This document shows positions 1 through 64,000 of a stretch of DNA of 64,000 nt, piece after piece (within the stretch, counting starts at the first letter, position 1; each line of letters begins with the position of its first letter). The stretch covers positions 289,988 to 353,987 of the forward strand of contig BDDD01000433.1 of the NCBI GenBank assembly GCA_001972305.1, written 5' to 3'. The notes beneath the pieces were generated by a model that was not told the origin of the DNA, did no database searches, and worked only from the letters and a program-made list of their open reading frames with translations. The position numbers and the translations under genes are program-made. The stretch is from Cephalotus follicularis (Eukaryota; Streptophyta; Magnoliopsida; Oxalidales; Cephalotaceae).

Positions 1-1218
1 ACTACTCAACCGTTCGATACGATTGGTTAGGGTGGATGGATCATAGTCAAATTCGTCAATGTAGAAAACTGTTGAAAAGGGCTTGTCTAACCTCAAGTGA
101 GGTCCAAACAACCAATCATTTGAAAAAAAAAATTGAAAATAGTTTTAAAATAGCAAATAGGGCGTTAAGTGGGGACCTAAAGCTGCGACATTTAGACTCT
201 AAGAGTCAACACTTAGCCCAGTGAACTGACTTAAAAGTCAACGCTTAGGCTAACAATCTGCTTTTTCCGGCGATGCCTAGGTTAAAGCATCAGCGCTTAA
301 GGATCCAGTAGCTTAGTTTGTAAATATGACTGGATAAGTGGTGATGCCTAGGTTAAAGCATTGGTGCTTGACTAGGCTTTGCCAATCAGCATCATCGGTC
401 AACACTAGAAGAAATCCAGTCTTAAGCACCATCGCCCATAACTTAAGCATCAGTTCTTAGTTTGCCAGTAAATAAAGTTTTCAATGTTATGTGCTTTTAT
501 CGGAAAAGCCCATGGGTAAAGCGTTGGCGCTTAGACAGCACAGAGGCAAATCTATAGAATGTAGGCTACAATTTTATATCAAATCTCAGTTTCAATCAGT
601 TTATTTCACAATCAAAGGTTTATAAAAGATATTTAGCGTCCGTAAATCAGTTTGTAAGATTGTTGATTAATTGGTTTAACCCTAGATTCAATTCTAGGTC
701 AAAATCCCCTGTAAAATCTAAAACCCAATTATCAATTAATACAATCAATCTGTACTCATTCAATCAGTTTATATGTGCATAATTAGATACATTTTAGGTA
801 GAGAACATCTACCATAATGATTTAGAGCTTGTAGGTTGAATATCTATAAGAAATTAAAGATTGGACTCAAGTCCACGGATCGCAATTCATTTACAAGCTT
901 CAAATGTTTTAGTAGATGTAAGGAAATTGATTAATCTTCTTGCTTTAATGGTTGGTTGATGGCAGTAGCAAGAGAGGAAGAAAAGAAGTTGCTTTGGCTT
1001 CCAAATAACAAACGAGTCAAGAGAAGGAGAGATGTTTGAGAGTTGTGAGAAAAAGATAGGGGAGGGGCCAATTTTAAAGGAATTTATGTTGCCAAATTTG
1101 ACCTAAAACAAGTGGTCACAATTAGTGGCGGCCCAACTCTGTGAAACTCTAATTAAACGTCCCGAACACTAATGCTAATTATGCATGCATACACAAAAAA
1201 TAATAATGGGCATAAAAT
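1..1218. other. AT-rich non-coding flank, probable old LTR interior
   Basis: No gene is supported. The short open frame at 36-224 has no recognisable domain. Between about 155 and 560 there is a loose series of near-palindromic words of the type AAGCRTYRGCGCTTA, for example around 285-300, 353-368 and 518-533. These resemble the palindrome clusters found in the LTRs further right, so I infer that this is the interior of another LTR element, family unknown. The stretch 950-1080 is purine-rich. The segment ends where the LTR of Copia element E begins. Confidence 0.4.
155..560. repeat. Dispersed AAGC-GTTGGC-GCTT type palindromic words
   Basis: At least five imperfect copies of a 14-16 base word (AAGCATCAGCGCTTA, AAGCATTGGTGCTTG, AAGCGTTGGCGCTTA and similar) occur at irregular spacing. 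They look like a diverged third flavour of the GTCGAC-centred palindromes described elsewhere in the window. Function is unknown. Confidence 0.45.
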
Positions 1219-1375
1219 AGTTGGGAACGCGTGGCCCCACACAACAAAAGACTTATCAATTTGTACATTAGGGTTTAGGGCCGATTAACATTAATTTCCC
1301 ACCAATAGATTAATCCCCCAGCAATGGGATGCCCTAATCTAAGTTCGAATTGTCCTAATGAGTGCCAAGGAACCC
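1219..1375 (-). repeat. Element E left LTR, outer piece
   Basis: This is the terminal 157 bases of the 3' LTR. It pairs with 45218-45375 at the other end of E: both carry GGGAACGCGTGGCC and CAATGGGATGCCCTAATCTAA. It is separated from its continuation at 32096 by solo LTR D, which duplicated the target aaccc (1371-1375 and 32096-32100). Confidence 0.88.
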
Positions 1376-1524
1376 TGTAACGCCCGAGATTTTCATCAAA
1401 TGTAATATTGTAATTCCCGAAGTAAATTATGCATTAAGTAAATAAGAATTATGGATTTTTCCATTGCGTGATGTTAAGGCTTGAATGAAAAGTTTTAAGG
1501 AAAGTTGTGGTGTGAAGAAACAGG

Positions 1525-1660
1525 GGAGCAGCCGACTGTAAAGAGAAACAGTCGACAAGAGCCTTAATAGAACCAGCCGACTGTTAAGAGAAATAGCCGA
1601 CTGGACCGTCGGCAGAAGCAGTCAACTGTTGTGGGAAGACAGTCGACTACCATGCTGTCT
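1525..1660. repeat. CAGTCGACTG palindrome cluster in LTR D
   Basis: Six or seven words of the form CAGYCGACTG or close variants lie about 20-25 bases apart (for example GCCGACTGT near 1532, ACAGTCGACA near 1549, AGTCGACTA near 1641). The cluster starts about 150 bases inside the LTR, the same position as the first cluster in LTRs A, F and H. Confidence 0.8.
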
Positions 1661-1984
1661 GTCAGCATAACGTGCGCGCCACACCTGCCACTGCAAAGAG
1701 GAATGATAAGGAAATGTTCAAGGCATTTCGTATTGAAGCCGCAATTATGTTGCCCAAAACGGTTAATAAAGCCTATTTTTAATGCGCGACAGCAAAGCCC
1801 AGTGTTCGCATTATTATTACGGTTATTTTCGTCGCTATTAGATTAATTAATATCGCAATTCGCGGAATAATCGGGACCCATTCCTTAATATTTGCTTGTA
1901 AAATACCAATAATGAATGGGGGAGAACCAATTAACAAAAGAAAAAGGAGAAGACACGGGCGCATAGCGCGCCCGTGCAAAAGAA

Positions 1985-2165
1985 AGAGAAAAGATACAGA
2001 GGCGAGAGAGCGGGAGAGAGTGCGGGAGAGAGAAAGAGAGAGAGCGCTGGAGACGACACCGGAGAAAGCTGCCGGACCAGGAGAGAACGACGAGCAACCC
2101 AGGTGCTCCAACCGACGGTAACCTCTTCCCTCTCCTCCTCTTTTCTCTTTTCCTTCTCTTCTTCC
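1985..2165 (+). promoter_or_regulatory. GA-rich then CT-rich tract, possible LTR core promoter or leader
   Basis: A run of GAGAGA-type microsatellite (about 2000-2045) is followed by a pyrimidine patch (2125-2165). GA and Y-patch tracts are common around plant transcription starts. LTRs G, J, B and I carry similar tracts near the LTR start in the sense direction. The transcription start itself cannot be placed from sequence alone. Confidence 0.35.
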
Positions 2166-4029
2166 CGTCACTGTGCGCCCCTACCGTCCATTTTTCGACA
2201 CCGTTAGCGTCGCGGATGGAGTGGGTTTTGGTGTAGGAGGCCAGCTGTAGCCATTTTGACCACCGGTGAGGCGTTTCTCGGCCGGGGCTACTTGGCTTAG
2301 TTGACTCGGCGAGTTGACTCACTTCCGCCTGAGACACAGCGTTTGGTGTCAAGTATTGGCGACTCTTGGGTAGTGACACGTAGGACTGTTGATTTTGTGG
2401 CGTTTTTGCGTGGTGGCCGAAGTCGTGAAAGTCGGGCGAGTCGACTCAGTGAGTCGCAACTCGCTGCCGCCCGTGACACGGCGTTCAGCGCCGAGTCACT
2501 GCAAGTCTTGAGTGGTTTTGAGTAGACCGTTCAATGTGGAAATTGTTTATGGGTGTTTCACAAGCTGGGTGAGTTGGCCGGAATCTGGACGGAACTCCGG
2601 TGACGACGATGTTGAATTCTATGCGTTGATCGTAATGAAATGTGTTGTATGTACAGTGTGTGAGTGGCAATTGGATTTGACAGTGAGGAATTGATCAATT
2701 GGCAAGAACCAGATTCGGTTCAACGGTGATTGGGAATGTTCAGCAATTGGACTTGCAGCTCGACTGTGTTGTTGCTGCTACGATTCCTAACTTGGAATCA
2801 GAGGTAGGGGTAATTGTGATGTCCCGCTCCCGAAACCCGAGCCGTTACAAGAGACTGGGATGACTTTAACCAGAACCCATGTCACAAACTGGTCATATGA
2901 AAAACGTTATGTTATCTTCTCCTTCATACTTTTTTTTCCCTTCCCAGCACATCACGGGAGCTGAGGACTGGACGTCCAACTGCGCCTCGGCTGCCCACTG
3001 CACCGGACTGGCGCCACGCGCCAAGGTCCTGCCTGTCCTCTTCCTCCACATAAGAGGACCAAACCTACAACAACTTGGACATAGCATCGATGCATACACA
3101 CATATATGATAAAAGAAAGAGTAGAAAGAGACAGTCATTTTATAGTGGTTTAGCACAGAATACGCCTACGTCCACTTCCTCAATCATCCATAAGGTTCCA
3201 CTGGTATGAAGTTCATTACATACAGGGTTACATAGCTTAGCAAATACAGAGAATGAAAGGGTAACCACTCGGCCATACATGGCAGAGAAGCCACACAAGA
3301 CTTCATTCATTCCAGGGAGCTATGCCAACCAGAAGCCACTGCTCAACAAGACCCGAGGAGAGCACTCCAAGGATGCAGTGTAGAAAGGAGCAAGGGACTT
3401 CAACGAGAGGAGAGCCTCAACTCACCGTTTCATTAAATCCTCAACATTGTTTTCCAAACACGCACCATATCACTTAAACCTGAGGAGAGCACCCACGAGT
3501 TCTGCATGTGATAACTTAACATTGTCTTCCAAGACAGCAACACGCACCGTGTCAGTTAGACCCGAGGAGAGCACCCTCGTGTTCTGCACGTGATCACTTA
3601 ACACCTTGGTCTATGGCAAGGGGAAACACATCCTCCACAGACCTTCTCCTCTGGACCCTTGATCACCACCTCTGCAATATGCCAGACCATAATGCCAGAC
3701 AACAAGTACTGCAAGGTACCGGACCACAAGCCAGACCACTCGTACTGCCTGCCCAAACAACAAGTCAGACCACAACAACAGATCACAATGCCAGGGGAAC
3801 CACAACGGCATACCACAATTACTGTGAGGCACCAAACACCAAGCTCCGCAAGTACCAGGCCACAAGTACTACAAAGTACCAGGCAACAAGCTCCTCAAGT
3901 ACAAGACCACAAACTCCGCAAGTACTACACCACCCATGGAACAACAACCCATCCACAAATACCAACTAACTCCCAGCAGCAGACCAAGTAGCCTGAGGAG
4001 ATTAACGCCCGAGAAGGCATCTTCAACAA

Positions 4030-4310
4030 AACACCAGAGACGCTACTTCACTCAGTCAACCCCCGAGGAGACCACTGCACAAGCGATACCAGGGGAGACC
4101 ACCACACAAGCAAATGCCCGAGGAGACGACGACACCAGCAAATGCTCGAGAAGATCATCGCACAAGCAATCATCACACAAGCTACCATCACACAAGTGAT
4201 GCCCGGGGAGACACTACACTTAGCAATGCCTGGGGAGACCACCACAACAGAATATGCCCCAGGAGACCACCACAACAGCGAATGCCCAAGGAAACGACAA
4301 CGTTTAACAT
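4030..4310. repeat. Minisatellite of GCCCGAGGAGACCACCACA-type units
   Basis: About ten degenerate units of 24-30 bases share the core GGGGAGACCACCAC with AGCAATGCCC between. The equivalent array in the other LTR of C is split between 17880-17954 and 29697-29945, with a different unit count. Replication slippage or unequal exchange explains it. Confidence 0.75.
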
Positions 4311-4664
4311 AAACAATGCCTGGGATCAACACAAGGCCCGGGGACAAACGCCAAGCATTGGGACAACTACCCGTGGTCCCGCCAACACTCGATTTACGCT
4401 AAGGAGATGAAATCGCACCCCGGCCGAGTACCCAAGTGATCCACCAGGGATCACCCGATAAACCATCTTCAGGGACCGAGCTGATCCGAGGTCGGGAGGA
4501 TGGCCAAAACTAAGGAAAACTCCTTACTCGTATACGTCCACAGCTGGAACCACCTCAGCAAGCACAAATAACAACTACGTTGAAGATCCATCAACATGGT
4601 CATGGGCTACTGGACTGCACACGTCTTCATATACACATATAGATACCCACATCCAGAGCACCGC

Positions 4665-4870
4665 ATGAACATCGGCCCACTTCCAGAACACCGCATGAAC
4701 ATCGATGGAAGGGCTATGCAAGCACTGCTTCCCCAGCAATCACACGTTTGGCGCACCTCACTACATGAACATCGATCGAGGGGCTATGCAAGCCCACCCC
4801 CGTCGGCAATCACGAGCTCAACACTACACCATATGAACATCTATGGAGGAGCTACCTCGTCAGCAATCAC
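4665..4870. repeat. ATGAACATCGAT ... GCAATCAC repeat units in LTR of C
   Basis: Three to four diverged units of 60-75 bases each begin with CCGCATGAACATCGAT or similar and end with GCAATCACG. Between these ends lie partly self-complementary words such as GGAAGGGC with GCTTCCCC. Related units recur in the interior of C (7120-7715) and at 30285-30400. Confidence 0.6.
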
Positions 4871-6031
4871 GTAGCGTTAGTTTCATCCCAGGGGGCCCGT
4901 GAATCACCGCTTAGCCACTAACAAGGAGACACTTAAACTGGTAATTGCTCAAGAATATGCTTGACATGCACTGCTCAACAAGAGACGCCCGACGTGGATT
5001 ACTCTGCAAGGAAAGCTTAACATGCACTGCTCAGCAGGGGGTATACATCAACTGACTCCTCCGCCAGGACGCACATCGCACTAACTCCCTGACAAGAACA
5101 CGCATCTTACTTGGCCATAACAGCTGTATTTGTCACATGAGATTTGAGGAACCTCGTCTACCAAGAATCTAAATGCTAAACACAACTCATAAAACATCTC
5201 AACCCAAAATGGTTAAGTTAGTATAACCATAAATGAAACCACAGTGAAACGTCACATACCTGGGTCTCTCAAGACCAGTTCCTGCAATGCTTACAAATTC
5301 CTTGGAACTCCGAATCTCCCCACTAGATTCTTCACATTCCAAGAACTCGAACAACCCATCTAGAGCTTCGGATCTACCAGCGGATCCATGTTTTGCCATC
5401 TCAGATGTCAAACACACCAGGGATACCAACTCACTACTCAGTGTACTGAGGAACTCCGAATCCACCATACCACTTCGGGTAAGGACATCAAACACCAGTG
5501 AGAATCACCTTCAACCATGTTTGACTACAGAAGAAATGGAGAAGAAGAGAAACAAGACTTGTAGAGGAAATGCTCAGTCATGCCAGAAGTAAGGATCCAA
5601 CGAAGAGGAAGCTTGAACCTCACAGAGAGTACTCACACTCACCCAGACAGAGTTCACACCGCGCCTTCCCTTTCTTCCATCTTCTTCTTCCTACATACTT
5701 CTCACAGACTTCTTCCTCTTTCTACTACTCTATAACTTCTTTTCTTTTTCTTACTCACTAACTTCTTCTTCTGGCCAAGGAGCCAGGTATATCACTTAAC
5801 ACACTCTTTCTGACACACATCTTATCACATGGGAAACCGTTAGCTTCTCTTGTAAGCTTCACATATGGGCTTAGTCAAAATAAATGACTCATCCCAATAA
5901 TGCCACTTTTGGGCCTTAATATGCACAAGAGAGGACGCCCAATAGCTCAAGGAAAATAATAGAACCCAAACCAGGCCTTAACCAGCAGATGACAAAGAGA
6001 ATCTTCTGTAAAACCGTACCTGGGTTTTACA

Positions 6032-6044
6032 ATCCTCCCTCCTT
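6032..6044 (-). other. Polypurine tract of element C
   Basis: ATCCTCCCTCCTTT on the plus strand reads as AAAGGAGGGAGGAT on the minus strand, directly next to the LTR end GTTTTACA. This is the expected plus-strand primer site and sets the minus sense of C. Confidence 0.75.
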
Positions 6045-6544
6045 TAAGAATTTTGTCCCCAAAATTTGCTTGCCTGCCATGACAGAAACCAATGAGAGAT
6101 CACACTACCCGGTAAGACCTTCACGATGCCTAACGAACCCACTCAAGCAAGGATTTCAGAGTTCATAGCCTGAGGATTCCTCATGGTCCAGAGATGCTAT
6201 CCAACATAAGTCTGAGGACAACCCATCCAAGGAAACAGCTCAGCAAGATATTCATCTTCAGAGGAAATAAGGCTGCTCAGGAAAATCACAATATCAGGGG
6301 ATCAGAGGATGCTTAAGACCACAAGAACCACTTCGGCAATACATTAGCTTCTCTACAGTCATAACCACAGCAATCCTTCGCAACATACTGATAACAATAA
6401 TAATATATAACCTGCTGGAACAACCATCAGCAGTGATAGAAGAGTTGTGCCAGAAGTCCATAGACCATAGGAGATCAGCTAGAAAGATTCATCAACAACA
6501 TATATGAACAGATACCACTGCCCGACCGGAATGACCATCGATCA

Positions 6545-6705
6545 TAATATATGCTGTGCCAACATCACGTCAGCAAGATAACAAGATAAGCCAGAATGAC
6601 CATATGTGCCAACATCACGTTAGCAAGATAACAAGATAAGCAAGAATGACCAATGATCATAATATATGCTGTCCCAACATCACGTCAGCAAGATAACAAG
6701 ATAAG
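6545..6705. repeat. Tandem repeat with core AACATCACGTYAGCAAGATA
   Basis: Three near-identical units of roughly 55-60 bases run one after another, each carrying ATATGCTGTGCCAACATCACG-like sequence followed by ACAAGATAAGC and GAATGACC. Some unit edges are missing. The units lie in the non-coding interior of C. Confidence 0.75.
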
Positions 6706-7119
6706 CCGGAAACACGTTGGCCGTGTCTTGAGATCCTGAAGCCTGGCGGAGCCACATCCGCAATACCTGCAAAACAACACATCAAACAAAACCTTGGCCC
6801 AAGGGCCCATACAAGCATCTGCTACCGAAAATGTATCAGCTCATCTCAAAGGGCGCGTACACCAGGCCGAAGGAGAAATCATGGCTAAAGGGTATGCACC
6901 AGTCCCTACACATGTGAACACATGGATACCGTGACTCAGTCTCCAACAGAGGTTCTTCGGCTCGCAAGCACGATCCATCTCCCTGAGGATTCAGGATCGC
7001 TCCACAGGGGTCCCTGGCTAATTAGGCACGACCCTCCCCCTGAGAGTTAAAGCAGATCACCAGCGTTAATGAGGGGCCAGCAGCCGTAGGGCCTGCAACC
7101 CCCGCATCAGCATAGTATA

Positions 7120-7715
7120 GGAGAACATCGATTGAGGGGCTCGCGTATCATCGCTAGAGCTCCACCCTCATCGGCAATCACCTAGCTCATCTGGAAACTT
7201 CCATCGGAGGTCCTTGGCTCACAAGCACGACACATCCCCGAGGGGAAATGCAAAAACGATGAACATCGATTAAGGGGCCTGCAGGCAACACCCTTCATCG
7301 GCAATCATGATGAGGACATTGACTGGGAGGTCAGCGCATCACCGCTCAACCCCTCCCTGGTCGTAAACCCCATGTCCGAGTAACTCAGCATGGTCTGACT
7401 GAAGAAGTTAGCGGATTCGCGGCTGCCCTCACACATCATTCCATCATAGACAAATGAAATGAACAGATCCGGGTATGGAACCTAGGCACAGAGCACACCC
7501 AACAGTTCATCATAGACAATGGCACTGCTGAATGCAGCTGCGGTCGAACGTAAACTCATCCTCGGCCATGAGAGCCTCGCAAAACAGCATCCAGCATCCG
7601 CAACCATAGCATGAACATCGAGAGAAGGGCTATTCTAGCACACCTTCACCGACAATCATGCAGCATTGTGAACATAGAGAGAAGGGCTATTCCAGCACAC
7701 CTTCACCGGTAATCA
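7120..7715. repeat. Hairpin-forming GAACATCGA ... GCAATCA repeats in interior of C
   Basis: At least five units begin GAACATCGA or similar and end GGCAATCA or similar. Their inner arms differ but stay complementary: TGAGGG with CCCTCA (about 7133 and 7175), TAAGGG with CCCTTCA (about 7271 and 7291), GAAGG with CCTTC (about 7624 and 7644, and again 7681 and 7701). The last two units form a clean tandem duplication. Confidence 0.6.
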
Positions 7716-8318
7716 CATGTAAGGGCAGCCCACAAGGTCTGTTGGCAAGAGTAGCGGATCCTGCGTGTCTGCACTCAATGCAACAATTCGTTATAGACCG
7801 ACGAAAGGTGCAGATCTGGGTATGGAACCCAGGGGCAGTACCACTTAACAATCACATCATAGACCAATGGACTGTAAGAGGGCCATCGGATCGAACGCAA
7901 ACTCAGCCCCACCAGGGGGCACAAATATCCACATGGCATGTAACCTATCACCACACATTCTCAGCACATGCGTTAGATTTTAGAGAACAAGTGATAGAAA
8001 TAAGAAAATCACATAAGGAAAAAGGAGTTTTTCCACTTACTGATCCTCTGCAACCACTACCACTTACCAGATTCTCAGCTTACCAGGTTCTTGACACTCT
8101 GGATTACCTGTCAGGCCCAAGTCCAGTGACAAAACCAACTGATGTCCTCCAAATATACCATCTGCCATACCAAAAATCGAAGAATCCCAACCTCAGTGTT
8201 GTCACATACTCCTCGTACTTATAAGAATCACCAACTTCCCATCTTTAAAGTTCCTTCCAACCTCAAAGAATCTTAGAACCACACGAATCACTAAACCGGT
8301 CTCTCAGATACAAAAATT

Positions 8319-9557
8319 TGTGACGACCCGCTCCCAAAACCCGAACCGTTACAAGAGACTGGGATGACTTTAACCATAACCCATGGCACAAACTGGTCAT
8401 ATAAAAAACCTTCTGTCATATTCTCCTTCATACTTTTTTTTCTCTTCCCAGCACATCACAGGACCAGAGGACTGGACGTCCACCTGCGCCTCGACTGCCC
8501 ACTGTAGCGGACTGGCGCCATGGGCCAAGGTCCTGCCAGTCCTCTTCCTCCACAGCAGAGGACCAGACCTATAACAACTTGGACATAACATCCATGCATA
8601 CACACATACATGATAAAAGAAAGAGTAGAAAGATACAGTCATTTTATAGTGGTTCGGCACAGAATCTGCCTACGTCCACTACCTCAATCATCCATGAGGT
8701 TCCACTAGTATGAAGTTCATTACCTACAGGGTTACATAGCTTAGCAAATACAGATAATGAAAGGGTAACCACACAGCCATACATGGCAGAGAAACCGCAC
8801 CAGACTTCATTCATTTCAGGGAGCTATGCCAACCAAAAGTCACTGCTCAACAAGCCCCGAGGAGAGCACTGCAAGGATGTAGTGTAGAAAGGACTAGGGG
8901 ACTTGAGCGAGAGGAAAGCCTCAACTCATCGTTTCATTAAATCCTCAACACTGTCTTCCAAACACGCACCGTATCACTTAAACCTGAGGAGAGCACCCAC
9001 GAGTTCTACATGTGATCACTTAACATTGTCTTCCAACACAGCAACACACACCGTGTCAGTTAGACCCGAGGAGAGCACCCTCGTGTTCTGCACGTGATCA
9101 CTTAACACCTTGGTCTATGGCCAGGGGAAAGACATCCTCCACAGACCTTCTCCTCTGGACCCTTGATCACCACCTCTGCAATATGCCAGACCATAATGCC
9201 AGACAACAAGTACTGCAAGGTACCGGACCACAAGCCAGACCACGCGCACTGCCTGCCCAAACAAGAAGCCATACCACAACAACATATCAAAATGCCAGGG
9301 GAACCACTACGGCAAATGACAACAATAGATCACAATGCCAGGGGAACCACAACGACAGACCACAATCACTTTGAGGCACCAGACACCAAGCTCCGCAAGT
9401 ACCAGGCCACAAGTACTACAAAGTACATGGCAACAAGCTCCGCAAGTACATGACCAAAAGCTTCGCAAGTACAAGACCACCCACGGAACAACAGTCCATC
9501 CACGGATATCAACCATCCATATATACCAACTAACTCCCAGTACCAGACTAGGTAGCC
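8319..9557 (-). repeat. Element C right LTR, first piece
   Basis: It matches 2815-4005 closely, including TTTATAGTGGTTCGGC and the gene-free Thr/Gln-rich stretch. It ends where element B inserted, with target repeat tagcc (9553-9557). The LTR resumes at 17812 and again at 29697. Confidence 0.85.
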
Positions 9558-9881
9558 TGTAACACCCCCGGACGGCGGGAGTCATCACAGGACATAATAC
9601 AAATCTTATCATAACATAACATGACTTATCTGAACATAAAAATAACTTATCAGCCAAAAACGTGGCGGTCATATCATAACTGAAAACTTAAAAACTTAAC
9701 AATGTAGCATTTTCAGAAAATCTTAAAACATATTCAAGTTTCAAAACTAAAACATAACCATATGTATCTTAAAGTTCATAACCACTAGACATAAAAAACA
9801 CAGGGATCACACTCCTAGGGATCCAAAGACATAGGGTGGTCATCTCTCGTTCACACATTTCCCCGCTGCTCCCGATAACCT

Positions 9882-9925
9882 GCCGCATGGAAAACAAAAA
9901 CGCGATTGAGCAAACCTCAATACGG
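9882..9925 (-). other. Conserved hairpin in LTR B (left copy)
   Basis: ATTGAG (9905-9910) and CTCAAT (9916-9921) flank a CAAAC loop. In the right LTR the same hairpin reads ACTGAG/CTCAGT (17514-17530), a paired change in both arms. The hairpin also stands in LTRs B2, H and J. Role unknown. Confidence 0.65.
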
Positions 9926-10317
9926 ATAAGGGAAAATAAAACAATAAACAATAGATTAAAACAGTAAGATTTCAATAAAATTCATAACATAAATCTTAAG
10001 CAGTGAAAACAGTTTAATCATATTCAAATATCAATTTCATATCTTTCGAAACATATACGAAACATGTCATTTCACAATTCACAGAATCATACTGAGCCAC
10101 ATACATATCACATTTCATATCATATATTGGCAAGGGAGGCGCTAATTCCACATGCCCACTAGAATTGAAGTGTACGGCACTACACAAATCAATTCTCACA
10201 TATCACATATCTGATCACACCTCAGATCACATAACATATACTAGAATCGATTCATACGCCTCTATCACATAGCCTATCCATAAATCCACCTCATGGGATT
10301 TATTCATACACTCACAG

Positions 10318-10406
10318 ACGCCGTAGACTAATCACACCGCTACGGAAGTGTCACGTCCCCGTGCCAGGCCTACGACGTGCCTATGGTACGCCCCATAGGT
10401 GGGTAC
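10318..10406 (-). other. Conserved twin hairpins (CCGTAG and CCTATGG) in LTR B
   Basis: Two inverted repeats, CCGTAG...CTACGG (about 10321-10346) and CCTATGG-TACGC-CCCATAGG (about 10379-10398), lie in a block conserved in B2 (27910-27990), I (52190-52275), H (40008-40090) and, reversed, J (61035-61120). Stems are kept while flanking sequence varies. Confidence 0.6.
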
Positions 10407-11039
10407 AATACTCAGTATTCAGTCATTTCAAAAACATAGATTTATCAAAATCAATTTAAAACCACATAAAATATGCCTTCACATAACATATTTGGAAACC
10501 GCTCACAACGGTATCATAACATACATTTCATAACCCAAATCATCAACTCATTTATACTTCGCTATAAAGAGGTGATCATATCGTATCATTTCATATCATA
10601 TGCATAAAGTTAGAATCATTTAAAAATTTCAAACCAATTTCATTTTCGAAACATGCCAAAAACATTATCAATTTCATAAACGAAGAAGAATAGCAAAACT
10701 GTTTTCAGTTCAAAATATTAGATAGCCAAGGAAACAATAGAAATCCGTACAATGTTCATAAAGTAAAAAAATATCTTTTGTTTACTACAGTAAAACTGAT
10801 AGGAGGGTATCAAGAAACGAAGATCCGTACCTTATGCGTTCACAATGCACTTACGGATAGATGATGAAACAAACTCTTCCTTGAAGCACAACAATCTAAA
10901 GGACACCCAAAATCATTCATATAATAGTCTAAGACACATCAGAAACATTAAACAGACTCATTACTGTGTTTGGAAAAGACTCGGATCGATTCGAGGAACA
11001 AACGAATCAAAACAGTTGAAAACAACACTTTTCTGGACA

Positions 11040-11260
11040 AAACAGTCGACTGTTACAAAGCACCAGCCGACTGGGGAAGCTTGGCAGTCGACTAATCACA
11101 AGGGCTATTCGACTACACAAAACAGACTGCAGGCAGTTGACTGTCACTTGGATCCAGTCGACTACTCATCCCAAGACAGTCGACTGTGTTCATATGGCAG
11201 TCGACTGCACATCCAATCCAGCCGACTGTCCACAAGAACACCCGACTGTTCAGGATGACA
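11040..11260. repeat. CAGTCGACTG palindrome cluster in LTR B
   Basis: About ten words of the type CAGTCGACTG, CAGCCGACTG or CAGTTGACTG lie 15-30 bases apart. Measured from the sense start of the LTR (12398) the cluster lies 1.14-1.36 kb in, the same place as in I, B2 and F. Confidence 0.85.
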
Positions 11261-12398
11261 GAACAACAGCAACATGATAATTTTGATATAGAAACGGGTT
11301 CAAATGATTACCACACTAAACCAGAGACACAAGGACATAAACATATGACATTATGTGACATTTAGGTGACAAAGGAACACATAATTGACATAGAAATATC
11401 TGGACAGTGGCTTAACTTCCTAGAGAAAGCAAGAATAATATGCATACGTATATGCCCAGATTCTGTCCATTATCATTTGCGGACTTTTAAAACTAGACTA
11501 TGACATGTTTAAGGTGTATAAAACATGTTAACAGTCTTAACAACACAATGACAGAACATATTAACATAGGAATTGAAACCAAAGGACAGTAGGAATATAA
11601 AACATACATTATAACATTGAAACAAAACCATCATTGTAGGGAACGAATTTAACTAACCTGTAATTGTTACCAAGAACACGAAAACACAGCGAGAACAACA
11701 CAATTAATTTGTTACCCGGCTGTGAACAAAACAGCGGCCCAAGAAAACAAAACAAAGACACGCTTAGCAAACCAAAAGAATTCAACCCAAAAGAACAACC
11801 AAAGGAATTGAGATTACCTTTGTAACGATTTCACAAGGATCAAACAGACTCCAACAATGTAGATTCGGCTGTGGCACATAACAGAAAAAAAAAAGAGACA
11901 CATACAAGATGGTAATGTCACTCTCCAAAAGGAAAAGGATAAGACAAAATATGCCCACATAAGGAAGAAGAGGAGACAAGAATAGACTGAATAAGGAAAG
12001 GGGAGATTGAATACGTGTAGAATTTATGAGGGGAGGGAGTGAGTTCGGGTGAAGAGAAGAGAAGAAAAGGAAAGAAAGAAAGACGGAAAGAAAGAAAGAA
12101 AGGAGGGAAGAAAAGAAAAGAAAAAGAAAAGAAATTAGGTAAAAATAAATAAAATGAAATAATAGGATTTAAAATAAAAAGGAAATGTTATAATAAAATA
12201 AAATTTTTATTAAATAACAATAAACCCAAACCCAACATGGCAATAACACATCAAAAAATTCAGGCTGGTACACGTCAGCCCAAATCACATAGGCCCAAAA
12301 CATAGGGCAACCGGACTTTAAAATTAACAAAAGAATTAAAAGCCCGAAACGAACACACAAAAGTCCGTAAAACACATGCGAACACGCAGGGTATTACA

Positions 12399-12411
12399 TC
12401 CACCCGCCCTA
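12399..12411 (-). other. Polypurine tract of element B
   Basis: TCCACCCGCCCT beside the LTR end GTATTACA reads AGGGCGGGTGGA on the minus strand. This is the usual polypurine tract at the inner edge of a 3' LTR. Confidence 0.8.
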
Positions 12412-12439
12412 AAAGAAGATTTCGTCCCGAAATCACAAT

Positions 12440-15400
12440 CATAAACATACCTCAAACAAACAAGTGCAGATATCGCTCCCGAATATGCTGCTCAAGCTCC
12501 CAAGTAGCCTCACGTTCGGGATGATTTCTCCACAGCACTTTCACAAAGGAAACGGTCTTGCTACGTGTCGCCCGTTCCTGCGGATCCAGAATAGCCTCAG
12601 CCTCCTAGTCATAAGATAGATCCTCCCGAATACTGTCCAACGGATAGTGAACCACATGTAGGGGATGATATTGATAACCTCTCAGCAAAGACACGTGGAA
12701 CACATTATGGACGTGTGCTAACTGCGGAGGCAAAGCTAACCGATAAGCAACAGCACCAATCTTTTCCAGAACTTCGAAAGGCCCGATAAACCGTGGACTC
12801 AACTTTCCCTTCAGCCCAAAACGTCGGACTCCTTTCCAAGGTGAAACTTTCAAGAACACATGTTCACCTACTTTGAACTCTAAGTGCCTCCGATGACTGT
12901 CCGCATAACTTTTCTGTCGAGATTGAGCCGCTTTCAATCTCTCCCTTGCTATTGCCACTTTCTCGGTAGTGATCTGCCCTAGCTCGGGTCCCTCGATAAC
13001 TCGCTCTCCAACCTCATCCCAACATGTCGGAGCTCGACACTTCCTCCCATAAAGAGCTTCAAACAGAGCCATACCGATACTAGCATGCCAACTGTTATTG
13101 TAGGCAAATTCCACCAAGCTCAAATACTCATCCCAGCTCCCAGTCCACTCCAAAGCATAAGACCTCAACATATCTTCTAAGGTCTGGATGGTTCTTTCAG
13201 TCTACCCATCTGTCTGTGGATGGAAAGTTGTACTGTAACTGAGCCTAGTACCCCAAGCTTTCTGAAATCCTTTCCAAAACCGCGAACTGAAATGAGGATC
13301 CCTATCCGAAACAATGGATACCAGAGTCCCATGCAGTCTCACTATCTCCTGCTGAAACACCTCAGCCAAATGATCAACCGAAAAGTCCTCTCGGATAGCC
13401 AAGAAGTGAGCCGATTTAGTCAATCGATCCACTACTACCCAGATAGCATCATTCCTTACGAAAGTTCTCGGCAAACCCGTCACAAAGACCATCGATATAC
13501 TTTCCCATTTCCATACTGGAATTTCCAAAGGCTGTAACAAACCACTAGCATGTTGGTGCTCAATCTTTACCTGCTGACAGATCAAACACTTCCCAACGTA
13601 CTCCGCTACATCCCTTTTCATTCCATTCCACCAGAAGTTCTTCTTCAAGTCCCTATACATTTTTGTAGAACCTAGATGTATAGAAAATGGAGAACTGTGT
13701 GCCTCTACCAAAACAGCATCTCTGATAGAAGAATCTGACGGAACACACAACCGATTACCCAGCCATATCACACCATGCTCATTCATACGGAACTCCGATT
13801 GCTTACCCTTTTCAACATTCTGGACTAAGGCCCAAATCTCACCATAATTACTTTGAGCTGTCTTAATCCAAGATATAAGAGTAGGCTCAACAATTATTGC
13901 ACCAACACAACCTTCAGAACCCCGAACATACAGATGTAAATCCATCCACTCCATATCAACTATCAAATGCGGCTGAGTAAGTAAAGCCGCTACACTCCCA
14001 GAACTCTTCCTACTAAGAGCATCAGCTACCACATTTGCTTTGCCCGGATGGTACTGAATGTTCAGATCATAGTCTTTCAGAAGTTCCAACCATCTTCTCT
14101 GACGCATGTTCAACTCCTTCTGCGTAAAGATATACTTGAGACTCTTATGATCGGTAAAGACATCAGAAGTTTCTTCGTACAAGTAGTGCCCCTAGATCTT
14201 CAACGCAAACACTACTGCTGCCAATTCGAGATCATGCGTAGGATAGTTTACCTCATAGGGCTTCAACTGTCTCAAAGCATAAGCTATCACATGACCGTGC
14301 TGCATCAAAACACACCCCAAACCCTTCTTAGAAGCATTGCTGTATATCTGGTATCCACTCGACCAGATAGTAAATGAAGAATCGATGCTGACACAAGACC
14401 ATTCTTCAATTTCTCGAAGCTTGCTTCTCGTTCCTCATTCCATTCAAACTTAGCTCCCTTTCTCATAAGCTAAGTTAGTGGTAAGGCTATAGAGGAAAAA
14501 CCTTCCACAAACCGCCTATCTTATCCAGCCAAACCCAAGAAGCTCCTAACCTCTGTCACTGTGGTAGGTCTCGGCCATTTGGTAATAGCCTAAACTTTAG
14601 CAGGATCCACACTAATCCCTTCAACTGTAACCACGTGACCCGAAAACGCCACTTGCTCCAACCAGAACTCACACTTTGAAAATTTCGCGTATAACTGATT
14701 CTTCCTCAGAATACCCAGCACAATGCGAAGCTGGTCTTCATGTTCTTCCTTCGACTTGGAATACACAAGAATAGCATCTATGAATCAATCACAAACTGAT
14801 CTAAGTACTCATGAAACACCCTATTCATCAGATCCATGAAAACTGCCGGTGCATTAATGAGTCCGAAAGGCATCACCAGAAACTCATAATGCCCATACCG
14901 AGTATGGAAAGCAGTTTTAGGCACATCTTCATCCTTTATACGAAGCTGATGATATCCCGATCTCACATATATCTTAGAAAAATACCGAGCACCCTCGAGT
15001 TGATCAAACAAGTCATCAATCCTAGGTAGTGGGTATTTATTCTGAACAGTAATCCGGTTCAACTCTCTGTAGTCTATGCATAGCCTCATAGACCCGTCTT
15101 TCTTCTTCACAAAAAGAACCGGAGCACCCCACGGTGAAACACTAGGCCGAATGAAACCCCTATCCAACAGCTCTTGCAACTGTTCCTTCAACTCTTACAG
15201 TTCTAACGGTGCCATTCTGTAAGGTGCCTTAGACAAAGGTGCCGCTCCAGGAATAAGTTCGATGGTAAACTCCACTTCCCATTGCGGTGGCAAACCCGGT
15301 AACTCCTCCGGAAACACATCAAAAAATTCTCTGACCACAAGATAGTCTTCAAGGCGAGGCTCAACCTTTGAGACATCCTTCACAACAGCTAAGAAACCTT

Positions 15401-16994
15401 CAACTCCCTTAGCCACCAACTTCCTAGCCTTCAGAGCAGAGATAACCTTCACTTCTTTTCTTGGTCGTGAACCCTGATAAATAAAATCAGGTCTGTTCAC
15501 ATCCCCAAACAGAACCCTCCGAGCATAGCAGTCGATTGTAGCCCGATGACGATCCAACCAGTTTATTCCCAGAATCATATCGAAGTCATACATATCGATC
15601 GGCGAAAGATCCGCATCACAAACCCGATCATCAAAAACAAGAGGACAAGCATAAAAACACTCAGATATCACAACAGAAGAACCCGTAGGGGTCGAAAGAA
15701 CCAAAGCTGGATCAAGCAACTCTGAAGACATCCCAAGATGCCGAACAAAAGACCTCGCTACAACCAAGTAGGTCAATCCAGTATCATACAAAACATAAGC
15801 CCTACGGTTACCAACAGAAATAAAGCCTGAAATAGTACCTGGTGCATTAGCAGCCTGCTGAGTTGTGATAGCGAAGACACGACCTCCCACATTGCGCTGT
15901 CCATGATCTACATTGTTCCCCTTCCTTTCCTTCGCACGAGGATCAGGACAATCCTTCACGAAATGTCCCTTCTGACCACACACAAAACAGGCCCCGATAG
16001 CCTTGTAGCACACTCCCACCGGATGCTGTCTACCGCAAACATCACACTTGGCAATCTGAACATCCGCAGCTCCCTATGTCTGCCTTTGATCATTACCGGG
16101 CTGTTGCTGTCCCCGGTTATCATTCCTCCTTCCTCGTTTGCCATTTCTATTCTGGTATTTCTGTCCAGAACCTTGCCCTTGAGAATCCCCTATGTTTCTC
16201 TTCCTGTCACTTTCCTGACGAGCTGCCTGTATATCTAACCTTTCCAGTTCTATTTTCTTTGCCGCATTTGCCACTTCAGAAACATCAGCAAACCTGGTGT
16301 TGATCAGTTTACCCCGGAGTTGATAGTGTAACTTCCACTTGAACTTTTCTGCCCGCTCCAATGCTGTCCCTGCCGCGGACCAAGCAAAACTGGCAAGCCT
16401 AGTAAAATGGGTCAAAAACTCCGTGACCGACTCTCCATCCTTCTGTCTTGTAGTGATGAACTCCCTGGCATAAGCCTCCTTATCAGCAGCGGGAAAGTAC
16501 TGCTGATAAAAGACTTCGCAAAACTCGGACCAGGTTAAAGTCTCCGTATAGCTACCACCCTTAGCCAAATCCACAACCTTCCACCATTTCTGAGCGTCAC
16601 CCTCAAGCTTGTAAAGAGCTAGCTTAATCTTCTTCTCGTCACCACAACCAAGCACATCGAAGATTTTGTCCATATGAGCAATCCAGTGCTCAGCCTCCAA
16701 AGGAGTCACGGCTGAGCTGAAAGACTACGGTCTTTGCTTCTGGAACCGCCCAAGCCAGATATAAGTAGGCGTGTCCATCCTGCCCCCAGCTTCTCTTCCC
16801 AACTGAACATCAGCTGGAGCATCCTCTTCCACAATCGGCTCCCTACGGCCCTGATTCTGATTCTGTTCACCCAACACGCGTAGTACCTCCTAAGCGACCG
16901 CCTGACGTACCAACTCCTCCATAGTAGGCTCAATTCTGACTTGTTGATCCTCAGTAGGTGCAGTCTTCCGAGCAGTGTTCCTTGTACGTGCCAT
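12440..16994 (-). pseudogene. Element B gag-pol region (decayed)
   Basis: Parts in sense order. Gag is about 16994-16020, with a capsid-like stretch (QKWWKVV, YFPAADKEAY) and the zinc knuckle CFVCGQKGHFVKDC. A retropepsin-type protease with D-T-G follows near 15800-15780. Reverse transcriptase is about 15190-14400 ([32 protein letters not shown]). RNase H is about 14350-13950, ending [16 protein letters not shown]. Integrase has an HHCC finger ([28 protein letters not shown]) and core ([27 protein letters not shown]) to about 13050. A C-terminal region with FLKVSPWKG and a chromodomain-like tail (ATWELEQHIRERY) ends near 12450. This is a fossil with several breaks and is not expected to make a full polyprotein. 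Confidence 0.93.
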
Positions 16995-17149
16995 CTATGA
17001 AAAGGCACCCAAAACATAAAACATCACAATGAACAAAAACCAAAACAGAAAACATATCATAAAATCGTAACCGAAACAGCCTAACCCAGTGTTTACCCAA
17101 TCTCACAGGTGAAACCTAGTTAGGTCTTATAAGGAAACAAAACGTAATT

Positions 17150-17160
17150 CTCTGATACCA
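17150..17160 (-). other. Primer-binding site of element B
   Basis: CTCTGATACCA on the plus strand reads TGGTATCAGAG on the minus strand, complementary to the 3' end of plant initiator-Met tRNA. It lies five bases inside the right LTR (start 17166), as expected for a minus-sense element. Confidence 0.9.
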
Positions 17161-17165
17161 AAATC

Positions 17166-17811
17166 TGTAACACCCCCGGACGGCGGGAGTCGTCATAGGA
17201 CATAATACAAATTTTATCATAACATATCATGACTTATCTGAACTTAAACATAACGTATCAGCCAAAAACGTGGCGGTCATATCATAACTGAAAACTTAAA
17301 AAAATTAACAATGTAGCATTTTCAGAAAATCTTAAAACATATTCAAGTTTCAAAGCTAAAACATAACCATATGTATCTTAAAGTTCATAACCACTAGACA
17401 TAAAAAACACAGGGATCACACTCCTAGGGATCCAAAGACACAGGGTGGTCATCTCTCGTTCACACATTTCCCCGCTGCTCCCGATAACCTGCCGCATGGA
17501 AAACAAAAACGCGACTGAGCAAACCTCAGTACGGATAAGGGAAAGTAAAACAGTAAACGATAGATTAAAACAGTAAGATTTCAATAAAATTCATAACGGA
17601 AATCTTAAGCAGTGAAAACAGTTTAATCATATTCAAATATCAATTTCATATCTTTCGAAACATATACGAAACATGTCATTTCACAATTCACAGAAAATCA
17701 CATAGGCCCAAAACATAGGGCAACCGGACTTTAAAATTAACAAAAGAATTAAAAGCCCGAAACGAACACACAAAAGTCCGTAAAACACATACGAACAAGG
17801 AGGGTATTACA
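17166..17811 (-). repeat. Element B right (5') LTR
   Basis: It matches the left LTR from TGTAACACCCCCGG at its left edge and through to GTATTACA at its right edge, but is only 646 bases long. It carries the ACTGAG/CTCAGT form of the conserved hairpin (17514-17530). The target repeat tagcc follows at 17812. Confidence 0.9.
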
Positions 17812-17954
17812 TAGCCCGAGGAGATTCACGCCCGAGAAGGCATCTTCAACAAAACACAAGAGAAGCCACTTCGCTCAGTCAATGCTTAAGGAGACCACTA
17901 CATTGGCGATACCCGGGGAGACCACCACACAAGAAAATGCCCGAGGAGACGACC
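17812..17954 (-). repeat. Element C right LTR, middle piece
   Basis: This short stretch lies between B and B2. It continues the C LTR, matching about 3990-4130 (CCCGAGGAGATTCACGCCC and following). It ends with cgacc (17950-17954), the target repeat of solo LTR B2. Confidence 0.85.
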
Positions 17955-18164
17955 TGTAACACCCCTAGACGGCGGGAGTCATCACAGGTCATAATTGTAA
18001 CGCCCGGTATTTTCCTGAATGTAATATTTCAATTTGTGATGTAACCTTGGACTTGAATTAATGAGAATGTTGAGATTTTGAACTCAAAAGATGCTTAAAA
18101 ACCCTAATTATGGTTTTGTGAATGGAATGTGGGTGTTAAACTTAAAAACGACGCTATTTTGAGG

Positions 18165-18300
18165 TAAAGACATCTATGGAACCGAGATGCACGTGAATGC
18201 ATGGACAAGCACGTCGATGTAAGGAGAAGACATCGACACCTTCTGGTGAAAAAGGAAAAGACATCGACGTCTAAGGAAGACGTCAATACCTTTTACAAGA
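18165..18300. repeat. GACGTCGACGTC palindrome cluster 1, 5' LTR of A
   Basis: Words such as GACATCGACACC, GACATCGACGTCT and GACGTCAATACC lie about 20-30 bases apart, 170-300 bases inside the LTR. The matching cluster of the 3' LTR (24520-24680) has one more unit, so unit number has changed since insertion. Confidence 0.8.
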
Positions 18301-19039
18301 ATGTCTGTGACATTATAAACTGACAGAGTAACGTGTAGAGGGAAGGATTTAGGATCCATGCAGGTGCCTTGAGGCACGGGAAGGAGACGTGTTGATCATG
18401 CACGATGGCCTCCTGACCTGCATGACTGAAGAAAGATGAGGAAGGTAACAAGTGTTGCCATGCATGGAGCCTGCAAAAGAAAGAGGGAAAGAAAACAAAA
18501 GGAAAAATGCAGAGTCTGGGAAAGGGAGAGGGAGCACGAGAGTGCTCATTGAATACCAGGAGAAAGAGGACGGTGGAGCGACCTACATAAGAACAACCCT
18601 CCCCATCTCTCTCTCTCGTTTAAAACACCAAAGGAAACAAAGAGAGGAAAACCAGTGAGTGTGAGAGCCACCATTGTTGAGCTTACTTGGAGCTAGAAAT
18701 TGGAGCTCGTGGGTTGCAGTTGCTGAGGGGATCTTGGAACTGCTGTGACAAGAACCTGGGAACTCAAAGGGGTGGACTTTCTAGTTCCTAACTTGGGACA
18801 ACAAGGTAGGGTAAAGTGATAATCTTATACATGCATTTTGGGTTTTTAGTTAGTGAATAACATGATGAATTGCATGTTAATGGTTGAATTGTGATTTTAG
18901 ACTTGTTATAGTGTTTACTGTTATATACGGAGTTAGCATGCATGTGTAAATTAAATGGATATTGAACTGGGTTATGTATGGATGATTTTGATAATGGCTG
19001 CTGTGTTAAAAACTATGGAGAAAACGTTCTGGGTTGGAT

Positions 19040-19470
19040 AAACGTCGACGTCTACCTGAAGACGTCGATGTCTTCATGTTCGTATGAAGAGGACATCGGT
19101 GTTTGAGTAAAAGCATCAACGCCTTTTCTGGGTAATGATAGAACTGCGATGTTTATTGTAGATGGCAAAGTAACCACTCGGGATTGCGCGTTTGTTTACG
19201 AATTGACGTTCTGGTTACATACTATGATAAGCAATAGCTTTTCTTACGCCTTGAGAGGTTAAGTTTCGACTATATGAGGATCTAGAGACTGGATTCTTCC
19301 CTCCAGAATCCAGACTCGCGCACTGATACCTTCTGGTATCATAAAGACATCGATGTCTTTGGAAATACATCGACGTCTTTGACCCCAAAACGCCTGGGAA
19401 TAACTGAACATAGGATCGACGCCTTAGGGAAAAGACGTCGACGCCTTATGAATAGACATCGACGCCTATG
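19040..19470. repeat. GACGTCGACGTC palindrome cluster 2, 5' LTR of A
   Basis: At least eight words including ACGTCGACGTCT, GACGTCGATGTC, GACATCGACGCC and GACGTCGACGCC occur in two sub-clusters (19043-19130 and 19340-19465). Their flavour is the same as that of cluster 1 in this LTR. Confidence 0.8.
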
Positions 19471-20390
19471 TCCCTGTTTAATGGAATTTCACTCGAATGG
19501 GACTTGCTAGACCCAAAACGACTCTAGGAACGATCCTAGATGCATTCTGAGCATATGTTTGCATTATTACTGTGATTGCATTATGGTTGATTTCTAAATA
19601 GTGTTAACCATTTTGAAAAGCTTGCATGATTTTTATAATCATTATTGTGCGAAAATGTATATTTGTCGACATATGAATATATATATTTTTTCGAAATGAC
19701 TAGGGAAAGTATTTTCCAATGACGGAGAAATGTTTGAAAGGATTGATTATGAAATCAAAAGTATTGTGCAAAAATGTATATTTGTCAACATATGAATTTA
19801 TATATTTTTGAAATGATTGGGGAAGTGTTTCCAAAGACGGAGAAATGTTTCAAAAGATTGTTTATACAATCAAATGTATTGTTTAAGTTTTATAACTTAT
19901 CACAACTTGTGAATGGAGTAAAATATTTTAAACAAATATATCTGATCAAGTAATTATATTTTATTTCTTGACTTGTACTATGCAATGCTTGTGCTTGTTG
20001 ATTATTAGCCGCTGTGCTTATAACTTGTTGATTACTCAGCCGCTGTGCTGGTAACTTGCTGTTGGTTTAGCCGCCACGCTAAACAACATACGGAGGACTT
20101 GCTCCAAAACCGTTCGCAAACGGAGATGGGGTAAGAGTGCATGACGTTGGGGCCAGGAGGTGGCGATGGTTATGACGACTTGCTTGTCTGGTTCCTTTTG
20201 GGACATACATATTGCTTGTGTTGATATAACTCATGAGGTTATACTTGTATCGTGATCATGCATATATTTTTATATATGTATATACGGAGATATAATTATT
20301 GTGAAAATTACATGTCATATTGCATCATAATGCATTCATTCATGATACCCATTACCATATGACTCAAACTGTATTTATAAGTTTATTCAC

Positions 20391-20415
20391 TTAGCCGAGT
20401 GAGGACAAAGGCTAA
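20391..20415 (+). other. Conserved TTAGCC/GGCTAA hairpin, 5' LTR of A
   Basis: TTAGCC and GGCTAA are separated by GAGTGAGGACAAA. The identical hairpin occurs at 26773-26797 (3' LTR of A), 43462-43486 (F) and, one base pair shorter, 31702-31725 (D), each 370-430 bases from the LTR end. Confidence 0.65.
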
Positions 20416-20818
20416 CCCCTACTGTAATAGTTTGACGAAGTAGATTTGACATGGAGCATGCGCGGAGACTTAAAGAGAAGACTGAGTAGTTTCTGTTGTT
20501 TTCTTGTATTGGGTTAATGAACATTGATCATGTTAATTTGGATTGTTGTAACAAAGGTTATTTTGTTATCTCGTACTGTATGTTTTTCACGCTCCATTTT
20601 TGGGCGATCGACAATGAGGTTGGGTTTCTGTTATAAACTTGTTGAGCATCACGTAGTATGGGATGCGTGATGTATGTTTAAATTCGGCTCATCTATGTTA
20701 TTGCTTCCGCTATTGAAGGTTTTTATTTATTGGTAAATTTGCATGAGTTGGATTATATTATGTTGATTGTCTTACCGCTTATATGTTGTCTTAAAATGGA
20801 AAACGGGGTGTGACAACG

Positions 20819-20830
20819 TGGTATCAGAGC
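20819..20830 (+). other. Primer-binding site of element A
   Basis: TGGTATCAGAGC, complementary to plant initiator-Met tRNA, starts three bases after the 5' LTR end (20815). It fixes the plus sense of A. Confidence 0.93.
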
Positions 20831-20928
20831 ATATTCCATATATGCTTAGCTAGGATACTTTCCTTGGCAATCAATAAATTGTTTTCCTAAAGTCATGACT
20901 AACCGTCATCCCTCTTATAGGAAACAAT

Positions 20929-21540
20929 ATGGACAGAAGAGGAAGAGCTAAGGCTGTTGAGGGGAGTGCTCCTCAGGGAACAAGTGAAGAGAGAGATTCG
21001 CTGGGTCGAATGGCTGACTACTTTCAACAGCAGATGGCTGTGGATGCGGCCAACCTAGAAGACATGCGACGATGGTACACAGATCGTGTAAATGACCGTT
21101 TCCATCGACATGTGGTTGCTAATACCACGCGCCTGGAAGAAATACGGCAGCTATGTATTGAAACACAGCAAGCTAAACGGACTAGGCCAGCTCCACCAGA
21201 GTGGCAAGATGGAGACTCTTCAAGCAAGTCATCAAAGAACAGTTCTCAGCAAACGGCCGCTAAGGGAGCTTTGAGTCAAGAAGGTGATATAGGGTCTAGA
21301 GCTTGCTATCACTGTGGTCGTAAGGGCCACTTACGGAAAAATTGCTGGAGGATGCATGGACTGTGTTTCAGGTGTGGGGCACCTGGTCATTTAGTGAAGC
21401 ACTGTCCAAAGAGTCCTGCTACGGCGCCTACGGGGCCGATGAGCAATAGCGATGCCGCAACTGGACCTTCCCAGCGGGGGGGGCAAGGGCAAGGGCATCA
21501 TGAGAGGTACTATTTTCACTCTTACTTGCATCATACTTGA
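20929..21540 (+). pseudogene. Element A gag remnant with two zinc knuckles
   Basis: An open frame of 203 codons. Residues 126-139 (CYHCGRKGHLRKNC) and 146-159 (CFRCGAPGHLVKHC) are CCHC knuckles, which in Gypsy gag bind genomic RNA. The N-terminal 120 residues are charged and Ser-rich, with no recognisable capsid domain, so only part of a gag is present. The start codon lies 8 bases after CCTCTTATAG, which resembles a plant 3' splice site with CTAAC upstream. It is a fossil fragment, and whether the short protein is made is unknown. Confidence 0.8.
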
Positions 21541-21742
21541 TCATAATGCCTTTCATTGGTTAACCATATTGTGGCCATAGTTAAATGGATGTTAAGCTGG
21601 ATGTTTGGGGCCAACTAATGAGCAAGAGAATGATGATTTTCTGTACCATACTAGGGGATGGTTATACACATGCGTAGGCTAGTATGGGACCACACACATA
21701 CTTAGTGAACTTCTAGAACCCGGATAACATAACCAAAAGAGT

Positions 21743-24310
21743 ATGAAATGTATCTCTCAGATAGTGGTTCACAGTAATGATTCGAGGGTGTTTTCCAATC
21801 TTGATTTGAGATCAGGTTATCACCTGTTGAGGGTGAGGGAAGGAAATATTGAGAAGACTGCCTTTCGGACAAGATACGGTCACTACGAAATCCTAGAGAT
21901 GCCTTTTGGTGTCACCAATGCACCGACTGCGTTCATGTCATTGATGAACGATGTGTTTCGATCGTACCTGGACCAGTTTGTCGTTGTGCTTATTGACGAC
22001 GTACTTGTATGCTCAAGGAGTGTGGAAGAGCATGCTTGCCACCCGAGGTTGGCTCTTCAGATTCTCCGAGAGCACCAGTTGTATGCCAAATTCAGTAAGT
22101 GTGAATTTTGGCTTGACCGTGTGATCTTTCTTGGTCACATTGTATCTGGAGAGGGTTTGCCGGTGGATCCGTCGAAGACAGAGGTGGTGCAAGATTGGCC
22201 ACAGCCAAAGAATGTGACGGAGGTACGCAGTTTTTTTGGCTTGGCAGGCTATTACCGAAGGTTTATTCATAACTTTTCAAGGATATCCGAGCCCTTGACT
22301 AGACTGACCCAGAAGACCACCTTGTTTGTCTGGGATGAAGATTGTGAAGCTAGTTTTCGCGAACTGAAGGATCGGTTGGTTTCCGCTCCTATCTTGGCAT
22401 TACCTGAGGGTAATGAGGGCTTTGCAGTCTATAGTGATGCATCGGGTAAGGGCTTGGGCTGCGTGCTAATACAGCGAGGAAAGGTGATTGCTTATGCTTC
22501 TAGGAAGCTGAAGTTGTACGAAGAAAACTACCCAACTCATGACCTTGAACTTGCAGCTATTATTTTCGCCCTTCATAAGTGGAGGCACTATCTTTACGTG
22601 GCGCAGTTTGAGATCTTTACCGATCGTAAAAGCTTAAGTTACCTGTTCTGTCAGGATACACTGAACATGAGACAGCGTAGGTGGGTAGAGTTCTTTAATG
22701 ATTATGACTGCAGTATCCAGTACCACTCAGGGAAAGCGAACCTAGTCGCTGATGCCTTGAGCCGCAAGGCTATGGTTTCCAGTACAATGGTGTCGCAATG
22801 GAAGATGTTGGAAGACTTCCAAGAATGGTCTCCGTTCAACCAATCACCGGGGATCTTCCTAGCTGACATGCGAGTACATCCAGTGTTTCTTGATCACATC
22901 AGAGATGCACAACCACATGATCTGGAGTTGCAGCGGATTCGGGAGAACCTAGACTCGGAATCCGAATTTAGCGTGCATGCTGATGGTATTTTGAGATATC
23001 GGGGACGTGTATGTCTTCCGAGTGAACCGAGACTGAAGGATGAGTTACTCCGCGGGGCTCATAAATCTCTGTACAGTATCCATCCTGGTAGCACCAAGAT
23101 GTACCAAGATATGAAGAAAACTTATTGGTGGCCCGGTATGAAGCGCGAGATTGCTGAATATGTCGCGAAGTGTTTGACTTGCCAGAGGGTCAAGGCCGAG
23201 CACCATAGACCTGCGGGACTGTTACAGTCATTACCAGTGGCGGAGTGGAAATGGGAACACATCACGATGGACTTTGTTTCTTGATTTCCACTAACGAGGC
23301 ATCCTCATAATGCTGTGTGGGTTATTGTTGATAGACTCACCAAATCAGCACACTTCTTGCCCACACATGTCACTGATTCTGCGAGCAAGTTGGCCCGACT
23401 ATATGTGAAGGAGATTGTGAGACTGAACGGTGTTCCGGTGAGCATTGTTTGCGATAGGGATTCGATCTTCACTTCCAACTTCTGGAAGAGATTTCAGGCA
23501 GCCTTCGGAACAAGATTGAATCTCAGTACTGCTTTCCACCCTCAGACAGACGGACAGTCAGAGCGTACCATCCACACCTTGGAGGACATGCTTCAGGCTT
23601 GTGTGATTGATTTTGGCAGAACCTGGGAAGACCATATCCCTCTAATAGAGTTTTCTTATAACAATAGCTATCACTCGAGTATTGGTATGGCTCCATACGA
23701 GGCACTGTATGGGAGAAAGTGTAGGTCATCTGTCTGCTGGGACGAGGTTGGTAAACGACCATTACTTGGGTCAGATTTGGTGGAGGAGACTTCGGAGAAA
23801 GTCAAGTTCATCAAAGAGAAGTTGCTAGTAGCGCAGAGTCGGCAGAAGAGCTATGCTGACAGTGTGAAGAGAAGGCCTTTAACCTTCAATGTCGGAGATC
23901 ACGTGTTCTTGAAGGTATCTCCGTGGAAAAAGGTGCAAAGATTTAGGAAAAAGGGCAAGCTAGAGACGCGCTATATTGGTCCTTTTGAGATTCTGGAGAG
24001 GGTTGGGGAGGTAGCTTATCAGCTAGCCTTGACTCCAACATTGTCGAGTGTACATGATGACTTCCATATATCGATGATACGAGGGTATATCCGAGATACA
24101 TCACATGTCTTGGATTATGACTCGGTTACGATGAGGGAGGATCTTTCCTGCGAGGAGTAGCCCGTAAGAATCTTGGATTGGAAGACACAAGTATTGAGGA
24201 ACCGAACCATTCAGATGGTAAAGGTTAAGTGGCAATTTCATCGGCCAGATAAGGCAACTTGGGAACGTGAGGATGACATCCGAGAAAGTTACCCGAATTT
24301 GTTTTAGTAT
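21743..24310 (+). pseudogene. Element A pol region: RT, RNase H, integrase, chromodomain-like tail
   Basis: Visible parts in order: the later part of reverse transcriptase ([39 protein letters not shown] with the catalytic aspartates), RNase H ([32 protein letters not shown]), the integrase HHCC finger ([28 protein letters not shown]), the integrase core ([33 protein letters not shown]), a C-terminal module (FLKVSPWKKV, KLETRYIGPFEILERVGEVA) and a chromodomain-like tail near 24190-24306 (ATWEREDDIRESYPNLF). No protease is seen and the start of RT is absent. The region is broken. Confidence 0.93.
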
Positions 24311-24340
24311 AGTGTTAATTTAGAGGAAGAAATTTCTCGA

Positions 24341-24352
24341 AAGAGGGGTGGA
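24341..24352 (+). other. Polypurine tract of element A
   Basis: AAGAGGGGTGGA lies directly before the 3' LTR start (TGTAACGCCCGG at 24353). Confidence 0.9.
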
Positions 24353-27197
24353 TGTAACGCCCGGTATTTACCTGAATTTAATATTTCGATTTGTGATGTA
24401 ACCTTGAACTTGAATTAATGAGAATGTTGAGATTTTGAACTCAAAAGATGCTTACAAACCCTAATTATGGTTTTGGGAATGGAATGTGGGTGTTAAACTT
24501 AAAAACGGTGTTGTTTTGAGGTAAACGCGTCGACGTCTTTGGAAAGACGTGGACTTCTGTGGAACCGAGATGCACGTGAATGCATGGACATGCACGTCGA
24601 TGTAAGGAGAAGACATCGACACCTTCTGGTGAAAAAGGAAAAGACATCGACGTCTAAGGAAGACGTCGATGCCTTTTAAAAGAATGTCTGTCACGTTATA
24701 AACTGACAGAGTAACGTGCCGAGGGAAGGATTTAGGATCCATGCAGGCACCATGAGGCACGGGAAGGAGACGTGTTGATCATGCACGATGGCCTCCTGAC
24801 CTGCATGGCTGAAGAAAGATGAGGAAGGTAACAAGTGTTGCCATGGATGGAGCCTGCAAAAGAAAGAGGGAAAGAAAACTAAAGGAAAAATGCAGAGTCT
24901 GGGAAAGGGAGAGGGAGCACGAGAGTGCTCATTGAATACCAGGAGAAAAAGGACGGTGGAGCGACCTGCATAAGAACAACCCTCCCCATCTCTCTCTCTC
25001 GTTTAAAACACCAAAGGAAACAAAGAGAGGAAAACCAGTGACTGTGAGAGCCACCATTGTTGAGCTTAGTTGGAGCTAGAGATTGGAGCTCGTGGGTTGC
25101 AGTTCCTGAGGGGATCTTGGAGCTGCTGTGACAAGAACCTGGGAACTAAAAGGGGTGGACTTTCCAGTTCCTAACTTGGGACAACAAGGTAGGGGAAAGT
25201 GATAATCGTATACATGCATTTTGGGTTTTAAGTTAGTGAATAACATGATGAATTGCATGTTAATGGTTGAATTGTGATTTTGGACTTGTTATGGTGTTTA
25301 CTGTGATATACGGAGTTAGCATGCATGTGTAAATTACATGGATATTGAACTGGGTTATGTATGGATGATTTTGATAATGGCTGCTGTGTTAAAAAATATG
25401 GAGAAACCTTCTGGGTTGGATAAACGTCGACGTCTACCTAAAGACGTCGATGTCTTCATGTTCGTACGAAAAGGACATCGATGTTTGAGTAAAATCATCG
25501 ATGCCTTTTTTGGGTAATCATAGAACTGCGATGTTTATTGCAGATGGAAAAGTAGCCACTTGGGATTACACGTTTGTTTACGAATTGTCGTTCTGATTAC
25601 ATACTATGATAACCAGTAGATTTTCTTACGCCTTGAGAGGTCAAGTTTCGACTATATGAGGATCTAGAGACTGGATTCTTCCCTCCATAATCCAGACTCG
25701 CGCACTGATACCTTCTGGTATCATAAACACATCGATGTCTTTGGAAAGACATCGACGTCTTTGACCCAAAAATGCCTGGGAATAACTGAACATAGGATCG
25801 ACGCCTTAGGGAAAAGACGTCGACGCCTTAGGGATAGACATCGACGCCTATGTCCCTGTTTAATGGAATTTCACTCGAATGGGACCCGCTAGACCCGAAA
25901 CGACTCTAGGAACGATCCTAGATGCATTCTGAGCATATGTTTGCATTATTACTGTGATTGCATTATGGTTGATTTCTAAATAGTGTTAACCATTTTGAAA
26001 AGCTTGCATGATTTTTATAATCATTATTGTGCGAAAATGTATATTTGTCGACATATGAATATATATATTTTTTCGAAATGACTAGGGAAAGTATTTTCCA
26101 ATGACGGAGAAATGTTTGAAAGGATTGATTATGAAATCAAAAGTATTGTGCAAAAATGTATATTTGTCAACATATGAATTTATATATTTTTGAAATGATT
26201 GGGGAAGTGTTTCCAAAGACGGAGAAATGTTTTAAAAGATTGTTTATACAATCAAATGTATTGTTTAAGTTTTATAACTTATCACAACTTGTGAACGGAG
26301 TAATATATTTTAAACAAATATATGTGATCAAGTAATTATATTTTATTTCTTGACTTGTACTATGCAATGCTTGTGCTTGTTGATTATTAGCCGCTGTGCT
26401 AATAACTTGTTGATTACTCAGCCGCTGTGCTGGTAACTTGCTCTTGGTTTAGCCGCCGCGCTAAACAACATACGGAGGACTTGCTCCAAAACAGTTCGCA
26501 AACGGAGATGGGGTAAGAGTGCATGACGTTGGGGCCAGGAGGTGGTGACGGTTATGACGACTTGCTTGTCTGGTTCCTTTTGGGACATACTTATTGCTTG
26601 TGTTGATATAACTCATGAGGTTATACTTGTATCGTGATCATGCATATATTTTTATATATGTATATACGGAGATATAATTATTGTGATAATTACATGTCAT
26701 ATTGCATCATAATGCATTCATTCATGATACCCATTACCATATGACTCGAACTGTATTTATAAGTTTATTCACTTAGCCGAGTGAGGACAAAGGCTAACCC
26801 CTACTGTAACAGATTGACGGAGTAGATTTGACACGGAGCATGCGCGAAGACTTAAAGAGAAGACTGAGTAGTTTCTGTTGTTTTCTTGTATTGGGTTAAT
26901 GAACATTGATCATGTTAATTTGGATTGTTGTAACAAAGGTTATTTTGTTATCTCGTACTGTATATTTTTCACGCTCCGTTTTTGGGCGATCGACGATGAG
27001 GTTGGGTTTTTGTTATAAACTTGTTGAGCATCACGTAGTATGGGATGCGTGGTGTATGTTTAAATTCGGCTCATTTATGTTATTGCTTCCGCTATTGAAG
27101 GTTTTTATTTATTGGTAAATTTGCATGAGCTGGATTATATTATGTTGATTGCCTTACCGCTTATATGTTGTCTTAAAATGGAAAACGGGGTGTGACA
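24353..27197 (+). repeat. Element A 3' LTR
   Basis: 2845 bases, nearly identical to the 5' LTR. Palindrome clusters lie at 24520-24680, 25420-25520 and 25720-25860. The AAGGTAGGGG box is at 25187-25195 and the TTAGCC/GGCTAA hairpin at 26773-26797. It is followed by target repeat ataat. Confidence 0.95.
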
Positions 27198-28394
27198 ATA
27201 ATATAGAATCTTGCAAAACATAACATAACATATCTGAACATAAACATAACATATCAACAAAAAACGTGGCGGTCATAGCATAACTGAAAACTTAAAAACT
27301 TAACAATTTCTGAAAACTTAAACATATTCCAGTTCAAAACTAAAACATATGTATCTTATTGTTCATGACCACTTAAACAGAAAACATAACGGGATCACAC
27401 TCCTAGGGACCCAAAATATAAGGTGGTCATCTCTCGTTCACACATTCCCCCACTACCGCTGATAACCTGCCGCTTGGAAAACAAAAAGGCGGCTGAGCAA
27501 ACTTCAGTACGAATAAGGAAAGAAAAAGCAGTAAACGATAAGTTTAAAAGCTGTAAGATTTCAATAAAATTCATAACAGAAGTCTTAAGCAATTAAAAAC
27601 AATTAAACATTCGTAAAGTCACATTTGTACTTTCATAAAATCCATATAACTTTCAAAACATTTCAAAACATCATATCACGATCCATAAGTCATACTGAGC
27701 CACATACATATCACATAACATATATTTGGCAAGGGAGGCGCTAATTCCACATGCCCACTAGAATTGAAGTGTACGACACTACACTTGTCAATTCTCACAT
27801 ATCACATATCATATCACATATCGTATACTAGAATCGATTCATACGCCTCTATCACATAGCGGATCCATAAATCCACCTCATGGGATTTATTCATAACACT
27901 CAGAGACGCCGTAGACTAATCACATCGCTACGGAAGAGTCATGTCCCCGTGTCAGGCCTACGACATGCCTATGGTATGCCCCATAGGTGGGTATAATACT
28001 CAGTATTCAATCATTTAGAAAACATCGATTTATCGAAATCAATTTAAAACACATAAATATGCTTCCAAAAAACATATTTGAAAGTCGTTCACAACGATAT
28101 CATAACATACATTTCAAACGAGAACATAGAATAAAACTGATTTTAGTTCGATAATCAGATAGCCAAGGAACGGTAGAAATCCGTACCTTTTTGCGTTCAC
28201 AAAACTCTTACGAAAAGATTGTTCACTCAACTCCCTTTGAAGCACAACAATCTAAAAGCCACCCAAAACCATTCATATAAGGGTCTAAGAAACATTAAAG
28301 ACATTAAATAGACTTATTACAGTGTTTAGAAAAGACCAGAATTGATTCAGAGAACAAACGGAGTAAAACAGTTGAAAACAGAAATTTTTCTGGG

Positions 28395-28595
28395 CAAAAC
28401 AGCCGACTTGGAAAGCTTGGCAGTCGACTAATCACAAGGGCCAGTCGACTACTCAAACCAGAATGCAGGCAGTCGACTATCACTTAGATCCAATCGACTA
28501 CACAACCCAAGACAGTCGATTGTGTTCATATGGCAGTCGACTGTTCATCCAATCCAGCCGACTATCCACAAGAACAGTCGACTGTTCTGGACGAC
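28395..28595. repeat. CAGTCGACTG palindrome cluster in solo LTR B2
   Basis: About nine words of the CAGTCGACTG or CAGCCGACT type, aligned in position with the B cluster at 11040-11260. Individual words differ from B while the centre CGAC is retained. Confidence 0.82.
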
Positions 28596-29691
28596 AGAAC
28601 AGCAGAAACTTGATAATTTCATACAGAAGCTGGTTCAAATGATTACCACATTAAACCAGGAACACAAGGGCATAAACATATGACATTTAGATGATACAGA
28701 AACACATAATTTTCAGGGAAAAAGATGGACGGTGGCTTAACTTCCAAGGAAGACAATAACTCTCTAAGCATATGCCCATGTTCAAGTCTAATTTCTGTCC
28801 TTTATCACTTAACAGATATTTAAAACCAGATTATGACATGTCTAGGTGTATAAAACATGCTGACATGCTTAGGAATACAATGACAAAACATATAGGCAGG
28901 AATCAAAACCAAAGGACACTAAGAGCACAAAACCGAAATACAAGGTAAAAGAAACCATGACAGTAAGGTTACCAACCTGCAGTGATCATCAAGAACACGG
29001 GAAACAGTTGAAGGACACCACATTTCACTTGTCAAACGGCTGTACAAAAAGAAGGGCAAGAGAACAAAACAAAGAGTACATAACATGCTTAACAAGCCAA
29101 AGGGATTCAACCTAAAGACAAAGGAAGATTAAGATTACCTCTATAACGATTTCACAAGGATCAGCAAACTCCAATAATGCAAAAATTCGGCAGTGGCTTT
29201 GCAGAAAAGAGAGGCAACATGTAAAATGACAATATCTCTCACCAAAAGGAAAAAGAGGAGACAAAATCAGCTCACATATGGAAGAAGAGAGGATTTTCAG
29301 ACAACTAGAAAGGAAAGAAATATTGTTACCGTGTGAATTGATGAGGGGAGGAGTGAGTTCGGGAGAAAGAGAGGGAAGAATAGGAAAGAAAGAAAGAAAG
29401 AAAAAGGAAAGAAAAGAAAAAGGAAAAGAAAATAAATAAATGAAATGAAATGAAAGGATTTTAAAATAAAAGGAATTGTTTTAATAAAATAAAATTTTGA
29501 TTAAATAAAATAAAAACCCAAACCCAACATTGCATTATCATATCAAAATTTTAGGTCGGTATCAAACAACCCAAATCACATAAACCCAAAACAAAATGGT
29601 AACCGGACTTTAAAATTAAACAAAATTAAAAAGCCCGAAAGCAAACACATAAAAAGTCTGTAAAACACATACGAACAAGCAGGGTATTACA

Positions 29692-30412
29692 CGACCACAC
29701 CAGCAAATGCTCGAGAAGATCATCGCACAAGCAATCATCACACAAGCAACCATCACACAATCGATGCCCGGGGATACACTACACTCAGCAATGCCCGGGT
29801 AGACACTACACTTAGCAATGCCTGGGGAGACCACCACAACAGCAATGCCCGGGGAGACCACCACAACAGCAAATGCCCGGGAAGACCACCACAACAGCAA
29901 TCGCCCAAGGAGACCACCACAACAGCAAATGCTCAAGGAAACGACAACGTTGCCTAGGATCAACACAAGGCTCGGGGACAAACACCAAGCATTGGGACAA
30001 ATACCCGAGGTCCCACCAACACTCAATTTACACTAAGGAGATGAAATCTCACCATGTCCTACTACCCAAGGGATCCACCAGGGCTCACCCGACAAACCAT
30101 CTTCAGGGACCGAGCTGATCCGAGGTCGGGAGGACGACCAAAACTAAGGAAAAGTCCTTACTCACATGCTTCCACAGCTGGAATCGCCTCAGCAAGCACA
30201 AATAACTACTCCGTTGAAGATCCATCGACATGGTCATGGGCTACTGGACTGCACACATCCTTCATATACTCATATAGATACCCACTTCCAGAGCACTGCA
30301 TGAACATCGGCCCACTTCCAGAACACCGCATGAACATCAATGGAAGGGCTACGCAAGCACTCCTTCCCCGGTAATCACACATTTGGCGCACCTCGCTACA
30401 CGTTTGGCGCAC
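29692..30412 (-). repeat. Element C right LTR, last piece
   Basis: It resumes after B2 with target repeat cgacc and matches about 4130-4760, including the GGGGAGACCACCAC minisatellite (29760-29945) and ATGAACATCGGCCC units (30285-30360). It ends in a duplicated TTTGGCGCACCT word near 30385-30412, after which LTR D resumes. Confidence 0.8.
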
Positions 30413-32095
30413 CTGTTTTTGGGAAGTATGTAAATGGTTTAATAAAATCATTGTTATATGGAAATGTAATGTCTTCCAAAAGGATTGTGAAAACGGTTTC
30501 AAGGGATTGAGAAACTGTTATGCGAAAATGACTATATTCGTGTATTTGAATGTGGTTCGAATGGCTGGTTTTACATTTTAAAATGTATTGCTTTCAAGTA
30601 TTTTATGATACATTGAATTCACTTCAAAAGGATTAAAAAAGGATTGTTATATATATTGATATATCTGTATATATATATGTATATGTTTTCAAGTGTTTAA
30701 TGTTATAAATTACTTGAATTGGATTGAAAGACTTGGATGACTACTAAGCTTTGTTGAGTAAGTAGCCAAGACTTGAACTATTTTAAAAGGACTTATGTAC
30801 GTTTGCAAATGTATGGTTTACAAGTATTATATTTGTTAATAATTACTTCTAATGGATTGATTGATTGTGGTTGGCTGCTAAGCTCTTTTGAGTAAGTAGC
30901 CAGGAATTCCACTACTAATCTCTGTTGAGTAAGTAGTCGAAGATTCCATATACGGTAGCTACTAAGCTCTGTTGAGTAAGTAGGTAGGGTTTCCCATACA
31001 ATGGTTGCAAAGCTCTATTGAGAAAGTAGCCAAGGACTCCCTTTTGGTTACTAAGCATTGTGGTGTATGTAACCGGTTTCTAAGCACTGTTGTGTAGGAA
31101 GCTTGAATTGGATTGATGGGTCTTAGTGACCTGATTATTGGATTGTTTGTCCGTAGTGACATGTTCGAATGTAATGGATTGTTTGACTGGATTGATTGAA
31201 TAATTGATGGACCGTGATGGGAATTTCGCATTAGTTACTAAACACAGAGTGGAAGTAACTATGAATTTCATATGTGTGGGCTACTAAACACAGAGTTGAA
31301 GCAGCTAGGGTTTCCCGTACAATGGTTACTAAACACAGAGTGGAAGTAACTGGGCTACTAAACATAGAGTGGAAGTAGCTAGGGACTCCCACATTCAACG
31401 GTTACTAAACGCAGAGCGGAAGTAACCGGGTTACTAAATACAGAGTTGAAGTAACCGGGTACTAAACACAGAGTGGAAGCATCCCTTGATGGATTGTTTG
31501 TCCGATGTGACATGATTGATAGATTGATTGGTCCTTTGTGACATGATGGATTGATGGGTGCTTCGAGGACATGATTGCATGGTTGCTCAATTAGTGATCG
31601 ATATACACATACACATACGACATATATTGTATTGCATCATAATGCATTCATTTCATGTCATTCATTATCGTTGTCCCCAATGTGCATTTATATTTCTCTA
31701 CATAGCCGAGTGAGGACAAAGGCTAACCCCCTAATATTTCAGATTTATGCAGTGGATTGACATTGTTATTGCTTGGGGGAAAACGGAAAGGCATTAAGTT
31801 GTATCTCCTTTGAGAAATGTTAAACTGGATGTTGTATTAATAGATTAAATGTATTGTATCATTTAGTTCATGCTCTGTTTTGTGGGCAATTATCAACAAT
31901 GGTGTTATGTTGTTGTAACATGTTGTATTGGATGCATGTTACGTATTTAAATTCTGCTTATAATTATATGCTTCCGCAATGAAATGAAATGATGATATAT
32001 GATTAGAAAGTTTTAAATTTTCCATATTTTTAAATGAGCTGAATGTTATGCTAATTGCCATGACCTAAGTGTTGTTATAGAAACGGGGTGTGACA
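30413..32095 (+). repeat. LTR D, 3' piece
   Basis: AT-rich sequence is followed by the hairpin array (30741-31470), the TAGCC/GGCTA hairpin (31702-31725) and the LTR end GGGGTGTGACA (32095). Target repeat aaccc follows. The order matches the 3' thirds of LTRs A and F, where only two or three such hairpins are present instead of a long array. Confidence 0.85.
30741..31470 (+). repeat. Array of covarying hairpin repeats in LTR D
   Basis: About a dozen units each have arms such as GTTACT/AGTAAC or GCTACT/AGTAGC around a 14-16 base middle. Clear examples are 31233-31260, 31325-31350, 31354-31379, 31399-31428 (8-base stem CGGTTACT/AGTAACCG) and 31429-31456. Units in the left half (30741-31075) have the middle CTC-TGTT-GAG; those on the right have CAC-AGA-GTG or CGC-AGA-GCG. 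So both outer and inner arms change together. Confidence 0.8.
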
Positions 32096-34454
32096 AACCC
32101 TAATTGAACAATCGATCAAACTGAAACCAAAACAAAGCATAGGGCATAAAAGGGTCGAAACGCTAGGGTTACCGTAAACCCTAGAAATGGACTCCAAACA
32201 TAGGCTAACAAGGAAACACACAAAACCATAGCCTAAAGTCCAATCAACCCAAACCCAAGCATCCCTAACCCTAAGGAATGACAAACAAACCATCAAAAGA
32301 AAACCATGGAGGTTCAGCTAGGGGACACACAACCTAGCCCCAACCCACTGCCACATCGCCACAAGGGAGAAGAAGAATAGATTCTTACCAAAGGTGAAGA
32401 CTCCTTCATCCAAGACAAGCTCCCTATACGCTTTATCCCCAAAAGCTCCAAGTTCCTCCTCTACCCACGAAAGGGAAGATCCAAGGATCCAAGCCTAGTG
32501 TTTATCTTACACTAAATCACTATAGATAAAGATAACATGCGGTGTGCAAGTTATATTCACCTATAATGACCTTTGACTGGTGAAAGGAGGGTTTAAAATG
32601 ACTGCAAAAATGAAGCATACATTATTGGCATTGACGCGTAGGCGATAAGCGTCGACGTGTATGTTTGCAGTAGGAAAAACAGAGATTCAGGGAAGAGAGA
32701 GAATGAGGATGTGTGTTATGGTAGCTTTAGTTGCTTTTGTCCTGTAGTCATTAAGTATTTATACTTTGACTTTTTGACTTTCTCTCTCCTAAAAACCCGC
32801 ACATCATCATGTCAAGTCGTCAACACCATGTGACTCATCTTATCTAGGCACCAATGCCAACGATAGGATGAAATAGGCTCCTTGTCTCATTTGTCTTTGC
32901 GTCAATGCTTAAACAACACAACATCGACACGTAAATCTACTGGTTTTTAAAGCGTCTATGCCATGCTCTCTATAATGTTAACGGCCCAACGGTTCAATCC
33001 AGTTATGGCATCAATGCATGCTCTCCATGGCGTCGATGTTTAAAGCTACTGCTTTTGTCAGCGTCAATGCAAGCTGTTCGCGTTAACGCCCAACAACTCA
33101 ACTAGACAAGGCGTCGACGCATGCTCTCCATGGCGTCGACGCCTAAGACAAAGATGACACAATCTCTTCTATTTTTCACAAAACCCTTCGCATAGAATAT
33201 TTCATTGTGGCATTGCATGGATCTAAATCCATCAAATGAATTACTCACCAGTAAAGCAGCATCTTCCCTGATGTTTTCCTTTCACTAAATGATATGTGTC
33301 CCAGCACATATCAACCTGTTCAAAGTCAGGCATGACCCGAAAGCCTGTCGTTCTCTGGTATGATGATAAATTCCAAAAACATCTCAATTTCTGGTATGAC
33401 CACTCTAACAGTAAACCGACTATCAGAGCAACCCCGGTGTGAGCACCAATCACCCCCCAGATCCGTGTATTACCATGTGTATCAATCATGGTCCGAATAG
33501 CCAGTCTCTTTATCTAGTTACCGGCATATGTGTCCTGTTTCCCTTGTCATATTTAGCTCTGATCACAGCCTAGGGTTTGGATTAATGTCTCCCCTTGTAT
33601 TGCTGTGATAACTATGAATCTATTATTGTAGTAAGACTATCGGTAGACCTCCCCCAGGAACCTCTCATTCCTAGTCCACCTATGACTTATCAGGACTTTT
33701 AAGTCTGCAACGTACATAGATAAATAGAGCTGGTCACCCTCAGCCCAGGTGTAATGATCCCCTATTACGCACTGGCTCATATATCTTAATCCAGCTCCCA
33801 CAAGACCCAAAGACAACCCTTTTGCTAGCACCTGGCTAGTGCTGGGGAAGGCAAAAATCAAAGTCAAGCAGTCACCAGACAATGCATGCCAGCCGCTCAA
33901 GTTAAAGGAGACAACAGAGGCTAGACCTGCTAGTCACCATAGACTATACACTACCGAGACCATAGGAATCCTATTGACATTTGGTATTGACTATCCAAAT
34001 AGTTTTCCTATTGGTGGGTCATTTCAGTGTCACGCTCTCTAGCATACACCTCACATTTAGCTTTAGGGATAAACCCAAATGGCTACGAGATAACCATCCT
34101 CCAATGCTAACCCGAGAGCAAGCTTAAGGCAGCAAGTCTTTACGATTCATCAATGGCCCAAAGAAAGTGAACCTATGACTTGGATCATTTGTCATACGGA
34201 GTAAGGATCTCATTCTCATAGCCCTCTCGGCACGAGATCCAACCCTTTGGTTGTGACAGGGTGCTATATGACTTACAGTTAATTACGTATAATTATTTTG
34301 TTCCTTTTGGTTGCTTGGGATGAGCTACATAGCCTTGTCGATAAATGAATATGCACATGAAATATGAATGGAATTCAGAATTGTATTAATTAAGAGTGTA
34401 TATGTACAACCAACAAGCCATATCAGGGCATATAGGGACACCCCTAACCTAACA
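32096..34454 (-). repeat. Element E left LTR, main piece
   Basis: It continues from 1375 after D. The first part matches 45374-45727 of the other LTR. It holds a GCGTCGACGC cluster (32630-33140) and an ATATGTG/CACATAT hairpin (33291-33311). It ends CCTAACA at 34454, where the polypurine tract starts. No open frame in it resembles a known protein. Confidence 0.88.
32630..33140. repeat. GCGTCGACGC palindrome cluster in Copia LTR E
   Basis: Eight or more words such as AAGCGTCGACGTG, GGCGTCGATG, GGCGTCGACGC (twice, about 33117 and 33133) and GCGTCAATGC lie about 40-90 bases apart. The same GTCGAC-centred theme is in the Gypsy LTRs A, H and H2, although E belongs to a different superfamily. Confidence 0.72.
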
Positions 34455-34467
34455 ATCTCCCACTTGG
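34455..34467 (-). other. Polypurine tract of element E
   Basis: ATCTCCCACTTGG reads CCAAGTGGGAGAT on the minus strand, next to the LTR end CTAACA. This is a common arrangement in plant Copia elements. Confidence 0.82.
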
Positions 34468-34481
34468 CCCTATAGCCACGA

Positions 34482-37400
34482 CTATCGGTAGCCTAAGCCC
34501 ATAGCACTCCAATGTCTCTCTAGAACTGTGCTGCTCAAGGCCTTGCTTAGTGGGTCTGCTAAATTTGCCTCTGTGGCAACTCTCTCAAGGGTAATGTCTC
34601 CTCTGTCAATGATCTCTCTAATTAGGTGATACCATCGCTGTATATGCTTGGAGCAATGATGAGATCGGGGTTCTGGCTTGTGCAACAGCCCCATTGTTGT
34701 CACAGTACACCACAACTGGATGTGCAATGGTTGGAACCACATCAAGTTCAGCAATGAACTTTCTCATCCAAATAGCTTCCTTAGCGACATCTGAGGCTGC
34801 AACATATTTTGCTTCCGTGGTGGAGTCAGCAGTAGTCTCCTGCTTGGAACTCCTCCAGCTCACAGAACCTCCGTTCAGGACAAAAACATATCCTGAAACG
34901 GATTTGTGATCATCCTGATCACTATTGAAGCTAGAGTCAGTAGAGCCCTCTAATTTCAACTCACTATCTCTTCCATAGACCAAGAAGGTATCCCGAGTCC
35001 TTCTCAGGTATTTGAGAACCCCTTGACTGCTTCCCAATGTTTCTCACCGCGATCAGACTGAAATCGACTAGCCATTCCCAATGCATAGGCGACATCAGGT
35101 CTAGTACACAGCATGGCATTCATGATGGAGCCAAAAGCTGAAGCATATGACTGCCTACTCATGCGAGCCCCCTCCTCAATTGTCTGTGGAGACATCCTCT
35201 TGGATAGGTGAATTCCCTGGCCAATTGGAAGAAGGCCTCGCTTGGAACTCTTAAGGCCATACTGTTTTAGCACCTTGCTGATGTACTAGCTTTGGGAGAG
35301 TCCCAGCAACCTATTAGATCAATCTCTATAGATATTTATACCCAATATATAGGAAGCCTCTCCCAAATCCTTCATGGAGAAGTTCTTGCATAACCAAACT
35401 TTAATGGACTGCAACATACCCACATCATTCCCTATGATTACTATGTCATCCACGTATAATACCAAGAATGTGATGTTCTGGCCAGCCTGTTTCTGGTAGA
35501 CACAAGGCTCATCCACGTTTTTGATGAAACTAGAAGTGTTAATGGTCTCGTCAAAATGGATGTACAGCCTACGGGACGCTTGCTTAAGGCTGTATATCGA
35601 CCTTTGGAGCTTACACACTCTCTGTGGATGCTCCATGGATGCAAACCCCTCAAGTTGGGACATGTAAATGTCCTCTTCAAAAAATTTGTTCATGAAGGTT
35701 GCATTGACATCCATTTGCAATATCTCATAATCGTAATGAGCGGAAATAGCAAACAATATCCGGATGGACTTAAGCATAGCGACTGGTGAGAAAGTTTTGA
35801 TATAGTCAACTCCGTGTCTTTGCCTATACCCTTTTGCGACCAATCGTGCTTTGTAAGTCTCTATCTTACCATTAGCGCCAATCTGCCTCTTGAACATCCA
35901 CTTGCAACAAATAGGGTTAATACCCTCAGGTGCATCGACCATGTTCCATACTTGGTTGGCATCCATGGAGTCCATGTCAGATTTCATGGCCTCTAGCCAT
36001 GCCCCGAATTCAATGCTCTTCACTACCTCCTCGTAGCTGAAAGGATCATCATCATAGATGTCGTTGAGTTCCTCAGTATCCTCAATGAGAAAGCCATATC
36101 TCTCAGGAGGTACTGGAACTCTACCTGATCTCCTCGTTTTAGGAGCGCCTAATTGAGATCCACTCTCAGGTTAGGAACCTTCCCCATCTATGTCTGTAGA
36201 GGGTTGAACCTCTAATTCCTCCTTATCTTGTGGGCTTTCACAAAGTGATAACTCTATCAGTTACACCTTGCTCCCACTGCTCCCTGCAAGTAGGTATTCC
36301 TCATCTAAGAATTTGGCAGTATGCGACACAAATATCTTTTGATCGCTGGGGTGGTAAAAGTAGTATCCTTTGCTCTCCTTAGGATACCCCACAAACCAGC
36401 AATGATCCGCTCGTGCCTCCAGCTTTGAAGGATCTGCCCTTCTTACATAAGCTGGACATCCCCAAACCCTAAAATGGTTTAGGCTAGGTTTCCTTCCTAT
36501 ATAAAACTCGTAATGAGTGAAGGGGATGGATTTTGAAGGAATCTAGTTTAGGATGTGCACCACCGCATGCAGTGCATAACCCTAGAATGATATAGGAAGA
36601 TCAGCGAAAGACATCATGGACTGGACCAGGTTCATCAAAGTCCGATTCCTCCGCTCGGACACACCATTATGATGTGGTGTTCCTGGAGGTGACCATTGAG
36701 AGAGAATTTCGTTATCCCTCGGATAACCCTGGAATTCAGCAGATAAGTATTCACCACCTCGATTCGACCGGAGGGTCTTAATGGGTTTACCCATTTGCTT
36801 TTCTACTTCTAGTCTGAATTCCTTGAACCTCTCAAAGGCTTCAGACATGTGTTTCATCAAAAACACATAACCATACCGTGACAAGTCATCGGTGACAGTG
36901 ATGAAGTAGGGAAAACCTCCACTAGCATTGACCAACATAGGTCCGCAGACGTTGGTGTGGACAATAGCCAGTATGTACACTGCCCTCTCTCCTACCCCGA
37001 AGTAGGGAGATTTGGTCATCTTGACAATAAGACATGGCTCGCACGTAGGAAAGGACTCCACGTCCTGGATGTCTAAAAGACCATCCATAACCACGGTTGT
37101 TAATCTAGCCTTGCTAGGATGACCGAATCTACAATGCCATATGTACGAAGGGTTTACATCGCATGTCTCTCATTGTCTTTTAGTGCTTGTTCCAGTTTGA
37201 ATTGTTAAAGCCATATGAGAATTTGTATTTAAAACATAGATCCCATTGTCAATGTGTCCATCACATAAAAGAACATTATTTTGTATAAGTTTACATCCAT
37301 AAGCAGAAAAAGTGAGCTCCATGCCCATCTTATACAAATGTGAAACAGATACACCGTTTCTTACAAGGTTCTTGACAAAATAACAAGCATCAAGTTTAAT

Positions 37401-38516
37401 TACATTTCCATTTCCCAAAAACAATTCAAAAACGCCTATTATAGTGGTGTGAATCGTCGATCCATCACCTAAGCGCAAGTCCAAAGCTTTAGCCTCTCTC
37501 AGTTGTCTAGCACCTCTTAGACCCTGCAAAGAGTTACAAATATTAGTTCCACAACCTGGATCCAAAACCCAAGTTGAATTGACATTAGTAGCTAGAAAAA
37601 TCTCAATCATGAAAGTACCTGACCTTGAGGCACCTCCTGACTTGGACTTTTGGAACTCACTGCACTGTGATCTCCAATGTATGTGCTTTCCATAATAAAA
37701 GCAACAGTCAACATGCTGTAGTTGCCGGATTGTATCAAGGGCTGATCCCCCAAAAGCTGGCCTCGTCGGCGTAGCTCCTTTTTTCCCTTTGTTCTTCTTC
37801 TTCCCTTTAGGTTTCATGGGTGCCTTGCCCTTGGACTTGGATGCTCTCGAGCTGCTCCCTCTTGGAGCTGTCCAGGAAGAAGTGGAAGGAAGATACATCA
37901 CATCAGATTTGGACCTCCCGTGTCCCATAGCAGCTTCGATGGTACGAAGCATTTCCACAAGTTCAGGCAGATTAGTATCCACCTTATTCATGTGAAAAAT
38001 TGTGATGAACTAGGAGTATGACCTAGGGAGAGATGAAAGCACCACCTCAATGTAGAAATCATTGTCAATGGTGAGATCTAACTGAGACAACTACTCAACT
38101 AGATCAATCATCTTCAATCCATGTGCGTGGACTGAAGATCCCTCAACCATTTTCGTGCCGAAGAGCTGACGGGACAAGTTAAACAGCTCGGTCCTCGACC
38201 GGGATCCATACAACTCCTGAAGACGGAGAAGTATAGCTCCCAGATTATCAAGCTTCTTGTGTTGTCTTTGCAATTATGGGACCATAACCGAAATCGCTAA
38301 GCAACGAGCTTGCTTGTTCTCATCTAACCATTTGGCCCTATTGGCCTTGTGCTGTTCCGATGGGTTGGCTCCCAGTTTGGGGGGGCTCTCAGTCATGACA
38401 TGAGCAAGCTTCATGCTCGTGAGTGCCAAGCACAGGTTGCACTGCCAATCCAAGAAATTTGGACCCGTAAGCAAGTTTGTTTCATGAACGCGTGATAGTA
38501 TTGTGCCAATCGACAT
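34482..38516 (-). pseudogene. Element E gag-pol region (Copia, decayed)
   Basis: Sense order from the right. Gag is about 38516-37640, with a Copia gag start (NLLTGPNFLDWQCNLCLAL) and a worn zinc knuckle near 37700. The protease motif WVLDPGCGTNIC lies near 37560. Integrase is about 37095-36580 (VTDDLSRYGYVFLM, TLRSNRGGEYLS, HHNGVSERRNRTLM). Reverse transcriptase is about 36025-35320 (ARLVAKGYRQRHGVDYIKTF, VLYVDDIVIIGNDV). RNase H is about 35040-34500 (TTEAKYVAASDVAKEAIWMR). Integrase before reverse transcriptase is diagnostic of Ty1/Copia. The region has around half a dozen breaks, and its lineage within Copia was not assigned. Confidence 0.92.
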
Positions 38517-39193
38517 TGTAGTAGAATATGGTGATTACTAACAACCTATAAAAGAGGAAACAAGAGAGAGAGATTAATTAACAAATCATTCCATTTATAT
38601 TATTACCATAATACTTGGTCTTTTGTAATTATGGCTCCTCCCACTATTCTAATCATATCCCACACCCCCATGTGAAATTCGGGAAGCCTCTCGCTTCCTA
38701 GTGGGGATTGGTATTTATCCACAATACTATAGTCCTGACTTTGGTCGTGCAAACCATAATATCTGAATAGGTAGGTATGAATACCAATTTACATTAGGAC
38801 CTCTCGCCCATATGTAAGATCCGATACAAGATTCGGCCTTCTGACCCTTATGGTCTCTGCTTTGGCATGATGGTAACCATAAGATACCGGTATAAGTCAA
38901 ACCGACAACCCTCAAAGAAATAGATCCGTTTTGACAGTCACACGCTTTGGCCTGTCAGAGTATCAAAACATGATCATTTCCTTTCAGTGTACCTCACACT
39001 GAAATTGAATAGAAATGGTTATACGGGGGACCTCAGCTTTGGATGGGGCCATCCCCAGAATATCCATACCATTCAACGATGATTGTGGAAGGCCAATGAT
39101 AGGGCAGCCATGCCCCACCGCTTATGGACTTGTTATTTGCAAGTTGGAGGGATTTGGTCTCATCAATTTTTATTAAATTACCGAAGCCGTTTT
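38517..39193 (-). other. Element E 5' leader, inner piece
   Basis: Untranslated sequence upstream of gag on the minus strand. It has CGGGAAGCCTCTCGCTTCC near 38680-38700, a small self-complementary stretch, and no coding content. It is interrupted by solo LTR H, whose target repeat gtttt is at 39189-39193 and 44521-44525, and it resumes at 44526. Confidence 0.7.
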
Positions 39194-40599
39194 TGTAACA
39201 CCCCTGAACGGTGGGAGTCATTATAGGTACAATAACATAACTTAAACATAACATATCATGATACTGAGCTTTAATCAAACCTTAACTTTATTAAAAAAGG
39301 TGATGGTCTAAGACATATCATAATTGGACATAAACTAGAACATGAATCTATAGCATAATCTGATATCTGAAAACTCTGAAAATTTAACTTAACCAATTTC
39401 GAAACCATGATCTAAAAACATAAACCGAAATGTTAACATTGTTCAACTGATGGGCCCAAACATGACCATGAATAACAGAATCAAACAGTATCGATTCCTA
39501 GGTGATCCTCAGACACAAGGTAAATATCTCTCTCACACATTTCCCCGATGCTCTTGATAACCTGCCGCATGGAAACAAAAACACGGCTGAGCAAACCTCA
39601 GTACAGATAAGGAAAATAAAATAGTTTATGGACATTTAAAAGATAAAAAAATATCTGAACTTCAAAATCAGGAATTAATATTATTAAATATTATTTATAA
39701 TGTAAAATAGATTATTTAAATAAAACAGTTACAAAAATCTTCATAAGCTTCTAAAAAGCATAGTATCATAAATCATAATTCAAACCTTTATCTGATCTCA
39801 TAATTCCATAATAGAGAATCTGATGTATACATATATATAGGGTTTTGCAAGGGGTTCGCGAGATCCACATGCTCTGACGGAAGGACGTGTACGGCACTAC
39901 ACAATCAATCATCTGAATCTGAATTTCTGAATCTGACAATAACTAGAGTATACTCATATGCCTCAAAAGGATCCATACCCTACCCTTATGATACATATAA
40001 AAAGAGACGTCGTAGACCGATCACAGCACCACGGTAAGTGTCATGTCCTCCGTGCCAAAGGAACATGCCTGTGATACCTCATAGGTAGGTTTTTCTATGT
40101 ATGTTATTATGCTAAAACATTGTTTTATTCTAAAACAATTTAAAATATACATAAGTATACTGTCTCTAGACATATATGAAATTATTTAATAAGAATCACT
40201 AACATACTTTCATAAAAGACATATCTGAAATCATAATCTTATCTGTATCTGAAAGTTTAACATACTTTCGAAAGTGAAAGCCATGTCCAAATTAACATAT
40301 TTTCGATAGTGAAAATCATGCACGGAATATAAAATCGGTAATATTAAACTCAATAATAAAACAAATTTTATTAAAAAAAAACCGAATATTTGATAACTAA
40401 AAATCCATTTCCATAAAATTAAAGAGTAGCAGAAAGAAACAAGCAATATTCGTACCTTAACCGTTCGAAAACTAAACAAACCTGAATACACAACAAAGCA
40501 AACAAGGAGTATCCTAATCTCCACCACGGATGATATCAAAAAATAATCAGATTAATCCAAGCATTACCATAACGTACGAAACAAAATATCAAACTGCCA

Positions 40600-40850
40600 G
40601 AGTAAAGCGTCGACGTTTAACTATAGGTGTCGACCGTTTCATTGCATGAAGGAACAAAGCACTTAGCAAGGCATCGACTAACACATAGCAAAACACAGTG
40701 GACATCGTCGACGTTTAAAGGAAGGCGTCGACAGTATCGACATAACTGTGGACGCTAAAACACATGCATGGCGTTTTACAACAGACTTTTCATACACAGG
40801 CGTCGATGCTTACGATAGGCTTCGACGCTTAACGCCTAGAACACAGAACT
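40600..40850. repeat. GCGTCGACG palindrome cluster 2 in LTR H
   Basis: Words such as AAAGCGTCGACGTTTAA, GGTGTCGACCG, CATCGTCGACGTTTAA, GGCGTCGACAG and GGCGTCGATGC. After subtracting F, the cluster lies about 1.0-1.25 kb from the sense start of the LTR. Confidence 0.78.
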
Positions 40851-41369
40851 AGTTACAGAAAATTAGTTGAAAACTATGGCCATAATCCCATTTTCTCTTA
40901 CACATCATGAAACAGTGGTAAGTATAGGTTCTAAAACATGTTTTCTATGCATGTAATTATCAATATATAGATATATCAATGCATGATCTTGTACAACATA
41001 CAAGTTACATATATTAATACCTTAGAAAACATATTTTTCTGGTGTGATAACAATTTGCATAATCATAGACTACAATCCAATTTTCTTTACATAAATCATA
41101 AAATAGTGATAACATGATTTCCTTGCTTCAAATACTGACATAACAATTTAAACATGTAGAAACATGGATAGAAGATTGGATTCAACAGCAGAAATTTTTT
41201 GTAACGCCCGTAATTTTCGTGTACTGTAATTTCACAATGTAATTGTACCTTATTGGTGGAATTAATAAAGTGATGGATTTTTCCGAATTTGATGACGTTT
41301 CCCAAATTATGGTGATGTTTATTTTAATCAATTATATACTTAGAAGTGTGATTACTTGGTAATTATGCT

Positions 41370-41530
41370 GGAGGCAGTCGACTGGTATGGAGGACAAGCC
41401 GACTGGATGGCTGCATATGGGGACAGTCGACTGGTAGGATGAACCAGTCGACTGGCCACTATCGTGACACTTGGCAACAGACTGCCAGGCGAACAGCCGA
41501 CTGCCAGGAAAGGCAGCCGACTGGATCATG
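41370..41530. repeat. CAGTCGACTG palindrome cluster 1 in LTR F
   Basis: Six or seven words (CAGTCGACTGG at about 41374 and 41424, AGCCGACTGG, CCAGTCGACTGG near 41444, CAGCCGACTG twice), 17-28 bases apart, 170-330 bases into the LTR. Confidence 0.85.
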
Positions 41531-42329
41531 CTCTGTTTGCTACATGTGACAGAAATCACATGTTACAACGGAAAGAAGGAAGTGGGTGCCATCTGTATTC
41601 CATGCAGCCGAAGGAAAGGATGTGAGGGACACCTGTGGATCATGCAAACTTCATAGGGCAGAGAAAATCAGACCTGTGAGTGTGTGCATGCATGTGAATG
41701 AGGGAATATGGCTTTGGTGCCATGTGAAGGGGGAAAGGGAGAAAAGAGTCTGCATAAAAACGTCTCACTCATTCCTCTCATCCTGGTACTGTAAAGTTTG
41801 AGAACCAGAGAATATAGTAGAGAGAAAACACAAAGAAAGGAGGAAAGGAGAGTGTTTTCCATTGTTGAAGCTTGGAGCTCAAGGTTGGAGCTGTCCTTGG
41901 AGCAGCTGGGCTTGGAGTTGGAGCTTCTGGGGAGCTCAGAACGTCACTGATTGGAACGCAAAGAGGTGGACTTACAAATTCCTAACTTGGAATCAAAGGT
42001 AGGGGAAGTTGTAATGGTATTTTGAGCTTAAAATTACTACATGCTCTATGATTTGAAACGCCTGGTTATGTGACTTGTAGCTACTGAATTAGGACGTATT
42101 TGCTACTGTCTTTGTGAGCTGTTATGCTTGCTACTGGGAATCAATGTGATTATTGTGCATGCATGTTGAACCTTATATGGTTTTGGCTTGCATGATGAAA
42201 TGAATGTTGGATAAACTGTTATATGGATGATATGACAACCTGTAGTTGTACTTCCTGTCCCTGAGCTTAAGTTATCTGCTTACCATGATCCCTTGGAGTA
42301 GTTAGATCGATTTGCATGCCACTGGTTCG

Positions 42330-42600
42330 CAGAGTAGCCGACTGTCGAAGGAAGACAGTCGACTACTCAATGAGACCAGTCGACTGCCAATGGAAAGCAG
42401 TCAACTGCTCATACTTCATATTGCCTAGAAAATGGTAATCTGGGAATGCTTCTCGTATGGGTGTACTGTAACAGTCGACTGTTGAAGAACAACAACCGAC
42501 TGCCTAATGGACAATCGACTGGCAGAAGGAACCAGTCAACTACTGATACTGCTCGACCCAGAACAGTCGACTGGTAAGGATTCCAGCCGACTGGTTGGAC
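42330..42600. repeat. CAGTCGACTG palindrome cluster 2 in LTR F
   Basis: About twelve words (AGCCGACTG, CAGTCGACTAC, CAGTCGACTGCC, CAGTCAACTG, CAGTCGACTGTT, CAACCGACTG and others), 1.13-1.40 kb into the LTR. Same flavour as cluster 1 of this LTR. Confidence 0.85.
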
Positions 42601-44254
42601 TGCTGTTTGCCTAAAACAATGCGAAACGATCCCGATTCCTACTAGGATGCATTTGAGCATTTGTATGAATTGCATATGTACTGTTTGACTACCTGGTTGT
42701 ATTGTTTGTACTCGAATTATGATTTCTAATGTGTTGTTACTTTAGAAATGCATATGTGAATTGAAACTGCTATTTTGAGTACAAAACGAATATTGATATC
42801 GTATTTTCAAATATCTTTGGAAAGCGATTTCCACTACTGTACTGTTTAAAAGTGTTTTCTATTGAAAATGCCTATTTTCAAATGTTGTAACTTTTGGAAA
42901 CATTTTGGAAAACAACTGCCTGTTGTGGATCTAAACGATCACTACTGTCCTGTTTACTGTACTGCTACTGCTTGAATTCACTGTTTGTTTTGTGAATTGT
43001 TATGTGTTTGTCCTTGAGCCACTAGTTGCAAGGCGGAGGCTGCCAGCGCCGGCTAGTGGTAGGGTTGACCTAGGGGCCAGGAGCATGGCTAGGTAACTCA
43101 CTGTACTGTTGCCTTGCTCGATTGCCTGGAGCAGGGACTGGAGTGGGAGTGTAGCGTGGGGCCAGGAGTTGGCGGCGCTACACATACTGCCTGTTGTTGT
43201 TGTTGTCCTATGTGGACATCCTGTACTGTCTGTTGGTCCTTCTCGGACATTACTGTGTTTGTTGATGTAGCCCTGGCCGGGTTACTACTGTACTGTTTCT
43301 GCATACATATATTTTCTTATATATGTACCACTGATATTTACCGTACTGTTAAATATATATTTTTTCGTATATATATAAACTGGAAATTCTACTGCACTGC
43401 ATCATTCATGCATTCATATCATGACATGCATTTAATTTTAATCCCGAACTGCTTTTATGACTTAGCCGAGTGAGGACAAAGGCTAACCCCCTACTTTACA
43501 GATTGATGTTGTGGACCTGTTGGATTGACATGGACGAAGAGCAAGCGTTATGTTGTTTTTAGTTTTACTTCTCCTGTTATGTAATAAACTGAATTGTTTA
43601 AGGGTTTCTGATGTATCATTCGTATGGATGTAACTTGTGATGGATTTAAACTTGTACTATGATCACGTTCCGTTCTGTGGGCGATTAACACTGATGGACT
43701 TGTCGAGTAGCGTGTAGTTTGGGATGCACGTTACGGATTATAGCTTATGAATTTATGCTTCCGCAACTGACAGCTTGTTCAGGGTTTTAAATTTTATGGG
43801 TTTTACATGAGCTGTATTTATGTGTTAATTGCCTTTACTGCTTATATGTCATTTCTCTTTGAACGGGGTGTGACATTTTTCCTTCAAGATAAGTTCTAAA
43901 AATCATGATTAAAACAATTGCAACATGTTTATACATAATCTAACAGTTGATACTATAGCATGAAAACAACTTTCGTTCAGAAATTACCTCCAGATAACGC
44001 CAAAAACTATGAAAATCAGTAGAGAGAAGTGACTGGTTCAATTTTGCAAAATATGCAGGTGGCACTTTAAAAAGTGCAGGGATTTTTGTTTTTAAAACGA
44101 TGAATCAGTGGTTTAAAGGTAGAAATCATGAAGTTTATGACTTACCTTACATGAAAATGCGTCCGAACTTGCATAGAAAATCGGATAAACAGATATGGCA
44201 AAAATCTCCCTTTCAAAAAACAACCCACCGTCCAAAACTGATATGGAAAAAGAC

Positions 44255-44400
44255 GACCAAGGCGTCGACGGTATACTAAAAACGTCGACGGTTAGGTATT
44301 CAAAGCAGAAAGCGTTAAATTCACACGTATGTGCATTGACGTGGTTCACAACGCCAAAGCATCAATGGTTCTGACGAAGGCGTTGGTGCTTTGTGCCCCA
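44255..44400. repeat. GCGTCGACGG palindrome cluster 1 in LTR H
   Basis: AAGGCGTCGACGGT, AACGTCGACGGTT, AAAGCATCAATGG and AAGGCGTTGGTGCTTT lie 120-265 bases from the sense start of LTR H (44520). The layout is identical in H2 (51835-51980). Confidence 0.75.
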
Positions 44401-44525
44401 AAATTCAAAATAAATAATTTCCAAATAAACAAAATCAACAATCCAAAACAATGAACAAAACAGATTACAAAAACATAACATGAACTGATAAACAGGAAGG
44501 CTTAAGGATGGCATATTACAGTTTT

Positions 44526-45217
44526 AAATTAATTTTAATCTTCCAATCCATTTGGATGGCTTCACATGCTTGGACGTGTTTAGATTGTTAAAGAAAAACA
44601 TCCATCTCATGCATCCAAAAAGTGGCGTGACTTGGGACATAAGCTATAAGTGATCATGCCAACGTGACCACTAGGTCTCCTAGGTGTACTAATTTAATTT
44701 AACTCTATTACATTGGCTACCACGCATACATGGCCTTCAACTAGTCTTGCAATCTTCTTGATGTTCTCTTCAATCTCCATTGGTCCCCTTTCTTTAAATT
44801 ACAACCAAAATAAATTTAAATTCAAAGAAATACAACTGAGGAATAAGAGAGTACTACTCAAAGAAAAAGAACATGAAAATAAATACGCCGCACGCAGGCA
44901 GCCTTAATACAGACCGATTGAATTCCATGAATGTAACAAAGCAATTGAATCATCCACATAAGGAAAACCCAAAGCTAGGTTGAGTCCCAAGCCTACCAGC
45001 ATGCATAAGAAATTCAAAAATATAACCGATATATAATTGTATAAACACGTAACAATTTAGCATTCAATGGTTCGTTGATTTCATTAGTGTGACCAATAAG
45101 CAACTCCCACTAAACGTAGGGGCACTCCAAATCGACCAAAACACATATGCAATCTATAATCCGCTAAACATCAAATTGAGGTCTAATTGAAGTCAATTAG
45201 GTCACTCTGATACCACT
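44526..45217 (-). other. Element E 5' leader, outer piece with primer-binding site
   Basis: AT-rich non-coding sequence follows H. At 45205-45215 CTCTGATACCA reads TGGTATCAGAG on the minus strand (initiator-Met primer-binding site), two bases from the right LTR start at 45218. The open frame at 44713-44907 shows no domain. Confidence 0.78.
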
Positions 45218-45727
45218 TGTTGGGAACGCGTGGCCCACAGGCAGCGAAAGACATATCAATTCGTACATTAGAGTTTAGGGTCGATTAACTTTAATTTTCC
45301 ACCAATAGATTAATCTCCAAGCAATGGGATGCCCTAATCTAAGTTTGAATTGTCCCAATGAGTGCTAAGAAACCCAAATTGAACAATCGGTCAAACCAAA
45401 ACCAAAACCAAAACCAAGCATAGGGCATAAAGGGTCAAAACGCTAGGGTTGCCGTAAATTCTAGAAATGGACTCCAAACCTAGGCTCACAAGGAAACACA
45501 CCCTAGCCAAAAGTCCAATAAACCCAAATCGAAGCATCCCTAACCCTAAGGGATGACAAACCAACCATCAAAAGAAAACCATGGAGGTTCGGCTAGGGTA
45601 CACACACCCTAGCCTCAACCCACTGCCACGACACTACAAGGGAGAAGAAGAATAGATTCTTACCAAAGGTGAAGACTCATTCCTTCAAGAAAAGCTCCCT
45701 CTACGCTTTATCAGCAAAAGATCCAAG
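45218..45727 (-). repeat. Element E right (5') LTR, first piece
   Basis: It matches 1219-1375 plus 32096-32440 of the left LTR. It stops at CCAAG, where G inserted, and no continuation was found further right in the window. Confidence 0.85.
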
Positions 45728-46319
45728 TGTCACACCCCGAACCACGAGGGTAAACCCACACGACTCGACGCCTGATATACCGTCTGTCAATCAATCCATT
45801 CATATCATTTATCAATCATATTCCAAAAGTGCTATTTCAAATTTATAACACTTTAATTCAAAGTCAAGCAAGTGGAATAATCAATCCATATAAAAACTAA
45901 CTCTTAAAATCTCCCGAAATTTTTGCATGAAGTTTTCGTTTATCGGACAAAACCCCTTGTAAAGAAAAACTCAATTAATATATGGGCTCAGCCCTCAACA
46001 ACCACACTCCTGAAGGAGGAATCAATAGTATATCACAATATGTGGACCCATCCATTTCCTTTACATCAACACACATATTAAACAGGCACTGCCACAAGCC
46101 GGTAGGTCAATAGCTGAACATAAAACATATCTCTATTTCAACTTTAGATTTGTCTCTTATACAATAACTATAAATACATCCATATTCCAATAGCTGTCCT
46201 TTTACAATATCACATTTACACAAAGTAGGTCGAAGGAGATGTAAATCCTTATCCTACGATTTAACCTGGCTGGTCACTGCTGCGCGTCACATGGTCCTAC
46301 CGTAACCATAGTATAGCCA

Positions 46320-46625
46320 TGCCATAACAATCAGTACCATCACGATCCATAACGATACGGTCCACAACCATATCGTATCAATCCGTAGCCATAACCGTTG
46401 CCCTCAATAACCATAACCGTTTACGGTCCATATCCATTTACAATTCACATCCAGTTACGGTCCATATCCGATAATGGTCCATAACCGTTTACAATTCATA
46501 TCCGTTTAGGGCCCATATCCGATAACGGTCCATAACCGTTTACAATCCATGGCGATTCGATTCATAACGATTCGAGAACGATACGATACAATCTATAACA
46601 ATACAATATGAATCGATAACGAAAC
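46320..46625. repeat. Degenerate CCATAACCGTTTACAATTCA array in LTR G
   Basis: Repeats of 24-30 bases built from GTCCATAACCG, TTTACAATTCATATCCG and CGATACGATTCGATAAC. The array ends in a run of CGATACGATT variants (46555-46625). Confidence 0.75.
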
Positions 46626-46649
46626 GATATGATTCGATAACAATTCGAT

Positions 46650-47080
46650 ACGATTCCCAGTTCCAGAAGGTCCTGGTCTGATAACAATACGATTACCCAG
46701 TTCCCGAAGGTCCTGGTCCGATAACGATACTATTGCTCAGTTCTTGAAGGTCCTGGTCCGATAACGATACGATTACCCAGTTCCCGAAGGTCCTGGTCCA
46801 ATATACTAGTCCCTCATAGGTCCTAGTCCGATAACGATACAATCCCAGTCCCTCAAAGGTCCTAGTCCGATATACTAGTCCCTCATTGGTCGTAGTCCGA
46901 TAACAATACAATCCCAGTCCCTCGAAGGTCCTGGTCCGGTATACTAGTCCCTCGTAGGTCCTAGTCCAATAATGATGCAATCCCAGTCCCTCGAAGGTCC
47001 TGGTCCGGTATACTAGTCCCTCGTAGGTCCTAGTCCAATAATGATGCAACCCCAGTCCCTCGAAGGTCTTGGTTTCAATC
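46650..47080. repeat. 69-base tandem array (CCCTCGAAGGTCCTGGTCC) in LTR G
   Basis: Units of 69 bases are made of two related half-units, CCAGTCCCTCGAAGGTCCTGG and TAGTCCCTCGTAGGTCCTAG, each followed by an AT-rich spacer. About five to six units occur, the last two almost identical. Because 69 is a multiple of three, a minus-strand frame stays open for 129 codons (46693-47082) with a 23-residue repeat. I read this as a by-product of the array. Confidence 0.85.
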
Positions 47081-47094
47081 AATCAATGCAATCC

Positions 47095-47250
47095 GCTTTT
47101 TTAATCAGTCGTTCGTTCACCTAGTCGATCATTCAATCATTCAGTCATTCACTCAGTCATTCATTCAATCATTTCCATTCATTCGGCCAATCATTCATTC
47201 ATTCGGTTCATTCGGTCGATCATTCATTCATTCAATCATTCGGTCGGTCA
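47095..47250. repeat. CATTCATTCAKTCGGTC simple array in LTR G
   Basis: Four-base-phased CATT and CAKT repeats with interspersed CGGTCGATCATT. Confidence 0.8.
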
Positions 47251-47294
47251 CTTGTCCATTATACCCGTACACAATTCCTTAAGTCATGAAATCA

Positions 47295-47445
47295 ACAATC
47301 ATCCATAGCCATCCGTAATCATAGCCATAGCCATCCGTAATCATACCCATGGCCATCCGTAACCATAACCATGGTCATCCGTAACCATAACCATGGACAT
47401 CCGTAACCATAACCATGGCCATCCCATAACCATTTCATGACCATT
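47295..47445. repeat. CCATGGCCATCCGTAACCATAA array in LTR G
   Basis: Six or seven units of 18-24 bases around ATCCGTAACCATAACCATGG. They are partly palindromic through CCATGG. Confidence 0.8.
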
Positions 47446-48807
47446 CCATATTCGTTACCGCATGATCCATGACCGTACGATCCATAAGGTCCATTCCACT
47501 GTCTACACACTCACCGTGTAATACACGAATAGGGTCGAGATAACACTGACCACACTGTGCATAACGTAAGTCCACGCATACCATATCCATACCATATGAT
47601 GTGGTCTAACATTCATGATCTCCATGACAGAGATGAGGGTCATGAATGGGTTATCTCATTTAGTCTCATACAATATAATCAATCATGCATAACCGTAACA
47701 ATCCATTTAGCACACAATCATCAATGAATAGCATATCAAACCATACAATCCATTCAAAATGCATGAATGCAAGTAGCATAACCGTACTCTAGTGATCTAC
47801 CATTCGTATACTACCGTCCCTTACCGGGGTAAACGAAGGGGATCAAGCCCATAGTCATCTGGGCATATACCGTTGGAGCATATGTATACCTACCTGTTAC
47901 CAATTGAGCTGCAAGTTGGGAGAGCTTGCAGCAGAATCCACGAACTGCTACCTCCTCTAAGCTACACTCATCGTTACGAGCACAACTCCATCATGTGTCA
48001 ACAAAATCCTCTCTCTTTGTATCACTGCAACAATCATCATATTCCATTACGATCCACACAAAGGCAGCAATTACACATTGTCGTCACCGAAGTTCCGGCC
48101 AAATTTTGGCGAACACATGAAAACTCCGGCCACACCATAAGCAAGCTCCAATTTGGCCAATCAATTCATATCTGCCAAGGAACTGTCGTGACTCACCCTG
48201 AAACGTGCTATCATGGCCGGCTGTGAGTTTCACTCACTGCGTCAACTCACCGGACTTCAACAGTCCCGGTCAACACTCAAAAACGTCATAACCGACCTTA
48301 AAATCCTTCAATAAGTCCATTGGCGATCGAGAATCACCGTGACTCGGTGCTAAATGCGCAATCATAGGCGACAGCGAGTTGGGTTCGCTGAATCGACTCG
48401 GCAGTTCAAATCCGGCCGATTCTGACCGAATGGCGCCTCAACGGTGGTCAAAACGGGCAGAGCTAGCCTTCTACAGGAAGACCCGCTCCATCCGCGACGC
48501 TAACGGCGGCGAAAATGCACGGCCCATGCGCACAAAGGCTTGGCGTCAAGGAAGAAGGAAAGAGAAAAGAAAGAAGAGAAAGAGGAAGTTATCGTGGGTG
48601 AGGTCGCGCCGCTCGCTTTCCCGGTCCGACACCTTCACCGTCATCTTCTCCGGCGTCTCTCCCCCCTCTGGTTCTCTCTCTCTCCCGTGCTCCCTCTCTC
48701 GCACTCTCTCCCTCTCTCTGTTTCTTCTTAGCGCGCCTGGTGCTTCTATAAAGCGTCATACCCTTTTTCTTTTTCTTTTTTTTTCATATATATATTGGGG
48801 GCTTACA

Positions 48808-50032
48808 TCCTCCCCCCCTTAGAGAAATCTCGTCCTCGAGATTCCTTAGGTTGAAACATGTGAGGGGCACCTTCATCTCTCCTTCATGTCTCATATGGCT
48901 TTCGCAAGCCCATGATATTGCCGTAACACTTCACCCATGAAACGGCCTCATCCTTTAGCCATTTGGTCCATGACTGTATAACCCATTTCATCGTCCTTCA
49001 AAAAGGCAGCGGTAATAGCCCGCTAAGCCTAAGAAACCACGGACTATTGTCACGTATATCGGCCATTTCCAATCCCTAGCTGCTTCTATCCTCGTTAGGT
49101 TCACAAATGAACCGATACGGAAGAAATCGTGACCAAGGAAAACTACTTCTGATATCCAAAATCCATATTCGCTAAACTTTGCATACCATTGGCGATGTTG
49201 CAAAACCTGTCATGCTCAGCGCATCCGTTTTCCATGGAATCCCATAAACTTGGAATGCACTAACACATCATCGAAGGAGACTACGATGAAGTGGTCAAGA
49301 TATGGACTACGCACCCTTTGCATAAGGTCCATGAATCCAACAGGGCATTGGTCACCCCAAACAGCATTACGATCAACTCATAAGGTCCACATCGTGAATT
49401 GGAGGCTGCCAATGATAATGCATATCCGTCTGGATCCATCTTTGAAATCACTTCCACTTCATCCATCAGCAACACTACCGGATCTCTTAGCAAGATCCGT
49501 TGATCTGTGGGTTAGGGCGAAACCTCTTAGTCCACATTGCTTCCATGCTAACCATATAAGGTGTTATCCTTGATAACTCAATAGACTTAGCCTCACATTG
49601 GCTATCGTCAATTTGCAGGCAGTTGTCACTGCATCATTGCATTCCTCTGTCCATCATGCCATACATCTCTCTTGAATAATCACTAGGCTCTTCTTGAACT
49701 GAAACAACATGTTCTGTTTCTTAGGCTGCACTTTCTTTTCCTCTTGTCCTTCAATACCTCTATTGGCTTGGGTACATCTCATCGACGGCCCGGCTCTATC
49801 TCCTCTTGCGGTTCTTCCGCATCGATCTTCCATATTCTACCTTATATAAGAGACAACAATCAGCTATAAACTTTCATAACCATAATTCCAAGATAATCCA
49901 TGTAACACTTATTATTCCGCTACTCCAAGTAACTCCAACTATAGCACGTTAACTCAATCAATCAATCTCAATTCCACTAGACAAGGACCCTATCTTGGCA
50001 TATCCAGCATAGGACTGGCTCTGATACCAAGC
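48808..50032 (-). pseudogene. Element G interior with reverse transcriptase scraps
   Basis: On the minus strand, about 49490-49290 has CGPYELIVMLFGVTNA and about 49200-48990 has YAKFSEYGFW with FLGLAGYYR. Both are Gypsy reverse transcriptase wording in the right order. No gag, protease or integrase is recognisable. The rest of the 1.2 kb is non-coding. Heavily eroded. Confidence 0.75.
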
Positions 50033-50596
50033 TGTCATGCCCTGAACCACGAGGGTAAACCCCCACGACTCGACGCGTAATATTATGTCCGTTCAATCAA
50101 TCAATTCATATCATTTATCAATCTTATTCCAAAAGTGCTATTTCAAAATTATAAAACTTTAAATCAAAGTCAAGCAAGAGGAAAAATAATTCCATATAAA
50201 AACTAACTCTTAAAATCTCCCGAAATTTTGGCATGAAGTATTCGTTTATCGGACTAAACCCCCTGTAAAGAAAAACTCAATTTATGTATGGGCTCAACCC
50301 GCAACGACCACACTCCCGAAGGAGGAATTAGTAGTATATCACAATATATGGACCCATCCATTTCCTTTACATCAACACACATATTAAACAAGCACTGCCA
50401 CAAGCCGACAGGTCAATATCTAAATATAAAACATATCTCTATTTCAACTTTAGATTTGTCTCTTATACAATAACCATAAATACATCCATATTCCAATAGC
50501 TGTCCTTTTACAATATCACATTTAAACAAAGTAGGTCAGAGGAGATGTAAATCCTTACCATGCGATTTAACCTGGCTGGTCACTGTTGCGCGTCAC
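50033..50596 (-). repeat. Element G right (5') LTR, visible part
   Basis: It matches 45728-46290 closely (GAACCACGAGGGTAAACCC, then TTTACATCAACACACATATT). Similarity stops after GCGCGTCAC at about 50596. Confidence 0.83.
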
Positions 50597-50944
50597 CTAG
50601 ACCTGAACCTGACCCATTACATTACAATACAATGCAATGGGTCAGCAACCCTAGGGTTGTGTAGGACATACATATGCAATGAACATATAGAAGTGCAACA
50701 GATATGTGTACAATATGTGAGATGTATTCATGGCATGATTCTGATTTACTTTAAAATCGATAAGAGTTTATCAAAGAATGATGTATCCGTACCTTAGCAG
50801 TTCAAAAAATCTAATCAAACATGAATACAAAACAAAAGCACCCTAGGAGTGTCCTAATCTCCACCACGGATGATATCGAGACCTAGACAATTAACCCCAA
50901 ACATCACATAGCATAAAAAGAAGCAATTATCAAAACTGCCAGAG

Positions 50945-51090
50945 AAAGCGTCGACGGTTAACTTTAACACACTACCCAAGCGTCGACGGTTAAAGGCATA
51001 AAAAGACAAAGCGCTGAGTAAAGCGTCGACCAAACACAGCATAAAGCAGTACAAAGCGGCGACACTCAAAAGACAAGCGTCGGCGGTTTG
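50945..51090. repeat. GCGTCGACGG palindrome cluster 2 in H2
   Basis: AAAGCGTCGACGGTTAA, AGCGTCGACGGTTAA, AAAGCGTCGACC and AAGCGTCGGCGG, 1.0-1.15 kb from the sense start (52099). Same place and flavour as in H. Confidence 0.8.
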
Positions 51091-51834
51091 CGTCGAACAT
51101 AGAATACCAGTTGCAGAAAACAGTTTCAATTCCATGGTCAAATCTGATTTTTTTTCATAAACACAAAGCATAAATACCAACATGCAGGTTCTTAAGACGT
51201 TATTTGTAAGTTCAAAACGCCAGATATACGTATGATTACAAAGAACGTGCAAAACACATTTTGAAATAAAATTTTTAGGTATAATAACAGTTTCTCAAAA
51301 TCAAGAATTTCAACCTAATTTTTCTGTGCATTATTCATAAAATTGTGATTTGCATTTTATTTATAACATGATTTTCCTATTTCAATATCAGTATAACGAA
51401 ATATGCTTAAGAATCATTCAAATTAAAACAACAATATTTCATCTCAAATGGGCCTATAAAATCATGCTCAAAAGTAAATTATAACAGTTTCTAATACTAA
51501 ACGACGATTGATATCAAAACTACATAGTCAAAACTATAATTTTCGTTTAGAAAATACCTTCAAAAGACGTCAAAAAGATAAAGATTGAGGCTGACGAAGT
51601 TGCTACTCGTGTGTGTTTTAAATAAGATGTGCATATGATTTTTGAAGAACAAAGCATGAAATCAGCTTTTAAAAAGCCAGAAAACGTGTAATATAATCAT
51701 AAAATTGTACAACTTAAGAGTTTCCTTCCATGCAGATTCAGTTTCGAACAAAGAAGGAAAATCGGATCAACAAAAATGGCAAAACCCCCTTTTTTCCTTA
51801 AACAGCCCACCGTCCAAACGGGTATGGAAAAAGA

Positions 51835-51980
51835 CGACTAAAGCGTCGACAATTTACTGAAAGCGTCGACGTTTAAGCCTTAATTTACAAAACGCGTCAA
51901 AGTCACACATTTTGGCGTTAACGTATCTGAAAGCACCCAAAGCGTCGGCGGTTCTAATAAGAGCGTCGGCGCTTTGTGCC
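51835..51980. repeat. GCGTCGACG palindrome cluster 1 in H2
   Basis: AAAGCGTCGACAAT, AAAGCGTCGACGTTTAA, AAAGCGTCGGCGGTT and AGAGCGTCGGCGCTTT, 120-265 bases from the sense LTR start. Confidence 0.8.
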
Positions 51981-52099
51981 CAGAAAAACAAAAGTAAAAG
52001 AAAATAAAAATCAAAGAGTTCACACACCATAGCATATAACAAGAGGTAAAAATCAAACATAAAACGATAAACATGTAAACATAGAAACGGGATATTACA

Positions 52100-54202
52100 T
52101 ATGCCATATACTAGGATCGATTCATACGCCTCTATCATACATAACAGTTCCATAAATCCACCTCATGGGATTTATTCATAACATAGAGAGACGTCGTAGA
52201 CTAATCACACCGGTACGAAAGTGTCATGTCCCCGTGCCAGGCCTATGACATGCCTATCATACGCCCCATAGGTGGGTACAAACACTCGGTATTTTATCAT
52301 TTCGAAGACATTGATTAATCATAATCAATTTAAAATCCATGCAAACATGCCTTTTTCGAAACGCAACATCAACTAATTTATTTCCACTATAAAGAGATGA
52401 TGATAACATAGTTCATAACATACCACAGCATAAGTATAAAGTCAGGAACATTCAATTTGTAAAATGTCAAAACAGACATTATTTCAGAACATATCAACAT
52501 CGTAAAACATAACCAAGTTCTTAAAACCGATGAAATATAACATACAAATGAATATCCATTCATAATACAAAACTAAATTTTGTGAGATAAAATCGAAGAG
52601 AGTGTCAAAGAGCAGAATATCCGTATCTTATGCACTTACAGAAAAGACTTACGAAAAGACTGATTAATTTTTAACTGTCCTTTGATGCACAACAATATAA
52701 AAGACATAAAACCATACATATAAGGGTCTGAAAATCATTAAGGGCAAAAAACATATTTATAACAGTGTTTAGGACAGACCCCGATTAAACAGAAATGCAA
52801 ACGGACCAACAAAATTGAAAAACAGAAATTTTCTGGACAAAATAGCTGACTATTACAGAGCTCCAGTCGACTATGGAAGCTTGCCAGTCGACTACCCAAC
52901 AGGGCCAGCCGACTTCCCAAACTGGACTACAGCCAGTCGACTGTGATAGGGGTCCAGTCGACTATGCAAGGCAAAGTAGTCGACTGATCATACAAACAGC
53001 GGACTACACAACATATGATAGCCGTCTGTCCATAAGAACAGCCGACTGTTCTGGATGACAGAACAACATAAACTCTACAATTCTATGCAGAAACCTGTCA
53101 AAACTTCAATAACATTGTACCAGAGGCCCATAAACATGTTTATGTGACATTGTATGGTCCTTTAACAGTAGAAAAACACGACATTAATATAACTTATGTG
53201 ACTAGTGGCTAACTCAAGGAGACAAGGAGTGATTTCTAAACACATTCTTACATGTTTTGATCCAATTTTACTGTCCATTAGCCACTTTCAGTTTCTAAGA
53301 CCAGATTACCACTTATATACAATGCCTAAACATGTTGACAGCCTTATAACCCATGACAGAACATACAAAGATAGGAATCAAAACCACTCTAATTGCCTAT
53401 ATGCATACAAAACCGAATAACAAAGTGGAACAGACCATCACAAAAGGGATTACTAACATGCAATGGTATTACACCCATAGAAACTGTGTGAAGAAACACC
53501 ATAATTTCAATAGTCACTCGGCTTTGCACAGGAACAAAGAGAAGAGAAAATAAAACAATATACAGCCTTCAATTCTGCTAGAAGGAAAAACACAACCCAA
53601 CAGAACAACAAAGGATGAAGATTACATACCACAAACCTGACTTTGATGAAGCAACTTACGCAAGAACAAAACGAACTCCTACTTTGCAGAATCGGCAGTG
53701 ACTTGCAAGAAAGGAGATGATGGCATAACACAAGGGCAAAACCACTCTTAAAATAGAAAAAGGAAGGAATTTCAGGAGAGACAAGGGAACGAGGAAGAAA
53801 ACGCGTGAGGGAGTTAAGAGAGGGAGAGATCATCGGAAGAGACAGAGATAGGAGAGAGAGATGGGTGAGGGAGGGAGAGATACGGGTGAGATAGGAGAGA
53901 GAGAAGAAAGAAATGGAAAGAAAAAAATACGAAAAGAAAAGGAAAAATAAAATAAAATAAGAATTTTGTTTTAATAATTAATTTAAATTTTAACAAAAGG
54001 AAATATAAAACTGATTTTTAAAAATAAAATGGATAAAAGTCGTAATCCATACATATACATACCCACATACTAACATACCCAGAAGTCCAGGCTGGTATCA
54101 GTCAGCCCAAAACACAAAACCCCAAAACAGGGCAAACGGACTTCATAACAAACAAAATTAAAAAGCCCGTAAAAAATGCATACGAACAAACAGGGTATTA
54201 CA
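52100..54202 (-). repeat. Element I left LTR, partial
   Basis: Matches LTR B from the TACTAGAATCGATTCATACGCC block onward: conserved hairpin block (52106-52280), the ATCCGTATCTTA box (52619-52630), a CAGTCGACTG cluster (52840-53060) and a purine-rich tract (53810-53950). The outer edge (TGTAACACCCC) is not present. Confidence 0.82.
52840..53060. repeat. CAGTCGACTG palindrome cluster in LTR I
   Basis: About nine words (CAGTCGACTATG, CAGTCGACTACC, CAGCCGACTT, CCAGTCGACTGTG, AGTCGACTGATC, CAGCCGACTG) lie 1.14-1.36 kb from the sense start at 54202. Confidence 0.83.
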
Positions 54203-54255
54203 TTCACCTGCCATTAAAAAGGATTTCGTCCCAAAATCACAAACACACACATACA

Positions 54256-56497
54256 TTAAGCAAGCAAAAGCGGATATCGCTCCCGAATATGCTCCTCCAA
54301 CTCCCTAGTACCCTCACGTTCGGGATGATTCCTCCACAAAGATAGGTCCTCCCGAATACTGTCTAGAGGATAGTGAACCACATTAAAGGGATGATACTGA
54401 TAACCCCTCAGCAAAGCCACGTGGAACACATTATGGACGTGTGCTAACTGCGGCGGAAAAGTTAACCAATATGCAACTGCGCCCACCTTTTCCAAAACTT
54501 CAAAAGGTCTAATATACCATGACTCAACTTTCCTTTCAGTCCAAAACGTTGGACTCCTTTCCAAGGTCAAACTTTCAAGAACACATGTTCATCTACTTTG
54601 AACTCTAAGTCCCTCCGATGTCTATTCACATAACTATTCTGTCGAGATTGAGCTACCTTCAATCTCTCCCTTGCTATTGCCACTTTTTCAGTAGTGATCT
54701 GCACTAGCTCAGGTCTCTCGATAACTCATTCTCCAACGTCATCCCAACATGTCGGAGCTTGACACTTCCTCCCATATAAAGCCTTAAACGGAGCCATGCG
54801 AATGCCAGCGTGCCAACTATTATTGTAGGCAAACTGCACTAAGCTCAAATACTCGTCCCAGTTCCCAGTCCACTCCTAAGCACAAGACCTTAACATATCC
54901 TCTAAGGTCTGGATGATCCTCTCAGTCTGCCTATCTGTCTGTGGATGGAAAGTTGTACTGTAACTGAGCCTCGTACCCCAAGCCTTCTGGAAACCTTTCC
55001 AAAATTGCGAAGTGAAACGAGGATCCCTATCCGAAACAATGGATACTGGAGTCCCATGGAGTCTCATTATATCCCGCTTAAACACTTCTGGCAAACGATT
55101 CGTAGAGAAGTCCTCTCGGATAGCCAAGAAATGAGCCGATTTAGTCAATCGATCCACTACTACCCAAATAGCATCGTTCTTCCTGAAAGTCCTCGGCAAA
55201 CCTGTAACAAAGTCCATCGATATGCTCTCCCACTTCCAACTGTAACCTCCAAGGGCTGTAACAAACCACTAGCGTGCTAGTGTTCAATCTTTACATGCTG
55301 ACAGATCAAACACCTTCCCACAAACTCCGATACATCCCTTTTCATCCCATTCCACCAGAAATTTTTCCTTCAAGTCTCTATAGATTTTTGTAGAACCTGG
55401 ATGTATAGAAAATGGAGAACTATGTGCCTCTGACAAAATAGCATCTCTAACAGAAGGATCTGCCAGAACACACAACTGACTTCCCAACCATATTACACCA
55501 TGCTCATCCACACGAAACTCTGCTTGCTTACCATTTTCAACATTCTGGACTAAGGCCCAAAGTTCACCATCATCACTCTGAGCTATCTTAATCCGAGATA
55601 CTAGAGTACGCTCTACATTCATCACAGCGACAAAACCTTTAGAACCCCAAACAAAAAGATTCAAGTCCAACCGCTCCATTTCGGCTATCAACTGCAGCTG
55701 AGTAAGCAAAGCCGCTGCACTCCAAGAACTCTTCCGACTAAGAGCATCAGCTACCACGTTTGCTTTACCAGGGTGGTACTGAATATTCAAATCATAATCT
55801 TGAAGAAGCTCTAACCATCTTCTCTGATGCATGTTCAACTCTTTCTGTGTGAAGATGTACTTGAGACTCTTATGATCGGTAAAGATGTCACAAGTTTCTC
55901 CGTACAAGTAGTGCCTCCAGATCTTCAACGCAAACACCACTGTTGCCAACTAAAGATCATGTGTAGGATAGTTCACTTCATAAGGCTTCAACTGTCTTGA
56001 AGCATAAGCTATCACATGACCGTGCTGCATTAAAACACACCCCAAACCCTTCTTAGAAGTATCACTGTAAATCTGGTATCCACCCGACCCAGACGGTAAA
56101 CGAAGAATCGGTGCCGACACAAGACCATTCTTGAGTTTCTCAAAACTTGCTTCCCGTTCTTTATTCCACTCAAACTTAGCTCCTTTCCTTATGAGCTGAG
56201 TTAGTGGTGATGCTATGGAGGAAAAGGCTTCCACAAACCGTCTATAGTATTCAGTCAAACTCAAAAAGCTCCTAACCTCCGTCACTGTGGTAGGTCTCAG
56301 CCATTTAGTAATAGCCTCAACTTTAGCAGGATCCACACTAATCCCTTCAGCTGTAACCACATGACCCAAAAATGCCACCTGTTCAAATCAGAACTCACAC
56401 TTTGAAAACTTCACAAATAGCTGATTCTTCCTCAGAATAACCAACACTATACAAAGTTGTTCTTCATGTTCTTCCTTCGACTTAGAATACACAAGGA
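54256..56497 (-). pseudogene. Element I pol region (decayed)
   Basis: Sense order from the right: reverse transcriptase end ([24 protein letters not shown]; to about 56390), connection and RNase H ([56 protein letters not shown]), integrase finger (HPGSTKIYRDLKEKFLVEW), integrase core ([30 protein letters not shown]), C-terminal module (YIRPFEVLEKVGAVAY) and chromodomain-like tail (HIRERYPLLL) near 54270. It closely resembles the pol of B. Several breaks. Confidence 0.9.
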
Positions 56498-57666
56498 CGT
56501 TGAAATACTTACAAGGCAACCTTCTAAAGATATATGATATGCGGAAAAATAAACTTACGGAAACAACCATACAACAATTTAAGAACAATTAAATACGTAA
56601 AGAGATATAGAGTTAGAGAGAGTGCAAACACAAATTTTATAGTGGTTCAGCCAATCTCTTTCCTACGTCCACTTTCCCAAGGTAGCACCTTGAGTTTCCA
56701 CTAGAATCCACTAGCACCCATTGATTTTGGATTGCGGGTGAAAATCAAAGAAAAACACCTTAAAAGATTTGGGTTCACTTCCCGTGATAATCCTACTAAG
56801 GGTTCACTCCCCTTGATTATCTCTCTCAGGGTTCACTCACCTTATACAATAAAAGATTGTAAAGATGTTTTACATTGTTTACAATAACCTCTGAAAGGTT
56901 AGATATTGCTAAGTAAGGCTTACAAACAATAGCTCTCTAAGATAGACTTTAAAATACTTGAACCAAGCTTCGATATTGATTTTAAAGGTGTAGGATTGCT
57001 CTTGAGTTGCTTGGAAGAAATGTGTATTGTCTTGTTATCTCTTCTTTGTAATGATACCTCATTTTTGCTTACATAGAGATGCTCCAACGGATCTATTTTT
57101 AAACTTCAAACCAAATCCAGTCGGCTAGATTTTCTTGGCAGTCGGCTGGAGAAGTTGTTGTGCATTTATGATTATAGCCGTTGGCGAAGGCAGTCTGCTG
57201 GATGAACTTGACAGTCGACTGTTTGCCTAAGCAGTCGACGGTTTCCTTGCTTTAGTCGGCTGTTGTGGGAAAATTGGATTTCCCAAAAGCTAATGGTTTA
57301 AATGTGCACTTCTTGACAGTCGGCTGGAGATCCTTGGCAGTCGGCTGTATTGTCATGGCAGTCAGCTGGACCCCTCTTACAGTCGGCTTGATGGAGTGCA
57401 ATTCCAGATTCTGGAATTGTTTGAAATTCCAGTCGGTGGTTAAACCCAGGCAGTCGGCTACTCAACCTAAGCAGTCGGTTGTTCATCATGGCCAGACGAT
57501 TGTTTTTGCCTGAATATGCAACTTTAAACTTTTAAATACTTTGGATACAAAATCAAGTGAGTAGATGATTTTGTAATATATGAAAATATGCATACAAGTA
57601 TTTCATTTTTGTTAATCATCGAAATATCACTCTTTAACACATTTAAAGGGGTGGCAAAAGCCAACA
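56498..57666 (-). repeat. Element K left (3') LTR
   Basis: About 1.17 kb, from GTTGAAATACTTACAAGG to AAGCCAACA. It contains TTTATAGTGGTTC...CTACGTCCAC (56637-56672), a word also found in the LTR of C, and a GTCGAC/GTCGGC cluster (57115-57490). The exact first base is uncertain because the target repeat partner is outside the window. Confidence 0.78.
57115..57490. repeat. CAGTCGGCTG/CAGTCGACTG palindrome cluster in Copia LTR K
   Basis: About fourteen words such as CAGTCGGCTGG, CAGTCGACTG, CAGTCGACGG and CAGTCGGCTA, 20-35 bases apart. In this element the G-containing form CAGTCGGCTG dominates. Confidence 0.82.
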
Positions 57667-58336
57667 ATCTCCCCCTTTTTGATGATTGACAAAACAAGAC
57701 TAATTTTGCATAATTCTGACAAATTTATCACATAAGTCCACTCATATTAACCAAACTCCAGTAATGTCAAATTTAGGATGTTGTCAAAGTGTTTAATCAA
57801 TAAAATTCATATGGCACACAAAAAATATGTGTTTGAGGACAAAGCATACATACAAGACACTCCTACTTTTTGTATGCATAGTCAAAATAACTTATCAATT
57901 CTAACATATTTTTACAACACAAAGCACAACATAATATTTTCTCCACTTTTTTGTCAGACAACAAAAATATAACTAAGCTCCCCCTTAATCAAAGCATATG
58001 TTTAAGAATTAACAAAGTGCTTGAGCAACAAAGCTCCCCTTTGACGAATGCATACACAAATTCCATTCCAATGAAGAGATTAATTATTTAGTGGGAGGAA
58101 ATACTAATCATTGAAAACAATGTACAATGGAAAATTTAAGAGAACACATTATAAAACACATTCATTTCATAAAGACACTAAAATTTCATTACATAATCAA
58201 TGTGCAAATTCATTACACAACTTCAAGATCATCTCACAATAAAACTACAAGTTTATCAAAACATAAACTACACGTTCACTACAAGTTCATTTTCATCACA
58301 CACTACAAGAAAAACATGATATGCATGAAATGTCGC
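57667..58336 (-). other. Element K polypurine tract and 3' non-coding stretch
   Basis: The polypurine tract is 57667-57680 (plus strand ATCTCCCCCTTTTT). The remainder is AT-rich and non-coding; the open frames at 57778-57972 and 58127-58345 have no recognisable content. Confidence 0.7.
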
Positions 58337-58771
58337 TCAAGATGATCCGGGAGGTGGTTGTTGCGGAAAGGCATTTTGAAACATTTGGATCATTTGGTCC
58401 ATTTGTGCATCTTGCGAATCGAGGCGATCATAGATTTGATCCACTCTTCCTATAATATATTTAATGTTGGCTTGGGCTAAATCCATCCTTGCATGAAGTG
58501 ACTCCATGGTAGGTCTACTACCTCCACTGCTACTCCCTTCATCATTTGGCCTCATTTCAAATCGATCCCCGTCATCTTCTTCTTCTTCTTCTTCTTCTTC
58601 TTCTTCTGCATCATCTCCACCAACACCAACACCCGGTTGCCTCACGGGGGCTCTACCTCCAACTTGTTGTTTTACCCATAAACCATCTTCAAACTTGATA
58701 TTGAAACTCCTCAAATCAGCTTTGTTTATTAATTGTTTGGTCTTAGGTTTGACATTGTGTTCATCCTTAAT
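58337..58771 (-). pseudogene. Element K env-like ORF, C-terminal part
   Basis: The minus-strand protein has KFEDGLWVKQQ, an acidic run of Glu (GAA/GAG codons, about 58577-58607), and a heptad-like C-terminal segment (LAQANIKYIIGRVDQIYDRL, DAQMDQMIQMFQNA) that may form a coiled coil. It is the continuation of the part at 62461-63168, separated by solo LTR J, with target repeat ttaat on both sides. Confidence 0.72.
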
Positions 58772-60012
58772 TGTAATATCCCGTTTTCCGTATAGATTTT
58801 TGGGCTTTTCGATATGTTTTGTATGGGCTTTTCGATATGTTTTGTGTGGGCTGCCTATTTGTTTTTGGTTTGTTTTGCTTTTGTCTTGGCTAAGCGGGTT
58901 TTAGTCTTAGCCAGTGGGTTTTGATATTATGTCCATGATTTGATAAAATAATTTTTTGGCTTTTTACTTATGTGTTAACAAAAAAAACCATTTTCAGCAT
59001 TTTTAGAAGTCAAAAACTCAATTTTGTGTTAAAACTTGTATTTCTCTCCCACACTCTCTCTCTCCCTCTCTCTCCTGACCATCTCTCTCTCTCTCTCGTT
59101 CTCTCTACTCCTCTCACCTGCTGCCGTCACCGTCAGTGCCGATATGGCACCGGCGAAGGCACCGGTCGAACCCCCGCAACGCCCTGAGTCCACCGGTCCC
59201 AGCCCCTGCACCGGCCGACGTCTCCTCTGGCGTGCGCAACGTCTTCTCTTCTCGAACCTGTTTGGCGTCATTTCTCCCTCTCAGGTGATCGGCTCAACAA
59301 GGCAACCACAGATTCGGCATCCTGGCGACGAGAGGAAGCGAACCCGACCGGCCTGAACCGCTGACGACATCGGAAAAGCAGATCGGCGCAATGACAAGCC
59401 GCGGTCAAAGGCGTTCATTCCGGCCAAACGCGGCGGTATCACGGCAAACACACCTCAGATATGGAATCAGCGGCCTCAAACGGCCCAGATCGGACCCTCA
59501 CAGCCACTGACCGATGACGCGTGACAGTCACGCACCGGCGACCCTCCGGTGAGAATTTTTTTTGGACAGTTTCCGACTCCGCTCTTCACATAGGTGTGAT
59601 CCGCTCCAGTTTCGAGATTTGATTATGGCCCTGTGCGCTGTTTCGACTGCTTTTGGTAAACTCAGAACCCTGCTCTGTTACATTCTGTTTTCGATTGAAT
59701 TAAGTATATATGTAATCGTTTTACGATATTAAGAGCTGAAATAGTATTATGATTCGAAATTGGAAAAATTGGACTTAGCTTAGTGGATTCAAAAATATGT
59801 TTAGATGAGACTTCTACGAATTGGGACATAATAAACCTATCATTATGTTATATGGTCATGATTAGTGTACAATGACCAATGAGTTGAGGTTTGATTTTAT
59901 TTCAAGTCTTTATGAGAACGATTTTATTTCTTTTAGATGTTTACAACAACCGATGAGCGATCTAGAGAAGTCTCGATACATATGCTTGAGGTTGTTTTGG
60001 TGATTGCATGAG

Positions 60013-60160
60013 GTACGGATTTTTCGTTCCTTCATACACTCCTACTGTTTTATAGTAAAAGAATAGTTTTACACTGTGGATGATGTACGGATTTTTCGTT
60101 CCTTCATACACTCCTACTGTTTTATAGTAAAAGAATAGTTTTACACTGTGGATGATGTAC
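60013..60160 (+). repeat. 72-base tandem duplication in LTR J
   Basis: Two almost perfect 72-base units start GTACGGATTTTTCGTTCC at 60013 and 60085. A third, partial and diverged unit starts at 60157. Further TACGGA and TTCGTT words follow to about 60420. The unit begins at the conserved GGTACGGAT box. Confidence 0.88.
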
Positions 60161-61264
60161 GGATCTTCGTTCTTTGATACACTCTGGTGATTTTATTAAA
60201 ATAAATCAGTTATGTGTTTTTGGTGAAAATGTACGGAATTCTATCTTTCCTTGGCTATCTGATGATCGAACTAAAATCAGTTTTATGTTATGTTCTTGTT
60301 TTATAGACTTCGTTATGTTTTATGATATGTTTCGGAAATAAAGTACGCATGCTTTCGTTCTTTGGCTATCCTTTTGGTTTGATCGTAATAAATTCAGTTT
60401 CTGTTTTGGAAGTGCGGATTTTATCGTTCTTGGGCTATCCAATTTATTTGAAATAAACTCAGTTTTATAAGTATGTTCCTTTGGATTTTATGAACGTTGT
60501 TATGTTTCGGGTTTTGACACGTTTTGGAACTAAAGTCGGTTTTGACATTTTTACGAAATTAAATGTTCTGACTTTATATATGCTCAGTTATGATTTGTTT
60601 ATGAAATGTTGTGCGATCATCTCTTTTATGGGGAATTAAAATGAGTTGATTTTTGATTGTGAAAACGTTCGGATTTCTTCGTTTTTGGGTCATTATCCTC
60701 CGATTTTATCGAAATGAATTCAGATATGTTTTCCGTATGGATTCTTCGTTTTGACTATTATGTTTCGATATGATTCGAATAAAATCTGTTTTATTACTTT
60801 GTGAATATAGTTAAAGGTAACTGGTTTTATTTTTGGACATGAGCATGACTTTCACTATCGAGAGTATGTTAAATGGGCATGACTTTCCCTATCGAAAGTA
60901 TGTTGCTTTTATGAAATGATATGTATATGTTTTGAATTGGTTTTGAAGTGAACCAATATATGAAATGATTTTGATAAATCATTATTTTTGAAATACTAAG
61001 TTTTTCAAATGGTGATATACTGAGCTTTTATAACCACCTATGGGGGTACCATAGGCATGCTGTGAGCCTGGCACGGGGGCATGACACTTTCCGTAACGGT
61101 GTGATTTGTTTACGGCGTCTCTCTGTGATATCCGTAGATCGGATTTGTGATAGAGGCGTATGGATCGATCCTAGTTATATGTTTGGGATATGGGAATTGT
61201 ATGTGTAGTGCCGTACACTGCAATTCTATTTGGCAATGTGGAACTAGCTATTCCCTTGGTACTA

Positions 61265-62050
61265 TGTGTTTCTTATGCTTTATGTTTTCAAAGTTATGGA
61301 ACCTATGTTTTGGGAAAGATATGCTTTACGTTTTCAAAGTTATGGAACCTATGTTTTGGAAATGTATGCTTTATGTTTTCAAAGTTATGGAACTTATGTT
61401 TTGAAAGGTTTGTCATACATTTTGAAAGTTATGGAACCTATGTTTTGGAAAGGTATGCTTTATGTTTTCAAAGCTATGAACTTGGTTATATGTTATGGGT
61501 TATGAAACTTATGTTTTGAAAAGTTTCGTGTAAGTTTTGAATGCTTTCGTGTATGTTTTGAAAGTTATGAATTTGGTTTTTATGAAAGTTCCTATGTGAC
61601 CTCAAAGATTGTTTAAACTGATTTATTGCTTAAGATTTCTGTTTTGAGTTAACTTTGAAATCTTACCGCTTTTATCGTTATCGTTATCGTTTACTGTTTA
61701 CTTTGTTTTGTTCCGAAATCTGTTTGTTTCGTAATGTTCAGAAACTGTTTTCTTTTGCTCCGTAAATTGTTCTATTCTGTTTCGTATAGTGTTTCGTTTC
61801 GTAAATGTTTTGTACCGTATCTTGTTTGTTTCAGATACTGTATTGAGCATGATATTGTTTTGTTTCAGATACTGTTTCATTTTGGTAAACTGCTTTATTT
61901 CAAATACAGTTTTGGTTTCGTTCTGTTATGATTCGTAACTGATCTGTTATGATTCGTAACTGTTCTGTTTTGATTCGTATCTGTTTTGATTCGTAATTAT
62001 GTTGTTTCGTAACTGATTTGTTTCATAAACTGTTCGTAAACTGTTTTATG
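61265..62050 (+). repeat. Short tandem repeats in LTR J
   Basis: 61265-61520 repeats ATGTTTTCAAAGTTATGGAAC with a period near 60 and sub-period near 30, which opens three overlapping spurious frames. 61680-62050 repeats TTTCGTAACTGTT-type words 10-20 bases apart. Confidence 0.75.
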
Positions 62051-62460
62051 ATTCTATATCCGTACTGAGGTTTGCTCAGCCGCGTTTTTGTTTTCCATGC
62101 GGCAGGTTTTCAGGGACAGCATGGGCAAGTGTGATGAGAGAGTTACCCTGTGTCAGAGGATCATCTAGGAGTTTGATCTGGTTATGTCTTTAGTGGTGTG
62201 ATGATCGTGTATAGGCCAGTTATCTAAACAGTATTGTGGTTTTTGGATTATGATATTTTGGTTTATGATAAAGTTTTCAGATTATGTTTCAGATTCAGTT
62301 TATGTTTCATGATTATACAAGTTTTAAGATTTTTAGAACCACCACGTATTGATGATGATTAAGATTAAGATCTTGATATGTTTTAGCTCAGTTTTGTGTG
62401 ACACACCGACTCGGAATCGGGGGTGATCCCTCGATCCCGAACTGGGGGTGTTACATTAAT

Positions 62461-63168
62461 ACCAAGGTTTAGGGAAGCTAGAATCCTACTGATAAGCATA
62501 GGATAGGGGAGGTGATTAGGTCTAGATAAAATGTTGTTCACTATGAGATACGGAAGGTTGACAAGAGTCCCATTTTTTATACAAGCTACTAATTTGAGGT
62601 CTCGCTTGGATGGAAGAGTATGCGAGCCCTCTGTAGGCAACAAAGTATTAGTGACAAGCAATAGGAGTATGTCAGTAGCTATGGGCAAATGGCTACTAGT
62701 AACAGTCATAAGTGGATTGATATCGGACCGTTCTAAGCAATTTTCCAAAGCATCGAATTTTTCAATGTCATTAAAGTGAGTGATACCGGTGCATGGAATT
62801 CCTAAAGTTTCAGTAATAAAATCAGGGGTAATTTCAACTGCATTGCCAATAACAAAGGATTTTGCTACACAACTAGTGGTTTTTTCTTGATTAGCATAGA
62901 AATGTTTTACTAACCTAGGGTAAATTAGGTGAGATGAACACAAATAGTCAAACCAACCCAAATGTTCAAGCCAAGACCTAATAGAAGCTATATTGCTAAT
63001 CAAAATCTCTCTATCTAACCATTTTTTGTTGTGGAGCTTTACTGAATTTAGGACGGAATTATACCTCTCTTCATTTTCCTTGGAGGGAAAAAGGTCGTCT
63101 TCAAAATCGATTACTGGATTTGAGCTTCTCTGCTTGGTTCCCATGCTTTTCCTCTTCTTGGATGCCAT
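62461..63168 (-). pseudogene. Element K env-like ORF, N-terminal part
   Basis: The minus-strand frame begins MASKKRKSMGTKQ (basic, Lys-rich) at 63168. It continues with HLGWFDYLCSSHLIYPRLVK, an acidic and hydrophobic mid-part (FVIGNAVEITPDFITETLGI) and a Leu-rich stretch near residues 165-180. This wording resembles the ORF found between pol and the 3' LTR in SIRE/Maximus Copia elements, also catalogued as 'putative plant transposon protein' (family recalled, not searched). No clear signal peptide or transmembrane helix is seen, so 'env-like' reflects position, not proven function. Confidence 0.72.
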
Positions 63169-63279
63169 GGAAATTAGTGGGAGCGAATTTTTGGGGAAGG
63201 TTTAGGGTTTTGACAGTGTTTGGAGAGGAGAGTTTGAGAGAGAGAAAGGGAAAAATCGCATTTATAAAAAACTGAATCG

Positions 63280-63370
63280 GGTGTCAACAGTCGACTGGTG
63301 TTTTGAGCCAGTCGGCTGGATATGTGACAGTTGACTGGATCAGGACACCAGTCGGCTGGAATCTGCAAAA
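63280..63370. repeat. CAGTCGACTG cluster upstream of env-like ORF of K
   Basis: ACAGTCGACTGG, CCAGTCGGCTGG, ACAGTTGACTGG and CCAGTCGGCTGG, about 18-25 bases apart, lie 120-200 bases upstream (sense direction) of the start of the env-like frame. They repeat the flavour of the cluster in K's LTR. Confidence 0.82.
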
Positions 63371-63684
63371 CTTGAAATAGGCAAATTTTGAGTTTCTCTT
63401 TGATCCGAAAATCCATAATCACCTATTATTAACTAATAGTGACTTAGATATTTGAGCATTTTGATATGATTGAGTTTAAACTCAATGTTGGATGCAAGAC
63501 ATGAATTAAAAAAAACATTTTATATACATCTAATCACATAATTGCATTAAAAAACACATAATCAAACAAATATCACGATATTTAATACCAAAACACTTAC
63601 TACTCATGTGCTCACTATGATCATATTTAGCTTGACGTTTTCATAGTACCATTTCCTTAGAGCACACCTACAAAGTAAGGAAAT

Positions 63685-64000
63685 TTAAACTTTTGGTACC
63701 CAAATAAATTTGGGTCCTTGATGGTTAGTCAAAATAGTTCCTTTGGGAACCCAAACTTTCTTAGTTTTACCAATATTCTTTCTATGAAAGCATAAAGTGG
63801 AAATATGTCCTTGTCTACCACAATAATTGCAAGAAATTTTGGGCTCTACTTTCTTAACAAAGAAATTATTAAAGTGTTTGACATTATTCATTTCTTCATA
63901 GCCTAGACCGGCTTTGTCAAATACACAAGTTTGAAGTCCTAGAAGATTATCTAACTTGTCACTACTATTAGAAAACTTAGTAAAAGTTTTCTTCAAAGCA
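63685..64000 (-). pseudogene. Element K gag, zinc-knuckle end (runs off window)
   Basis: The minus-strand frame contains LDNLLGLQTCVFDKAGLGYE, a CCHC knuckle CNYCGRQGHISTLC and a KKVWVPKGT...FIWVPKV tail. These are hallmarks of SIRE-type Copia gag just before the protease. The rest of gag is beyond 64000. Between this and the env-like ORF lie only about 0.5 kb of AT-rich sequence. Confidence 0.82.

Follow-up and report, generated by a model that had tools for sequence, protein, structure and literature searches.

The 64,000-nt window of Cephalotus follicularis DNA from which all evidence presented here derives contains Ty3/gypsy and copia-type retrotransposons whose LTRs carry arrays of GTCGAC-related words. 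The relevant elements, designated by letters, and their arrays are listed below; J was called H2 in the sequence-only reading that preceded our analysis.

1529..1649, forward strand: cluster 1 of K, 154 nt from the LTR start at 1376
11043..11248, reverse strand: cluster 2 of B (LTR 12398->9558), nine words with gaps of 20-22 and one of 49; cluster 1 is absent
17996..20815, forward strand: 5' LTR of A, a Del/Tekay-like Ty3/gypsy chromovirus, TGTAACGCCC...GGGTGTGACA, followed by the PBS TGGTATCAGAGC
18165..18300, forward strand: cluster 1 of A, degenerate words of the ACRTCGAYGT type
19042..19465, forward strand: cluster 2 of A, starting 237 nt past the predicted splice donor
24353..27197, forward strand: 3' LTR of A, with clusters at 24527-24672 and 25424-25847
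28400..28584, reverse strand: cluster 2 of B2
32628..33142, reverse strand: array of X (copia), GCGTCGACGC words on both sides of a TATA-like TATAAATA at ~32760
40600..40850, reverse strand: cluster 2 of H, SCGTCGACGC words
41200..43875, forward strand: F, a solo LTR inserted into H with the target duplication TTTTT
41375..41523, forward strand: cluster 1 of F, CAGYCGACTG words with a pitch of ~21
42335..42593, forward strand: cluster 2 of F, inside the leader intron predicted from splice sites read by eye (donor ~41999, acceptor ~43501)
44255..44400, reverse strand: cluster 1 of H, SCGTCGACGC words
50945..51090, reverse strand: cluster 2 of J
51835..51980, reverse strand: cluster 1 of J (LTR start 52099)
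52864..53048, reverse strand: cluster 2 of I (LTR start 54202)
57118..57502, reverse strand: LTR array of M (copia-type, Sirevirus-like; LTR start ~57666), mostly CAGCCGACTG words
62456..63201, reverse strand: part 1 of the extra ORF of M, PF20167 (Transposase_32), first ATG ~63169
63288..63358, reverse strand: internal array of M, four words that immediately precede a TATA-like site (by eye) and the extra ORF

The PBS of A is presumably of the Met-tRNA type, and the two LTRs of this element (17996..20815 and 24353-27197) are 95.5% identical. Chromodomains (PF00385) follow the integrase in A (24161-24304, E 4.9e-6) and B (12455-12604, E 5.1e-6). H is related to J (72-73% where the two align), and K and N, which ends at 32095, appear to be the two termini of a single LTR that was split by nested insertions and has the target duplication AACCC. 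The LTR starts of A, B, F, K-N, H, J and I, among them TGTAACGCCC and TGTAATACCC, match at 7-9 of 10 bases, with H lowest, the U3 att TGTAACACCC described as the most common one of Del elements in sorghum and maize (Cruz et al., 2014, PMC4029996). The Ty3 LTRs are 2.1-3.1 kb long, with I truncated, and thus lie within the Del/Tekay range of 1.1-4.4 kb given in the available text of the same report, which likewise places features of long Del LTRs in their 5' and 3' halves. That text reports no CpG islands for Del elements of the eudicot group, and the terms palindrom and GTCGAC are absent from its main text.

Within the window, M has no pol-like ORF among ORFs of at least 120 aa, and a gag-like CCHC fragment recognized by eye had no Pfam match. 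Its extra ORF is split by the solo LTR L and continues at 58771->58340. PPT-like runs are present at 58042, 57986 and 57680 on the minus strand, and imperfect inverted-repeat arms, TTTGTCAATCATCAAA and TTTCGATGATTAACAAA, flank the terminal PPT (by eye). The LTR array of M lies directly upstream of a TATA-like AAAATAG (by eye). The LTR of X extends from ~34450 to ~32455, with approximate borders.

In the window, GTCGAC occurs 49 times against 6.8 expected from dinucleotides, and pairs 20-22 bp apart were observed 14 times but in none of 200 dinucleotide shuffles. The clusters described in the sequence-only reading are thus real, and the excess survives the shuffled control, in which GTCGAC had a mean of 6.77 and a maximum of 15. 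Among 6-mers with at least 20 copies, GTCGAC has the top ratio of observed to expected; compared with an expectation from 5-mers, which themselves share the words, the count is 49 against 30.4. All but three of the copies (46/49) fall inside 17 array intervals of together 4,557 bases, which were drawn post hoc with the words already known. The array words are ~10 bp long and quasi-palindromic, and their spacing is mostly 20-22 bp, which is two helical turns; summed over arrays and including related copies, 57 of 87 neighboring gaps measure 19-22 bp. The pitch of ~21 bp rests on these direct spacing counts and not on a period scan, which peaked at 23.6 rather than 21 but from only 22 GTCGAC distances. 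Each word had been taken to be its own reverse complement, which is true of only 19 of the 102 words (perfect 10-bp palindromes, summed), and of 1 of 13 in M. The commonest variants are polar and point in the same direction within one array; relative to transcription, this polarity in B, B2 and I is opposite to that in F, K, M and J. Sense RYCGAC is contained in 73 of 102 words (summed), which is largely implied by the way the words were picked.

Allowing at most one mismatch to any of 10 reference words, we counted 9 words in the 5' and 11 in the 3' LTR of A, 15 in F, 5 in K-N, 7 in H, 6 in J, 9 in B, 9 in B2 (8 in the cluster), 7 in I and 0 in L. On the copia side, the LTR of M contains 10, which lie ~186-550 nt into it, and that of X contains 4, whereas shuffle means were 0.02-0.32 with a maximum of 3. 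CAG-type words occur in the Ty3 LTRs F, K, B, B2 and I and in copia-type M, GCG-type words in the Ty3 LTRs H and J and in copia X; two word types are thus each present in both superfamilies (Ty1/copia and Ty3/gypsy). Exact GTCGAC is absent from cluster 1 of the A 5' LTR, where only relatives such as ACGTCGATGT were found.

Both clusters are present in five of ten Ty3 LTR copies (A5', A3', F, H and J), cluster 2 alone in three (B, B2 and I) and cluster 1 alone in one (K-N), while L, having no words within one mismatch, has neither; the B 5' LTR (17166-17811) and the left J LTR (45723-46298) were excluded as internally deleted or truncated. Cluster 1 starts 216 nt from the LTR start in A5', 175 in A3', 176 in F, 154 in K-N, 230 in H and 128 in J, and the cluster in the LTR of M starts at about 186 nt. 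Cluster 2 starts at 1047 nt in A5', 1072 in A3', 1136 in F, 1012 in H, 1014 in J, 1151 in B, 1108 in B2 and 1155 in I, a range of 1012-1155 nt. Two clusters at fixed places had been proposed for A, F, H and J, and their starts at 128-230 and 1012-1136 nt agree with this, as do those in B, B2 and I (1108-1155 nt) with the claim that the second cluster has a matching place there. In F, cluster 1 lies upstream of a TATA-like gcataaaaa at ~41752 (by eye). In self-BLAST (E<=1e-10, over 80 nt), no array region of A, F, B or J aligned with that of another of these four. The positional agreement may in part reflect common descent of a Del-type LTR and not convergence.

Between B and I, words were identical at 76/90 and 61/70 positions and the rest at 187/283 (84-87% against 66%; p=0.00045 and 0.00024), and words also exceeded the rest between B2 and I (p=0.001 and 8e-5), the four tests not being independent. 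Words were not significantly better conserved than the rest between H and J (p 0.07-0.26), and no better than spacers between B and B2 (0.90 vs 0.90, 0.89 vs 0.91). The argument from conserved position to function is thus upheld by position and by word conservation between B or B2 and I, but not by the comparison of H with J. At flanking positions of H and J that were not used in picking words, A was found in 12/16 at -6 and 15/16 at -5, and T in 11/16 at +6 and 14/16 at +7, so that the flanks are symmetric around the words.

The impression that no plant LTR element with such a layout had been described did not hold. The RM boxes of Sirevirus LTRs are high-copy CpG palindromes in the upper LTR half, upstream of the TATA box, with additional copies before the ENV gene, flanks that diverge, and family-specific words around a common core (Bousios et al., 2010, PMC2829016). 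In the available text of that report they are called Sirevirus-specific, the Vitis box, CGGTCGACCG, has a GTCGAC core, and the CGG-CCG signature, which our CAGYCGACTG words lack, is also absent from the Tnd-1 box, ACAATCGATTGT. M resembles Sireviruses with RM boxes in having at least eight copies in the upper LTR before a TATA-like site, and multiple PPT copies with an inverted repeat at the terminal PPT (by eye); four words also precede its extra ORF, whose PF20167 product would be no more than a possible ENV homologue. The arrays described here differ from RM boxes in that LTRs of Ty3/gypsy elements with a chromodomain carry them as well, in their pitch of ~21 bp, and in forming a second cluster inside what is predicted to be a leader intron. 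We saw no mention of the distance from box to box in the available text of PMC2829016, nor the two-cluster Ty3/gypsy version. Shared word types in LTRs of chromodomain Ty3 elements, the pitch and the second, putatively intronic cluster go beyond what that text describes. Literature searches with the exact word CAGTCGACTG gave no match with a retrotransposon title (titles only), and among the matches listed for palindromic LTR motifs, Cephalotus LTRs, retrotransposons with DREB or cold, and GTCGAC with CBF, no such arrays were described; helical spacing gave no match. An IMG/VR scan returned 0 matches, a prokaryote genome scan 13 stretches that were all bacterial by title and included no plant sequence, as expected from what these two collections cover, and translations through the arrays of B and M revealed no related annotated protein.

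We consider it rather probable that the clusters are cis-regulatory binding-site arrays that drive retrotransposon transcription, most likely through a host transcription factor. Quasi-palindromic sites two helical turns apart would be bound by a sequence-specific DNA-binding protein, cluster 1 acting as an upstream (U3) enhancer and cluster 2 as an intronic enhancer early in the predicted 5' leader intron, and the Ty3/gypsy arrays would be the counterpart of the Sirevirus RM boxes. Binding of a dimeric protein, already suggested from the sequence, would fit quasi-palindromic words with symmetric flanks, and an orientation-independent enhancer would allow the opposite variant polarity of B, B2 and I compared to F, K, M and J. 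GCCGAC, a frequent variant among the array words, is the classical CRT/DRE core; the conserved CAG/CTG flanks are not known to belong to a DRE. A CBF/DREB-type AP2/ERF protein is a possible, if doubtful, candidate for the factor, because in addition to this variant GTCGAC itself is the core preferred by barley HvCBF2, listed as CRTDREHVCBF2 in PLACE tables (PMC4553201, PMC4222965). That element has the identical 6-bp core but, as tabulated there, is short and without symmetric flanks or a 21-bp array. RYCGAC is missing from A-type words such as ACATCGATGT, which counts against a single CBF/DREB factor.

Alternatively, the arrays might act as RNA, their transcripts forming hairpins from which small RNAs and host silencing would arise, which we regard as unlikely. 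Palindromes in maize Sirevirus LTRs are likewise clustered in LTR control regions, and secondary structure and small-RNA targeting were proposed for this palindrome-rich region (Bousios, 2016, as cited in PMC5311732 and PMC10760457). Folding of ten segments was compared with 60 shuffles each (H, X and A1 were left out), and in the sense strand it reached z -2.9 in K1 and was strong in F1 (-4.7), F2 (-7.2), B (-7.5), I (-5.1), A2 (-5.4) and M_int (-8.8) but near background in the LTR array of M (-1.3), J1 (-1.5) and J2 (-0.6); the antisense strand folded better than shuffles in 10/10 segments (z -2.0 to -9.0). The idea that the clusters pair with each other, if taken at the RNA level, thus finds uneven support. 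Self-complementary words are to some extent stable by their nature, the variant CAGCCGACTG, common in the sense strand, sets C opposite A in the stem, and the clearly better-folding strand varies, being antisense in K, F, the LTR of M and J but sense in B and I.

It appears quite improbable that a protein encoded by the transposable elements, possibly the PF20167 protein of M acting in trans, binds the arrays and counters silencing like VANC. VANC targets of VANDAL elements are arrays of a short motif upstream and in introns that vary between families as here (PMC5735166, PMC10398659), and words precede the start of the extra ORF of M. However, VANDAL encodes its own binding protein, and the motif given in these sources, YAGTATTAY, is without a dyad of the kind seen in the array words. 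Pfam identified PF20167 alone in the extra ORF, the structure prediction for its product was unusable (mean pLDDT 39.5, with 20 of 120 listed relatives aligned), the scanned ORFs of A and B gave gag/pol-type domains only, and among other Ty3 internal parts one scanned ORF, beside I, gave SH3_Tf2-1; the sharing of two word types by both superfamilies also argues against this explanation. Very improbable, finally, is an origin as decayed, functionless 20-21 bp minisatellites: Tandem Repeats Finder reported, among the matches listed, pieces of period 20-21 (1529-1603, 19343-19381, 19415-19467, 42356-42411 and the A3' copies), and words and spacers are equally conserved inside the array between B and B2, but words outlast spacers when B or B2 is compared with I, the different words have a symmetry in common, and spacers mostly hold 0-0.6 bits (up to 1.7 beside a word) compared to 1-2 bits at most positions of the words, which were picked by likeness.

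Returning to the arrays as binding sites for host factors, we tentatively suggest, at somewhat less than even confidence, that arrays of palindromic boxes, rather than being a trait of Sireviruses, are a control module common to unrelated Ty1 and Ty3 elements of one plant, with at least two word types each occurring in both superfamilies, helically phased, and present twice in some Ty3 families, once before the promoter and once within the leader intron. If the bound proteins cooperate on the same side of the helix, changing the pitch by half a turn would be expected to abolish the effect. If such a shared module exists, different elements would have acquired sites for the same small set of host regulators, either by convergence or by exchange. 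To our knowledge, the host regulators that wake plant LTR retrotransposons are known for few elements; since boxes described as Sirevirus-specific recur here in Ty3/gypsy chromoviruses with a tight pitch and at two fixed places, one binding experiment with a single array could name a factor for several element families.

The window is plant DNA dense with nested LTR retrotransposons and contains 49 copies of GTCGAC, compared with 6.8 expected from the dinucleotides of the 64 kb and 30.4 expected from the 5-mers of the hexamer itself. The observed/expected ratio of GTCGAC exceeded that of every other 6-mer present 20 or more times, and the excess persisted against dinucleotide shuffling (mean 6.77, maximum 15 copies, n = 200). 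GTCGAC pairs at a distance of 20–22 bp were found 14 times, but in none of 200 dinucleotide shuffles. When pair distances of the 1,789 6-mers with 15–120 copies were sorted into 3-bp bins, GTCGAC was tied with CAGTCG for the most pairs in a single bin (14 at 20–22 bp), while CGACTG reached 11 pairs and several words, including TATGTT and the low-complexity TCTCTC and AAGAAA, reached 10. All evidence on the arrays, which are rows of ~10-bp quasi-palindromic words with GTCGAC or a related centre, comes from this one 64-kb window with few families and partly related copies, and array borders were drawn post hoc.

LTR borders were derived from TGTAAC/TGTAAT starts and GTGTGACA/GTGTTACA ends, together with target duplications and self-BLAST alignments; for B2, I and X, the outer end of the LTR is either truncated or placed approximately. 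Cluster 1 starts 128–230 nt and cluster 2, inside a predicted leader intron, 1012–1155 nt from the LTR start. Both clusters were present in five of ten Ty3/gypsy LTR copies (A5', A3', F, H and J), cluster 2 without cluster 1 in three (B, B2 and I), cluster 1 without cluster 2 in one (K-N) and neither cluster in one (L). Splice sites and TATA boxes are predictions read by eye: a splice-donor-like GGTA lies 236–570 nt before cluster 2 in A5', A3', F, H, J and B, the LTRs covered by this inspection, and a presumed TATA box lies downstream of cluster 1 in A and F. At about the expected place of cluster 2, the K-N LTR contains other imperfect tandem units with inverted arms (30878–31480; e.g. GGTTACT...AGTAACC and GGCTACT...AGTAGCC), possibly another type of box. 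This LTR is apparently split by nested insertions (~27.6 kb), and 1376–2813 and 30400–32095 resemble the two ends of one LTR (target duplication AACCC). Next to the insertions K-N, X and J lie copies of one repeat (1220–1375, 32095–32453 and 45219–45728), apparently an older sequence that served as their insertion target.

In sense orientation, the arrays consist of a 10-bp word followed by a spacer of ~11 bp, and 57 of 87 gaps between neighbouring words measure 19–22 bp, a count from which A3' was left out and in which B/B2/I and H/J are related and hence not independent copies. A TCGA centre is common to three word types:

CAGYCGACTG: elements F, K and M; mirrored form in B, B2 and I
SCGTCGACGC: elements H, J and X
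ACRTCGAYGT: element A

The assumption that each word is its own reverse complement applied to just 19 of 102 words, the centres of which are TCGA in 56, CCGA in 22 and TCGG in 8 cases. The variants are polar, with CCGA confined to K, F, M and J, and TCGG to B, B2 and I plus one word in A. In the 16 words of H and J, the symmetry extends to bases outside the stretch used for word selection, with A at −6 in 12 and at −5 in 15 words, and T at +6 in 11 and at +7 in 14 words. Element A has a longer near-palindrome, e.g. the tandem unit AAAGACATCGACGTCTTTGG.

Between B and I, words are 84–87% identical (76/90 and 61/70), compared with about two thirds (187/283) outside the words (p = 0.00045 and 0.00024); for B2 and I, the same comparison gave p = 0.001 and 8e-5. 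Words and spacers inside the array were equally conserved between B and B2 (~0.90 each), and H and J differed in the same direction as B and I, but not significantly (p = 0.07–0.26). The evidence that the words may be under purifying selection therefore comes from a single family comparison. Several words differ between A5' and A3'.

Elements A and B are chromoviruses with chromodomains at 24161–24304 and 12455–12604, respectively, and their U3 ends resemble the sequence that is common in Del elements, TGTAACACCC. Words are also present in the Sirevirus-like element M and in the copia element X. The features of M are:

From near 57666, minus strand: copia-type 3' LTR
62386–63201, minus strand: extra ORF with PF20167 domain ('putative plant transposon protein')

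The M LTR contains ten words, and four further words lie directly upstream of the split extra ORF. M additionally has three PPT-like runs, with the terminal PPT within an imperfect inverted repeat. Because pol was not seen in the portion of M within the window, its placement as copia-type rests on non-coding features. The PF20167 ORF had 350 protein matches at E ≤ 0.001, the best of which covered 90% of the query at 88% identity. The best 120 of the 350 were all from Cephalotus follicularis, so that the window stems from this species or a very close relative, and the ORF seems to be highly amplified in Cephalotus. It is broken at 58772–62455 by the solo LTR L (TGTAATATCC...GTTACA, target duplication TTAAT), which is without boxes. 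X has RVT_2 (35319–36170) and integrase domains, and GCG-type words flank its TATA-like box on both sides, within approximate LTR borders. Since CAG-type words occur also in M and GCG-type words also in X, two word types are each present in Ty3 and copia-type elements alike.

The sequence-only reading knew of no described plant LTR element with this layout, which has to be narrowed: palindromic Sirevirus boxes upstream of the TATA box and of the extra gene have been published, e.g. CGGTCGACCG from a Vitis element in Table 3 of Bousios et al. (2010; PMC2829016), and M is alike in layout, although it lacks their CGG-CCG signature. What appears new relative to that paper is the presence of arrays in Ty3 LTRs, their pitch and the cluster in the predicted intron, and we make no wider claim of novelty. 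The motif was termed Sirevirus-specific there, and a PLACE search with it yielded mainly sites of stress-related factors, whereas one common binding factor could not be named (PMC2829016). For Del LTRs, Cruz et al. (2014; PMC4029996) describe CpG islands, but none in their eudicot group. Paired CAGTCGACTG words 9–13 bp apart were also found in bacteria (13 stretches, including four from Sporosarcina), but are probably unrelated to the plant arrays.

We propose that the arrays bind protein at the DNA level, which would account for pitch and word symmetry and would fit two further observations: arrays lie beside presumed promoters in more than one kind of element, and the polarity of the variants is reversed in B, B2 and I. 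A role as RNA hairpins is consistent with the strong folding of the array segments F, B, I, A2 and M_int, as well as of the antisense strands (10/10), but is unlikely, as it leaves unexplained why the sense strands of M_LTR, J1 and J2 fold at close to background level. Regarding a protein that might bind the DNA, GCCGAC, the CRT/DRE core, is a common variant among the words. Together with the listing of GTCGAC as core of barley HvCBF2 in PLACE tables (PMC4553201; PMC4222965), this points to CBF/DREB as candidate, while one single CBF/DREB factor would be hard to reconcile with the A-type words and with the conservation of the outer CAG/CTG. Protein bound to the arrays could possibly loop cluster 1 to cluster 2.
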